Shown piece after piece: positions 1-64,000 of a stretch of 64,000 nt of DNA. The translations under genes and the position numbers were made by a program. The notes under the pieces are model-generated. The model was given only the letters and a program-made list of their open reading frames with translations. It was not told the origin of the DNA and did no database searches. Source of the DNA: Cinnamomum chago (Eukaryota; Streptophyta; Magnoliopsida; Laurales; Lauraceae); the NCBI GenBank assembly GCA_038049695.1, contig CP142458.1:58809501-58873500 (forward strand), given 5' to 3'. Position 1 is the stretch's first letter, and every line of letters starts with the position of its first letter.

Positions 1-161
1 TTTTGTATATCCATAGAAGTCATGGTGTTGCCACAAACAATCAACCACGAAATTTAAGGTATGGAATAAATCACATTACTGCTTGATATTTATTATTATC
101 ATTTTTATTACCTAAGTCAATTTGGATGCATAGTAGGTGTACAATATCTCAATTAGACCAA

Positions 162-449
162 GATGATGAGAAGGTAACGAGAGGTACTCGCGTAAGGAAA
201 AGATTGCTCCTGGATGAAGCTAATATAAAGCCAGTAACAGTTTTTGAGGATGAATAAGACGATGAGAAGGTAACGAGAAGTAATTGCATAAGAAAGAGAA
301 TGTTCATGAATGAAGTTGATATAAACCCATCAATAGTCCTTGGGGATGATCAAGATAATGAGAAGGCAACGAGAGGTAATGGTGTAAAGAAGAGATTGTT
401 CATGAATGAAGCTGATATAAACCCATCAATAGTCGTTGAGGATGAAGTC
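162..449 (+). repeat. 96-bp tandem repeat, three copies, coding-like
   Basis: Three adjacent copies start at about 162, 258 and 354, exactly 96 bp apart. Each begins with a GATGATGAGAAGG-like stretch. The unit is 32 codons and keeps one frame; the last two copies both read an ...NEADINPSI-like segment. The first copy ends in an in-frame TAA (about 255). The array runs into the MULE transposase region and is probably its N-terminal repeat, now broken. Confidence 0.75.
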
Positions 450-528
450 AGTCTTTTTCCAATTACTAAATCCAATAGGTTAGCACTAAAACTTTTTAAA
501 TTTAGTTTTTAAATATTTTTTTCTATTT

Positions 529-2450
529 ATGATTGATCTTCCACTATGCAGGTTTGATTTGTCTGGTACTGAACCTATTCAGTTCGATTTAAACAGTCCC
601 CTAACATATGCTACTCCCCCACCATGTGAATCCCAGCATTTTGTTATACAAGAATACGGAGCATGTGTCGCAGAAGTTAATGGAGAGAAATCTAATGCAA
701 TACAAGACAATAATATTATTGACACTTTGATTCCGGATCTGGAGCACACTGATGATGAGCATGTAGAGAATTCCCATGACATGTGGAAGGGAAGACAATT
801 TCCAGATCGTGATTCATTCATAGAAACCTTGGCAAAATTTGCAATGTACGAAAATTTTGTTATTAAGCCTCTGCAAACGAGCAAGATAGAAGTCACTGCA
901 AGGTGTGTTGATCCTACTTGTCCATGGCGTATCCACGCTTCGATTGTGGCTTCTGAACCACAATTTCAAGTGAGGACATATAACAGCAGTCACTGTTGTT
1001 CAAAGCCAGCGATGGGGATGGGACATAGACAAGCTACATCGATTTTAGTCGCTAAGTGGATCAAGGAGCGGCTTCGACACCATCCGTCGTACACACCGAA
1101 GGAAATTATAACTGACTTTCAATTGGAATTTGGTGTTTTACTTAGTTACAGGAAGGCATGGAAAGCGAAAGAAATTGCAATGCTTGATATTAGGGGTTCT
1201 TCAGTGTTTTGCCCCACTATTGCCTTGAGGTGCAGAGGACAAATCCTGGCAATGTAACGGTGTTGATTAAGGAAGATGATGATTCGTTCTTAAGATTTTT
1301 TTGGGCATTTGGGTCAAGCATACAATCATTTCGTTCATCCCTAAGACCATTAGTTGCTGTCGATGGTGCCCATCTTCGCGGAAAATATCCTGGAGTCTTA
1401 CTCACAGCCGTTACTTATGATGGAGACCGCAAACTCTTTCCGCTCGCATTTGCCGTAGCTGAAATTGAGCGATAAGATTCTTGGGAGTGGTTCCTTGCTG
1501 CATTTTCTATCGCATTTTGCCCCACACAGAATTTGACCATTGTCTCTGACCGGCAAAAAGGACTTGTGCAAGCTGTTTCGAATAGGTTCCCAATTGCATA
1601 TCATTGTCATTGCGTACGACATGTTGCACAAAATATAGCCGAAAGATTCAAGGATAAAGCTATCGTGGCTAAGTTCTGGAGAGCGGCAAAAACGTACAGA
1701 GCATGCGAGTATGAGAAAGAGATGGCTGACATAAGAATTGTTTCAGATGAAGCATATAAGTACATTGACAGCATCCCAAGAGAGCAGTGGGCAAATGCAT
1801 TTGTAAGGGGCGGACGTTATGATATGGTCACTCAGAACATTGCTGAATGTATGAATGCTTTGCTGAAGGAAGTGAGGGAATTTCCTATAACGAAACAAGT
1901 TAAAGCGATATGCGCCAAACTGATGGAGTTTTTTGAAGATTGACGCTTGAAATCACAATTGTTGGAAACAAGGATGACCCATTATGCTGAGAAGGTCATA
2001 AACAGGGAGTTGGAACGTTCACGTAGATTGGGAGTGCATCCAGCTAGTCAATGGGAATTTCAGGTTCATTCACCTGGTGAGTATGTAGAATTCATTTTGT
2101 TTGACAAACATTCTTGTACCTATCGGAAGTGGGACATACTTGGGATCCCATGTTCTCATGCCTTAGCGGTAATCAAGGCCAGAGGTCTCGACCCATACAA
2201 CTTTTGTCAGCATTGGTTCAGTAGAGACACATATCGACAAACATACAGTTATGTTTTGAATGCAATACGAGATATAAGGCAATGGGAGTAAAGAAGCAAT
2301 GTGCGGGTGTTACCACCCCATGTAATAAGACAACTCGGCCGACCCAAGAAGAATAGAATTCGTACGGAAGGCTGACAAAGGAATCCAGTCACATGTTCCC
2401 GCTGTCGAGGAAAGGGTCATAATCGTCAAACATGTCGTAATCCACCGGCT
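529..2450 (+). pseudogene. MULE (MuDR/MURA-type) transposase, broken
   Basis: Remnant of a Mutator-like DDE transposase. The piece at 529-1257 holds the acidic N-terminus and the MuDR DNA-binding region (FVIKPLQTSK, then C-x4-C-x-WR). A frame change near 1210-1260 leads into the catalytic part: VAVDGAHLRGKYPG carries the first Asp, SDRQKGL the second, and NIAECMNALL the usual Glu region. A SWIM zinc finger follows (CTYRKW, GIPCSHAL). In another frame a CCHC knuckle (C-x2-C-x4-H-x4-C) lies at 2394-2435. In-frame stops occur at 1473-1475, 1941-1943 and 2289-2291, and there are frameshifts near 1230 and 2295, so no active enzyme can be made. Domain order is that of plant MURA proteins. The family call is sure; the exact ends are not. 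Confidence 0.9.
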
Positions 2451-2932
2451 CAAGATTAATGCCATTTCATTCATACAGAAAGTTTGTAGGATTTGGTGAT
2501 GATCATTATTTAGGATTTAGTGATGATCATTATTTATAGTAACTACTTTTGTAACAAGAAGACAATATCTGATTTACTTTTGTAACTACTTTTTTTTCTC
2601 TATGTAACAGATGCTAGTGCATAATTATCAACTTTGTTCGTTACTTGCTGTATATATGGGAAACAAGCATCATTAGGGTCTTTTTTGTAATAATATTTTT
2701 GTAAAAGATAACCAGTTAATTTAACATTGATACCCTGAGGGTGTAGGTAATATAAAGCAAAGAATGTTTGATATGCTAAGTCAGATTTAGTTCATTAGAT
2801 AATAGTGTTCAGAATGTTTAACCAAAACATAAATATGAAGAAGATAATATATATATATATATATATATTGTTGTACATAGTCATGGATAACAAATAGAAA
2901 AGCATCCAAAAAAAAAGAAGGAAGAAGGCGCT
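2451..2932. other. AT-rich spacer, no gene seen
   Basis: No coding sequence was recognised. It holds a 24-bp tandem duplication (2488-2536, AGGATTT...ATCATTATTT) and a (TA)n run near 2850-2869. It separates the + strand transposase from the - strand transposon protein, so the two converge here. Confidence 0.6.
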
Positions 2933-3937
2933 TCATTGACGACGAAGGTGTTTGAACATTTCCGTCAGCTGATTACTAATGTCGGAAAAACCAGTTGCCA
3001 CCATTTCCTCCAGTTGTTCTATCTGGAAAGACTAATCAGACACTGCATGTTCAACCGCAAGGAGCCTATCTTCAATGGAATCCCCCTCTGCATCGTCAGC
3101 TTCGACTGGGGCTTGCCCCCTTTGAGGACGTCAACGCACATGTGTATCAGACATTGCTCGGGTTCTACCATTTATTTTCTGTCTTCGAGCGACAGGCAAT
3201 TCATGGGTGTACGCTTAACAACCGGCCTCAATCATCATTTTGCAGATCATTGCACCAAATGGAAGACTGAGTTTCCGTGGTTCATTGTAAATTCGCAGCA
3301 TTGATTCAAGTATCGTTAGTGGAATGTCCACAGAGTTGCCTGTGCCTAAGCAGTAGAGAAGGAAAGCCTGAGGATAGAGAAGATGAGATTGATGGCTTGT
3401 AGGCTCAATGTTATGGCAGACAAATGTGTTAAGCAACCGGTAATCAGTGGTTAGACCGGATATGGACATAACAGGAGTATTCCATATAGTAGGTTCACCA
3501 CATAAAACGGTAGCCACCTTGTTTGCTTGTATCTCAATGTAGTCCGGATCAGGGAATGGATAAAATCTCGCAGCAGGTCTCCGAAGATCGAGTAAAGTGG
3601 CAATCTTATCTACATCCACATGCAGTGTGTTACCCCGGACGTAGGTCTTGAAATCAGTACTTGAAACATCAAAGATATTGCAATAAAACTCCCATACCCA
3701 ATCCTCAAAGCATTCATCAATCAAGTTCATTAGAATTATACAGCGATTAAGATAAAACCAGTGCAAAAACCTTGTACCGGTGAGATCTGACTACACAACT
3801 AGTCTCTCAAATATCATTGTACAATTGATGAAGCTTGATTGAAAATGTTGAGCACTCACATCATCCTTGAACCGTTCAGTATTGAATCGAGAGGAAGACC
3901 CAGTTGGTGTCTTTCCCTTAAAAGTTTTAGGAGGCAT
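2933..3937 (-). pseudogene. Putative plant transposon protein (Transposase_32-like), broken
   Basis: On the minus strand an ATG at 3937 opens MPPKTFKGKTPTGSSSRF, and the frame runs with one stop (TAG at 3791-3793) into WVWEFYCNIFD, YVRGNTLHVD and the conserved C-terminal pattern NIEPTSHQS...FLLYCLGTG...LPFGAMI. This resembles the putative plant transposon protein domain PF20167, often found beside Ulp1-type genes in plant elements. After a stop at 3215, a shifted frame gives an acidic, coiled-coil-like tail (EDRLLAVEHAVSD, then QIEQLEEMV) ending near 2933 with another stop. The biochemical function of this family is not established. The stops and frame change make this a pseudogene. Confidence 0.7.
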
Positions 3938-4361
3938 GCTGTACATGGAGAGTCAGAGAGAAAAATAAACACACAAATAATGTTGTGCATAGAAAAGTAA
4001 CGGAGCATGAAAACACATGCTGTACATGGAGAATCCCCCAGTATCTAAGAAAACACAAACTACACGAGTAAATAAACTATATCAGTGAAAGTGATTGAAA
4101 AAATAATAATAAAACCCATAAGAGAAGACGATCATACCTATGAGAAGATGAGTGAAGAAAAACAACAGAAAGTAAAGTGATGAGGAGGAACGAGATAAGG
4201 AGGGTGGGTATAAATAAATTAGTTGTTGATTGCAGGAGTGGGTATGGAAATTTACTGCAGTAGGCAAGAGTGGGTAGGAGAATTCAGTGAGGTGGGTGAG
4301 AAAATTCAGTGCAGAGAGGGGACGAAAATACCCCTTGTGCCTTTTACGAATATCCCCGGAA
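3938..4361. other. Upstream region of the minus-strand transposon protein
   Basis: No gene was recognised. It is the likely 5' leader and promoter side of the reading frame that begins at 3937. It has short duplications such as a repeated GCTGTACATGGAGA (around 3938 and 4019) and GTGGGTA motifs near 4200-4300. Confidence 0.5.
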
Positions 4362-4553
4362 CCTCGCTATAGTGAGGATTTTATGGCAGAATGTCGCTAT
4401 AGCAACTGTCTGGCTATAGCCAGGACTATCCTGGTTATAGTGAGAGTCTGGCTATAGCCAGGAAGCCCACTGCACACCTAGCGTGGAAGGGCATATAAAG
4501 TGTTTTAATCCCTGTTTCTCGCTATAGCGAGTAAGGATCTGGCTATAGCGAGG
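4362..4553. repeat. Cluster of seven CTATAG-cored palindromes
   Basis: Seven variants of one short palindrome lie in under 200 bp: 4362-4377, 4393-4405, 4410-4423, 4430-4444, 4448-4461, 4518-4531 and 4539-4553. CTGGCTATAGCCAG (twice) and CTCGCTATAGCGAG (once) are perfect 14-bp palindromes. Others are half of each type, for example CTGGCTATAGCGAGG. They lie 0.4-0.6 kb upstream of the ATG of the minus-strand transposon protein. Such clusters often sit in subterminal regions of DNA transposons as transposase sites; that role is inferred here. Confidence 0.8.
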
Positions 4554-5002
4554 CATGACTCTGTCCTCTAAGGAAAAATGCAATATTTGGCTGATAATAT
4601 CATAAAAATAAAAAAAAATTAAATTATAAAATTATTTTTTTGTCATTATTTTTTGTCATTCTTTTCATTAAATTATTATGATATTATAAAAATATCCTAT
4701 CTTTAGTCATATTTATCACACCTGGCTAAAGGATATATGCCATTGTTGATATAGTAAGTCACCTTCAACAGTCACCTACCAGAACAACGAATGTTGATTA
4801 AATCAAAACAAAATGAAACTAAAGAAAATCAAAATGAAAGGTACATTGAAAAAACATGTAAAAACATATATAATAAAAACCTATACACTGTTATTTACAA
4901 AATAATGACCCGACATCAAATAGCATACTGAACCTATCATATACAAAAACTCCATACAACCCTTTATACAAAAACTCCATAGAACCCCTAACTATTCTCT
5001 CA
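4554..5002. other. AT-rich spacer, no gene seen
   Basis: Strongly AT-rich with runs of A and T. No reading frame or repeat of note was recognised. It probably includes the 3' side of the minus-strand Ulp1 remnant. Confidence 0.5.
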
Positions 5003-5657
5003 TCATGGCTGCCCTCTATCATCATCATCTGGTTGCCCTCTATCATCATCATCTATCGTACATTCGAGGAAACCGTTATTTTCCCATTGCTTGTAATATA
5101 TGTCATATATGATTTTTTGTCTGTAAAACCACATGTCGCTCTGTGTGAACTGCATGGGTCGGCCAAGTAATAGATGCTCAGCATATGCCATCACAAACAC
5201 TCCAGAATCATCCCTGCACAAAGTTTCGCATATAAGAACATGCATCCCATCATCCAATAATGCAAACATCCAACATTTGCAATTTAAACTCACGTATTAT
5301 CTTGTTTAGGACATGCATAAGGTATAATTGGCCATTGTGCAGGATCGTCCCAACCAAGTTGGGAGAAAGAACCGCTAATGAATGAAACCTGTACAATGAG
5401 ATTACATATGTCAATACACAAGGACGTGATATTCTAAAATGTATAATAAATAAATATATATATTTAAGTAGAGATACACTTACAAAATGGCGAGTATATT
5501 TCCAGTCAGCACCGGTATCCATACTGTTATAAAACTCCCATTTTTCTCTTTTTGGATATCCAACTAGGAGGAAAAAATGTGATTGATGCCAGATTGGAAA
5601 AAATAGCTTTTGATATTCACTATACTCTCTAAGCCGCTCATTCCAAATGCAATACAA
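5003..5657 (-). pseudogene. Ulp1-type (C48) cysteine protease remnant with lost triad
   Basis: Three exons can be read on the minus strand: about 5657-5485, 5388-5294 and 5213-5003, with GTAAGT and GTGAGT donors and CAG acceptors in matching phase. Exon 1 gives LFFPIWHQSHFFLLVGYP and KWEFYNSMD, matching the His and Asp regions of Ulp1/SENP proteases (PF02902). Exons 2-3 join as ACPKQDNTDDSGVFVMAYA, matching the family's Q-x-N-x-x-D-C-G block. The His and Gln are present. The catalytic Cys is Ser (TCT at 5206-5204) and the Asp region has Asn (AAC at 5528-5526). The C-terminus has two DDDDRGQP copies. It lies on the same strand just downstream of the PMD gene and may be its last exons. It would be inactive as a protease. 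Confidence 0.75.
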
Positions 5658-5887
5658 TAATAATGATAGAATATGTCACTAAGATTTGCATCTGATGATA
5701 TTCACTATACTCTCTAAGATTTGCATCTGATGATAGAATATGTAAATATTAGTTCCTAACAAAGTAATGTATCAATATCACGGAGTAACGTGTTATTAAA
5801 AAAAAAGAAAAAAAAACGACGTAATGTCTCAATAAAAAAATTTAATGCTTACGCCACTAATTAGCTTAATGTTGCAGCTAGAATTAC
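5658..5887. repeat. Possible intron between PMD and Ulp1 exons, with a small duplication
   Basis: A stretch reading GATTTGCATCTGATGATA appears twice around 5680-5740, along with two copies of ATTCACTATACTCTCTAAG (about 5617-5636 and 5700-5719), so the Ulp1 exon edge has been partly duplicated. Minus-strand splice signals border it (GTAATT at 5887-5882), so it may be an intron. Confidence 0.5.
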
Positions 5888-7368
5888 CTGTTGGACTGCA
5901 TGTTCATATTGTGGATTTCTCCTCCCTTGTGGTGGCCGCCCGACACGCATTCTAGTGATACGGTGGTACCAAGCAAAGTACTCATTAGAATGTCTACCGA
6001 CCAAGTCATCGTACTCGCCATCGATAACTAACGACACTCTATTTTGCCATGCTTGTACTTGTTGTTTAAGCTTAACTCTATAATCAATTGTAACACTAGA
6101 TGTTTTTTCATCTCTCCAGGGAGTTGGATGGAGTGGTGGAGGTAAGATTTGTCTCCAACCAAATTGTTTCATTACACGATCCGCATTGTGAGGTTCAAAA
6201 ATTGAGTAAAAGATCATTTCCGTGCATGCTGAAAAGAGACAACTGTCTACTTCTGACACGTGTTCAATCAATTCTTCAGCAAATTGGAGGTAAGGCTGCC
6301 ACTCAAACTGCACCCATATTTTCATTATTCCATATTAAGAGGAAAAATGGATAAGAACAAAAAGATAATTGAAAGAACTTACCTGATCAATGCCTTGCTG
6401 ATCGAGTTGTTGACGAGTCTCTTCAACAGTAGTCAACGAAAAGTGATTTTGCAGTCTTTTTTCCCACATTTTAAAAAGTGGGAACTCGAATTTGATAGAG
6501 TCCATATTTTGTTTAATTGGACGTTCAATTTTCATTCGGGAATATACCCATATCTGTTGAAATATAATCAATTCATAAACTTTCCATTTCAATATTTGTT
6601 GTAATTAAGCAATATATAGTTATTACTTACCTGCAGAAGTTGGAGGGCCCCACATATTGTTCTTATCCCATCCTTCACACGAGTGGCTTTGGACAGTGTT
6701 CTGTATTAATTTGCAAGGCAAGCAGGAGCCCATGCATACACTTGGAAGGTTTCAAATAATTCAAGGAGGTAGGCAGGCCCCCTTGACCCCGACGTAAACC
6801 CACAAATATGGGTTGAAACAAGGCAAAAGAGATATGCCCTAGTATACCTATTGATATCCTCTTCAGTCGCATTCTCTAGGGGCTCAGCAAAGTTTTTATG
6901 AAACCATGTCAATTTGAGTTGTGCACCCTCGATGTGCGTGGGTTTAGGCACCTTTCCTAAGAGTGCATTGCATACATCCTCAATGATGGGTCTCTTCGTG
7001 TATGTACGACCTATAACCGGTGGACCATCAATGGGTAGCCCATAAATATATGCCACATCTTCAAGTGTAATAGTGGCCTCCCCGGAGAAAAAATGAAATG
7101 TATTTGTCTCTGGCCTCCACCTTTCAATTAATGCACTTATCAAAGCATGGTCGATTCGCATATGGCAAATCTGCGATAGATGGTGGAGGCCAGTCCTTTT
7201 CACAATGTTGCATTGCTTGTCATCTAATTTCCAAAATCCACTCTTAGGATTAGCTGGAATGCATCGATAAACACCGGGTTCCTTGCCATTCCATATTGAC
7301 GTGGATACGTGATTTTCTTGTTCCAATAATACAGATGAATCAATTGGACCGGGTTGAAATGGTTCCAT
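5888..7368 (-). pseudogene. Plant mobile domain (PMD / MAIN-like) protein, one in-frame stop
   Basis: Three exons were read on the minus strand: 7368-6631, 6553-6383 and 6307-5888 (246, 57 and 140 codons, all phase 0, with GTAAGT or GTAATT donors). The first holds the PMD core: HLSQICHMRIDHALISALIE, RWRPETNTFHFFSGEATITL, EDVAYIYGLPIDGPPVIG and ALQLLQ at its end. The second continues IWVYSRMK, and the third FEWQPYL and NADRVMKQFG. This order is that of MAIN/MAIL1-type proteins (PF10536), known both as host factors in gene silencing and as cargo of Mutator-like elements. One stop (TAA, 6706-6708) breaks exon 1 at LAN-stop-YRTL; otherwise the frame is open over 443 codons. With transposon genes around it, a transposon-borne copy is more likely than a host gene. 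Confidence 0.85.
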
Positions 7369-8293
7369 CTGCCAAGCATTAATTGAATTAGGTGGAAATA
7401 ATAACTGAGTAAAAATAGAATGCAATTTAACAGCCAATCTAACATAAAAAAAAAAAAAAAAAAAACAATCTATCATAATCAACTCAGACATCAGAATAGT
7501 AGTGCTATGACAGTCATTTTCATATTGCAAAAAAAGATTATAAGAAATATAAAGTAGAGATCCAAAGTAGATTTTAAATCTGGTCTTTAGTTCTCTTAAC
7601 GCTTGCTATGAAGTTTACCAAGAGTTGGTTACCAATTTATTGGATTAATTTTGAATGAAGTAGCATTCAAACTACCCTATCCTACTTGAAAAGTTTTAAT
7701 CGGCCGATATACCATTTTGTGAGTATTCAACCTTTCAAGCCTGAAAGTAAAACATGGAAAGCAACTAAGTTTTTCATGGAAAAATGGTAAAATAAGCAAA
7801 CAACAGCATCACTACCAAATTCTTTTCAAGGGATCTACAATTAGTAGAAGAAAAATAACATTCGTACATGACATGATGCAACCCCAAAATAACAATAAAA
7901 CCCCAAATGCCCAGGACAAGCCCCAAAAAAAGACCAAAACAAATACAGAGATAAAAAAAAAAAACAATACTTCTTCACCATACCTTAACCTACTGACGGG
8001 TAGGTATATTTGTAAAATCCTACACAGTTGAAAATCCACGAGCTTGCAGCTTTAAGAAGGAAAATGGAGTGGATGGCTATATTCCTGCAGTATCCATAAC
8101 AAGACGATGAGAAGAAGAAAGGAAAAACTTTTGGAAGATCAAAGAAGAAGATGATTACAGTAAAAGTAAAAGTGGGTTTTACCTGGGGATGAAAGGAGAA
8201 AGGAGAAAGGAGAACGGTAAAGATTTTGAAAAAATATCCTTTGCAGAGGATATCTATCGGTGAAATATCCTACAATTGTGAGATATCGAACCC
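7369..8293. other. Upstream region of the PMD gene
   Basis: No further coding exon was identified. It includes a run of about 21 A (about 7445-7465, + strand) and other homopolymers. Probable promoter and leader of the minus-strand PMD gene; a (GGAGAAA)n-like purine stretch lies at 8185-8215. Confidence 0.45.
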
Positions 8294-8370
8294 TGGGATA
8301 TCCCACTGGCGTTAGATATATAATCCTGGGATAAATCTGGGATATCCCAGTGGGTTAGGATATCGCATGG
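8294..8370. repeat. Cluster of GATATC-cored palindromes
   Basis: TGGGATATCCCA at 8294-8305 and the perfect 14-bp palindrome CTGGGATATCCCAG at 8337-8350, with further related GGATAT/ATATCC half sites from 8235 to 8365. They lie about 0.9 kb upstream of the PMD ATG. The design (a short perfect palindrome with several degenerate neighbours) parallels the CTATAG cluster at 4362-4553 although the sequence differs. It could mark the subterminal region of the element that carries the PMD gene. Confidence 0.7.
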
Positions 8371-8799
8371 AAAAGGGTAAAGTTGTCCTACTTTTGGTTT
8401 CTTTTGCTGTACGATCTGCTTGTGGGTAAATTTTCATTTTTGATCTTCTCATGGGCAATTGTGGAATTTAAGAATGTCCGTACGGTAATTTTTCCTTTTT
8501 AAATTGTAATGATATGTATAGAGAGAATTTGTATGGAAAAAATAAAAATGTGTGTGCTAGGAGAATTTCCCTTTAGCGAAAATAGAATGACAGAAAAGTC
8601 CTTTAAAAGCTTTTGAAATGCCCAAAATAACCTTGGTTTTTCCAATCCCAGCAGAAACAAAAACATTTTTAATCCCCCACTAAAAAACCCTTCTTCTCGT
8701 CGAGTCTCTTTTCCCACCAGGCACCAACACACAGCTTCTTCCCCCGCAACAACAAACATCACCAGTTGCTGCAGCTGCAGCACCACCGAAGGAAGACCC
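8371..8799. other. Promoter-side region of the BCCIP homologue
   Basis: No other gene was recognised. The right-hand part (8690-8799) is C-rich and probably the 5' leader of the plus-strand gene. No clear TATA box could be assigned. Confidence 0.4.
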
Positions 8800-11700
8800 A
8801 TGCCTCGCGGACTACCAAAACGGCGACGCTTCTCAAACCCCCGCCTGCTCGCCTTCTCTCCCTTTGCTCGCTCCATTGCTCGCTTGCAGTCCAACCGCCA
8901 CATCTCCCCTTCCGAACCCCACCACCGCAGGAAAACCTCACAATCCCATGGTAAAATGTCATTCATTCCTTCTCCTCTTACTCTCTAATTTCTAGGGTTT
9001 TAATTAGTAGTTCTCTATGGTTCATTTCATCTTTGTCACTGCTGCTGCTGATTGTTTGGAACTTGAAATGAAATGATGTGGGGGTGTTTGGAAATCAACA
9101 ATTTGTAACTGTATCTCAAATCTACAGACACTCCAATGTCAAAAATTTCATCTACTGCTACGGTTTTCATTCCAAAAGGTATCTTTTTTCAGGTAATGGT
9201 GCTTCAAACATCAAGATTGGACGGGTTGATGAAGAAAAGCATGATGTAAGTTTGTTTGATTTCATTTGTAATTTCTTGGGGATCATGTTTGGGTGTCTCA
9301 ATTACATGATTTTTAATGTTGTTTGATGTGTAATCGTTTTCCAAGAAACTAATGTGAAGTGTTCGGTGCAAACTTATATAGCCCTGTATCATGCATTTAT
9401 AAGATTCTTATTGTTCAAAATAAAGTCTTAGTTCTCCAAGATGGAGTATTTGTATCATTCTTATTGTTCAAAATAAAGTCTTAGTTCTCCAAGATGGAGT
9501 ATTTGTATCATTCTTATTGTTCAAAATAAAGTCTTAGTTCTCCAAGATGGAGTATTTGTATCATTCTTATTGTTCAAAATAAATCTTAGTTCTACGAAAT
9601 GGACACCTTACTTTTCACTCCCTTCCATGTTTTTGATTTGGCATTGGTCCCACCTTGTCATTGATCTGGATATGTTATTCGCCACTGGGTTTTATCCCCC
9701 TAAATCTGCATGAAATATATAGCCATTAAACTTTATAGAGAGGATAAATGGGGCTTATTGAGAAGCGTCTCTTTTTGTGGGATGCATGTTATAGGATTTG
9801 ATTTTTTCCTTAATAGAGCATCTGTCTGTGTCCCCATAGGAACACAATCACACTATCTCTTTCAGACACAAAAACGTGAAGACTTTAGTTTAATGCCCTT
9901 ATTTTAGAGACTTAGAATAAGATATACATGATTTTTCTATGGTTATTTGTAGAACTTTTCAAGATGAACCCATATTGACGGGATAAGGCTAGGATGATGA
10001 TGTTGATATATTCATTATTAGAATAAGATACGTTGTTTTTCTATGGTTATTTGTAGAACTTTTCAAGATGAACCCATATTGATGATATAAGCCTAAGATG
10101 ATGATGAAGTTGATATATCCATTAAACTTTGAGCCTAGGAAATAAGGGATGGGATCATTCGATCAGACTGATATTGGCCATGCCCCTCATTTAGATTCAA
10201 ACCTATTCATTCCCCTTCTTATTGTCATGCATTAAAGTGTGCCCCACCGGAAGTGAGCATTTATAGAGGAAAATACACCTGAGCATTGTGTACCCTGATT
10301 CCAAAACAAAATCATGTTGAAAGCCAATAAGCTGATCTGTATCACCAAGATGGTCTATGCGAGATTTTTACTTTTGAAAGGCACATTGACCGGTACTGAT
10401 GTTTGCACTTTTAAAAATCAAAATACGTGGCATTTGGTGATTCTAAGTGAAATGTATTTTTTTTAACCAAAAAAAGAAGAAGAAGAAAAAGTGAAATGGG
10501 TGTTTGACTGATATGCTTTTGTTTTCATTGGACTTTGACTGCATAGAAGGTTGTGGTCCAAGCGGATTTTGCATTCTTCGATCCCAAACCAGATGATTTT
10601 CATGGAGTAAAGATTCTGTTGCAGTCCTATCTAGACAATGAGCAGTGGGATTTAAGTGGTTTCGTCGACTTAATCTTGGGACAGACAACAGTTGGGACGG
10701 TAGTTAAGATCGAAGGCGAAGAAGATGATGGATTGTTTTCTGTCATCTCTGCTCTTAATTTGGGGCGTTATAAGGCAAGTGGTCTGTCTAGACTTGCTTT
10801 TTCATGTTTTCAGGTGTCGCTTTGAGATGCACCCATGCAGATAGGGCAGTACTTAATTGCACAACATGATCTCATATCTTTTTTTTTAGTCATTCTGTGG
10901 ACATTGATTTTGACAAACAATAAATGGGTGTGACATGTAATTTGATTGTAGATACTTGAATGACATTGAATAAAAATAAAAAAATTGAACTATTTGTACT
11001 GATGTTCATACCATCTAAATATATGAATTTCGACCAGAAGTCAATGTGTGCCTATTGTTGATGAGATGATTGTTGACAATAGTGATGGGGCCTGCTTAGG
11101 AAGGATAAAATTAGAAATGAGCGCTTTCGAAAGCATTTAGAGATAACGGCATCGGTAAGGAAAAGCTTCCGTTGCATGTTGCTTTTCGTTAAACCGGATA
11201 ACAGACAACAGTAATTAACTTGTAGTGGCCTTCTGTTACATGTTGCTTTTCGTTTAAGAAAAGCTTCCTTTGCTTTTTTAAATAAATAAATAAACACTTT
11301 GGAATTTTGTAGAGACAAAGCTCTTTGCCTCGGGAAAGGTGGGCGTCTATTATGGTTGATGCACACATTATATCTTGAGTGCCGACAATTCGTATCCAGC
11401 TTGATAGAAACATTGCATCCTTACTCCCCGATTTTGTAGGACAAGTGAATTACTGTTGAAAATCATAAGGACTTCAATTTTTGTCCCTGAAAAGGGGCCT
11501 ATGAATGGACTTATGACTGTACCAAATGTGCCCTAAGAATATGCCATTTATGACTGTCCTTGAAAAGAAGTGCTGTCCAATGGGCCTGTTTAGTTGATGT
11601 TTGGTGCGTGTCGTGTGTTTTGCCAAAAATATACCATTTTACATATTCCAATCTTCACAGAAACATCTGACATGATTTTGTAGCATAAGACAATGCTTCC

Positions 11701-14700
11701 TGAAAGTTATTTTGACTCTCCTTGTTATCTGGGAAAGACATACCTAGGGCAGACTTGACCAATGCAAAACAGCCATCCTATGCATTGTTTACATGATAAG
11801 CAATCATTGGTGCATTATATGTTTTCTTTGTGATTTCTATGTCAACACTCATTAAATGCTGCCATGACATTGTGGGAGTTTGGTGATTCTGTTCATGTGA
11901 GCGCTATCCCCCTTCTGAAAAATGCAAGCCAATTTATTTTGGACATATTTGTTTTCTACAGGATCATCAATGCATCATGCAGCTTAAGGAGTTTCTTCTT
12001 AAGGTTTGTCAGGATAAAGATGTATTGGATGATCTGAAGTTGATTTTGGGAGATAATGCACCAGGTGTGGGTCTCTTAGTTTCTCAGCGTGTGGTGAATC
12101 TTCCTCCCGAACTTATAATTCCATTACATGATGCTCTGTTTGACGAAGTCTCTTGGGCTACAGAAGATGAGGTTAGACTTCTTTTTATGACAATGTATCT
12201 CCCAATGAATTGGTCATATGTTTCTTGAAATATTCCAATGAGATAGCATGTATGTGGCAATAAGGACTAACACACTTTTTCGTTCATTGATCATTTAAAG
12301 CCAACAGAGGAGCTTCGGGATTCGTTTCGGTTTAAATTTTATCTACTCGTCACTAAGTTTTACAAGGTATTTTACTCATCTTGACACGATTGTCCATGCA
12401 TATCATGCAATTGGAAAGATTAACACGGCCATTTTTGTGATGGAGAGCTCTGCTAACACGTGCATGAGAGGTACACACAGGCACTTTGAACGGCCATATT
12501 GGCAACTAATCCAAGGAAGTCGATGTTATGACAGAATATATCTCTTGTACTGACAAGAACCTGTAGCATAGTTGGAGGTGCTCATTGTCACAACCACAAG
12601 TTTGAAGTCATGTTACAATTCAAAAAATAAAAGTTCTATAACTTTTTTGTTTAATAAAATTTCACCACTACCTATCACGCATGGGTGTGCATGCAGAGGG
12701 TGTCATACACAATTGTCTGGCTCCACTCTCTTTGTACTGTGCAGGTCGGCACCTTTTTATCTCAGTTGTGCATGAGATTACAGTATTCCCCTATCGTGTG
12801 TGTGTGTGTGTGGATTCACAGATGGTGTCATACACAAATATCTGGTTGCACTCTCTTCGTGCAGTGCCCCTGGGCACCTCTTTGTTACAGATGCACATGA
12901 GATTAGGGTATTCCTCTATGAAATGCTTTGAAAGACTGCATACAGGCTTCAATCATTGGTCTTGTTGTACAATGATATTTATGTGGTTTGAAGTGGGTTC
13001 TAATGTTATTGTGTGTATCTGTAGAACAAACACGCTGACCAACGGAAGGGATCATCGAAAGGTGACTGCAGTGAGCCAGTTATTTATATTAAGCCTGAAG
13101 ATGAAATTTTTCATAAGGTAGTGATTCTTTAATTTGACTAATCTCAAATAAATTAATAGTTATAATCTCCTCCTCATGCTCTTTTCAGCTGAGCTTATGG
13201 TCTTTCACTTTTCCTCTGCGCACTCAACATGCAGCAACTCATGAGGTATGTCACAGTGCCATCATCAGCAGCAGCAGCTGCTGCACCATGGTGATTGTTT
13301 GTTGCTTCATCATCATTGTTGGTATTATTTATTTTTATCATCATCGTCGTCGTCGTTATTGTTGGTATTATTTATTTTTATCAATCATCACCATCATTTT
13401 TATTTGAATGTCAAAACAATTGATTAAGCATTCAAAAGGAAAATTAAACACATGCGGCCAATGTATCTGCTGACACATTTGGTTCTACTATAAGCAAATG
13501 GCTGGTGGTCTAGCCTAGAAGATAGGTTGCAAATATGTATATGACAATTGCCGAAGCCTAGTCTAGATGGAGGAATCGGGGTCCAGCCAATTATATTTTT
13601 GGGTTCCTGCTTATTTTAATGGATTTGAAATGAGAAAGAGAAACTATATTTAAGGGGTAAAGTGATTGAGGATGGAGATTGGAATTTTGAGGGAGAAACA
13701 TTAGCAATGTGGAAACAAATGGCTAACTGTATTAGGAAGGCTGCAAGAGGTGCTTGGAGAGTCAAAAGGGAAATGACACTTTAATAAAGAAACTTGGTGG
13801 TGGAGTGTAGAGCTTTAGGAAGCTGTTCAAGAGGAGAAGTTGCAAAATTTGGCAGGGGACTAGGAATATGGAAAACTATGAGATGTATAAGAAGACAAAG
13901 AAAGAAGCTAAGAAAGCAGTAAGTGATGCAAGTGCAAAGCATATGATGACCTATATAATAGGTTAGGAACAAGAGAATGAGAGGAGGATATTTTTAAGCT
14001 TGCAAAAATAAGAGAAATGAAAAGTAGAGACTTAGATCATTTCAAATGTAGTAAGAACACTGACCAAAAGGTTCTAGTGAAAGATAACGATATCAAAAAG
14101 GGGTGGGGGAAATACTTTAGCATACTTTTAAATGAAGAACAAAAGAGGATACTTCATTAGCAAACAAACTTTTTTTTTTTCTTTTTGTAGAATTAGAGTG
14201 GTGGAAGTGAGGAAAACAGTAAAACAAATGAAGATATGAAAGACTACCAGTCTAGATGACTTTCTGATTGAGGCTTGGAAATGCTGAAGGAGAAATTGGG
14301 GAGATTTAGTTAACTAGGCTCTTCAATAAGATATTAGTGACAAATAAAATGCGGATGAATGGACAAGAAGTGTTGTAGTATTTATAAGAACAAGAGAGAC
14401 ATACAAAACCATACTAACTATTGTGGGATTAAACTTATGAAGTTATGGGAGAGAGTAATGGAGCAAAGAATTAAACGGAAGACCAAGATATCTGAAAATC
14501 AATTTCGTTTTATGCCAGGGAGGTCAACGATGGAAGCTATTTTCTCACTTAGGCAATTAATGGAAAAAATATCGAGCGCAAAGGAAAAATTTTGCATATG
14601 GTCTTCATCGATTTAAAAAAGGCCTACGACGGGGTATCTTAGAGATTTGATTTGGTGGGTTTTAAATAAAAGGAAGAGGTTATATTGTAATTATTAGAGA

Positions 14701-16307
14701 CATGTATGAAGGTGCAGTAATGAGGGTAAGACCTATTTGCGGAGAGACAGGTGATTTTCCAGTGACCATAGGTTTGCCTCAGGGGTTAGCCTAAGTCTTT
14801 ATCTCTTTGTACAGATTATGGATAAGTTCATTGCTCATATTTAAGAAGAGGTATCTTGGTGTATGTTATTTGCAGATGATATAGTGTTGGTAAATGAATC
14901 AAGAGATGGTGTGAATGCAAAACTCGAGAGATGGCAGGAGACTTTAGAATCCAAAGGCAACAAAGACGGAATATAGGAACTATAACTTCAATGGACATAT
15001 AGAAAGAGTTGAAACTACTGTGAGAATTGAAGACCAAGAGATACCACAAAGGAATTCTTTCCATTACCTTAGCTCTATAATTAGTAAGGATGAGGAGATT
15101 GATGAAGATGTCATCATAGGATAAAAGTATGATGGTTGAAGTGGAGACTTACTTGTGGAGTGTTTTGTGACTGATGAATGTTAACAAGATTGAAGGAAAA
15201 ATTTTACAAGATAGCAATCAAACAAATTATGACCTGTGGAGCAGAATGTTGGTCAATCAAAAAGCACCATATGCCAAAATGGATGTAGTAGAGATGAGAA
15301 TGTCGAGGTGGATGTGTGGAAAAACTAAGAAGGATAAAATTAGAAATGAGTGCTTTCGAGAGCATTTAGGGGTAGCAATAATATGGGGAAAAAAAATTGG
15401 AGGAACCCGTTTGAGATAGTTTGGGCATGTCCAACGTAGGCCGGCAACGGCACCGCTAAGGAAAAGTTTGCATATGAAGGTTGATGGCCCATCAAGAGGA
15501 AGGGGTAGGCTAAAGAGGACGTGCATGGAAGTAGTAAAAGTAGATCTGAAGAAATATAACTTATCTGAGGATTTGGCTTAAAATAGATCGGAATGGAAAA
15601 ACACAATTCGTGTAGCCGACCCCAACATAGTTGGAATAAGGTTTTGATGATGATGATGAAATGAACAGGTTTAATCCTATTTTAAGAAGGATGAGTTGAA
15701 TCAATTCTCATCCTCCTTGGTCTGTCCTGATACTGGTGCTAGGAAATCCAGTAATAGGATGAGTTTGAGTCTAGACTAGGAAATCCGGATTTTTAAGGTT
15801 TGGATGTGGGGGGTGCATTAAAGCCCCCAACTTATTTGGACAGGAAGGATGCTTTTCCAGCCAAATTATATCCTACTAGATTGACATCCAATGCACAACA
15901 TACTGATTTAAATTAGAAGGTGGCACATCTTGCTGGATGCAGTGCCTGAAACTCTTGGTGGAATCTATACTGTCCATCACCGTCACCTTATACATTGACC
16001 CTTTTGCTTGGCCATATAAACTGTACTATGTGGCACACTTCTTGTTGTTGTGAACTGTTCATATTATAAGACATACAGATGTCTTACTTGGCCCTACCAC
16101 CAGATTTGGTCTTGCTAAATGTGAACCATTTACTGTTTGTGTCCATCTGCAAGCCATCTAAGATGATGCCGGTGGATATATTTTACATTCACTTATTGTG
16201 GGAAATTGCAGCTGAGGAGTTACAGGCTAATGGGACTAGTCATGGTGGTAGAAGAGGACAAAGTATCCCAGTTTCGTGAAGAGTTAAAATCCATAGTAAC
16301 TGATTAG
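8800..16307 (+). CDS. BCCIP/Bcp1 homologue, eight coding exons
   Basis: Exons read as 8800-8950, 9193-9245, 10547-10774, 11962-12171, 12301-12366, 13025-13117, 13189-13245 and 16212-16307. All phases agree and give 317 codons plus TAG. The product starts MPRGLPKRRRF and contains family blocks VVVQADFAFFDPKPDDFHG, DLSGFVDLILGQTTVGTVVK, SALNLGRYK, GLLVSQRVVNLPPELI, LFDEVSWATEDE, SEPVIYIKPEDEIF and LRSYRLMGLVMVVEEDKVS, typical of BCCIP/Bcp1. Yeast Bcp1 is a chaperone for ribosomal protein uL14 and a nuclear export factor; human BCCIP binds BRCA2 and p21. The N-terminus is basic, which suits nuclear entry. Intron 3 has a GC donor (AAG|GCAAGT at 10775). The first ATG is chosen for frame with exon 2; the family part is conserved and certain, the first 50 residues less so. 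No stop or frameshift was found. Confidence 0.93.
9404..9600. repeat. 53-bp tandem repeat in BCCIP intron 2
   Basis: Copies beginning ATTCTTATTGTTCAAAATAA start at 9404, 9457, 9510 and 9563, exactly 53 bp apart. The first three are almost identical and the fourth is diverged at its end. This is a minisatellite within an intron of the + strand gene. Confidence 0.9.
9915..10126. repeat. 106-bp tandem duplication ending in RTE-like tail
   Basis: Two copies start at 9915 and 10021 (GAATAAGATA...). Each contains AACTTTTCAAGATGAACCC and ends in a GATAAGGCT/GATGATGATG-type stretch resembling the 3' tail of plant RTE LINEs and their SINE partners. Diverged in the second copy. Confidence 0.65.
11094..11180 (+). 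mobile_element. RTE LINE fragment in BCCIP intron 3
   Basis: AGGATAAAATTAGAAATGAG followed by GCGCTTTCGAAAGCATTTAG matches, almost base for base, the RTE LINE at 15329-15370 of this window (the KDKIRNE region near the end of its ORF), then jumps to a GGTAAGGAAAAGCTT stretch matching about 15455. It is a short, internally deleted 3' piece. Confidence 0.75.
12676..12920. repeat. 125-bp imperfect duplication with GT microsatellite
   Basis: Two copies share TGTCATACACAA (12701 and 12826), CACTCTCTT and CATGAGATTA at matching offsets of about 125 bp. A (GT)n run lies between them at 12796-12813. Located in BCCIP intron 5; it creates several chance reading frames that are not genes. Confidence 0.7.
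13640..15655 (+). mobile_element. RTE-clade LINE, degenerate, inside BCCIP intron 7
   Basis: A non-LTR retrotransposon remnant in the sense direction of the host gene. Recognisable RT pieces: IYKNKRDIQNHTNYCGIKLM and ISENQFRFMPGRSTMEAIF at 14380-14560, the FIDL-K-AYD block near 14603-14632, FPVT-GLPQG near 14756-14785, and a CMLFADDIVLVNES block (catalytic DD) at about 14860-14895. The C-terminal part reads VVEMRMSRWMCG and KDKIRNECFREHLGV (15277-15370). The 3' end GCCGACCCCAACATAG with a short GATGAT run (15618-15657) is the usual tail of plant RTE elements. Many stops and frame changes exist. The 5' end is uncertain. Confidence 0.88.
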
Positions 16308-18950
16308 CCCCAACGGTATGGACTCATCTTCTGATCGGTACTTACTTCCCTGCAGCTTCTAATTGTTGCTTTGTTATTTTATTGATACTACTTATTTGTA
16401 TTTTCAGTGTCCTTAATTGGCTGAATTGAATTTGCTAATTGACGCCACACCGTGCATGCAAGGGTCACAGGTCCATTCTTTGAGCAGATTTTTCTTGAGC
16501 TGCTCAACTGTAATTGGAGGGCTGAGAAGGTTTTACCCCTGGTTTTCTCCGTTCAATTTTGGTAGTTTTTTTAACCCACCCCTAACCTTAAGGGGTGCAT
16601 TTGAACTTCCTAATTATTGATTGATCATGAACGTACAGCTCAATTTTTTTGTTGTTTTTTTTTTTTTCCCCCCGTTGTTTTTCAAATCCTTGAATAGAGT
16701 GTGAAGGTCCAAAGCAAAAACTGTAACCTTATTACCAAGTTATCCAAGAGATGTAGCCTTATTAGCCATTTATACATTCTGCATGCAAAGGTCTCATCAA
16801 TTTTATTCAAGAACTGTAACTTAATTGGACCTCAATTTGATCTTTGAAACCGTTTATTATTTTAATGGGCCATGAAGGAACTAGAAGTATGACGTATGAC
16901 ATTGGTCATCTATCCATCCATCCTCTCGGTTATTTATTCAATTATTGAGAATGCTAGCTTGTTAATCTCCGCAACCTTCTAGGTATTAGTAAACTGATGG
17001 CTCATGTATTTCACAGTGAAGTCTTTTGTTTTTTGGGGTGGGGGTGGTGGTTTTAAAAATCCCCTCATGGCAATGTTTTGGCCCCTCCATTATGTGGCCA
17101 TCCATCTATTGTTTTGGACATTTTTTAACATGATTTTTACACTTAGAAAAAGGAAACCAAAAATATTTTTGGTTTTGGGGAAGACTTAAATGAGAGAAAA
17201 GGAAAGGAAACGAAGGAAAGGAGAACAAATAACCTCAATTGGCCACCTCCCATAATTTTACGCAGTGCATGTGGATAGGAGGGTTTGCATATGTCCCTAA
17301 GGATTAGTTCTCGGCTGTCTAGAATCGAGTGTCCCTTTGGCTCAGGGTCAAAAGCTCTTGGGCGGAGAGCGAGAGATACTCTAGGTTATCAAAAATCAAA
17401 AGAAAAAGGAACAAATAAGGAAGGCTTGTTGGAGATTGGAGAGGAGCTTGTGATCCAAGAGAGCAAGAGGAGAATGCACATCTTCTTGTTAGATATCTTG
17501 AAAGGAGTTGTAGGTTGAAGACTTGTAGAGACTTTACAAAAAAAAATCCACTTTCTCTTTATAGATTTTTCTTTGCATTGCATAGATGTACTGATTTTAC
17601 TACATGTTATCAGTTTATATTGAAATTTAATTCGCTTAAAATCAACTTCTGTTTGCGTTATATTATTATATTAATTTTTAGCTCAAGCGGAGTTTTATCC
17701 ATCATGGATAAAGAAACGTAGCTGTATTTTTTTATTTTGATTATTATTATCTACGTCAGAATAATCTAGTTAAATATATTTATTTTAAGAATATAAAAAC
17801 TAGTGAAATCAGCTTTTAAATGATTTTGATGTTAGATATGGGATGTTATCATTACTTTTCCTTGAGTTTTGAAATAATAGTGTTAAATTGTAACTTACCC
17901 ATCTTAAGATTTTGTTGTTCTCCTTTTTTGGTACCCCAGCTAAGGGGTTGGGACCCAAAAGAGAGCCCTATACACATGGGAAGATAGCCCCCTCAGGTGG
18001 AAAATGAGCCCGCACATCCGGGAACAAAGCCCTCACAAGTGGGAAGGGAGCCCTCACCCGGGGTTTGAACCCTAGGCACTAAGTGAGAACCACTTATCCT
18101 TACCAGTCATATAAGTAGTCGTTCTCAAATAAATATGGGAGATGTACTAATGCATTCTCAGTAATGAAGTTTGTTAAAATTGCACTTCACAACAAAATGG
18201 AAGATAGATTTCTTATAAATTATTTAATTATATATTTTGAAAAAGAAAATGTAGAAGAATTCAGTATCGAAATAATAATTGATGATTTCAAATCCATGAA
18301 AGAACCTCAAGCACAACTTTAATAATTTGATTATTGTTAAATTTTTTGGTTCGCCCCGGCAAAATTGCTTGACTCAACGCCCTCCTTGACTTGACTTGCA
18401 AATTGAGTTTTACCAATGTGTGTTAGATTTGATCAACTAATGATTTTTTATAAGCCTACTGCCAGTGTAGGTGGAGCCATCCTCTGACATGACCTTACCC
18501 TGTAATTAAAGATGGGGAGTTGGTTCATCGTTGATCAATTATCTCCAGGTAGAACTACCATGCATTTAAAATCACATGGGATTTTACGGAGAAAATTTTA
18601 GAATTTGGTCATACCTCGTAAAGGGTCTACACAGATTGTGCAACACAAATTTGGTCTTCCCACTCCTTTTTTTTTTTTTTTTAATACTTTTTTCTGAGCG
18701 ACGACGATAGTTTCACCCAAATTAAAAAAGTCTGAGCAACGCTATTGTTGTCGCTCCTCGCATCTTCTTTTTCCTTGCCTTCTTCCTATTTTTCCATATC
18801 CCCCACTTCTCGTTCAACCCACCACCCACAATACTTCCATCATCCTCAAGTGTAGGGGGAGGATGATTATCACCTCTCACATTTCCATCCAAACGTCCCA
18901 GAATCTATTGGTCACTCGATCGAACTTTATCCTTGTAGGCAGCCCTAGCA
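16308..18950. other. BCCIP 3' region and intergenic DNA, no gene seen
   Basis: The first few hundred bases probably are 3' UTR of the BCCIP homologue, with possible UTR splice sites (GTACTT near 16339; TTTTCAG at 16402-16408). At 17940-18080 there are several imperfect copies of a GAGCCC...GTGGGAA motif, and the stretch resembles a transposon fragment. No recognisable coding sequence. Confidence 0.45.
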
Positions 18951-19474
18951 AGGGTGCACAAAAAATCTGTCGATCCATAAATTGATCCGACCCAATTCGA
19001 TCCGCGGATTTTTAACCAAACTCAAGGTAAACGGATTGGTAACGGATTAAAAATCTTGTGATCCGTTGGCAACGATCAGTGACAGATTTCACCCTCAATC
19101 CACGGATTCAATCCGATCCAATTCGATCCGTTGACATTACATATAAATAAAAAAAACTTAAGTGGTCTAAATATAAGTTAAAAGGTCTAAATATAAAAGA
19201 AAAAAAAAACTTCAGGGGTCAAAATATAATTCACTTTTATATATAAGTATAACAAATTTCAACCTAGCCTAAGCCTTGAGAGCATGTTCTTCAAAATTTC
19301 TTTAACATTAGATTCCACGGATTAAACCGCTCCAATTCAGTCCTCCATGGATTGAATCGGATCGGTTTTTAACAGCCATGGATTGGTGAAGTATTCCAAA
19401 TCCATCAATCCGTAGGTAACCAATTGGTGATGGATTTGGCCTAATCCACACCAATTCGATCTGTGTACACCCCT
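18951..19474. mobile_element. Small inverted-repeat element (MITE-like)
   Basis: The left end AGGGTGCACAAAAAATCTGT and the right end, read inverted, AGGGGTGTACACAGATC pair imperfectly. The interior repeats GATCCAATTCGATCC and GGATTGG-type motifs in both directions. A CTAGCA direct repeat flanks it (18945-18950 and 19476-19481), a possible target duplication. About 0.5 kb and non-coding. Superfamily not assignable by eye. Confidence 0.6.
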
Positions 19475-19481
19475 ACTAGCA

Positions 19482-20253
19482 ACTCATGAATTTTCCCTAC
19501 ATAATTCAAAAGCCAACATTTTCTTATTGGTATTTGTTTTCTTCTTCTTCTTATGCAACAAAGAAGAAGAAAAATATGGTATTATTAATAGATAGAATCA
19601 CATAAGAGGAAGAAATAGGTATAGCAGTTGGCATTGGATTTGATGACTGCAATTGGATCAGTTCGCAATTGGGCTACGTTTGGATCTTTCATAGTAGATC
19701 ACTGTATTAGTATTGGAATCATTGATTCATGTTATGTCATTTTTTTTCTTTCCTATCTCTTTCACTTTTCAAGACAAATCTTGAGAATATGAAAAGAAGA
19801 AAGAAAGAAATTGTATGTTGGTCAGTGAATCTTTTTATATATATGAAGCCTGTGATTGGGAGAAAATGGAGTGGGGGAGATAGAGAAATAGGTGAGAGAA
19901 GATAAAAAAAAAATAAGAGGAAGAAGAAACGAAGGGAATTTTATATTTTAAGAAAATCGAGCAGAGTGTCTCTCCTGTCAGCGTCGCTCCCCTTGGCATT
20001 TAAAAAAAAAAAAACAGAAAAGGTCCTGACAGACCCCATTTGTGATGCACAGTCTGTGGGAACCCTTCCTGAGGAATGGCCAAATTTCGGGATTTTTTTC
20101 CATAAAATCCTCATCTTTTTAACAGAAAATAAATCCATGGGAATGAGTTGAGAAATGAATGTGTCGAGTGAATTGAATTGTGGTGAGGTAACGCCTCCAT
20201 TATCCAGATAAGAAAAGACCAAGGGTCATATCAAAAGTATACAAATTCAAAAT
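19482..20253. other. Spacer, transposon-like flank, no gene seen
   Basis: A GGGCTACGTTTGGAT stretch at about 19672 and a GTGAATTGAATTGTGGTGAGG stretch near 20167 resemble, in inverted form, sequence at 24260-24322. An older element interrupted by the 20263-24104 MULE is possible. A reading frame on the minus strand (20222-19941) shows no family features. Confidence 0.4.
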
Positions 20254-20542
20254 CCCTTCTTTCTTTTTAGGAAAAAAAGCAGTATACCTACCTGTGCTTT
20301 GCCCTTTTTATAAAGTACCACATGTACTTTGGTATTTTGGACTAAACCTACCTGTGGTTTTAGTTGACATGCAAAATGAACGGATTATGTTAGTATTAAT
20401 GGTGTATGTCGTGCAAAATGTGTCTGGTGCATACTGGCGCCAAATTACTCTCCCAAAATGATTTATTTGCCCCTGAACCAGCCTATAAAAATGGAAAGGC
20501 ATAAGAGCAGCTCTCAATCATTTTTTTTTCCAACCATATTAA

Positions 20543-20940
20543 ATGGCTTCCTCTCAAAACTCTCATTTACCCATTGTTCTCGTGGCCAAAACTCTCAACT
20601 TAATGGTGAAATTCGTTACTGTCATTGTAAGCATAGGGCTATTTTGAGAACTTCCCAAACACAACGCAACATGGGGAGGAGGTTTCTTGGCTGTGCACTA
20701 TATGGGGTTATGCTTTCAACCATCTGATTGTTCTCCTTGATGTCTGGTCAACCATGCTAGTATTAATGTTTTTTAGTTTCAATTTTTTTTGTCAAGTCCA
20801 ACCAGCATGTGGATTTTTTGAATGGTTGATGGATAAATTGATCAAGTACAGAAGCTATTGGATAAGATTGATGTGTTGGAGAAGAAACTGAAGACAGCTT
20901 GTCGAATGAAAAAATGCTACTTACGTGTGTTGCAGTAGAC
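20543..20940 (+). pseudogene. GRF-type zinc finger protein remnant
   Basis: An ATG at 20543 opens MASSQNS. A frame change then leads to IRYCHCKHRAILRTSQTQRN and MGRRFLGCALYG, matching the CxC...S.T..N.GRRF..C pattern of GRF zinc fingers (PF06839). After further frame breaks, a coiled-coil-like KLLDKIDVLEKKLKTACRMK (about 20838-20910) corresponds to the usual C-terminal part of plant GRF proteins. Small GRF genes are common companions of plant transposons. It faces the minus-strand transposase remnant, as mudrB faces mudrA in MuDR; its function is unknown. Confidence 0.7.
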
Positions 20941-21149
20941 TTGGGCTGGAATTGTGTTTTTTTTTTTTTTTTTGTTAATGTGTTACCTACTTATGGCTTG
21001 GTTCCCTGTAGATGGGTTGAAATTACCATGATCATATATATCAATTGGAATATTTTAATGAAAATGGGTTTGTGAAGTTTGCTTGTCAATGCATGCTTTG
21101 TTCACTCTTTATTTTGCTCTTAACTTAAATTAATCTACAAAATCATCAT

Positions 21150-21290
21150 CATCCAAACAGTCAATCCAAACAATAAAAAATGGTCATCTATGCTGCTCCA
21201 AACAATCATAATCATCCAATAGGTCAATCCAAACAATAAAAAATGGTCATCTATGCTGCTCCAAATAGTCATCATCATCCAAATAGTTTT
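21150..21290. repeat. 63-bp tandem repeat inside the MULE
   Basis: Copies with GTCAATCCAAACAATAAAAA and CATCTATGCTGCTCC begin at 21160 and 21223. CATCTATGCTGCTCC recurs near 21389 and 21623, where it overlaps the end of the MULE N-terminal reading frame (…DYGAA). The 3' end of that gene was therefore the source of the duplication. Confidence 0.7.
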
Positions 21291-21624
21291 TTTGAAACAG
21301 TAAAAAACAAACTAATTCAGAATCAACATAACATCTTACTAATTCAGAATCAACATAACATAACATGACATCTTAAAACACCATCATCTATGCTGCTCCA
21401 TAATCAAATTTACAACATCATCAATACAAAAAAATTTAAAAACAGAATCCACATAACGTCTTACAACATCATCCAGACAAAGTTTTTTTAAAATAGAATC
21501 GACATAACATCAAACTTTTGAGCTGCCTTTTCTTGCTCCAATCCTTCATCGACCTCTAGGTGTTGATGTAGACCTCACTGCTTGTAACTTCCCTCTACCA
21601 CTGCTTGTAATTTACAACCATCAT

Positions 21625-22846
21625 CTATGCTGCTCCATAATCAAATTTACAAGCAGTCGTGATTCTTTTGTTCTCATTTTTTAAATATTTAATGTCATAG
21701 CCCTGCCTTACAGTCCATTCAACAAGTGCTTGTCTAAAAACTTGTGGAGTTGAAAATATCATACCCAGCTTCAGTTGAGGATTCTCCATATCAGTCAGCT
21801 CATTAAACTCATGCCATTTAGACATGTTGTTCTCATCAGAGGAGTTGCACAAAGAGTGAAGATCATCCACATCATCATCATTTATAACCCAATTCTCATC
21901 AACTGATACTTGTTGTTTTCCTTTCTGCACCTCTTCCACTCTCAGAAGATCCTCTGAAGATATTCTCATCTTCAAGCTTCTCAACATCCTCATGTAACTT
22001 CGGTGGCTCGTCAGGATCTAATCTCTTCTCTTCACTTTCAACCTCGCTGTCATCATCTAACTAATGCTACTGGTTTTGATCATCCTCAACATCAGAATGC
22101 CGATGAACATTAGAGTCATCATGACCAGCACTTTTATGATTTTGGCCATCATCATCACTGCCTTCATCAGCAGAAGTTTCATCATCAACATCAAGATGGT
22201 GATGAACATTAGAGTCATCATGATGACCATGTGTCTGATTTTGGTCATCATCACTGGCTTCATCAAAAGAAGTTTCATCCTCAACATCAGCAGCATAGTC
22301 CTCCTCACAATGAAGTTTCCTACTAGCTTATGCTACTTTTGCTGCAGGTAACTACTTCAAGGGACCTTTGATGTGAATATTTTGCATCAAGATCTTCCTC
22401 ATAGGTGACACTGCCATCAAAGGTTCATGTCTCATCGCTACATAAATAGTCAACACCTTACTGTCCTTATAATGTTCTAATAGAACAACTACATCCCTGT
22501 CTAATTCAATCCGCCTCAGACCACCATCAAAATCCAATCTCAACACCTTAAAATAAATTGAACTATTCCCTGGGTACCATAATTCTATCACATAATCCCT
22601 GAACTCAAAAAATGATGTTTTATCAATATCAAAATCCCTGACTTCATCTACCACACCCCCAATGTACACACTATTTGGTGGGTCTGTAAAATAACCACCG
22701 TGGTGGAATTGAATTGTAACTTCATCAAACATCTGCATGTAAACGACAATTATTTGAGACAAATTCATGTACAATAACAAAGAAAAATCCATCTGTGACA
22801 AAACCATATGATTTCTAAGATAAGAGAGAGGGCACCATGAGTTCAA
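21625..22846 (-). pseudogene. MULE transposase N-terminal part: PB1-like, acidic linker, MuDR DNA-binding
   Basis: At 22846-22355 the minus strand reads VTIQFHHGGYF, VYIGGVVDEVRDFDIDKTSF and GGLRRIELDRDV, the PB1-like domain found at the start of many plant MULE transposases. A shifted frame at about 22330-22020 gives an acidic, His-rich linker with two copies of a DDSNVHHH/SDVEDE-type unit, then EVESEEKRLDPDEPPKLHED. At 21993-21625 follows WHEFNELTDMENPQLKLGMI and FRQALVEWTVRQGYDIKYL, the MuDR DNA-binding region. The reading frame then stops, and no DDE or SWIM part follows. This is a deleted, non-autonomous copy. Confidence 0.8.
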
Positions 22847-24113
22847 ACCTTATACCGGTTGAGAAAAAAAGTTAATATGTAATTTCATATAAGCAGACAG
22901 CTTATCTAACATATGCATATAATTTTTCTTATCCTTAAAAAGAAGAATAATATATCAAGCCATGGTCAGTTGTATCAAATGGATGTTGGGTCCATTATAT
23001 CAAGCCATGGTCAGTTATATCAAGTCATGGTCCATCTCTTTCATCTCTCTTTTCTGGTCCTTCAGGCCAGGGTGCCAATCAATGGAATTTAAAAGAGTGC
23101 AGATCTCACTCTTGCATCATCTGAAAAGAGCCAACTAAACGAATGGTTCAGATGCAAGTTACCCATCTTAAAGATGGGCCCCACAAAATCGCATCTTTGT
23201 TCTCTCTCTTTCCTTATCTTCTTCTTCTTCAACCTTCACACCCACATACAGTAGAGACCTTCTCACTCACTTCATCCTTAATTACTAGAACCAGATCCAA
23301 TACCTAATCATCGAGACCCACGTCAGATATAATAACAGTGCAGACAATGGATATCCCACAAGGTGTGACTGTGGTCCCCTCCATGTGTGACTGCCACCAT
23401 GGATATCCCACAAAAGTAGTAAACAGGTGGGGTTTCTATTCCACCAACATTCAAATAGAAACAATAAACAAAATAAACAGATAGCTCAAGAGGGGACCAT
23501 TTTCAATAAACATCTCTTTGCTGACAATGAAAGGTCATTCACTTTTCAAGGCTTCTAAAAATTACAAAAAAACTCATCCCCATTCACTATATGAGACAAA
23601 GAAAAGGTAACTTTTCTAATTCAAACTTCACATTAATCATGGACATCAGAAAAACCTTCAAACAACTTTAAAATACATGCACGTAGAGTTATGAAATTAG
23701 GATGTTTGTTCAAAATCCTAAACCCTAAATCATCGGCAAAGCTTAGAACCACCACATGCATCAAAATATACATGATTAAGGGTATGAGATCATACCTTTG
23801 AAACCACTGATGGTCTTTCGTGCCTAGATTTGTTGTTATTCTTGAGGGATTTGACGATCGCAGGGAAGGAGGGGCAGTTTCGCCCAAAATCGCCAACGAA
23901 GATGAGCAAAAGAGGGGAAAATGAACAAAAATAGCGAAGAGATATCTTATATATAGAGGGGTATATTCGTCATTTCCTATATTCCGTCACGGCCGTTTGT
24001 ATTTGCATGTCAACTAAAACTACAGGTAGGTTTAGTCCAAAATACCAAAGTACATGGGGTACTCTGCAAAAAGACCAAAGTACATGTAGGTATACTGCTT
24101 TTTTCCCTTCTTT

Positions 24114-24569
24114 AAAAAAAAAAAAAAGTCAACAAGCAACCTCCTCCCTCCACTAAATAACAAAAAAAAATCATCTTTTTACACAAAGAAGTCAAAAAGA
24201 TTCTCTATCAAGCCACTAAAAATAAAAGACCATATCGTGATCCTTTATATTTTATTCTCTCCTGATTTGATGCTTCACCTCACCTCAATTCAATTCACCA
24301 CTCATCCAAACAAGCCCTAAGTCATCACTCCAGTAATCAAATTCTAGGAAAGTGGGGCTCCATATCTTTTAATCCAACAACATGTCATCGGAATTTTGTA
24401 GCATTTTTTATTTTTTCCAATTAGTGACCTATCCAAAAAGTGGGCCATTGGAGTCAATACGAATATGAGGCTAAACATTAAATCCAATACCTAGAAATAA
24501 GTGATCACATGCTAATAAAAACCTTATAAGAATCACATAAGGACATACTCAAATGAATCCACACACACA

Positions 24570-24612
<43 letters not shown>

Positions 24613-27600
24613 GTAAATGAACCAACAATGTACAACGACTCTACATAAATAAGCCATTGCAAATAATAATAATAATGATAATGATAATAATAAGAGTCAT
24701 GCATTGCTTATTTACATGAAAATCACATAAGAATGATATATAAATGAATATAAAAATCAAATGAGACCCCTAATAAGAATCACACTCAAGTGCTTAAATA
24801 AATCCACATATATAATTAAATAAGAAAAAAAAAAAAAAAGAGGGTCGGCCTAATTTAGTCAAGCTCGGCCCTCAAATTGGCATGCATACTAAATAATTTT
24901 GTCAAAGCTTAGCCATCAAGCTTTTAAGAAAAAAAAAAACCTCATTTTTTCTTAACTATTTAGGGCCAGACTGGGCTGGGCTGGATACCCCCTCCTAGAA
25001 GGGCCCAATTGATGGCCCCATTGAGCAGTTACCTGTGCCCATTAAAGCCGGCACAGGCTATGCTTATCATTGTGTTTGTACTTATATATCAGAAAGGGTG
25101 GCCCACTTGGTACTTCTAGGATCTCTCCATACAAACAAGTTGAGAGAAGTGCAAGGTGCAAGACGAACTTGCCACAACAATCAAGTGGTGGGCCTTAAGA
25201 TTGATCAAGCTGCACAAAAAATCACAGCATCCTTATATGTATTAGCATCAATCCATATTTAAGCACCACCTTAAGATTGATCACCATACTTTTTATTTTT
25301 ATTTTAATCATATATTTTACAAACATCAATTTGATTCTAAGCCAGAAAGAGCCACAACAATCCTTAACTAGGTCATTAAAATTGAACCCTTTAATCAAAA
25401 ATTTTGTAGCAAATTAGATACTGTTGAAAAATTCACTTGTATCACATTATCGTATTTCAATCTAATTCTCCCTTCTTTCATTTTCCAAAAGTTGTAAGAG
25501 CCTAAGAGCATCCTCAACCATTCTCCAAAATTGTGCAAATAAGATTAAGCTCAGGCTTTCTTGCTGCTACCAAGAAATTTAAGCTCATTTGGATTATGTA
25601 ACATTGAGATGTGACATACTCATTATTACATGATTTCTAATCTCTTATTCATTTTCTCCTATTTTTTCGGTTTTTCTTTTTCATAGTTCATTTACACAGA
25701 AGCCATCGGCAGAAATTTAAAAACCAGGATTGCAACTCATGGGACCCTGGCATTTTGTCATAAAATTTAATGGAATTTTCTGTGCTGACCCATTTATAGC
25801 AGGTGCCACTGCCAGGGCTGATCCATAAATTCTCACCTTTCAGGAGAAGATCACAAACTCTCCTACCAACAATACACAGCATTGCATTCATGTCCCCTGA
25901 CCAGATTTAAGAAAAGATTATACCTTGGGACTTAACAGGGATCTGTGACCTGTTTGTTACTCTACCCAGGAGACCAGCTAAATTTGGATCATGCTTCCAA
26001 CCGTTAATCAGATAGGAAGGATATCCCATCAGTGTGATTTTCCAGCTATGCCCCATTTACAGTAGGACCCAATGGAATGGAAGTTTGGACTGGCTTAGAA
26101 TATCACCTGGGTATCACGGAGGCTGCCTGGTTGAGATAAGAGGTAATATTAAATAGAACTGACAAAGTTCTCCAAGTAGCTAAAGGACAATGGGATTAAC
26201 CAAACACCTTGGGAAGTTAGATGACTGCAGACATCATATAAGTCACTATTGAGGACGACTCCAAACCAGTTGACATGGCACAGCCCATGAGTGGGCCTGC
26301 CAGCATATGAAGCAAAACAAACAAAAACGCTCATTCGAGGGGAAGAAAACATTGGCATGTCCATACCAGAGAAAAAGAGAATGCAATTTGATCGGATTAA
26401 ATGGCGGTGATGACCCATCCAAAAGTAAAGCTAAAGGCACAACCCGATGTTGCCTCTTTAAGACAGTTGGCATCTCTCTCGAGGGCATTAGCCTACAGTA
26501 CATCAAGATGTGAGGCTTTGGCAATGTTGTCTCCTGAATAAGAATGATAGAGATGCTTTACAAAAACAATATCCTAAAGGAAGAAAAGACCAGAATCTGT
26601 TCCAATCAGAAAGCATGAAAGGATGATACATTGAGAAAACGAAGATTCTCAGTAAAGATGATAAAATTGCAGCCAACCCAGAGGGGTTCCGGATTCACAA
26701 GTCATAACACAGTCCTCAACATTTGGAAGGGATAACTATCTACTTTGACAGGACTTGGGAGTCAGGACACGTTAAATTGCAATCTAAAATAACACAATAA
26801 GAAACACCCCCACCCGGCCCTCCCTCCCTCCCTCCCTCCCTCCCTCCCTCCCTCAAAGTCGTCATTCTTTTTTTGTAATTAGTCATGAAAGCTTAGAAGT
26901 AAAAGAATATTACAAAAAAATGCAATCACTAGAAATGAACTTTCAACATGAAACTTATAACTGTTTACCAAAACAAAAACGAAACTTATAACCTCATATG
27001 AAATATGCAGTAAGATATTTCCCATGGTTCTGGAAGTAGCAATAAACATCATGGGATTCATGTTAGCAAGCAAAGTGAGATTTTGCACAATGCCGAATCT
27101 CCTTCAGGAACAACAATAAGAGACAAACAGGGACTAAACATCTGTGTTTGCTGACGCTGTCCATGTGTTGCAAGGTGATTGTGAGCTGCACCAAACATGA
27201 CATCCTCAGCATTTCATCATAGCATCTCAAACTCAAAAGCATTCTAAAATGAAAAAATGGCATCAGACAACCTGTTGATGTGTCATATTAAGATTCATTA
27301 GTGTCACATAATATCATTAAATTCAAATTTTAAAAACCCAATAAAAGGTAGGGTTTGCAGCTAGTGTGGTCCATAGGACTCTCATGGTGCAATATGTCGG
27401 TGTGTAGTATTAAGTGCTATTGAACAATATTAAGTTCAAAACTTAAAAAAAAATATAGAACTGAATGAGATGGTCCATTGACTGGTGGTCTCTTGGAACC
27501 TAGTAGTGTTAAAGGGTTGGGCCTCCATGACATGCAGAGGTCCACAACTGTAGAGTCTGTAAAAGTATTGACTTCTTGTCCTTACACTTCAACCTAAAAT

Positions 27601-28085
27601 CCCACCCAATTAAATAAATAAATAACGAGCTCCCAATAATCTAGAGCGAGACAGAAATGCCGTTTCTATTGAGGCACCATATGTTGCTCTGCACATCTTA
27701 TATAGCGGTATTACAGAAATGTTCTGTGATGCACACTCAGCCTAAGGCACACTTTGGGCTTCAACCACTGTAGATGGGCTCTTGTACTCGCAACAAAGAG
27801 GGAAGATAATAGGACCACAATAAAAAGAAGGGAGAGTCCCATTCAATTAATACCAAATTCTGAATAACCTACATAGTTTCAAATACACAGAATATTGGAC
27901 TTGCCAATTCAAGTAGGATAACAAGAATTTTGGACTTGTCGCATGACGCACGATTAGAAATCCTATCAAAAAGTGAAATCAGCCAACACCTTTCCTACAA
28001 ATAACAACTTGATCAACTGACTCAATGCAATGAACTATAATTCAACTAGAATTCAACAAACCAAAAATCAAAGCAAAGAACTTAC
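24114..28085. other. Intergenic region below the PSMD9 gene, no coding gene recognised
   Basis: AT-rich at 24130-24900 with a (TA)n run (about 24568-24607) and (AAT/GAT)n stretches. A GTAAGT donor on the minus strand at 28085-28080 suggests that the 3' UTR of the PSMD9-type gene is spliced; its next UTR exon may lie near 27240 but was not proven. No open frame here shows family features. Confidence 0.45.
26816..26854. repeat. (CCCT)n microsatellite
   Basis: An uninterrupted CCCT tract of about nine units. The complementary strand is GGGA repeats, a classical G-quadruplex-forming pattern. Confidence 0.95.
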
Positions 28086-28121
28086 CAGTTCCTTGTTTGT
28101 TAAGAGTTGAAAGAGAACCAC

Positions 28122-28981
28122 TCATAAGATTCGGAAATGGCACCTGCAAGAAAATGTACTCAGTCATCTGATCCACACACTGAGAACAGGGTAATGAGGT
28201 CTCCTAATCCTTACTGTAGCTTCACATGTCACGCCAAGCCCACAATGCAACAACTAAAACACATTACAGGTGAAGTAGCCAAAAATCATGCTATTTCACT
28301 CCAAAACATCAGGTAGGCAGCAGATAGTTGGAGTATCTCCTATCAACTAACCAATCATTTTATGATCTGTATTTGGCCCATGTGATGACTGCACATGCAT
28401 GAGTTTGCCCACCAGATGGATAGCTTGGATCTCACCACTGTCATAATATACAATATATTAGGTAGAATATTGTGATATACTTGTGAGAAGGCATTGCAAG
28501 AATTTCAAATACTTGCCACTATTTTTTTGAGTTCTACTTTGAGAAAAGTAGCACTCAACCGACCCGATTTGCTAAAAAAAGCCTGCATATATTTGAACTC
28601 CTGGGTGGTGTTAACCCAGAATATGAAACAGTTTGAGCTCAGGTAACCAAAACCAGTCAGGATCTTCTACCTCCAACTGGAATAGTTTTTGCTCTCCTTC
28701 AAAGGATGGAAAAAATAAAAATAAAAAACTGAAGATAAGTCATGTTAGTCAAGAATGATGTAACCACTGATCGATCTGCCTTTGATAGCAATAGTATAGC
28801 CTTTCTGCTATATATAGTAAGTTAATCCTTTCTAATCCCCTTAATTGGGTTGGTTACTGATTACAAGAATTACATTCATATCTGCTTTAATATGGGATTA
28901 ACCCAATCAAAACATATCAGCTATGACATTGGTGGTCCCCAATGCCACTCATGTTAATCCCATACCAACATGCCACACCCC

Positions 28982-29012
<31 letters not shown>

Positions 29013-32000
29013 AAAAACACCCACCCAAAAAAAAAAGATATTTCCTAAAAGGAACTGATGTTTCATTCATGTGAATAGGGTTTTGGAGAAGATGACAGCA
29101 ACTTGGAGATCTAACATGGGGAAAAATGATAGCGTTGTCGTCATAGACCTCTCAGATGGAGTGACAACCAACTTATGTACTTTGTTCACTCATAAAACAC
29201 ACGATTTGCGCCTTCAATTGCACTCGTGTTCTCAGCACGTAGGGGAGTAGCTGTTTTTTTTTTTTTTTTTGGAAAACCTAACTCATCAAGTACGTGTCAC
29301 AACCAAATAATCTCAGAACATACTGATGACAAAGTGATATTCAGCCTCTGTGGAAGACTTTGAAATGCGATCTTGCTTTTTACATTTCCCGGAGATCATT
29401 GCATTGCCTAGGTAGACACACTAAGTAGTTGTGGAACGTTTAGTGTCTCGCAATCTTGACCAATCCACATCATAGTAAGCATTAATGATGCAGGACATAA
29501 TGAAAGCTAACCTAAATGATGCAAGATGAGATCAATAACAATAATAACAGTTATAATGAATCAATTGAAACATGTTTGTCACATCATTCCATGCTGAAAT
29601 CAACTAAGTTAATTATGAGGAAATCCAATTCTTGTTACAGTCCTGCAATTTGGGCCCTCAAAGAATTGAGGAAGGAACCAAGTGGAGAGTAAGATCCTCC
29701 ACCTTGCCTAGGGATCTGCCGAGTCAATCAAATGATCAAGATCCTTGAGGATTTTAATGACAGCCAGGCTCAATTTGGGGTAACAAGTGAATATTAGTGG
29801 ACTGAATATTGTTTTAAATGAAATTCAGGTTTAATTCAATACACCTACAACTTTATAATGTTAAGCTTGAAATTCAAAAGTGAAAACATGAAATAAATGG
29901 ACTGTAGTGGGTTTAAAATCAGATCTAGTGCTTGCCATTCTAGATCTATTGCAGATATATTGCTGGTCTGATCAGATCTAAAGGTTTGGGGAATGATTAG
30001 TTGTGATTGATTGATGGATAAGGGGCTAGTTGGAGGGCTGAAAAGGTTTAACGGTGTTGATTGAGATTTGGGTTGTCAAAAAGGTCTAGATCTAGGATTC
30101 CACCATGTGGGTAGATCTAAATCTGGATGGGCAAGAAAAAGTGAGACGGGTATCAAAGGAAGGAAAGGGAAAACAGTGGAGATAAATAACTTGAGGATGA
30201 AAATAGTGTGATATCTTGGCTTCGCACCAAACTCCCCTTCGCGGGCGAGAAGAAGATCCTGCAAGAGAAATCTCAAGAAAGCCTTTGGAAGAAAATCATT
30301 ATTCATTCATTCATTGTTCCCCTCTTTTCCATAATGAGTAATAAGAGAACCCTAGAAACCAATGGTTCAGATTAAAACATCTAGATCTTGTCTCATAAAA
30401 TAAAACCAAACAAATAAAATAAATAAGACTGACAAGAGACAAGGTAGAAAAGGGGCTGCCTTGCGCATGGGGATTTGTGTGCAAGTCTTGTGCACGCATC
30501 CCTATGCAAGGGACTTTAAGTTGTGGGCCCCCGGGCCCCTCTTCTTATGTCTTTAGTTTTAAACTCTTTAATTCCCATGCTCCCTTGCCAATCTTTAAAT
30601 CTTCATGATGACTCCACAATTGCTCATCTCTTGTGGACCATCCTAGTGTGGGGTTTTCCGCCAGTCCACTACCGGAGGCCTTTAGCACGCCCGAATCAAG
30701 ATCCAATGGTGTATCTTCACCCAAAGGTTGATCCAACGGTAGATCTTCATGATTGTGATGTATCGAGCCCATGAAAAGTTGATCCGGCCATAAGGAAGTC
30801 TAATCAACCATTTTCTTCTTACGCTTTTGGTATTTCTTTCCATATCGGGAGTTGATGTCCCCATCAATTCCCCTCAACTGTGAAGATTTCGCCACTGGCA
30901 GGCGAAACAAAACTGTCATACCTCTCCAAAATATCTGGGTCCATTCGCTGTAGCTCATCATAGGTAATCCGAGTACCATTTGAAACTGGCCGGTTCTTCC
31001 ACTTGACAATCTTCCACTTGACAAGGTACTTTTGAACCCGTCGTGTTTGGTGAAAACCAAGGTCTCATCCAAGATATCCTCCACAGTCTCTTTATGTTAG
31101 CTCAAAGGGGGTGTAGGTGGAGAAGGAAGATCAGGCTCAAATTGGAAATGTTCATATGGTCCAAGCACCTGCGGTGGGTCAGCTTTGGTAAGCTAATGGG
31201 TCCATAGGTACGGGAAACTGATGATCATCAGGTGAAGTTGTGGGACCTCTAAAGATCACGAGATCTTCTACATTGAAAATCGGACTAATCCCCATGTCCG
31301 GTGGTAGTTCTAACAAATGCATTTGGACCCAGTCTCTTTAAAATTTTGAAAGGTCGCATACTGCGGGCTTGTACGTCTTAGCGTTCCCTTGAGGGAACCT
31401 TTCAAGCCTCATCCTGATCATCACCATTGGCGGACGTACATGCAATGGGCTGGGGGCTGAAGCCCCCTCCAAATTGGGAAAAAGCCCATAAGGGCCCTTA
31501 AGCCCAGCCCCCACTTAAAAATACCCCAAGTCCCCAGTCCCCCCACGTTCCCTTCCCTTTCCACTTTAACCTAAACAGTAAACCCCTGGCTAGTGGCTAC
31601 CGTCATCGGCACGAAGCCATCCCTCACTCCGGCAGGCAGCTGGGCAGGTACTCATATCTATCTGACTCTCTCTCTTTTATTAGGTAAAAGAAGACAATGA
31701 AAAGATGTTTGTTCTCTTGAAAAACAATGTTTGTTTTTCCTTGGAGCATGTTGGTTTGTGATTCCTTGATCCAAACAGGCATGCCATTGGAACTCTCCAA
31801 ACTAGTGGAGTGATGCTACATGTGGTGGTCAGCACATACTAGGACAAAAGGGTGTCACCTTTTCCCACTTCAAGTTTTTATACTTTTATTTTTGTTCCCA
31901 TTATTCCATATGTTAATAAAACCTCACGTAGGCTTTAAATGGTGATTATGACGTTGTTATATTTTGATGAAGATGATGATGTGGAATGGGCCCAATGGCA

Positions 32001-35000
32001 ATGGGCTTGATTTTTTATGTGAGTTTGTTCCTAATTCCTATCAAGAAAAAAGTGGCTGTTGAATTTTGCTTTCAAAGTGGTTTTTGCGGTTGAGATCCTT
32101 TTTTAAAATTAAAACATCTGTTTTAGAGAGACCCCGGCCCGAATATTCTCTTTGCTGATATATGAAGGTTCTGACTTTGGCTAACATGTAAAGGTTTGTA
32201 AATGCAAGACATTTTCTCTTTTGCGAAAGTTAAAGTTAAGAAATAGCAATTGGCCTTTTCAAGTGACTATCTTAAGCCCCCCCCCAAGTCAAAATCCTGG
32301 GTCCGCCACTGATCATCACAGTCACCTATGTTGAAGTCAACATGGCAACGATGTGCGTTGGCAGTAGTTTTGTAGGATTCATTATGCCTGCTAATTCTTT
32401 TCTTGATCTCATCTTGCAATGCATGTATGTGTTGTGCAAATGACTCAGCTGATGTAGATCGCCGAAGTAATGATGACATGGGAATTAGGTCAATGCATCC
32501 TAGGCTTATACCCTACCACTGCTTCAAATGGATATGGAAAGAAATACCAAAGGCGTAAGAAGAAAATGGTTGATAAGGCTTCCTTGTGGAAGGATCAACT
32601 TTTCATGGGCTTGATACATCACAATCATGAAGATCTACCATTGGATCAGCCTCTGGGCGAAGATACACCGTTGGATCTTGATCCAGGAGTGCTAAAGGCC
32701 TCCAATGGTGGACCGGTGGAAGACCCTACACTGGGATGGTCAACAGGAGATGAGCAATTGTGGAGCCATCATGAAGATTTAAATATTGGCAACGAACCCA
32801 TGAGAATTAAAGAGTTTAAAACTAAAGACATAGATAGGGGCCCGGTGGGCCACAACTTAAAGTCCCTTGCATAGGGATGCGTCCACAAGACTTGTGCACA
32901 AATCCCCATGCACAAGGCAGCCCCTTTTCCACCTTGTCAACAGCCACTTGTTAGTCTTATTTATATTATTTGTTTGGTTTTATTTTATGAGACAAGATCT
33001 AGATGTTTTAATCTGAACCATTGGTTTCTAGGGTTCTCTTATTACTCAGTATTAAGGTTGTATCTCTTGGAAAAGAGGGGAATAATAATGAATGAATAAT
33101 GATTTTCTTCCAAAAGCCTTCTTGAGATTTCTCTTGCAGGATCTTCTTTTCGCCCGCGAACGGGAGTTTGGTGCGAAGCCAAGATATCATCCACTGTTTT
33201 CCCTTTCCTTCGATACCCATCTCACACTTTCTTGCCCATCCAGATTTAGATCTACCCACATGGTGGAATTCTAGATCTAGACCTTTTTGTCAACCCAAAT
33301 CTTAATAACACTGTTAAACCTTTTCAGCCCTCCAACCAGCCCCTTATCCATCAATCAATCACAACAGATCTAGAATGGCAAGCACTAGATCTAATTTCAA
33401 ACCCATTACCTTCCATTTATTTCATGTTTTCACTTCTGAATTTCAAGCTTAACATTATAAAGTTATGGATGCATTGAATTAAACCTAAATTCCATTTAAA
33501 ACAGTATTCAATCCACTAATATTCACTTGTTACCCCAAATTGAGCCTAGCTGTCATTAAAATCCTCAAGGATCTTGATCATTTACTTCACTCCGCAAATC
33601 CCTAGGCAAGGTGGAGGTTCTTACTCTCCACTTGGTCCCTTCCTCATTTCTTTGAGGGCTCAAATTGCAGGGCTGTAACAAGGATTGTATTTCCTCATAA
33701 TTAACTAAGTTGATTTCAGCATAGAATGATGTGACAAACATGTTTCAATTAATATATATTAAAGACGTAGGATTCGATTTCCAAATTGGAGTCCGATTTC
33801 GCAATTGATTGCAAAATTGGACTCTAATCTCAAATCAATTTGAGAAATTAATATATATTAAAGACGTAGGATTCGATTTCCAAATTGGAGTCCGATTTCG
33901 CAATTGATTGCAAAATTGGACTCTAATCTCAAATCAATTTGAGAAATTGGATCTCAAATCAATTTCAAGAGATAAGCTCTATCAATCAAATCAATTCAAG
34001 TGACTTATCTAACTCAAACCCAAACTCTGAAGTTTATCCACATCAAACCCAAACTCTCAAGAACTCTCCTACGTATCCACCTTAAACCCAAACTCTCAAG
34101 TCTATTATAGGTGTAGGATTCGATTTTGAAATTGGTGTCCGATTTCTTAATTGATTGAGAAATTAGAGCTCAATTTTGATTTCAATTGAGAAATTGGAAC
34201 TCCGATTTCGATTTCTATTTTGGTTGGAGAGAATCTTCTTTAAATCCATGTGGTCCCATCTAACCAATTTCAAAATCTATCATCATTGGGATAAGGTTAT
34301 CTTTTCTGTGGGAGTATCTTTTCTGTGGGAGTGTTTGCATTAAAATTCACAACAATTAGAGTCTTTGATAAAATAGACTCTTTAGGCCTTCTTAAAAATC
34401 TTTTTTAATTAACTAATTATTCAAATTCACATATCAATATCTATTAATTCACTATCTAAAACTCAACAAATCCTCTAAAGATCTCGTTGTTGACATTTCC
34501 AATTCACTTCATATTCCATGACATTGGTATCTCAGTATGGAAAAACAACTTAAAAATTGCATCTAACCCAAAATAGAGTTCGGACAATCCAGACTCTTTA
34601 AGAACCTTAAAGCACATTATCTTTATTAAATTCAAATGCCCAACATAATCTCCTTTTTATTATCTTTCTCACTTTGCTTCAACATTCTTTTGAATCTCAC
34701 ATGGCCATCTCTACCTTCTGGCCAAATCCAGCCAACTCTCTTTCAAGACAATGTAGCAAGGATATATATCAATGAAGTTCTATTCATCAAATTCATCATC
34801 AAATCGGTATGTATATGATATTTGTGGTATATAGTACATGTCCATCTTGCAGGAACTCAATGACAATCAAGAAAGCTTACGTGATTTTTTTTTTCCAATT
34901 ATTAACGTCTTCAATGCATTACTCCTCTTTAACAAGTCATCCATGCAATGTCCCTTAAAGATTGCTTAATCTTATAAAAAGGCAGGAGACGCAAAGCATT

Positions 35001-38000
35001 TGACTGTGATAGGGTGAGAAAGTTGAATGAGAAAATAATATGATCATTATTCTCCAATACCCCATTAGGTTGATGGGCTGATCTATGATGGTGAGCTTGA
35101 TCCAATAACAATACACCTAGAATCATCCTAAAATTCTCTCTCATTCTAAATTCCTCTCATTTGGAACTTATCCAAAGATCTTTTCCCGTTCCTATTATTC
35201 TTCTTGGTCTCATTAATCTTCATTTTATAGATTTGAAGTTTTAACAAGGGAGCCGACAATTTTCCAGCTGAAGTTTGACTCACAACACTATTCAGTGTAA
35301 TGATTTTTTTTGTGATTAAGATTTTAATTATTTTGTGTTTATTTTCCGGGGTTAGATTTTGCCGCATAGGTTATGTTTTTTCATTACTCAGTGTAATGAT
35401 TGTGTGTGACTAGGATTTTAAAGTTCCATCTCATCCGATAAACCCTATCTATTACAGGTTTTGTTTTTCCTTTTTTAAGTTTAATATTTTCCACACAATA
35501 TGATTTTTTTTTCCTCGGTATCTTCAAGCTCCATCCAGCTACGATTCAGTTTATATATTTTTTTGTTCAGTATAAGCAATTATGATTTTTATTGTTCTGT
35601 GTTTGTTACCCGGGGGTGCACATGTTATGTTTTTTTTTATTGTTCAATATAATGATTTTATGTGTTCCTATATATTTTATATTTTTTATTATTCAGTGTA
35701 TGGATAATATGTCGTTAGTTAGGTTATTTCTTTGTCCTTTTGGTGTTTGATAGATTCTTTTCTATTTTTCTCTCTGTATATTATTTTTTTATAGTATTCT
35801 TTATAGTTTATGAAGTTTTTTTCTTTGTAGAATTTAAAGAATATATTAAAAATCAAAATGTGTTGAATTTAATAAATTCAAAACTGATTTGCGGATTATG
35901 TAATTTTACTACGAAAACATTATCCTTTAAAATAAACTTCGATATATAAAATTTTAGACATGATGGATGATGTATTGATTTATTTTGGATTTGTATTTAT
36001 CTCATTAATTAGTGTCTTAAAAAAATTCCCAAATCGAATGTATTTTTATTTTAGGCCTGGGCTTACCGCGGGCGTGTTTTGCTAGTTGATTCATTATAAC
36101 TGTTATTATTGTTATTGATCTCATCTTGCATCATTTAGATTAGCTTTCATTCTTTCCTGCATCAATTAAGGTGTAAACTGGAGTCACTGGGAAAGAAGAT
36201 GCCATGCTCCGACGTACCAAAGGGATATCAAATGATCCTCTTAAGAAAACAGGAAAAAAAAAACTTTCTATTTAAACTACATAGTGACGGCATGTGGCTT
36301 CCAGTACATTTCGTTCCTAAGCTGCATACTCCTTGGATCAGTCATATCATGTCTCCTTGTTTCTTCTGCACATATATAGCATTAATATCATTAGGGAGGC
36401 ACCTACTTTCACAGTTTTCAAACGGACTTTACCTAATGATATTAATGCTATATATGTGCAAGAGAAACAAGCAGACATGCAAAAGATGACAGATCCAAAG
36501 AGTACGTAGCTTAAGTACAAAATGTACTGCAATGGAGTTTTGGAAGCCACCTGCAGTCACTATGTAGTTTAAATAGACTCTGTTTTTTTTTTCTGTGTTC
36601 TTTCTTCTGTTTCTTGTATCTTTCTATAATTTTCTGCTTTCATTAGACTCTTCTGTGTTTACTTAATATACCGAACTTTAGCAAAAAAATCGAGAACTGC
36701 TCAACATGGTGAAAACAACACTAGCCAGAGAAAAAGTAAAAAATAAAATAAAATGTAATGGTCATATTAAAAACATATTAAATCTTGGGTTCCTCATACA
36801 ATGTTTGAATCCAATGACTAGCAAGAAAGTTAAAATGGGATTCAGGCACAGAGCATGAATTTTTTATGGTGAGATACACTATGTGAAAATGGTAATTGAA
36901 GAGAATGACAAATAATAACAAAAAACAAGATGGCAAGCATACCCTAACAGACCTCGACCATGCCATGGTCTAGGTGTCATGCTCAAGTTAATCACTGCAC
37001 CCTGCCTCATGATTATCATAGGAACTGGACGGCCCTGGTTTAACTGAGCTTCAGAGGCAAGCCTTGGAAGTAGTTCATCTCCAGTACCCACATTCCCGAA
37101 TTTCACAATCTGGTCTCCAAGCTGCAGTCCATCTTCAGCTGCCGGGGATGCCTCAGCAATTTCATCAACTATTGCAAATGGTACCATGACGATCGGCTCC
37201 ACTTCCATAGAAGTAGGTGAATCTTCGGGAATACCATCACATGAAGAAACAGATGTAATACCATCAGAGTGAAGAAATTCTGAATTATTTGATCCCTCTG
37301 CAGTAGCTCGCAAAGGAAGAAAAAATCACTCAGTAAACTCTCAGTGACATTTCATGAGTAAGTGCATCTCAGAGACAAGATTCAAAAACAATATAAAAAT
37401 CTATCATCATGCCCAAATATCACCCACCCTGTAAACGGAAGAATGCATTTCTGTCATCAAAATCCAAAACATGCAACATGAACAAGAGATCTAGCAGCCA
37501 AAAAAAAAAACCACCTTTCATTGTGGTTAAACCTTTTTTATAGGTAATTTCATTGGGGTTATTAAACATAATTACTAATCGTTTCTGTGGATGTCACCAC
37601 ACTGGAAGTTGCTCATTGGATTTCTAGAGTAATGGCGAAATCTGATTATGATCCATCAATTTTACAACTCTCCCATAATGGACACTAGGTAAAAGGAGAA
37701 CAAACTCATGGCAATAGGAAAGGATGCTAATCTGCCATAAAGTAAAACAAATGCCAAAAGCATTAATGATCACAAATTAGAAACCAATTGCCCTTTCAAG
37801 ATAAAGTGATGAAGCAGGGGTTGAATGAAATTTACTCCTTAGCAGAACCACTAATTGGGGCCGAGAGATTACAAGAGCAGAGCATACCAAAAACCATACC
37901 CATGCATAGTCTAATCCCATTTACTTAACACGCTTGGTATTTGATCCTAGGTCACTCACAATAAATATACTGAATGTCAAAAGCAACTAAAAGTCACAAA

Positions 38001-38690
38001 TTAGTGAAATGACTGCCTCTAAATTAAACGAGCATGCAGAAGTGTAATAAAATAAACCACCCATGAAATATAAAGCTCCTATAATTACGGCTGAAAGTAG
38101 GCAAGATCAAAGAATATCAAGAACAATGCCCACGCATATTCCATTCATTTAATGGGATTGATATTTAAGCTAAGGTCCAGCCCAAAGGGTGAAATCAGGC
38201 CAAAGCCAACTACTCAGCCAAGTGCAAGACGTGAATTTGAATTGCAAGAATTTACATGAGAATTGGTCAATTTCTAAAAAATAAAAAGAACAAATATCCA
38301 TAGCCCAGTTGATTATTGCAACTAAAAATACAGGTTTGGCCCAGCCCACAGGAAAAAAGCTGCCAAAATCCAACGGAAAGTAAGGAGTTACCCAGCCAGG
38401 CAAATTGCAGCCTTAACTACAACAGACATTGAACTCTACCTTAAAAAGAGTACCAGCAAGCATGACAGATAATCTCTACAAGACATACCACTACATCACT
38501 ATAAACAGTAACCAGCAGCACTGCAACTTTAAAAAAAAAAACAAAAACGAGGGCATCTTTTTCCTCAGATAATCCACCATACCTGCATCTTTTATAGGCA
38601 ATGCTACATTCTGAGAACGTCTTGCCGAATGCAGGACTAGTAAATTTTCATTTATTTTATCCGTGAGATCCTTGTAGTCATTCCGTAGCT
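28122..38690 (-). CDS. PSMD9/Nas2-type proteasome assembly chaperone, last three coding exons
   Basis: Three exons on the minus strand: 38690-38583, 37297-36943 and 28143-28122, with matching phases. They read LRNDYKDLTDKINENLLVLH, then a Ser-rich linker, then the PDZ domain (PFAIVDEIAEASPAAEDG, LQLGDQIVKFGNVG, VPMIIMRQGAVINLSMTPR, WHGRGLLG), and finally a 22-nt last coding exon that adds CHFRIL and TGA. PSMD9 (p27, yeast Nas2) binds the Rpt5 tail through its PDZ domain and helps build the base of the 19S proteasome. The N-terminal helical part (EGFPR region) is missing; its exons were not found up to 64000. The last intron (36942-28144) is 8.8 kb and full of transposons. All visible splice sites are GT-AG. 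No stop was seen in the three exons. Confidence 0.9.
28979..29035. repeat. Poly-C and poly-A tract
   Basis: About 24 C in a row followed by A runs, in the last intron of the PSMD9-type gene. A poly-C of this length is unusual in plant DNA and prone to assembly or sequencing error. Confidence 0.9.
29484..30866 (-). mobile_element. LTR of a Ty3/gypsy element (minus orientation)
   Basis: Read on the minus strand it begins TGATGGGGACATCAACTCCC at 30866, directly after a GAGGGGAAT purine tract and overlapping the stop codon of the pol frame, and ends near 29484 (…CCTGCA). A second copy of the same sequence lies in the opposite direction at 32531-33748 plus 36086-36174. It contains a CTCTTATTACTC...GAATGAATGAATAATG stretch and a GATCCTGCAAGAGAAATCTC stretch (+ strand), both shared with the second copy. 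Confidence 0.75.
30867..32530 (-). pseudogene. Ty3/gypsy pol C-terminus: integrase end and chromodomain-like tail
   Basis: Going down the minus strand from 32527: FEAVVGYKPRM, then SAESFAQHIHALQDEIKKRI and YKTTANAHRCHVDFNIGD (integrase C-terminal region), then VMIRMRLERFPQG, LELPPDMGISPIFNVEDLVI, and a chromodomain-like KYLVKWK...ITYDELQRMDPDILERYDSF ending before the LTR. A 12-base duplication and frame changes occur in the chromodomain part. A hAT element (31425-32311) splits the sequence. RT, RNase H and most of integrase are missing, because an inverted LTR begins at 32531. Lineage: chromovirus-like, inferred. Confidence 0.8.
31425..32311. mobile_element. hAT-type non-autonomous element
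   Basis: The ends are CATTGGCGGAC (left) and, inverted, CAGTGGCGGACCCAGGATTT (right), an end type typical of plant hAT elements. The 8-bp ATCATCAC flanks it at 31417-31424 and 32312-32319, the hAT target length. The interior has no transposase frame. It lies in the gypsy integrase remnant, so it is younger than that element. Confidence 0.85.
32531..33748 (+). mobile_element. Second gypsy LTR copy, inverted, first part
   Basis: Matches the reverse complement of 30846 down to about 29560 over its full length: GATATGGAAAGAAATACC at its left edge, GATCTTCTTTTCGCCCGCGA in the middle, and CATGTTTCAA before the Helitron. It lacks about 20 bases of the LTR start, as the copy begins inside the LTR. 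A frame at 32470-32874 belongs to this repeat and is not a gene. Confidence 0.85.
33749..36085 (+). mobile_element. Helitron, non-autonomous
   Basis: It begins TTAATATATATTAAAGACG, close to the TC(T)ATATATTAAAG start of many plant Helitrons, and ends in CTAG (36082-36085) after a GC-rich imperfect hairpin (GGGCTTACCGCGGGC, 36059-36073). It sits between A and T of CAA|TTGATTC. The empty site is seen intact in the other LTR copy (about 29555-29562, inverted), which proves the insertion and its ends to within two bases. No target duplication, as expected. No Rep/helicase frame was found. The first 99-100 bases are duplicated (33749-33848 and 33849-33947). Confidence 0.85.
36086..36174 (+). mobile_element. 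Second gypsy LTR copy, part after the Helitron
   Basis: TTGATTCATTATAACTGTTA through GATTAGCTTTCATT...CCTGCATCA continues the inverted LTR interrupted at 33748, matching the reverse complement of 29556 down to 29484. The similarity ends at about 36174. Confidence 0.85.
36245..36600. mobile_element. Long-hairpin MITE
   Basis: Two arms of about 150-165 bp (about 36250-36396 and 36432-36595) are inverted copies. Shared stretches include CTATTTAAACTACATAGTGA, GGTGGCTTCC/TGTGGCTTCC and GCACATATATAGCATTAATA followed by TCATTAGG. The loop is about 35 bp (ACTTTCACAGTTTTCAAACG). It is in the last intron of the PSMD9-type gene, next to the gypsy LTR. Confidence 0.85.
36601..36942. other. Rest of the PSMD9 last intron (5' side)
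   Basis: AT-rich intron between the hairpin MITE and the PDZ exon. The donor is GTATGC on the minus strand at 36942-36937. Nothing else recognised. Confidence 0.6.
37298..38582. other. Intron between the helix and PDZ exons of the PSMD9-type gene
   Basis: Bounded by a GTATGG donor (38582) and a CTGCAG acceptor (37303-37298), minus strand. Both neighbouring exons are in phase across it (DA|EGSNN). No coding sequence recognised inside; several GCCCAGCC-type short repeats at 38175-38400. Confidence 0.7.
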
Positions 38691-39044
38691 CTGCAAGGAA
38701 ATAAATTTGTAAACAAGCAACATGCAAATATGAATTACAAATTTACAATCATAATTCATAACTACCCACATTCCCCATCACTTCATCTGTACTAAATATA
38801 ACCTCTTTCCTCTGTCTCTACAATGTTAGGAATGGCAACAGATAATGTTCAAATGGGCCCCCGCCCCAACCCCCTCCTATAAAGGGCAGGTTTGGTAGCA
38901 AGTTGGTTGACTTCAGGGCGGGTATGCATTTCAAGATTTTAATCCATTTTGGTTTCAGGATGGATTTGGCTCTTAATTATGACTGACAGTCTGACCCGCC
39001 TCGCCCCACTTTCTTTTAATTTATAAAACATTTTGTAATTTTTT
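38691..39044. other. Intron start and transposon-like GC-rich patch
   Basis: Intron upstream of the first visible PSMD9 exon. At 38830-39010 there is an element-like stretch with GGCCCCCGCCCCAACCCC-type and GACCCGCCTCGCCCCAC motifs, common at the ends of small plant elements. No gene seen. Confidence 0.45.
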
Positions 39045-39165
39045 GAGCAAAAGTTCAATAACACAAGTGGTAGTGGGCCGTAGTCATGCTTGCTCCCACA
39101 TGTCGTGTGTTCGAATCCGAGCAAGGATTTTTCACCGTCTTTATATTTTAAAATTTTAAAAAAAA
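39045..39165 (+). mobile_element. tRNA-derived SINE-like sequence
   Basis: TAACACAAGTGGTAGTGGGC looks like a pol III A box and GTGTTCGAATCCGAGC like a B box (GTTCGAATCC), about 38 bp apart, followed by an A/T-rich tail ending in A9. No cloverleaf can be folded, so it is not a tRNA gene. Confidence 0.6.
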
Positions 39166-40537
39166 ACAAATTGGCTCAAATCAGAATATTTATTGAGATT
39201 TGTGAATTTAATGTTGAGATTAATCAAATTAGGGCTCGAATTTGATTTGGGCGCAATTAGACCATGTTTAGGGCCAAGAAGGGCCTATTTGTAAAATTGA
39301 AGAAGTATAAGGGGTTTTTCATAATTTAAAAAGTACGTTGATATTTGGCTCGTTGGGCAGAGAAAAAGTAATCATGAAACTTTTTTAAGCTTGTAGGGCC
39401 TTTTGGTGGCAACTAAACTGTAGCATCCCAGTTAGACTGCTTACTTGGTGTATGGGAGAGGGTCATATTTGGAAGTGCGTGTGAAATTGAGAATAAAAGG
39501 GTCTCAGACGGTCAGACCCTTGCTCTTTCTAGGTAAGCTCCAGAAAGTCGAGCTCAAAGCTAGAAAACCTACCTACCTACCTCCCTCCCTCTCTTCCGCT
39601 TGGTTTGCCTTTCTCCTTGCTCTTTCTAGGTAGGCTCTCTTCTCTCCCTTCCCTTCCTTCTTGTATAGGATTCCATTAGCTTCTTGGAATTGTTGCATGC
39701 AAGCCCTAATCCCTCTTTTATCTTGGGTTTTGCATGTAGATGCCTAGGTTGGCTTAGGAATAACTTAGGATTTGGAGGGAAAGCTTGTAGATGAGAGTTT
39801 TGGCTTAAGGCCTCGTTGGGTTTCAAAAGAACTCTCTAGTTTTCAACCAAAAGCAAGTAAACATCTTTAAATTACATTGCATGCATGTTTTTCTTTGTTG
39901 ATTCCTATTGATACTCAAATCTAGACACCCATTTCAAGCTCAAGTTCTATGTCTACAGAAACCCCAAAGCCCTAGATTCATAATAGGGTATGTTGCCTGG
40001 CCTTAAAAACGGCAATGTATGCCCAGAATGGCATCGACCTTGCTGGCCATGGCAATGGGAGACTTTCCCTCCAGGACCAAACTAGGCTCGGCCACCAGCT
40101 GAAAACCTTGCTTAGGTTCTTCGGCTAGCTGAGCAGAAGCTTCGGCTAACCTAACCGAAGACACCCTTGGGCTAACTGAAGTGTTGCTTCGGCAACTTTT
40201 CCAGAGGGCATCATTCTCAGTTCTGGGTCTTCAGCTAGCTGAGACACATTTTTGGCTAACAGAAGACACCCCCTTGACTAACCAAAGGTTTGCTTCGGCA
40301 GGCCTTACCAGAGAGCCTTATTTCTGGCTCAGAGCCTTCGGCTAGCCAAGAATACCCTTTGGCTAACCAAAGGCCTTCAGGTATCTCTTGATGGAGAGAC
40401 CCTAAACATGGATGGGGTATTGATGTAGATTGGGACCTTTGTCTTTGTTTAATGATGAATGAACATGTGACCTGCAGTAGGTGATGTTTGGGGCTTGACA
40501 TTTACCTAGGCCAAGGATATGATGTCGTAGGACTTTG
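39166..40537. other. Probable older LTR-like flank, no gene
   Basis: A TGTAGCATCCCAG stretch at 39420 resembles an LTR start and recurs as TGTAGCATCCTAAA at 59430, on the other side of the composite retroelement. From 40085 to 40400 an imperfect repeat of about 95-100 bp with CTTCGGCTAAC/CTTTGGCTAACC and CTTCGGCA motifs is present three times. The composite element inserted at 40537. Identity as LTR is inferred. Confidence 0.45.
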
Positions 40538-40793
40538 TGTCAATCCAGGCCCAATCCATTTTGGCCCATCAATTTTGGCCCATTTATTGTACCCATTTAT
40601 TGCTTTGTAATTAGTCAAAGTTGTTACTTAATTTTAGGATCTAAGATTTGTGATTGATTTGTAATTGATTGTAATTGATTGTAATTAGGGTATTAAGCCC
40701 TTATATATACATCAGTCGATCCAAGAATGGGATACGACATTCATCTCTCTTTCTCTTGTTCTGTGTTTCATCTCTCTCTCTCTAAAAGTGTCA
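40538..40793 (+). repeat. LTR1, 5' copy
   Basis: 256 bp, from TGTCAATCCAGGCCCAATCC to ...AAAAGTGTCA. It contains TTATATATACATCAG as likely TATA region and a CT-rich end. The initiator-Met-tRNA primer site TGGTATCAGAGC follows directly (40794-40805). Confidence 0.92.
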
Positions 40794-41666
40794 TGGTATC
40801 AGAGCAAGGTCGACCATCTTTGATCTTCTCCCAACTCATCTTCCATTCATTGGGAGCCTGTTTATGATCATCTGTGATCATCTTCTTCAGCTAGATCATA
40901 TCTGATCTTCCCTGATCATCTCAGATCAGGAGTGGCCCACCTGCGATCATCATCTGCTACTCAGCGGAAGCAGCCCATATTGGTCGCCTGGATTTATACA
41001 TATTTATGAAGATTTTCTCACGATTTATGGATCATCAGAGGTAGGCCATCTACCCTTTTTTTGTAGAAAATCAGTTTTGTCCATTTCTTTTCATCTCAGC
41101 CGTTCAAAAGTTTGGATTTGGATTCGTTCTACCTGAGACCACTTCCAGTAGTTGCCGAAATTTGCTGTGAACCCATCCCCATACTCAGATCTGTCAACAG
41201 ATCACTAGGTGGGGCCCACGTACACAACCCAACTCAAAAATTTGGGTCGTCAGGTACTGTTTAGTGCACAATTCTGTGCACAAGTTGCTGTATCAGCAAC
41301 TGTTCTATTGCTGGTTACTGCTGGTTCTTCCTACTGCTATTTATTACTGCTGTTGTTGCTGGTTTGTTCCTTACTACTGCTGATTGTTACTGCTGCGTCT
41401 ACTTGATCCAATCTGTTGATTCCTTTGCACTACTGCTGTGATAATTTGTTCGTTGTGTCTTTCTGGGTACTGTTTGTTGTGCACTTTTATTCTGTGCCTT
41501 CTGGGAATTGTTCTTGTCTACTGGTTGCTGTCTGCTGCAACACCTCCTGATTGTGTTCTTACAATCTTGACTGTGGTCTGATCCGTCTACGATTGGACTG
41601 CAACAGTACTGCTGCCCAATTCAGCACCCTGTCTTCCTTGTGTGTGCTTCTTACTAGACTTTCGTT

Positions 41667-44293
41667 ATGGAAAAACATGAGATTGCCCTGGTTCGCTTTG
41701 ATGGGACAAATTATACCTCATGGGCCTTCCAATTTCAAATTTACTTGGAAGGAAAAGAACTTTGGGCACACATTGATGGATCTGAACCTCAACCAGCGGA
41801 AGATGACAAGAAGATTTTAGCTTGGAAGACAAAGGATGCTAAAATCAAAACCTGGTTGCTGGGCTCTGTTGAGTCACATTTTATTCTCAACTTAAAACCC
41901 TGCAAAACTGCCCGTGAAATGTGGGACTATCTTAAGAAAATTTATCAACAAGGCAATGCTGCTCGCCAATTTCAATTTGAACTTGAAATCTCTCAATTCA
42001 CTCAAGGCACCCAAACTATTCAGGAGTATTACAATGGCTTCCGCCGCCTGTGGTCTGAATATGATGAGATTAAGTTTGCCACGGTACCTGCCGCACTTCT
42101 ACCGGAATTACTTCCATTACAGGAAAGTAGTCATCAGGATCAGCTCCTCATGAAACTTCGTTTGGAGTTTGAGACAGTTCGATCGAGCTTGATGAGCAGG
42201 GCTCCTCTTCCCCACTTGGATGCATGTCTTCAGGAACTTCTGCGGGAGGAACAGCGTCTCGCTACTAAAACTAATCTGGAACAACAACGCTCTGCGGAGG
42301 CTCCATTTGCCTATGCTGTGCCACAGCCAGACAACCTCCTCGGGACATCCGTAAAGTTCAGTGTCATAACTGCAAAAAATATGGTCACTATGCAAATCAA
42401 TGCAAGTCAAAAATTTGCAGATATTGTAAGGCCACTGGTCATGTTATTGAAGAATGTCGGAAGAAGGCTCGCAATTCAGCTTCCTGCGATTATGTGCAGT
42501 CCGGTCCTGGAACTTCCACTGTGTCATCTGCTCCTACTGCTTACACAGTGACTACTCCACCATATGCTTCATCTGACTTCAATGGTTCTCTGCCGTATGA
42601 TTCATCCTCACAGCCTGGTTCCTCATCACAATCTATGTCTCCTGCTCCTCTCACCCCTGATATGGTTAACCAAATGATCATCAATGCCTTAGCATCCATG
42701 AACATCGCAGGTACTGCTTCCTCTCTTTCCAATACCTGGTACTTAGATTCTGGTGCAAGTAACCATATGGCCTCATCACCCGCCACATTACAAAATGTTG
42801 TTCCTTACACTGGTCATCTCACTGTTCAAGCTGCCAACGGAGATCATCTCCCCATCACCTCTGTTGGTGATACCCCTGGCCCCTTACCCTTAACCAATGT
42901 TTTGGTTTCTCCTCCTCTTGCTACTAATTTGGTTTCTGTGGGACAACTTGTTGAAAATAATTACACTGTCTCCTTTTCTTCTTCTAGATGTGTTGTGCAG
43001 GACCAGGAGTCGGGGGAAGTGATCGCGAGGGGGCCTAAGCGTGGCAGACTTTTTCCGTTACCAATATCTTCTGTTATTGAGAATAATCCTTTACATCAGT
43101 TATTTTGTTTCTTCCTTCAGAATCATTCTCGTTTGTGGCATCATAGACTTGGTCATCCGAATGCTTCTACTATGTCTACATTATTTCAATCTGGATTAAA
43201 AAATAAACATGTTGCTTCTGCTTCTTTTGACTGTGATGCTTGTAAGTTAGGTAAGAGTAAAACTTTACCCTTTCCAACCTCTCACACACGGAGCACTGCA
43301 TGTTTTGACTTAATTCACAGTGATGTTTGGGGCATTGCTCCGACCCTTTCCCATAGTCATTTCAAGTATTTTGTCACATTCATTGATGACTACAGCAGAT
43401 TTACTTGGATTTATTTCTTACATTCGAAGTCTGATATTCTTAATGCATTTACATTTTTTGTTAAATATGTGGAAACCCAATTTTCTAAATGCATTAAAAC
43501 TTTGCGCTCAGACTCAGGGGGGGAGTATGTTTCCAAGGATTTTCAATCCTTTTTAACCAATAAAGAAATCATTTCTCAACGTACCTGTCCGTATACTCCA
43601 CAACAAAATGGAGTCGCAGAACGGAAAAACAGACATCTTCTTGATGTAACTAGAACTCTTCTAATTGAATCATCCGTTCCCCCTCGTTTTTGGACTGAAG
43701 CTCTCACAACGGCTGTCTATCTCATTAACCGCCTTCCATCACCTACCATTGCTCATTTCATGCCTCATTTTAAATTGTTTGGTCATCATCCTGTGTTTGA
43801 TCACCTACATACCTTTGGCTGTGTTTGCTTCGTTCATCTACCTCCCACCGAAAGAACGAAACTCACAGCACAATCTCGCAGGTGTGCTTTTTTGGGTTAT
43901 GCCACTAATCAAAAAGGCTTTGTTTGTTATGATCCCATTGGTCGTCGTATCAGGGTTTCTCGAAATGTTATTTTCTTTGAAAATCAATATTTCTTCCAAA
44001 CTCACATGGGATTGTCCTCCTCCCTCTTCCCCAGCTCTCTTACCCGGTTTTTCGGATCAAACCCCTGTTACTAGGTTTAATCCTGCTTTTGTATACCACC
44101 GACGGGAGAAACCTCCCACTGCAGATGGCCCTCCCCCTGATCCTCCACCGACAAATGGTTCCACGCCTACTCCTGCCTTACGTCGCTCCTCCAGAACTTC
44201 TAGACCGCCTGAGCAGTATGGCTTTACCCATACTTCTTTGATGACCACGCTATCTTCTATCTCTGTCCCAAGTTCTTATTTGCAGGCTGTCCA
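41667..44293 (+). pseudogene. Copia-1 gag-protease-integrase, lacking RT and RNase H
   Basis: An ATG at 41667 opens MEKHEIALVRFDGTNYTSW, a copia gag (UBN2 type). A one-base frame change near 42325 leads to two zinc knuckles (CHNCKKYGHYANQC at 42362 and CRYCKATGHVIEEC), the protease DSGASNHM (Asp codon 42745-42747), the integrase HHCC region (HHRLGH...CDACKLGK) and the DDE core (DLIHSDVWG, TLRSDSGGEY, PQQNGVAERKNRHLL). Near 44020 the frame changes again into the linker RRSSRTSRPPEQYG...SYLQAVHDT. There the gene stops at an inverted LTR1. The leader (40794-41666) has no gene. Reverse transcriptase is absent, so the element cannot move by itself. Confidence 0.92.
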
Positions 44294-44509
44294 TGACACT
44301 TTTAGAGAGAGAGAGATGAAACACAGAACAAGAGAAAGAGAGATGAATGTCGTATCCCATTCTTGGATCGACTGATGTAGATATATAAGGGCTTAATACC
44401 CTAATTACAATCAATTACAATCAATTACAAATCAATCACAAATCTTGGATCCTAAAATTAAGTAACAACTTTGACTAATTACAAAGCAATAAATGGGTAC
44501 AATAAATGG
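44294..44509 (-). repeat. LTR1, inverted internal copy, truncated
   Basis: Reverse complement of about 40578-40793, from TGACACTTTTAGAGAGAGAG (the LTR end) to ACCCATTTATTG reversed (…AATAAATGG). About 40 bases of the LTR start are missing. It joins copia-1 linker sequence on the left and mid-RT of copia-2 on the right. Confidence 0.92.
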
Positions 44510-45677
44510 ATGCAACCAGAGGGTTTCATTGCCGGTGGCCAAGAGAACATGGTCTGTAAGCTTAAGAAGTCTATTTATGGACTTATGCAAGCATCTAGAG
44601 CATGGAACATCAAGTTTAATCAGGCAGTCAAATCTTTTGGCTTTGATCAAAACATTGATGAACCATGTGTATAAGAAAGGGAGTGGAAACGCAGTTGCAT
44701 TTTTAGTCCTGTATGTGGATGACATATTACTCATTGGAAATGATGTTGGCATATTGTCGTCTACTAAGGTTTGGTTATCATCTCAATTTCAGATGAAGGA
44801 TTTGGGTGAGGCGAGCTATGTCTTAGGGATCAAGCTTTTGCGAGATCGCAAGAACAAGATGTTAGCCTTATCCCAATCTTCGTATATTGAGAAGATATTG
44901 GTCAAGTATAACATGCATGACTCCAAGAAGGGCTTGCTACCTTCTAGACATGGAGTACCACTATCTCGGAATCAATGTCCGAAAACACCTGAGGAGATAG
45001 ACAGCATGAGGAGAGTACCATATGCATCAGCTGTTGGAAGCCTCATGTATGCAATGTTGTGTACTAGACCAGATATCTGTTTTGCCGTTGGCATGGTTAG
45101 TAGATATCAATCAAACCCTGGACCTATGCACTGGACAGCTGTTAAGCATATATTCAAGTATCTTCGGAGAACGAAAGATTATATGCTAACCTACCGAGCA
45201 GATGATCTAACGCCACTGGCGTATACAGACTCTGATTTCCAGTCGGATGTAGATGCCAGAAAGTCTATCTCGGGATACGTCTTTACTCTATCAGGAGGGG
45301 CTATATCATGGAGAAGTGTCAAGCAAGATTGTACTGCTGATTCTACCATGGAAGCTGCGAAGGAAGCAGTATGGCTCAGAAAATTCCTATTGGAATTGGG
45401 AGTAGTTCCTGCAGTGCAAAAACCGATTGTCATGTACTGCGACAATACTGGTGCAGTAGCTAACTGCAAAGAGCCCAGGAATCACAAAAAAGGCAAGCAT
45501 ATTCAGAGAAAGTACCACTTGATCCGGGAATTCATCCTGGATGGAGAAATAGTGGTAGAGCAGATTGCCTCAGCAAATAACTTAGCTGACCCATTTACTA
45601 AGACTCTTACTGAGAAAGTGTTTACTTCACATGTTGAGTCTATGGGAGTTAGGTTAGGTCGTAGTGAACTTTAGTGC
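44510..45677 (+). pseudogene. Copia-2 RT C-terminus and RNase H (piece A)
   Basis: It begins abruptly inside RT at QPEGFIAGGQENM and KLKKSIYGLMQASRAWN. After a one-base frame change near 44670 it continues FLVLYVDDILLIGNDVG, QFQMKDLGEASYVLGIKL and RNase H (LTPLAYTDSDFQSD, MYCDNTGAVANC), ending GVRLGRSEL and TAG. The YVDD motif is intact. Eight codons are missing after STMEA compared with the copy at 51418-52362 (EYVAASEA), next to the conserved Glu. The polypurine tract GTGGGAGAT and LTR2 follow directly. Confidence 0.92.
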
Positions 45678-45688
45678 AAGTGGGAGAT

Positions 45689-47714
45689 TGTTGGGATTGG
45701 TGTATGCCCTAAAGCCCATTGACTGCACTCACATCTCTGTTACTGGATATTTATTGGTTATTTAATAGAATGACATCTTTCTCTTATTAATTGTGTATAT
45801 GTATGGTTGTGTAAGGCCCATTGTTTTCCAGTAAATGACTTGGGTGTGTAGTGACTGCACACAGAAAGGTCTAAGTCATGGACACTGGAAATAACTAATT
45901 TGTTCATAACTGAAAGGTGGAGTTGGGCACTTCATCTTGGTATAAGTTATAGTGAGAAACTCTCGTGTTCAGGGTGACTTACCTTAGTCATGGGAGGTCT
46001 TTCCCAGATATATCTCATTATTGCATGTGTCATGCATTGAACAGGACCATTAAAGGTGTGATCTCTAAAATAGTACTATCACTGAGAGAGATCAAGTCAC
46101 CTTATGCTACTGAGTGACCAGTGCTCTTAATCTTGAGCATATGTGGATGAACTGACGAAGTCGAGTTCTTGTACTTTAATTCACTATGGGTGAGATCCTG
46201 TTCATGGGTCAATAGCTCTGTATTTTGGGTGCTCGGGCTTGATTAGTTGGGACGTGCAAATGCAATATGGAATCTATGCCATTGGGTGATGGAATGATCG
46301 TCCCCTTAGAATTATCCGATTAATCATCAGAATCTAAGATCTTAGTATATGGATGTTCCATATGGATATTGAACTTGTGGGCCGCTCCCTGGATCAAGAG
46401 AATGATATCCGGATGATGATTAAGTCAAGGGTATGAAGTTATAAGTATAAGATGTAATCAAGAAGGTAGATAGTACATCAGTTAACCTACTTGATTATGG
46501 ATGTTACATAGAGGGGCATTGTGGTCATTGTATTTGGTAGGTCAAAGACAATCGTCAGTTTATGATGAGCTTAATTTGCAATTTAATATTTGTCCCTGGA
46601 GTGCAACCATAACTCTCTAGTGGAATGAGTTAAGGTTAAAATGATCCTAGTGTTGCTATGGGGTTAGCATGGACATTTTGGTCATTTTGGAAGCCAAGGG
46701 CAAATATGTCTTTTGGTCCCTTCTCTAGCCACTTTCCTAGATTGGCAAGGTTTCCTAAATTGTTTAATTGTGTGGAGAAATAATTTTTGAGTGTAAATTC
46801 AAATAGGCCCATGATGGCATACATGAATTACAACTCTAGATAAATTATTTGGTGCATGAGCCATAGTTTGTTTGGGCTAACCAATGTGGTCCCTAGTATG
46901 TGGGTCCCAAGTTTGTGTAGGTCCTATTACTTGGAAGGATTTCTCTTTGTGCAAGAATTCCTATATTTTATAGAGTTCCTAATTCTACTTGGACTCTAAA
47001 TAAAGAAGGAGGTGTTGGAAGTCCACATAGTAGTTGGTTTGTTTTTGGAAAGCTCCTCTTAGTTTCCTAGTTCTATAAGGAAACATCTTCAATAGGAATT
47101 CCTCTATATATATATGATTCTCCCCTCCCTTGGGCGTGCAACACAGAGAGAGAAAGAAAGAAGGAGAAAAATCCTCCCTTGGGCGTGCAAGGGTTTGGAA
47201 ACATTGAGAGGAGCCTCCCATAGAAAACGTCCAGCCCACTTTGGACGTCCTTTGCACAAGAAAAGGATCCTGGCTGATTGCATCTTCTATTCTTGAAGAA
47301 AGACCACATCAGATCTGATATTTTCGCATAAGATCAAGGAAAAACAATAAGAGAGAAACCTAGTAAGTTCCCACCAACACTAGCCAATCAGATTTGGAGA
47401 AAGAGGAATAGAGGAGAAGACTAGAAGAGAAACCTGCTGCAGAAATTCCAGCAAGGTGTGCTGAAAGTTGCAGCCTACAGATCTGATCTTAAAGTTCAGA
47501 AATCAGAGGTTTTTCAACCCAAGTACATCAGGTATATCTTCTCCATTGTATCTTCTTTGATTACACACACGTTGATCATAATTGCATGGTGTTTGTGTGC
47601 GATTTCCATGGCTGGTTTACTTTCTATATTCGATCCTAGTTAGAAGTTTTAAAATTCCAGCCTCAGAACTCTTCGTTTCATCAAGAGTTCAGATCTGAAT
47701 CGCGCATTCTTTCA
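45689..47714 (+). repeat. LTR2, plus orientation
   Basis: About 2.0 kb, from TGTTGGGATTGGTGTATGCC (after GTGGGAGAT) to ...CATTCTTTCA. TGGTATCAGAGCC, the Met-tRNA primer site, begins at 47716. It serves as 3' LTR for the RT/RH piece before it and as 5' LTR for the leader and gag after it. A possible TATA box is TATATATATGA near 47107. Confidence 0.88.
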
Positions 47715-49536
47715 ATGGTATCAGAGCCACACCATGATTAATCATGATCCCATGTTGTGTGGATATCTATCCTAGATTAATTAAGGGCATGGTGGCGCCC
47801 TTTAGGATGTTTTTTACTGCATGATAGGCGTGCAGGAATTTTTCCAGGTTGCTGGAATTTTTCCAGAATTCTGTTTGGTGCATGTTTGGCGTGCAGGAAT
47901 TTTTTCCAAATTGCTGGAATAATTTCAGAATGTTGTATAGTGCTGTACAATGCACTATGAATGCACTAATCTTTTTGGTTGCAGCCATATAATTGCATCC
48001 TTGATGGTTCGCATGTATGTGTGTGGATTTGGATGTTTTTTTTTAATTAGTTGGATAGTGTACGATTGCGCGTTTAGCAATCATAGGAGGTTGTAATTTT
48101 TTTCTTGTTTTTATTCCAACTAGTCTTGATGTAAGCTTTCTTGAAAAGCATAGGGATCTCCAATGTAATTTTTTGGTTTTTGCTTTTCATGGGTTTGCTT
48201 GTATAAATCTGATTTATTGTAACAAGCAAGAAAAGGAACGTTTCAAGCAAGGAAGGTTGCAACAGACCGGATTCCATGGTGGTAGAGGCAACGAAGGTGT
48301 CCTAGTGCGAAAAGGACTCTTAACCAAGTATCCTAGTTGGATTAGGATTCCTAGTCGGATAAGGTTTCCTAGTTGGATAAGGATTTGAAGTCCGAAGAGC
48401 AGGGAGCCATCAAGGATTGCATCTTTTATATAATTGCTTTTATTGCTATGTTTATCACCTAGTAACATGGCCACCACTAGGTTTTTAAAATTGGGTTCTT
48501 TCTATATTAGATCAGATTTGTTTGGCTGAATGTTTTTAAATGGAACTTAGACCAGCACCCTTCTTTGTCTAAGATTTAAAATTGGTTAGGGTTTAGTTTA
48601 TCTTGGTACCCTAAGTTTCCAAAAGAGGTCAAACTAAAATCTAATATGTTGCTACCTTAGTGGGCCCATAACCCACTGGTCCCAAGACCTTTACTCAATA
48701 TGTTTTAAAGCAAAGGTTATTTATTTTTTGAGATGACTTAAGCAATTGAGTCATGAAAATTGTTAACTAAGTTTGCTAGATTTAAACAAGGTTTGAGTAA
48801 TGATGCTAAGGTCAAAAGTGTTTTTCAAAACCCTAGTGTTAAATAATCAAGTGGGAGAGGGGTTTGGAAAAACCCCACGGCCTTCCATTTTCGGTTCATG
48901 CTATCTCAATGGAGTGTTGGTGGGAGCGGCCATCCCTTCGGTGGAGTTCTTTACTAAAGATCGCTTCGATAGGTTAGTGAGTGAACTAATGTGAATATTC
49001 GTAATGAGGTGTTAGTTGGAGCGGCCATCCCTTCGGTGGAGTTCTTTACTAAAGATCACTTCTATAGAATGTCAATGAAGTGTTGGTGGGAGCGGCCATC
49101 CCTTCGGTGGAGCTTTTTACTAAGGTTCACTTCAAGAGTTGATTGAAGTCACTTCCCATCGGAGGACTCAAGTCATAGACATTTTGGGAAATTTCATAAG
49201 AGATGGTAATACACTTGACATAAGACGGTAATGACCTCTCCCTAGAAGTTAGAGTTGTTTGTCATATGAGGCCAAACCAATCAGTGATTGGACTATCACA
49301 GGATATGCGTATCCAGACTGTGATGATCCAAATAAGCAGACCTTAACTCAACGTGACTGTAGGCTCGGCCATCCCTTCGATGGAGGGTCTATGAGGAGGT
49401 TGAGACACTGATACATTATGATTGGGGTTAAATAATGTAAAAAGTCTTGTGCATGTTTTTCTTTTTACTACAAGCACCATATGCATATTACATATATACT
49501 GCCTGTCTAATTATAACCTGTTATATATCCAGAGAG
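47715..49536 (+). other. Copia-2 long 5' leader (piece B) with repeated motif
   Basis: 1.8 kb without a gene, between primer site and gag. GGAGCGGCCATCCCTTCGG and the following GGAGTTCTTTACTAAAGATC occur three times (about 48925, 49018 and 49088), with a shorter GCTCGGCCATCCCTTCGATG at 49363. Near 47825-47940 a GTGCAGGAATTTTTTCCA-type unit is present twice. Confidence 0.85.
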
Positions 49537-50313
49537 ATGGGGAAGGATTCTTTTAGCCCGTTGATGAGTATTCTGCGTGAGAACAAATTGACTGGCCCAA
49601 ATTACGTAGACTGGAAAAGAAACCTTAACATAGTACTCACTGCTGAGGAGTACAAGTATGTTTTGTCGGAACCCTGTCCTACGATTGATGATCATTCTAC
49701 AGATGACCAGCAAGAGGCTGAAAGGAAATGGAAAAAGGCGAATAGCATGGCCAAATGCTACATGCTTGCTTCCATGTCCAACGTGTTGCAAACACAGCAT
49801 GAGCAAATGGACACAGCTTCTGATATCATGTTGTCCTTGTCTGAGATGTTCGCAAACAAAAGCAGGCCAGCTAGGCAAGCTGCTTTAAGGACAATCATGA
49901 ATACTAGGATGGCTGAGGGAACACCTGTCAGAGAGCACATGCTCAAAATGATGGATTGTTTCAATGAAGCTGAGATCCTAGGGGCTGAGATTGATGCAGG
50001 GAGTCAGACTGATATGATTCTCGAAACTCTGCCGGAGTCTTTCAACCAGTTCAAGCTCAACTTCAACATGAGCAAGTTGGACATGACTCTCTCTGAGTTA
50101 ATGAAAGAACTCCAGGCAGCAGAGGCCATCATGAAGCCTAAAGGCCAAGCTCACTTTTCCCAGTCTTCCTCTAAACTGAACCCGAAAGGTAAAAAGTTCA
50201 AGAAGAAGCAGGGTAAGGGAAAATGACAGAAAAAGGGCAATGCTGGAAAGAATGACAAAGGTACAGGTGAAAAGCCCAAAGGGAAATGCTTCAAGTGCGG
50301 CCTCAAAGGTCAC
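49537..50313 (+). pseudogene. Copia-2 gag (piece B), stop and truncation
   Basis: An ATG at 49537 opens MGKDSFSPLMSILRENKLTG, the gag of copia-2. It continues to KFKKKQGKGK, where GGA has become TGA (50224-50226) compared with the minus-strand copy. It ends in the zinc knuckle CFKCGLKGH at 50313, where an inverted LTR2 starts. The CAC at 50311-50313 is common to both sides of the joint. Confidence 0.92.
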
Positions 50314-51403
50314 ATATCATCTAATTAAATTAGGAAACCATGCCAATATAGGAAAGTGACTAGAAGAGGGACCAAAAGACATATTTACCCTTGGCTCCCA
50401 AAATGACCAAAATGTCCATGCTAACCCCATAGCAACACTAGGATCATTTTAACCTTAACTCATTCCACTAGAGAGTTATGGTTGCACTCCAGGGACAAAT
50501 ATTAAATTGCAAATAAAGCTCATCATAAACTGACGATTGTCTTTGACCTACCAAGTACAATGACCACAATGCCCCTCTATGTAACATCCATAATCAAGTA
50601 GGTTAACCGATGTACTATCTACCTTCTTGATTACATCTCATCCTTAGAACTTCATACCCTTGACTTAATCATCATCCGGATATCATTCTCTTGATCCAGG
50701 GAGCGACCCACAAGTTCAATATCCATATGGAACATCCATATACTAAGATCTTAGATTCTGATGATTAATCGGATAATTCTAAGGGGACGATCATTCCATC
50801 ACACGATGGCATAGATTCCATATTGCATTTGCACGTCCCAACTAATCAAGCCCGAGCACCCAAAACACAGAGCTGTTGACCCATGAAAAAGATCTCACCC
50901 AATAGTGAATTAAAGCACAAGAACTTGACTTCGTCAGTTCATCCACAAATGCTCAAGATTAAGAGCACTGGTCACTCAGTAGCAAGAGGTGACTTGATCT
51001 CTCTCTGTGATAGTACTATTTTTAGAGATCACACCTTTAATGGTCCTGTTCAATGCATGACACATGCACTAATGAGATATATCCGGGAAAGACCTCCCGT
51101 GACTAAGGTAAGTCACCCTGAACACAGGAGAGTTTCTCACTACAACTTATACCAAGATGAAGTGCCCAACTCCACCTCTCAGTTGTGAACAAATTAGTTA
51201 TTTCCAGTGTCCATGACTTAGACCTTTCTGTGTGCAGTCACTACACACCCAAGTCATTTACTAGAAAACAATGGGCCTTACACAACCATACATATACACA
51301 AGTAATAAGAGAAAGATGTCATTCTATTAAATAACCAATAAATATCCAGTAACAGAGATGTGAGTGCAGTCAGTGGGCTTTAGGGCATACACCAATCCCA
51401 ACA
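50311..51403 (-). repeat. LTR2, minus orientation, truncated (3' LTR of copy C)
   Basis: On the minus strand it starts TGTTGGGATTGG at 51403, after the polypurine tract of copy C, and breaks off after about 1.1 kb at 50311. It matches 58107-59171 nearly base for base, with a 23-bp deletion (near 58220) and a 2-bp difference (near 58318) in the other copy. A 101-codon open frame here is repeated identically in the other LTR and is not a gene. Confidence 0.9.
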
Positions 51404-51417
51404 ATCTCCCACTTGCA

Positions 51418-54400
51418 CTAAAGATCACTACGACCTAACCTAACTCCCATAGACTCAACATGTGAAGTAAACACTTTCTCAGTAAGAGTCTTAGTAAATG
51501 GGTCAGCTAAGTTATTTGCTGAGGCAATCTGCTCTACCACTATTTCTCCATCCTGGATGAATTCCCGGATCAAGTGGTACTTTCTTTGAATATGCTTGCC
51601 TTTTTTGTGATTCCTGGGCTCTTTGCAGTTAGCTACTGCACCAGTATTGTCGCAGTACATGACAATCGGTTTTTGCACTGCAGGAACTACTCCCAATTCC
51701 AATAGGAATTTTCTGAGCCATACTGCTTCCTTCGCAGCTTCCGATGCCGCCACATACTCTGCCTCCATGGTAGAATCAACAGTACAATCTTGCTTGACAC
51801 TTCTCCATGATATAGCCCCTCCTGATAGAGTAAAGACGTATCCCGAGGTAGACTTTCTGGCATCTACATCCGACTGGAAATCAGAGTCTGTATACGCCAG
51901 TGGTGTTAGATCATCTGCTCGGTAGGTTAGCATATAATCTTTCGTTCTCCGAAGATACTTGAATATATGCTTAACAGCTGTCCAGTGCATAGGTCCAAGG
52001 TTTGATTGATATCTACTAACCATGCCAACGGCAAAGCAGATATCTGGTCTAGTACACAACATTGCATACATGAGGCTTCCAACAGCTGATGCATTTGGTA
52101 CTCTCCTCATGTTGTCTATCTCCTCAGGTGTTTTCGGACATTGATTCCGAGATAGTGGTACTCCATGTCTAGAAGGTAGCAAGCCCTTCTTGGAGTCATG
52201 CATGTTATACTTGACCAATATCTTCTCAATATACGAAGATTGGGATAAGGCTAACATCTTGTTCTTGCGATCTCGCAAAAGCTTGATCCCTAAGACATAG
52301 CTCGCCTCACCCAAATCCTTCATCTGAAATTGAGATGATAACCAAACCTTAGCAGAGGACAATATGCCAACATCATTTCCAATATGTCATCCACATATAG
52401 GACTAAAAATGCAACTGTGTTTCCACTCCCTTTCTTATACACACATGGTTCATCAATGTTTTGATCAAAACCAAAAGATTTGACTGCCTGATTAAACTTG
52501 ATGTTCCATGCCCTAGATGCTTGCTTAAGTCCATAAATGGACTTTTTAAGTTTACAGACCATGTTCTCTTGGCCACCAGCAATGAATCCCTCTGGTTGCA
52601 TCATATAGATGCATTCGTCAAGACTTCCATTTAGAAAAGCTGTCTTGACATCCATCTGCCATATCTCGTAGTCATAATGACATGCGATGGCTAAGAGAAT
52701 TCTAATGGATTTAAGCATAGCCACTGGTGAAAAGGTTTCCTCATAATCGATACCCTCTTTCTGAGTATATCCTTTCGCCACCAGTCTTGCTTTGAAGGTT
52801 TCAACCTTCCCATCCACTCCTCTCTTTCTCTTGTAGATCCACTTGCACCCTATGGGTTTGATCCCTTCAGGTGCAACCACAAGTTCACAGACTTGATTGG
52901 AATACAGAGAATCCAATTCAGATTTCATCGCTTGCTGCCACATGTCAGCATCTATATCCGTTATTGCTGCATCGTAACTAGTAGGATCCTTAACCAGATC
53001 CTCAGAGTCTGTCATAAAGGACACTCCTAGATATCTATCAGGTGGTCTAGAAATTCTCCCACTACGACGAGGCTCCGGAGTGTTAAAAGGAATGTTTTAA
53101 TTATCTACAGTCTCAGGATCTGGCACAGATGTTGCAGGAGTTTCTAAAAGAATCTCCTCAAGTGTTTCTTTACAACCAAGCTCTTGGTGCATCATGCAAT
53201 CATCCTCCAAGTATCTAGCATGAGTGCTGATAAGCACCTTTTGCTCCTTTGGATGATAAAAGATGCCTCCTCTCGTTCCCTTAGGATACCCAATGAAGTA
53301 GCACATTTCCGATCTGGGTTCTAGCTTGGTAGCTTTATCATTCAGTACATAGGCTGGACAACCCCAAATGTGGATATGTCTTAAACTGGGTTTTCGACCT
53401 GTCCACATTTTTCGAGGTGTCCTAGGTACTGATTTAGAAGGTACCAGATTCAAAATGTATGCTGCTGCTTCTAGGGCATATCCCCAAAAAGATATGGGTA
53501 GGGTTGCATGACTCATCATGGACCTTACCATATCAAGAAGGGTACGGTTTCTTCTCTCTACTACACCATTTTGCTGGGGTGTACCCGGTGTAGACAACTG
53601 AGACACAATCCCATGTTGTGTGAGGTATTCCTTGAACTCACCCAGGAGGTACTCGCCACCTCGATCAGATCGAAGAGCTTTGATATGTTTCCCTAGTTGT
53701 AACTCTACCTCAGCCTTGAATTGTTTGAACTTATCAAACGCTTCAGACTTGCGTCGCATTAGGTACACATATCCATACCTAGAGTAATCATCAGTGAAGG
53801 TGATGAAATACTCATAACCTCCTCGAGCTAGTTTGTTCATAGGACCACACACATCAGTGTGAACCAATTCTAACAACTCCTTTGACCTCAGTCCCTTTCC
53901 AGAGAATGACCTTTTGGTCATCTTTCCCATGAGACAAGATTCACACTGAGGTAAAGGTTCGAGATCTAATGAGCTCAAAAGCCCATCCTCTACCAACCTC
54001 TGAATTCGTTTTAGGTTAATATGACCCAAACGTAAGTGCCAAAGATAAGTGTCATTGGTCGAAGATACCTTCCTCTTAAGGGAAGATGAGCTTTCTAGTT
54101 GTACATTATGCAGTGTGGGAGCAATAGGATATATATAAAATAAGTTGTCATGCATTCTACCGGAACATATAATATTTCCATTTCTACTGATATCAACACC
54201 AGAATGGAAAGAAACTGAATAATGAAATTCAATAAGTCTGGAAACTGAAATTAAATTCTTCCTTATGTCCGGAACATAGATAACATTATTTAAAATTAAT
54301 ATCCTATCATGCGGAAAAAGTAAAGTAACAGCTCCCACTGCAACAGCCCAAATCTTTGCTCCATTTCCAACTCTAAGGTCAAACTCCCCTTTCTCAAGCT

Positions 54401-55342
54401 TTTTCATTATCTGAAACCCCTGCAATGAATTGCAGATATGATTAGTGGCACCAGAGTCTACTATCCACGAATCAGTAGAATCAACCACATGACAGATTTC
54501 AATGTAGTAGGAAAGAGATATACCTTTCTTATCTGAGCCTAGGAGCTTGGGACAATCTTTCTTCCAGTGACCTTTGAGGCCGCACTTGAAGCATTTCCCT
54601 TTGGGCTTTTCACCTGAACCTTTATCCTTCTTCCCAGCATTGCCCTTTTTCTGTCCTTTTCCCTTACCCTGCTTCTTCTTGAACTTTTTCCCTTTCGGGT
54701 TCAGTTTAGAGGAAGACTGAGAAAAGTGAGCTTGGCCTTTAGGCTTCATGATGGCCTCTGCCGCCTGGAGTTCTTTCATTAACTCAGAGGGAGTCATGTC
54801 CATCTTGCTCATGTTGAAGTTGAGCTTGAACTGGTTGAAAGACTCCGGCAGAGTTTCGAGAATCATATCAGTCTGACTCCCTGCATCAATCTCAGCCCCT
54901 AGGATCTCAGCTTCATTGAAACAATCCATCATTTTGAGCATGTGCTCTCTGACAGGTGTTCCCTCAACCATCCTAGTATTCATGATTGTCCTTAAAGCAG
55001 CTTGCCTAGCTGGCCTGCTTTTGTCTGCGACCATCTCAGACAAAGACAACATGATATCAGAAGCTGTGTCCATTTGCTCATGCTGTGTTTGCAACACGTT
55101 GGACATGGAAGCAAGCATGTAGCATTTGGCCATGCTATTCGCCTTTTTCCATTTCCTTTCAGCCTCTTGCTGGTCATCTGTAGAATGATCATCAATCGTA
55201 GGACAGGGTTCCGACAAAACATACTTGTACTCCTCAGCGGTGAGTACTATGTTAAGGTTTCTTTTCCAGTCTACGTAATTTGGGCCAGTCAATTTGTTCT
55301 CACGCAGAATACTCATCAACGGGCTAAAAGAATCCTTCCCCA
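51418..55342 (-). pseudogene. Copia-2 gag-pol (copy C), nearly complete, two lesions
   Basis: From ATG at 55342: gag (MGKDSFSPLMSIL...), zinc knuckle CFKCGLKGHWKKDC, protease WIVDSGATNHIC, GAG-pre-integrase LWHLRLGH...CESCLMGK, integrase (LVHTDVCGPM, ALRSDRGGEY, TPQQNGVVERRNRTLL), RT (CKWIYKRKRG, QMDVKTAFLNG, YVDDIL) and RNase H (TDSDFQSD, MEAEYVAASEAAKE, MYCDNTGAVA), ending GVRLGRSDL at 51418. One stop (TAA at 53099-53097, same frame on both sides) lies in the integrase-RT linker, and 7 bases are missing just after YVDDIL (near 52385) compared with piece A. Order PR-INT-RT-RH is that of Ty1/copia. Otherwise open, so recently active. Confidence 0.95.
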
Positions 55343-57196
55343 TCTCTCTGGATATATAACAGGTTATAATTAGACAGGCAGTATATATGTAACATGTATA
55401 TGGTGCTTGTAATAAAAGGAAAAACATGCACAAGACTTTTTACATTATTTAACCCTAATTATAATGTATCAGTGTCTCAACCTCCTCATAGACCCTCCAT
55501 CGAAGGGATGGCCGAATCTATAGTCTCGTTGAGTAAAGCCTCGCTTATTTGGATTATCACTATCTGGATTTAGCATATCCAGCGACAGTCCAATCACTGA
55601 TTGGTTTGGCCTCATATGACAAATAACACTAACTCCTATGGAGAGGTTATTACCGTCTTGTGTCAAGTGTGTTACCATCTCTTATGAAATTTCCCAGAAT
55701 GTCTATGACTTGAGTCCTCCGATGGGAAGTGACTTCAATCAACTCTTGAAGTGAACCTTAGTAAAAAGCTCCACCGAAGGGATGGCCGCTCCCACCAACA
55801 CTTCATTGACATTCTATAGAAGTGATCTTTAGTAAAGAACTCCACCAAAGGGATGGCCGCTCCCATTAACACCTCATTACGAATATTCACATTAGTTCAC
55901 CCACTAACCCATCGAAGCGATCTTTAGTAAAGAACTCCACCGAAGGGATGGCCGCTCCCACCAACACTCCATTGAGATAGCATGAACCGAAAATGGAAGG
56001 CCGTGGGGTTTTTCCAAACCCCTCTCCCACTTGATTATTTAACACTAGGGTTTTGAAAAACTCTTTTGATCTTTACATCGTTACTCAAACCTTGTTTAAA
56101 TCTAGCAAACTTAGTTAACAATTTTCATGACTTAATTTCTTAAGTCATCTCAAAAAAATAACCTTTGCTTTAAAAACATATTGAGTAAAGATCTTGGGAC
56201 CAATGGGTTATGGGCCCACTAAGGTAGCAACATATTAGATTTTAGTTTGGCCTCTTTTGGAAACTTAGGGTACCAAGATAAACTAAACCCTAACCAATTT
56301 TAAATCTTATACAAAGAAGGGTGCTGGTCTAAGTTCCATTTAAAAACATTCAGCCAAACAAATCTGATCTAATATAGAAAGAACCCAATTTTAAAACCTA
56401 GTGGTGGCCATGTTACTAGGTGAAGATCATAGCAATTATAGCAATTATATAAAGCAATAAATATAATGCAATCCTTGATGGCTCCTTGCTCTTAGGACTC
56501 CAAATCCTAATCGAACTAGGACATCAAAAATAGATCTCCTCTTGCACCAAGAAGCCTCGTCTCCTCTATCACCAAGGATCCCCTTTCACTTGCAACCATG
56601 CAATCTTTGAAGCTTTCTTCTCTTGCTTGATGATATAAAAATAAATTTACATACAAGCAAACCCATGAAAAACAAAACCAAAAATTACATTGGATATACC
56701 TATGCTTTTCAAGAAAGCTTACATCAAGACTAGTTGGAATAAAAACAAGGAAAAATTACAACTTCCTATGATTGCTAAACGCGCAATCGTACACTTTCCA
56801 ACTAATTAAAAAACACCCAAATCCATATAAACATTCATACGAACCATCAAGGATGCATATATGGCTGCATACAAAGAGGTTAGTGCATTCATAGTGCTTT
56901 GTACAGCACTATATAGTATCCTGGAAAAATTCCAGCAACCTGGAAAAATTCCTGCACACCTATCATGCAGTAAACAGTATCCTGGAAAAATTCCAGCAAC
57001 CTGGAAACAATTCCTGCACTCCTATCATGCAGTAAACAGTATCCTGGAAAAATTCCAGCAACCTGGAAACAATTCCTGCACTCCTATCATGCAGTAAATA
57101 GTATCTAGAAGGGTGCCACCATGCCCTTAACTAAGATAGGATTAATATTAACACATCATGGGGTCATGATTTCACATGGAGAGGCTCTGATACCAC
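55343..57196 (-). other. Copia-2 leader (copy C), minus
   Basis: The counterpart of 47715-49536. The repeated CCGAAGGGATGGCCGCTCCC motif is present three times at 55772-55960, with a fourth shorter form at 55501. The primer site, inverted (GGCTCTGATACCA), is at 57183-57195. A 61-62-bp minisatellite lies at 56915-57099. Confidence 0.88.
56915..57099. repeat. 61-62-bp minisatellite in the copia-2 leader, three copies
   Basis: Units starting AGTATCCTGGAAAAATTCCA at 56915, 56976 and 57038, with a further start at 57100. Each contains the near-palindrome TGGAAAAATTCCA and CTATCATGCAGTAAA. The plus-strand leader (piece B) has only about two diverged units, so the array differs between copies. Confidence 0.9.
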
Positions 57197-59171
57197 TGAA
57201 AGTTAATGCGTATTGAATCTGAAATCACATGACAGAGGACGTCCATGGCTGATCTAGTTTTCAAATCACTGAAACTAATCTGATCTGGCAGCGTGAAACA
57301 GCCATGAATAATGCATAATAACTCCATGAAATCATGATCAACATGTGTTATAATGAAAGGAGATGAAAGAGGACTTATACCTTGATGATATGAAGGCCTC
57401 AAATCTCTGAAAAGAAAACTCCAAAGATCTGATCTCAGCCTGCAGTCAGCAATGCAAGTTGCAGGAATTTTCTGCAGCAGCTTTTCCTTTGATCTTCTCT
57501 TCTATTCCACAACCCAATCTGATTGGCTTTGATTGTGGGATCAAACTATGGATTCCTAGATGGGTTTTCTGAACTATACTTTGTGGAAAATACCCAGACC
57601 TGATTTCCTCTCTTCAATGAAGGAAGAAGAAGAAAACCATGGGCGTCAATCTCCTTCTCACTTGGGCAGCCAATGGAGTTCCAAGTTGTTGCACACCTAG
57701 GGTTAATTCCTATCACCTTGTTTCACATGTTGCACGCCTAGGGTAGTGTGTAATATATTTATAAAGTTCACATTCCTTTAAGAGTTATCTCTAATAGGAA
57801 TGACCATCCCATAAAATAAGCAACCAGCCACCTTAGTAGTGCAACACTTTCTAATTAAAGATACTAAAATTTAGTAAACTTTAATTATAGGAATTCTTAC
57901 CCAAAGAGGAATTCTACCTTCCAAGTAAAGATACCTAGTTAAACTTGGAAACCTCACACAAGGGGCTCCCCTTATGGCTGGCCCACAAGATAGATAAACA
58001 CACCATGGCCCACAAGTTAATATTTTAGCTAGAGTTAAATTCATGTATGCCATCAAAAGCCTATTTGAATTTAAACTCAAAAATATTTTTCCACAAAATT
58101 AATTCAACCACATATCATCTAATTAAATTAGGAAACCATGCCAATATAGGAAAGTGACTAGAAGAGGGACCAAAAGACATATTTACCCTTGGCTCCCAAA
58201 ATGACCAAAATGTCCATGCTAATTTAACCTTAACTCATTCCACTAGAGAGTTATGGTTGCACTCCAGGGACAAATATTAAATTGCAAATAAAGCTCATCA
58301 TAAACTGACGATTGTCTGACCTACCAAGTACAATGACCACAATGCCCCTCTATGTAACATCCATAATCAAGTAGGTTAACCGATGTACTATCTACCTTCT
58401 TGATTACATCTCATCCTTAGAACTTCATACCCTTGACTTAATCATCATCCGGATATCATTCTCTTGATCCAGGGAGCGACCCACAAGTTCAATATCCATA
58501 TGGAACATCCATATACTAAGATCTTAGATTCTGATGATTAATCGGATAATTCTAAGGGGACGATCATTCCATCACACGATGGCATAGATTCCATATTGCA
58601 TTTGCACGTCCCAACTAATCAAGCCCGAGCACCCAAAACACAGAGCTGTTGACCCATGAAAAAGATCTCACCCAATAGTGAATTAAAGCACAAGAACTTG
58701 ACTTCGTCAGTTCATCCACAAATGCTCAAGATTAAGAGCACTGGTCACTCAGTAGCAAGAGGTGACTTGATCTCTCTCTGTGATAGTACTATTTTTAGAG
58801 ATCACACCTTTAATGGTCCTGTTCAATGCATGACACATGCACTAATGAGATATATCCGGGAAAGACCTCCCGTGACTAAGGTAAGTCACCCTGAACACAG
58901 GAGAGTTTCTCACTACAACTTATACCAAGATGAAGTGCCCAACTCCACCTCTCAGTTGTGAACAAATTAGTTATTTCCAGTGTCCATGACTTAGACCTTT
59001 CTGTGTGCAGTCACTACACACCCAAGTCATTTACTAGAAAACAATGGGCCTTACACAACCATACATATACACAAGTAATAAGAGAAAGATGTCATTCTAT
59101 TAAATAACCAATAAATATCCAGTAACAGAGATGTGAGTGCAGTCAGTGGGCTTTAGGGCATACACCAATCC
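57197..59171 (-). repeat. LTR2, minus orientation (5' LTR of copy C)
   Basis: About 1.97 kb. On the minus strand it runs from GGATTGGTGTATGCCC to ...CATTAACTTTCA at 57197, next to the primer site. Its first five bases (TGTTG) are absent, because it is fused to LTR1 at CCAATCC (59165-59171). Confidence 0.9.
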
Positions 59172-59397
59172 ATTTTGGCCCATCCATTTTGGCCCATTTA
59201 TTGTACCCATTTATTGCTTTGTAATTAGTCAAAGTTGTTACTTAATTTTAGGATCTAAGATTTGTGATTGATTTGTAATTGATTGTAATTAGGGTATTAA
59301 GCCCTTATATATACATCAGTCGATCCAAGAATGGGATACGACATTCATCTCTCTTTCTCTTGTTCTGTGTTTCATCTCTCTCTCTCTAAAAGTGTCA
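59165..59397 (+). repeat. LTR1, right outer copy
   Basis: Matches 40551-40793, except for 11 bases fewer in a TTGATTGTAA repeat and a few substitutions. It ends AAAAGTGTCA at 59397, followed by the target duplication CTTTG. The first 13 LTR bases are missing. Confidence 0.92.
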
Positions 59398-59402
59398 CTT
59401 TG

Positions 59403-60716
59403 GATGTTAATTACCATCGGAAGCGCAAAGAATGTAGCATCCTAAACCCGGCTTAAAGATCATTAAGATTTTTCAAGCATGGTTTAGGGCAAACTGTGGA
59501 CATATAGAATCCTATAAGATCATAGAGTTGAATGGGCAATGTTTCTTGCATGTGGACAGCAATCTAAGACCTAGGATTGACCTTCTTATAAATAGTATAC
59601 TTCACTCGCAATTTCTATCTTCTTAATGTGTAGAAATAAATTATCTCTGTTTATACACATCATAGACGTTTTCCCTCATGCTTAGAACAATTATGGAAAT
59701 TGTGTGATTTTTGTGAAGTAATATCTGGACCTTAGGAATGGACTAGAAAACTCTAGTAGGTGGGATTGACATTCCTTATATAATTAAGGATTACATGGGA
59801 TAGACAGGTACTACCAAGAGGTAAAAGAGAAAAACCGTAATTACTGGAATATGGAACTACAGATGAAACCTAGTATCCCTAACTAATTCTAAGTTACGTA
59901 GGGAGTTGCAATAGACCAAATCTAGGTACCCCTCTTGTCTTGTCTAAGTTTAGATGGTTGTAAGACACTTGAGACTTGAAAAGGACTACTCGTTCTAAAA
60001 TGTGAAACTCGATGGCATTAGCTTGTACTTGAAGTAGCTCCCTTAAATGAGTTTTGCTTTCCTAGGAGTATTTCTAGTTGGAACTTTACCTTGGAATCTC
60101 GATTCAGCACCACTTAGCTGTTTAAATCTAACACAGCTAGGACGCCGCTGTAGGATTGTCTATCTTATAACTATATGTAGATTAGCCTTGCTGGAAGTGA
60201 AACCTATGTCACTTGGTACCATAACTGTACTTGATGGCCATAATGTAGATCTTGGGTACTGTTTTATCTTGGCCGAGCATATTTCTCGTGCATCTTCTCT
60301 ATCACAACTCATTGAGTAGGAGAGGGCAATGATACTATCCCATGCTGGATTAGGCTATGTGGTTTGCCAATTTTGCTTAGCTTGTTTCTTGATGTTCTAG
60401 TAATATGTTTAAATGACTCCTTAACTTTATCTCTAATCTTGCATAAATTTGCCTAGCTATAGATTTCGATGAACTCTTAGAAATTCCTATTTATAATTCT
60501 ATATTGATGTTGCATGGAACGTGATTTATGTTTGCTTACTTGCTAGGTATTCATAAACTTAATAGATACAATTGGTGTTGTAGGTAATGGACCCTCAACT
60601 GTTAACCTGGAGGGAAGCGCAGTCGTTGAGGAACCGCAAGTGTACTGGAAGTGGTGCACAGGCGATGTGATCTAGAGGCATTGTGCTGTTGCGCAAGAGA
60701 GGCATCATATTTTTTA
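59403..60716. other. Right flank of the composite element, no gene recognised
   Basis: Continues the sequence broken at 40537. It has TGTAGCATCCTAAACCCG at 59430, a TATAAATAG box near 59589 and a TGTAGGTAATGGACCCTC stretch near 60578, so an older LTR retroelement is possible. No open frame with family features. Confidence 0.4.
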
Positions 60717-62506
60717 GAGATAATTAGCGAAAGGTCCCTCATATAGGACTTGTAAGGCCTCCGGTCCATCAACTTTTCCTCTAAGGCTTGTAATCCATGC
60801 AACTTGAATATATTTCGGTGAGAGGTCCCTAGACACGTCAGCTCATTGAGAGAGGTCCCTAGACACGCCACCTCATAAATTTTAATGACTGATTTGCCCT
60901 TTCAACTGATTAGGCATAAAATTTTAAAATTTTAAATTTTAAATCTTCCATTCTCCCTATTCTTCTTCTTCAATCGTAGTTCCTATATGGCTACAAAGGA
61001 GTTGGTTTACACCGACTTGGACTCTTGATGGTTCTGGTTGATACCGGAGAAGACAGTGAATAGGATCCTGGCCTGGCAAGTGCTGGGCTCGTTGCTTGCA
61101 GCAAAAAAATGTAAGGGTGATTCCAGTTTCCTATTACAGAACCGAACAGATCGGAGAAGATGATCTGGAACCTGGGTTCGTGACCCGGGTGAAGGCCGAT
61201 TTTGCCACCGTTGATGGAGAAGACAGCTCGGAGTTATTGGAGAAGACAGCCTAGAACCTGGGTTCGTGACCCGTTGATAGAGAAGACAGGCCGCGCCATG
61301 CCATCGCCAAAATCAAGGAAGAAGGCGAACGGAAGATGGCTTTTGTGTTTCTGATTCCAGAACGAAGAAGAAGAAGCAAGTAGGCCTGGGCTTTGTAGCA
61401 ATTCCGAGTTGGTTCCAGAACCTGGCCCGTTCCAGAAGTCCATCCCCATTCCAGTCAAAGTCAAATTTAATTGAGTTTTGTATTTTTTGTCAAATTTATT
61501 TGAGTTTTGGACAAATCTATCTGAGTTTTGGCTATTTATCTGACTTCTAGAACAAATTTATTCGAGTTCTGGACAAATTTATCTGACTTCTGGACAAATC
61601 TATTTGAGTTTTTGGCTATTCATCTGACATCTGAAACAAATTTATCTGAGTTCTAGATAAATTTATCTGAGTTCTGGACAAATCTATCCAAGTTTTTGGC
61701 TATTTATTTGAGTTCTAGAACAAATCTATTAGAGTTATAAACAAATCTATCTAAGTTTTTGGCAAATTTATTTGAGTTTTTGAAAAAAATAGGTGAGTCC
61801 AATTTATCTTCATTTTAAAAAAATTTAACTGAGTTTTTGAACGAATCTTTCTGTGTTTTTGGCAAATTTATTTGTATTTTCTTAGATCTATTTGTGTGTT
61901 TGAAATTTATTTGTATTTTTTGAAATAAATTTAACTGAGTTTTTAACAAAAAGACTCGAGTTTTTTGCCACATTATTCGCTAATTTGGAATTTTGGGTTA
62001 TATTAATATTGGCAAATGTATTTGCGTTTTTTTAAATTTATTTGCGTTTTTTAATTTTATTTACGTCTAATGAAATTTATTTGAGTCTTCTGAAATTTAT
62101 TTATATTTTTTTGGAATTTATTTGGATCTTTTGAAATATATTTTGGATCTTTTGAAATTTATTTATATCTTTTGAAATCTATTTGTGTCTTTTTAAATTT
62201 ATCTGAGTTCTTTTGAAATTTATTTGCATTTTTTTAAATTTATTTGCGTTATTTTGAAATTTATTTGTGTGCTTTTAGAATTTATTTGAAAATTTTATTA
62301 TTGAGATTTCATTAATCGTGGCCATTAAATGGTAGTTGACTATTATTAATGGAATATCCCACCAATCATGGGATATGATTTAAAGAAATTGTAAATTAGA
62401 CATATCAGGTATGGGAATGTGTTAGAGGACCTTTAGCTGCATGACTTTTTTTTGTGAACTATTTGCAACAAAGTAATACTTTGAGGGACCTCTCGCCGAA
62501 TCCCCC
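60717..62506. mobile_element. TIR element with internal minisatellite
   Basis: The left end GAGATAATTAGCGAAAGG and the right end, inverted, GGGGGATTCGGCGAGAGG are both followed by TCCCTCA. Motif GAGAGGTCCCTAGACACG occurs twice near the left end. The interior has two copies of AACCTGGGTTCGTGACCCG (about 61169 and 61255). No transposase frame. The target duplication is unclear (TATTTTTTA / TATATTTTA). Superfamily undetermined; MULE-like is possible. Confidence 0.6.
61480..62290. repeat. T-rich degenerate minisatellite
   Basis: About 800 bp made of some 25-30 diverged units of 20-30 bp like AAATTTATTTGAGTTCTGGA, drifting into AAATTTATTTGCGTTTTTT towards the right. Lies inside the TIR element. 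Confidence 0.85.
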
Positions 62507-63564
62507 TATATTTTATTAGTTCCTTCTTCACTATGTCCTTATGTCATGGCTCTTGTTTTGACCATGGTTCTAGTTGTTAAACTTTGAAAACATGTTTGTA
62601 ACTTTGCTTTTGCTTGGGTATATTGTCTGAAGTCCAAGTGTTTGAAAAAGCTTCCGCTGAAAGTTTTGGAATTGACTTGGTCTCACTTTCACAGAACAAT
62701 AACAGTGGCCAGGTATGAGGTAGAGTAGGTGTCAATTGGGTCAGGTTTGGCGCAGCCAATTCTCGAACTCAACCTAACCTGTTGCCATCTGTAAACAATG
62801 TGTCCTTATGAATGTTGTTTTTGACTTGCCCACAACTCCAAGATGGCTCATGATTTTCGTAAAAAAGCAAAATGCACTTTCTTCTAATTTTTTAAATAGT
62901 AGTGACCAATTCATAACATAATATTCCTCTTGATTTGCATATGAGGATTTGATCAAGAAAGTGTACAAGTATGCTAGGTGAACTGGTGAAGAAATCTAGG
63001 TTGATGCCTTTATTGGTGGAATTGTATCACAAGAAGTAATCAAGGTCTGTAGCTCATGTTTGTAAACCCTTCTGCCAACCCTTGATTGATGGGATAAGGC
63101 TGGGTTGATGGTGATGAGCTATAAACCCCTTTAGGCAATGTGAAGCCTAATGAATTTCTATCTGGATTTGTTGTTTAGGTTTTCCTCCCATAAGTTTATT
63201 GATGAGACATATGAAGTGTGTTACATTCCCATCTCTTCAAAGCACCCTCTTGGATGAAATAATTATATAGTTAGTTTTATTTTTTTATGATTTTGCTTAA
63301 CTTTTAAAAATTCAGTTTAAGCCCCTTTCTTTAAAAAATATATTTACTAATTAGTTTGTATTGGATGACACCATGATGCTTAAGACCATTGTCCAATGTC
63401 TTATGATGATGATCATTTTCAAAAGCATTTTTGTTCAAGCTACTGATAATCAGTTGGATCAGATGTGACTTAATTTTTTAATTTATTAATAACAATAGCT
63501 TCTACTTTCTTCTCAATTATGTGAAAATAGTAATAAAAACAATATAGATTCAATCGTGCTACCT
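62507..63564. other. Intergenic, no gene seen
   Basis: AT-rich. A GATGGGATAAGGCTGGGTTGATGG stretch (63090-63115, shown here split as GATGGGATAAGG and CTGGGTTGATGG) resembles an RTE/SINE tail. Nothing else was recognised. Confidence 0.45.
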
Positions 63565-63648
63565 GGCCCGACTGGGGGACCGGATTCACCTGGGATCCAA
63601 CAGTCCTCCTGGGGGACCGGGCCCGAATCCAGTCCCCTAGGTCGGGCC
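63565..63648. repeat. GC-rich imperfect inverted repeat
   Basis: GGCCCGACTGGGGGACCGG at 63565 pairs with CAGTCCCCTAGGTCGGGCC ending at 63648, with a second nested copy of CTGGGGGACCGG between. In a very AT-rich neighbourhood this GC-rich hairpin stands out. ATATAGATT occurs on both sides (63542-63550 and 63662-63670), a possible 9-bp target duplication of a small element. Confidence 0.7.
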
Positions 63649-63670
63649 AAGTGGACTTTCCGATATAGAT

Positions 63671-64000
63671 TTTCTTGATACCAAACTTCAACTTTAGTTA
63701 GTTTTATTTTTATATTTTCCATTCCTTGCAATATATATATATATTTTTTTTATTTTTTATTTTTTATTTCACTCCCATTATTTTCTGTATGTTGAAAAAT
63801 TGTTTTACATGTGATAAATCTAGTGGTGGGTCCAACAATAATAGAAAATAAATTAGACCCAAATCCAATGCACCACAAAAAAAAAATTGATTTTTTACGT
63901 GATTTGTAATTCCATCTTTCTTTTAAAAACCACCCAAATAGTTTGATCATGGATATTAAAAGTTATTAGACGATTAACTTTATTTTCTTGAGGAAACTAC
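63671..64000. other. AT-rich end of window, no gene seen
   Basis: Homopolymer T/A and (TA)n runs at 63729-63770. Nothing recognised. Confidence 0.5.

Follow-up and report, generated by a model that had tools for sequence, protein, structure and literature searches.

An 18.9-kb block of two copia families between LTR1 ends and within one target-site duplication in Cinnamomum chago

Introduction

In grasses, template-switching complexes in which two elements of the same family stand head to tail through R, with two complete cores and a shared third LTR, have been interpreted as single integrations of chimeric cDNA (Sabot and Schulman 2007, PMC1950507). Pairwise recombination within one family is frequent in Arabidopsis, and the sections of that study drawn on here contain no case of recombination between families (PMC5668417). 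The Arabidopsis ddm1 study, in the sections used, describes truncated two-LTR insertions, two of them with a clear duplication (PMC10462705). For yeast, the portions of the literature used here report that nearly 4,000 of about 33,000 break insertions of all kinds consist of two to four pieces and that mtDNA insertions over 10 kb are rare (PMC10802722), and they report no signs of end joining or autointegration among Ty circles (PMC4751563). Among the entries listed by term searches of the open-licence PMC literature, no title or abstract opening described an LTR retrotransposon block of two families within one LTR pair and one duplication.

Here we describe a block in which copia-1 ends enclose mostly copia-2 sequence. 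The window, meaning the whole 64,000-nucleotide stretch of DNA that was analysed, is C8:58809501-58873500 of the 1.06-Gb Cinnamomum chago genome, and the contig that holds it is 72 Mb long.

Results

Layout of the block

The features of the insert are as follows, in window positions.

40533-40537, CTTTG, left copy of the target-site duplication
40538-59397, whole insert, 18,860 bp, TG at its start and CA at its end, flanked on both sides by CTTTG
40538-40793, plus strand, left LTR1 of copia-1, complete, 256 bp, TGTC...GTCA
40794-44293, plus strand, copia-1 interior with PBS (from 40794), 5'UTR, gag and integrase, stopping where the RT region begins
44291-44293, joint 1, overlap CCA (3 bp), with the 3' terminus of the inverted LTR1 exactly at 44294
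44294-44509, minus strand, inverted LTR1 piece, LTR1 positions 256 to 43, between copia-1 and copia-2
44509, joint 2, overlap G (1 bp)
44510-45688, plus strand, copia-2 piece A, pol part: C-terminal RT (Pfam), then the stretch to the LTR (RNase H by position)
45689-47714, plus strand, copia-2 piece A, complete LTR2 of about 2.03 kb between pol and gag
47716-50313, plus strand, copia-2 piece A, 3' part: PBS, 5'UTR and gag, cut near the zinc knuckle
50311-50313, joint 3, overlap CAC (3 bp)
50311-51403, minus strand, copia-2 piece B, 3' LTR2, truncated at 50311, with the first about 1,093 of about 1,980 bp retained
51404-57196, minus strand, copia-2 piece B, interior: 5'UTR, gag, integrase and RT (Pfam), RNase H by position
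57197-59171, minus strand, copia-2 piece B, 5' LTR2, with only the first 5 bp (TGTTG) missing
59165-59171, joint 4, overlap CCAATCC (7 bp)
59165-59397, plus strand, right LTR1, first 13 bp missing, ending GTCA
59398-59402, CTTTG, right copy of the target-site duplication

Sequence comparison of the two ends gave a direct repeat of exactly 5 bp, CTTTG, placed as in a preliminary description of this DNA, which had also reported two direct LTR1 copies as the outer ends; the repeats are present at both ends, the right one without its first 13 bp. The same description had recognised that most of the interior is copia-2 (LTR2) material in both orientations and that copia-1 lacks RT, and both points agree with the layout: copia-1 breaks off at the start of RT, and the rest of an ordinary copia-1 to its 3' LTR (positions 3835-5367 of the relative L003) has no match in the window. 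The third, inverted LTR1 copy (44294-44509) was absent from it, as were two of the joint overlaps, CCA (44291-44293) and G (44509). The inverted piece differs from the left LTR1 by one substitution and a 2-bp insertion over 214 sites and is equally close to the LTRs L002_5 and L011_3.

In a Pfam scan of seven window frames, B showed gag, integrase and RT, A showed gag and a partial RT, and the two copia-1 frames showed gag and integrase and no RT; RNase H was listed for none of the seven and is named by position. The copia-1 reading frame is broken near 42494-42551. Piece A runs in the order pol-LTR-gag and has an LTR at neither end, and B has lost 5 bp from its 5' LTR2 and about 890 bp from its 3' LTR2. 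Inverted copia-2 arms of two kb lie at 44509-46758 and 50330-52602. An LTR2 length of about 1.1 kb was rejected, the PBS positions giving about 2.0 kb; the repeat seen in the window is shorter than a full LTR2, at roughly 1.1 kb, because the 3' LTR2 of B is truncated at 50311. A candidate LTR2 start at TGTATGCC was dropped in favour of TGTTGGG, and by its LTR start copia-2 presumably resembles Angela/Tork.

Insertion site

A genome search with the two flanks, 1 kb each, located both of them side by side, about 58-62 bp apart, at three other places (C9:49941803-49943049, C10:15915980-15916545 and C7:38622225-38622682), with the block absent from all three. Aligned to the joined window flanks, all three run uninterrupted across the insertion point, where C9 has a single CTTTG and C10 and C7 differ at two and one of the five bases, respectively. 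All three have 34-36 bases more than the window at a point about 32 bp to the left of the insertion, therefore away from the joint. With 70-82% identity, these target copies are paralogues, not alleles, and thus give no date for the insertion. The uninterrupted paralogous sites and the one CTTTG at C9 indicate that the block together with one CTTTG copy is a single insertion at its ends. Ordinary copia-1 elements have perfect 5-bp duplications in 14 of the 17 two-LTR copies examined.

One integration by LTR1 ends is well supported. The earlier proposal of a single LTR1-mediated integration accords with the exact duplication, the paralogous single-CTTTG site and the near-identical outer LTR1s, and its placing of the joining before integration stays conjectural.

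Joints and microhomology

The overlaps at the four joints (3, 1, 3 and 7 bp) sum to 14 bp, compared to a simulated mean of 2.9. Based on 200,000 random joins of the same pieces, four-joint sets totalling at least 14 bp made up 0.000245 of the simulations and single overlaps of at least 7 bp made up 0.00056, while joints 1-3 alone, with modest overlaps of 1-3 bp, gave a simulated P of 0.02. The joint overlaps exceed chance. CCAATCC (59165-59171) and CAC (50311-50313), which had been noted as microhomology before, are each present in both donors. Within copia-1, CCAATCC occurs in the LTR1 head only, in two of the four copies checked, which may be why the end of B met LTR1 at its head.

A genome search for the same joints elsewhere, one of the checks the preliminary description had named, was made with patterns of 31-35 bases and up to 3 mismatches. 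Each of the four patterns had one match in the 1.06-Gb genome, the window's own, with 0 control matches, and the idea of a recurring chimeric family was rejected on this count. Of 16 ordinary copia-1 copies, 11 continue past the position of joint 1 as ...GCTGTCCAACAAG and another does so with one changed base; in the other 4 the same search did not locate the continuation.

The inner joints had been described as having neither TG...CA ends nor target duplications. Concerning the ends, the inverted LTR1 begins exactly at its terminus at 44293/44294 (TGACAC, complement of GTGTCA, with a 3-bp ambiguity), and copia-2 B falls only 5 terminal bp (TGTTG) short at 59171. As for duplications, no direct repeat of at least 4 bp surrounds any single inner piece or neighbouring pair, and TCCAT (44290-44294 and 59169-59173) surrounds all three inner pieces together. 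The possibility that TCCAT duplicates the target of a later insertion was considered and set aside: in ordinary copia-1 its two sides do not adjoin but are separated by 1.5 kb, and a large number of offsets had been tried. It is taken as chance, the alternative being the trace of a later insertion.

Age of the LTR pairs

Dating of both LTR pairs, likewise named as a check, gave young ages. The outer LTR1 pair differed by a single substitution over 233 sites and by a 10-bp repeat indel; the LTR2 pair of B had no substitution over 1,063 sites (upper 95% bound on divergence 0.28%) and differed by indels of 2 bp and 23 bp. No age difference between them was detected (Fisher P = 0.18). We did not take the 95.5% identity of left and right LTR1 as divergence: a single repeat indel accounts for 10 of the 11 differences, and 10 of 17 other LTR1 pairs differ in the same repeat block in an alignment read by eye, so that only LTR1 substitutions were used for age. 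At 6.5e-9 and 1.3e-8 substitutions per site per year, the pooled age would be about 30,000-60,000 years (95% range about 750 to 330,000). Among 17 further copia-1 LTR pairs, compared over 216-247 sites, substitutions numbered 0-9; the 9 of L006 and the 5 of L003 are, we think, inflated by alignment of the head. Two copia-2 LTR pairs had 16 substitutions in 1,999 sites and 26 in 1,990. The LTR1 pair and the LTR2 pair of B are both young and perhaps of equal age.

Private mutations were also considered as a sign that copia-1 is older than B. There were 17 copia-1 singletons in 3,487 sites, and the B interior had 36 in 5,043 sites compared to 6-8 other copies. This comparison was rejected, as the 36 singletons of B stand beside 0 LTR substitutions, from which it follows that such counts mostly predate reverse transcription.

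Relatives and sources of the pieces

The natural frames of two copia-1 relatives, L003 and L009, run into RT, as read from the frames themselves, with YVDD taken by us to be the RT motif. We therefore rejected copia-1 as an RT-less family and place the RT loss locally, in the window copy; the 5' part of L003 is 98.8% identical to 40794-44284. A two-unit LTR1 head is found only in the left and right LTR1 and in L006_5 among 39 LTR1 sequences, a set that includes the inverted piece, which has no head region. By their sequence, the left and right LTR1 look like sister LTRs of one element. The head sequence CCAATCCATTTTGG was considered as proof of this and was weakened as such, given that its first 7 bases may derive from B.

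Pieces A and B are different copia-2 subfamilies, 1.9% apart from RT to LTR, 3.8% apart in 5'UTR-gag and 41% apart in the second half of the LTR. Among the copies compared, which were part of the best 40 candidates, the nearest source copy was 0.9% away for copia-1; for A it was L021 in the 5'UTR (0.8%) and a C6 copy in the LTR second half (2.1%); and for B, L029 and L031 in LTR parts (0.9%) and L030 in the interior (1.5-1.9%). None of these compared copies was near-identical to any piece, and a closer source copy may exist elsewhere in the genome.

The pol-LTR-gag order of A recurs in an array on C4 and in a permuted copy on C6. The C4 copia-2 array has three LTR2 starts in the 28 kb analysed, beyond which it extends, with units of 7,842-7,844 bp that are 99.7-99.85% identical. 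At C9:6705797-6727402, search scores alone gave three copia-2 matches of equal score with 8,551-bp spacing. The permuted copy (C6:58070834-58079387) has the order gag-pol-LTR-gag with one LTR and a 742-bp terminal overlap that is 98.8% identical, and no 5-bp duplication was found at this copy. These arrangements support a circle or concatemer as a possible source of A, and a chromosomal tandem would fit equally.

Discussion

Our preferred reading, which we hold tentatively and at a little under an even chance, is that several free cDNAs were joined by microhomology and then integrated once through LTR1 ends. Two copia families would have been making cDNA in the same recent period, and free DNA ends would have been joined by microhomology into one linear molecule. 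This molecule would begin with a copia-1 cDNA severed where RT begins, followed by the inverted LTR1 end of a second copia-1 molecule. Next would come A, in the order pol-LTR-gag, as a fragment of a circular or concatemeric form of copia-2, then B, an almost entire linear copia-2 cDNA in reverse orientation, and last a copia-1 LTR. The copia-1 integrase could integrate the whole molecule because both of its outer ends are LTR1 termini, and would have inserted the 18.9 kb once, giving the 5-bp CTTTG duplication. We infer that all joints stem from one event, that joining preceded integration and that the pieces were free cDNA, and the same applies to the joining enzyme. For the interior, one young joining event is the simplest reading of the unique joints, the microhomology, the lack of a single-piece duplication and the identical LTRs of B. 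Joint 1 coincides exactly with an LTR1 terminus and the end of B falls 5 bp short of its own, as expected from joined free cDNA ends. Template switching among co-packaged cDNAs, suggested in the preliminary description, is one of several possible joining mechanisms, and end joining of DNA fits the two terminal or near-terminal ends at least as well. Other observations weigh against the preferred reading. Copia-1 and copia-2 are different families, so that co-packaging is unexpected; the sister-like LTR1 pair is a direct prediction of capture into a resident element; TCCAT, if it is a target duplication, puts the arrival of the inner block later; the overlaps at joints 1-3, taken alone, are modest; and none of the pieces has a near-identical source among the copies compared.

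Capture into a resident copia-1 predicts the same structure as joining before integration, and LTR ages do not separate them. Here an ordinary copia-1, of 5.5 kb, would have integrated at CTTTG, a later break would have lost about 1.5 kb, from RT to LTR1 position 13, and microhomology repair would have captured free copia-1 and copia-2 DNA (the inverted LTR1 end, A and B). This closest rival is possible, though we find it doubtful. The resemblance of left and right LTR1 to sister LTRs favours it, the joint overlaps suit end joining, the RT segment missing here is present in two relatives, and the restriction of copia-1 CCAATCC to the LTR1 head (2 of 4 copies) means that the end of B would anneal there; yeast breaks are, moreover, described as taking up DNA fragments including Ty cDNA in the sections of PMC10802722 used. 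However, about 14.9 kb in three pieces is large compared to the 22-492 bp measured for yeast NUMTs in those sections, a contrast softened by the occasional insertions of more than 10 kb that the abstract of that preprint admits, and an age difference between copia-1 and B was not demonstrated (Fisher P = 0.18), the hint from private mutations having failed. An unlikely history is stepwise nesting, with copia-1 arriving first, then an inverted copia-1, the copia-2 tandem A and copia-2 B by integrase, after which deletions or slippage at joints 2, 3 and 4 would have erased ends and duplications. Nested integration would give the exact LTR1 terminus of joint 1, slippage between nearby CCAATCC repeats could have produced joint 4 once B had inserted beside the LTR1 head, and nesting is common in plants according to the sections used of PMC11899658. 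It would nevertheless take about seven events (three insertions, three deletions and the tandem) in the short time allowed by the identical B LTRs; single inner pieces and neighbouring pairs lack repeats of at least 4 bp, and the missing copia-1 part is unmatched in the window. That the assembly stitched the block from separate loci is very improbable: two-kb inverted copia-2 arms are hard to assemble, but the outer duplication is perfect and has a paralogous empty site, the joints have microhomology and one match each, and the window lies within a 72-Mb contig.

With joining before integration, it would follow that a copia-1 integrase inserted DNA that had been assembled beforehand, was some 3.5 times as long as copia-1 itself and came largely from another family, a conclusion we regard as possible while leaning slightly against it. 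If true, LTR integrases could carry foreign extrachromosomal DNA in any order or orientation between two matching LTR ends, and inter-family chimeras would be a route for mobilising other DNA. A joining that came first would bear on the nuclear joining of cDNA, circles and concatemers and on the uptake of foreign DNA by retrotransposons, and a later capture would be a very large multi-piece capture of cDNA.

Like the grass complexes (PMC1950507), the block exceeds one element, has one 5-bp duplication around the whole, highly similar outer LTRs and more than two LTRs. It differs in that two families take part, one pair is inverted, the cores are truncated and the joints, with their microhomology, lie away from R; in place of two complete same-family cores with a shared internal LTR, it has a copia-1 without RT, a partial A and an inverted B of the other family. 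Tandem LTR arrays, in the sections used of a 2025 study (PMC11899658), share the order of A, of the C4 array and probably of the C9 array. Such an array alternates LTR and interior of one family and has an LTR at each end; the block as a whole does not, and only A has the order pol-LTR-gag. Nested insertions have intact inner termini and duplications of their own; here the ends of A and B are incomplete, and TCCAT surrounds only all three pieces together. Inner pieces free of their own duplications and joined by short microhomology, as in break-repair capture, are found here. Yeast capture, as described in the sections used of PMC10802722, likewise joins two to four fragments at one break with microhomology at the break ends; its pieces are short, and those sections contain no LTR-ended insert with a target duplication. 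Joint 1 is like Ty autointegration in that an LTR terminus is joined, inverted, to an internal site (44293/44294, ambiguous by 3 bp), whereas the Ty products in the sections used of PMC4751563 are single-element circles and the matching second LTR end, expected on the other strand 5 bp away, is missing here, with no other adjoining LTR1 terminus in the block. Fused and truncated extrachromosomal copia DNA (eccDNA) is also known from the Arabidopsis ddm1 combinations (2023), where the circle in the sections used of PMC10462705 joins EVD and a gene at about 0.7 kb each, compared to two retroelement families over 18.9 kb in this block. The block is thus known in kind, from template-switch complexes and tandem LTR elements, and its two-family inverted layout is a new variant.

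Sequence context of the block within the window

A direct repeat, TCCAT, at window positions 44290-44294 and 59169-59173 encloses all three inner pieces of the block together (the inverted LTR1 piece and copia-2 pieces A and B), which may be due to chance or may be the remnant of a later insertion into a copia-1 element that was already shortened.

Outside the block, open frames at 529-7530 encode a MuDR transposase DNA-binding domain, a putative plant transposon protein (Transposase_32) and a plant mobile domain, and short tandem repeats occupy 61491-62289, ~2 kb rightward of the block. An inverted repeat structure spans 29482-36169:

29482-30846 and 32531-33753, inverted repeat arms, 88-92% identity
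33747-33948, perfect 103-bp tandem copy
36086-36169, additional inverted piece

Repeat number variation in LTR1

In copia-1 copies from elsewhere in the genome (L002-L020), LTR1 carried two repeat blocks that vary:

Head block, units with ATTTTGG or CCAGG
Second block, TTGTAATTGAT

Repeat number was unequal between an element's own two LTRs in 10 of 17 copia-1 elements, with few substitutions (as read from the alignment), such that percent identity misdates these elements.

Permuted and tandem copia-2 copies

On contig C6 of the Cinnamomum chago assembly (G000:C6:58070834-58079387; L025, L022), copia-2 occurs in the permuted order gag-pol-LTR-gag, with a single LTR and termini that overlap by 742 bp (98.8%). 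We searched both ends of this copy for a 5-bp duplication and found none. Because the copy exceeds one unit in length, it is not simply an opened circle.

A copia-2 tandem array in which adjacent units have LTRs in common lies at G000:C4:61455842-61478800 (L026, L027, L028), with three LTR2 starts within 28 kb, a unit of ~7.84 kb and identity of 99.7-99.85%, and it extends past the sequence examined. Its final unit is broken off in integrase and fused to an LTR2 U5 end, with an overlap of 4 bp. Three copia-2 matches of equal score, spaced exactly 8,551 bp apart at G000:C9:6705797-6727402, probably represent another tandem array.
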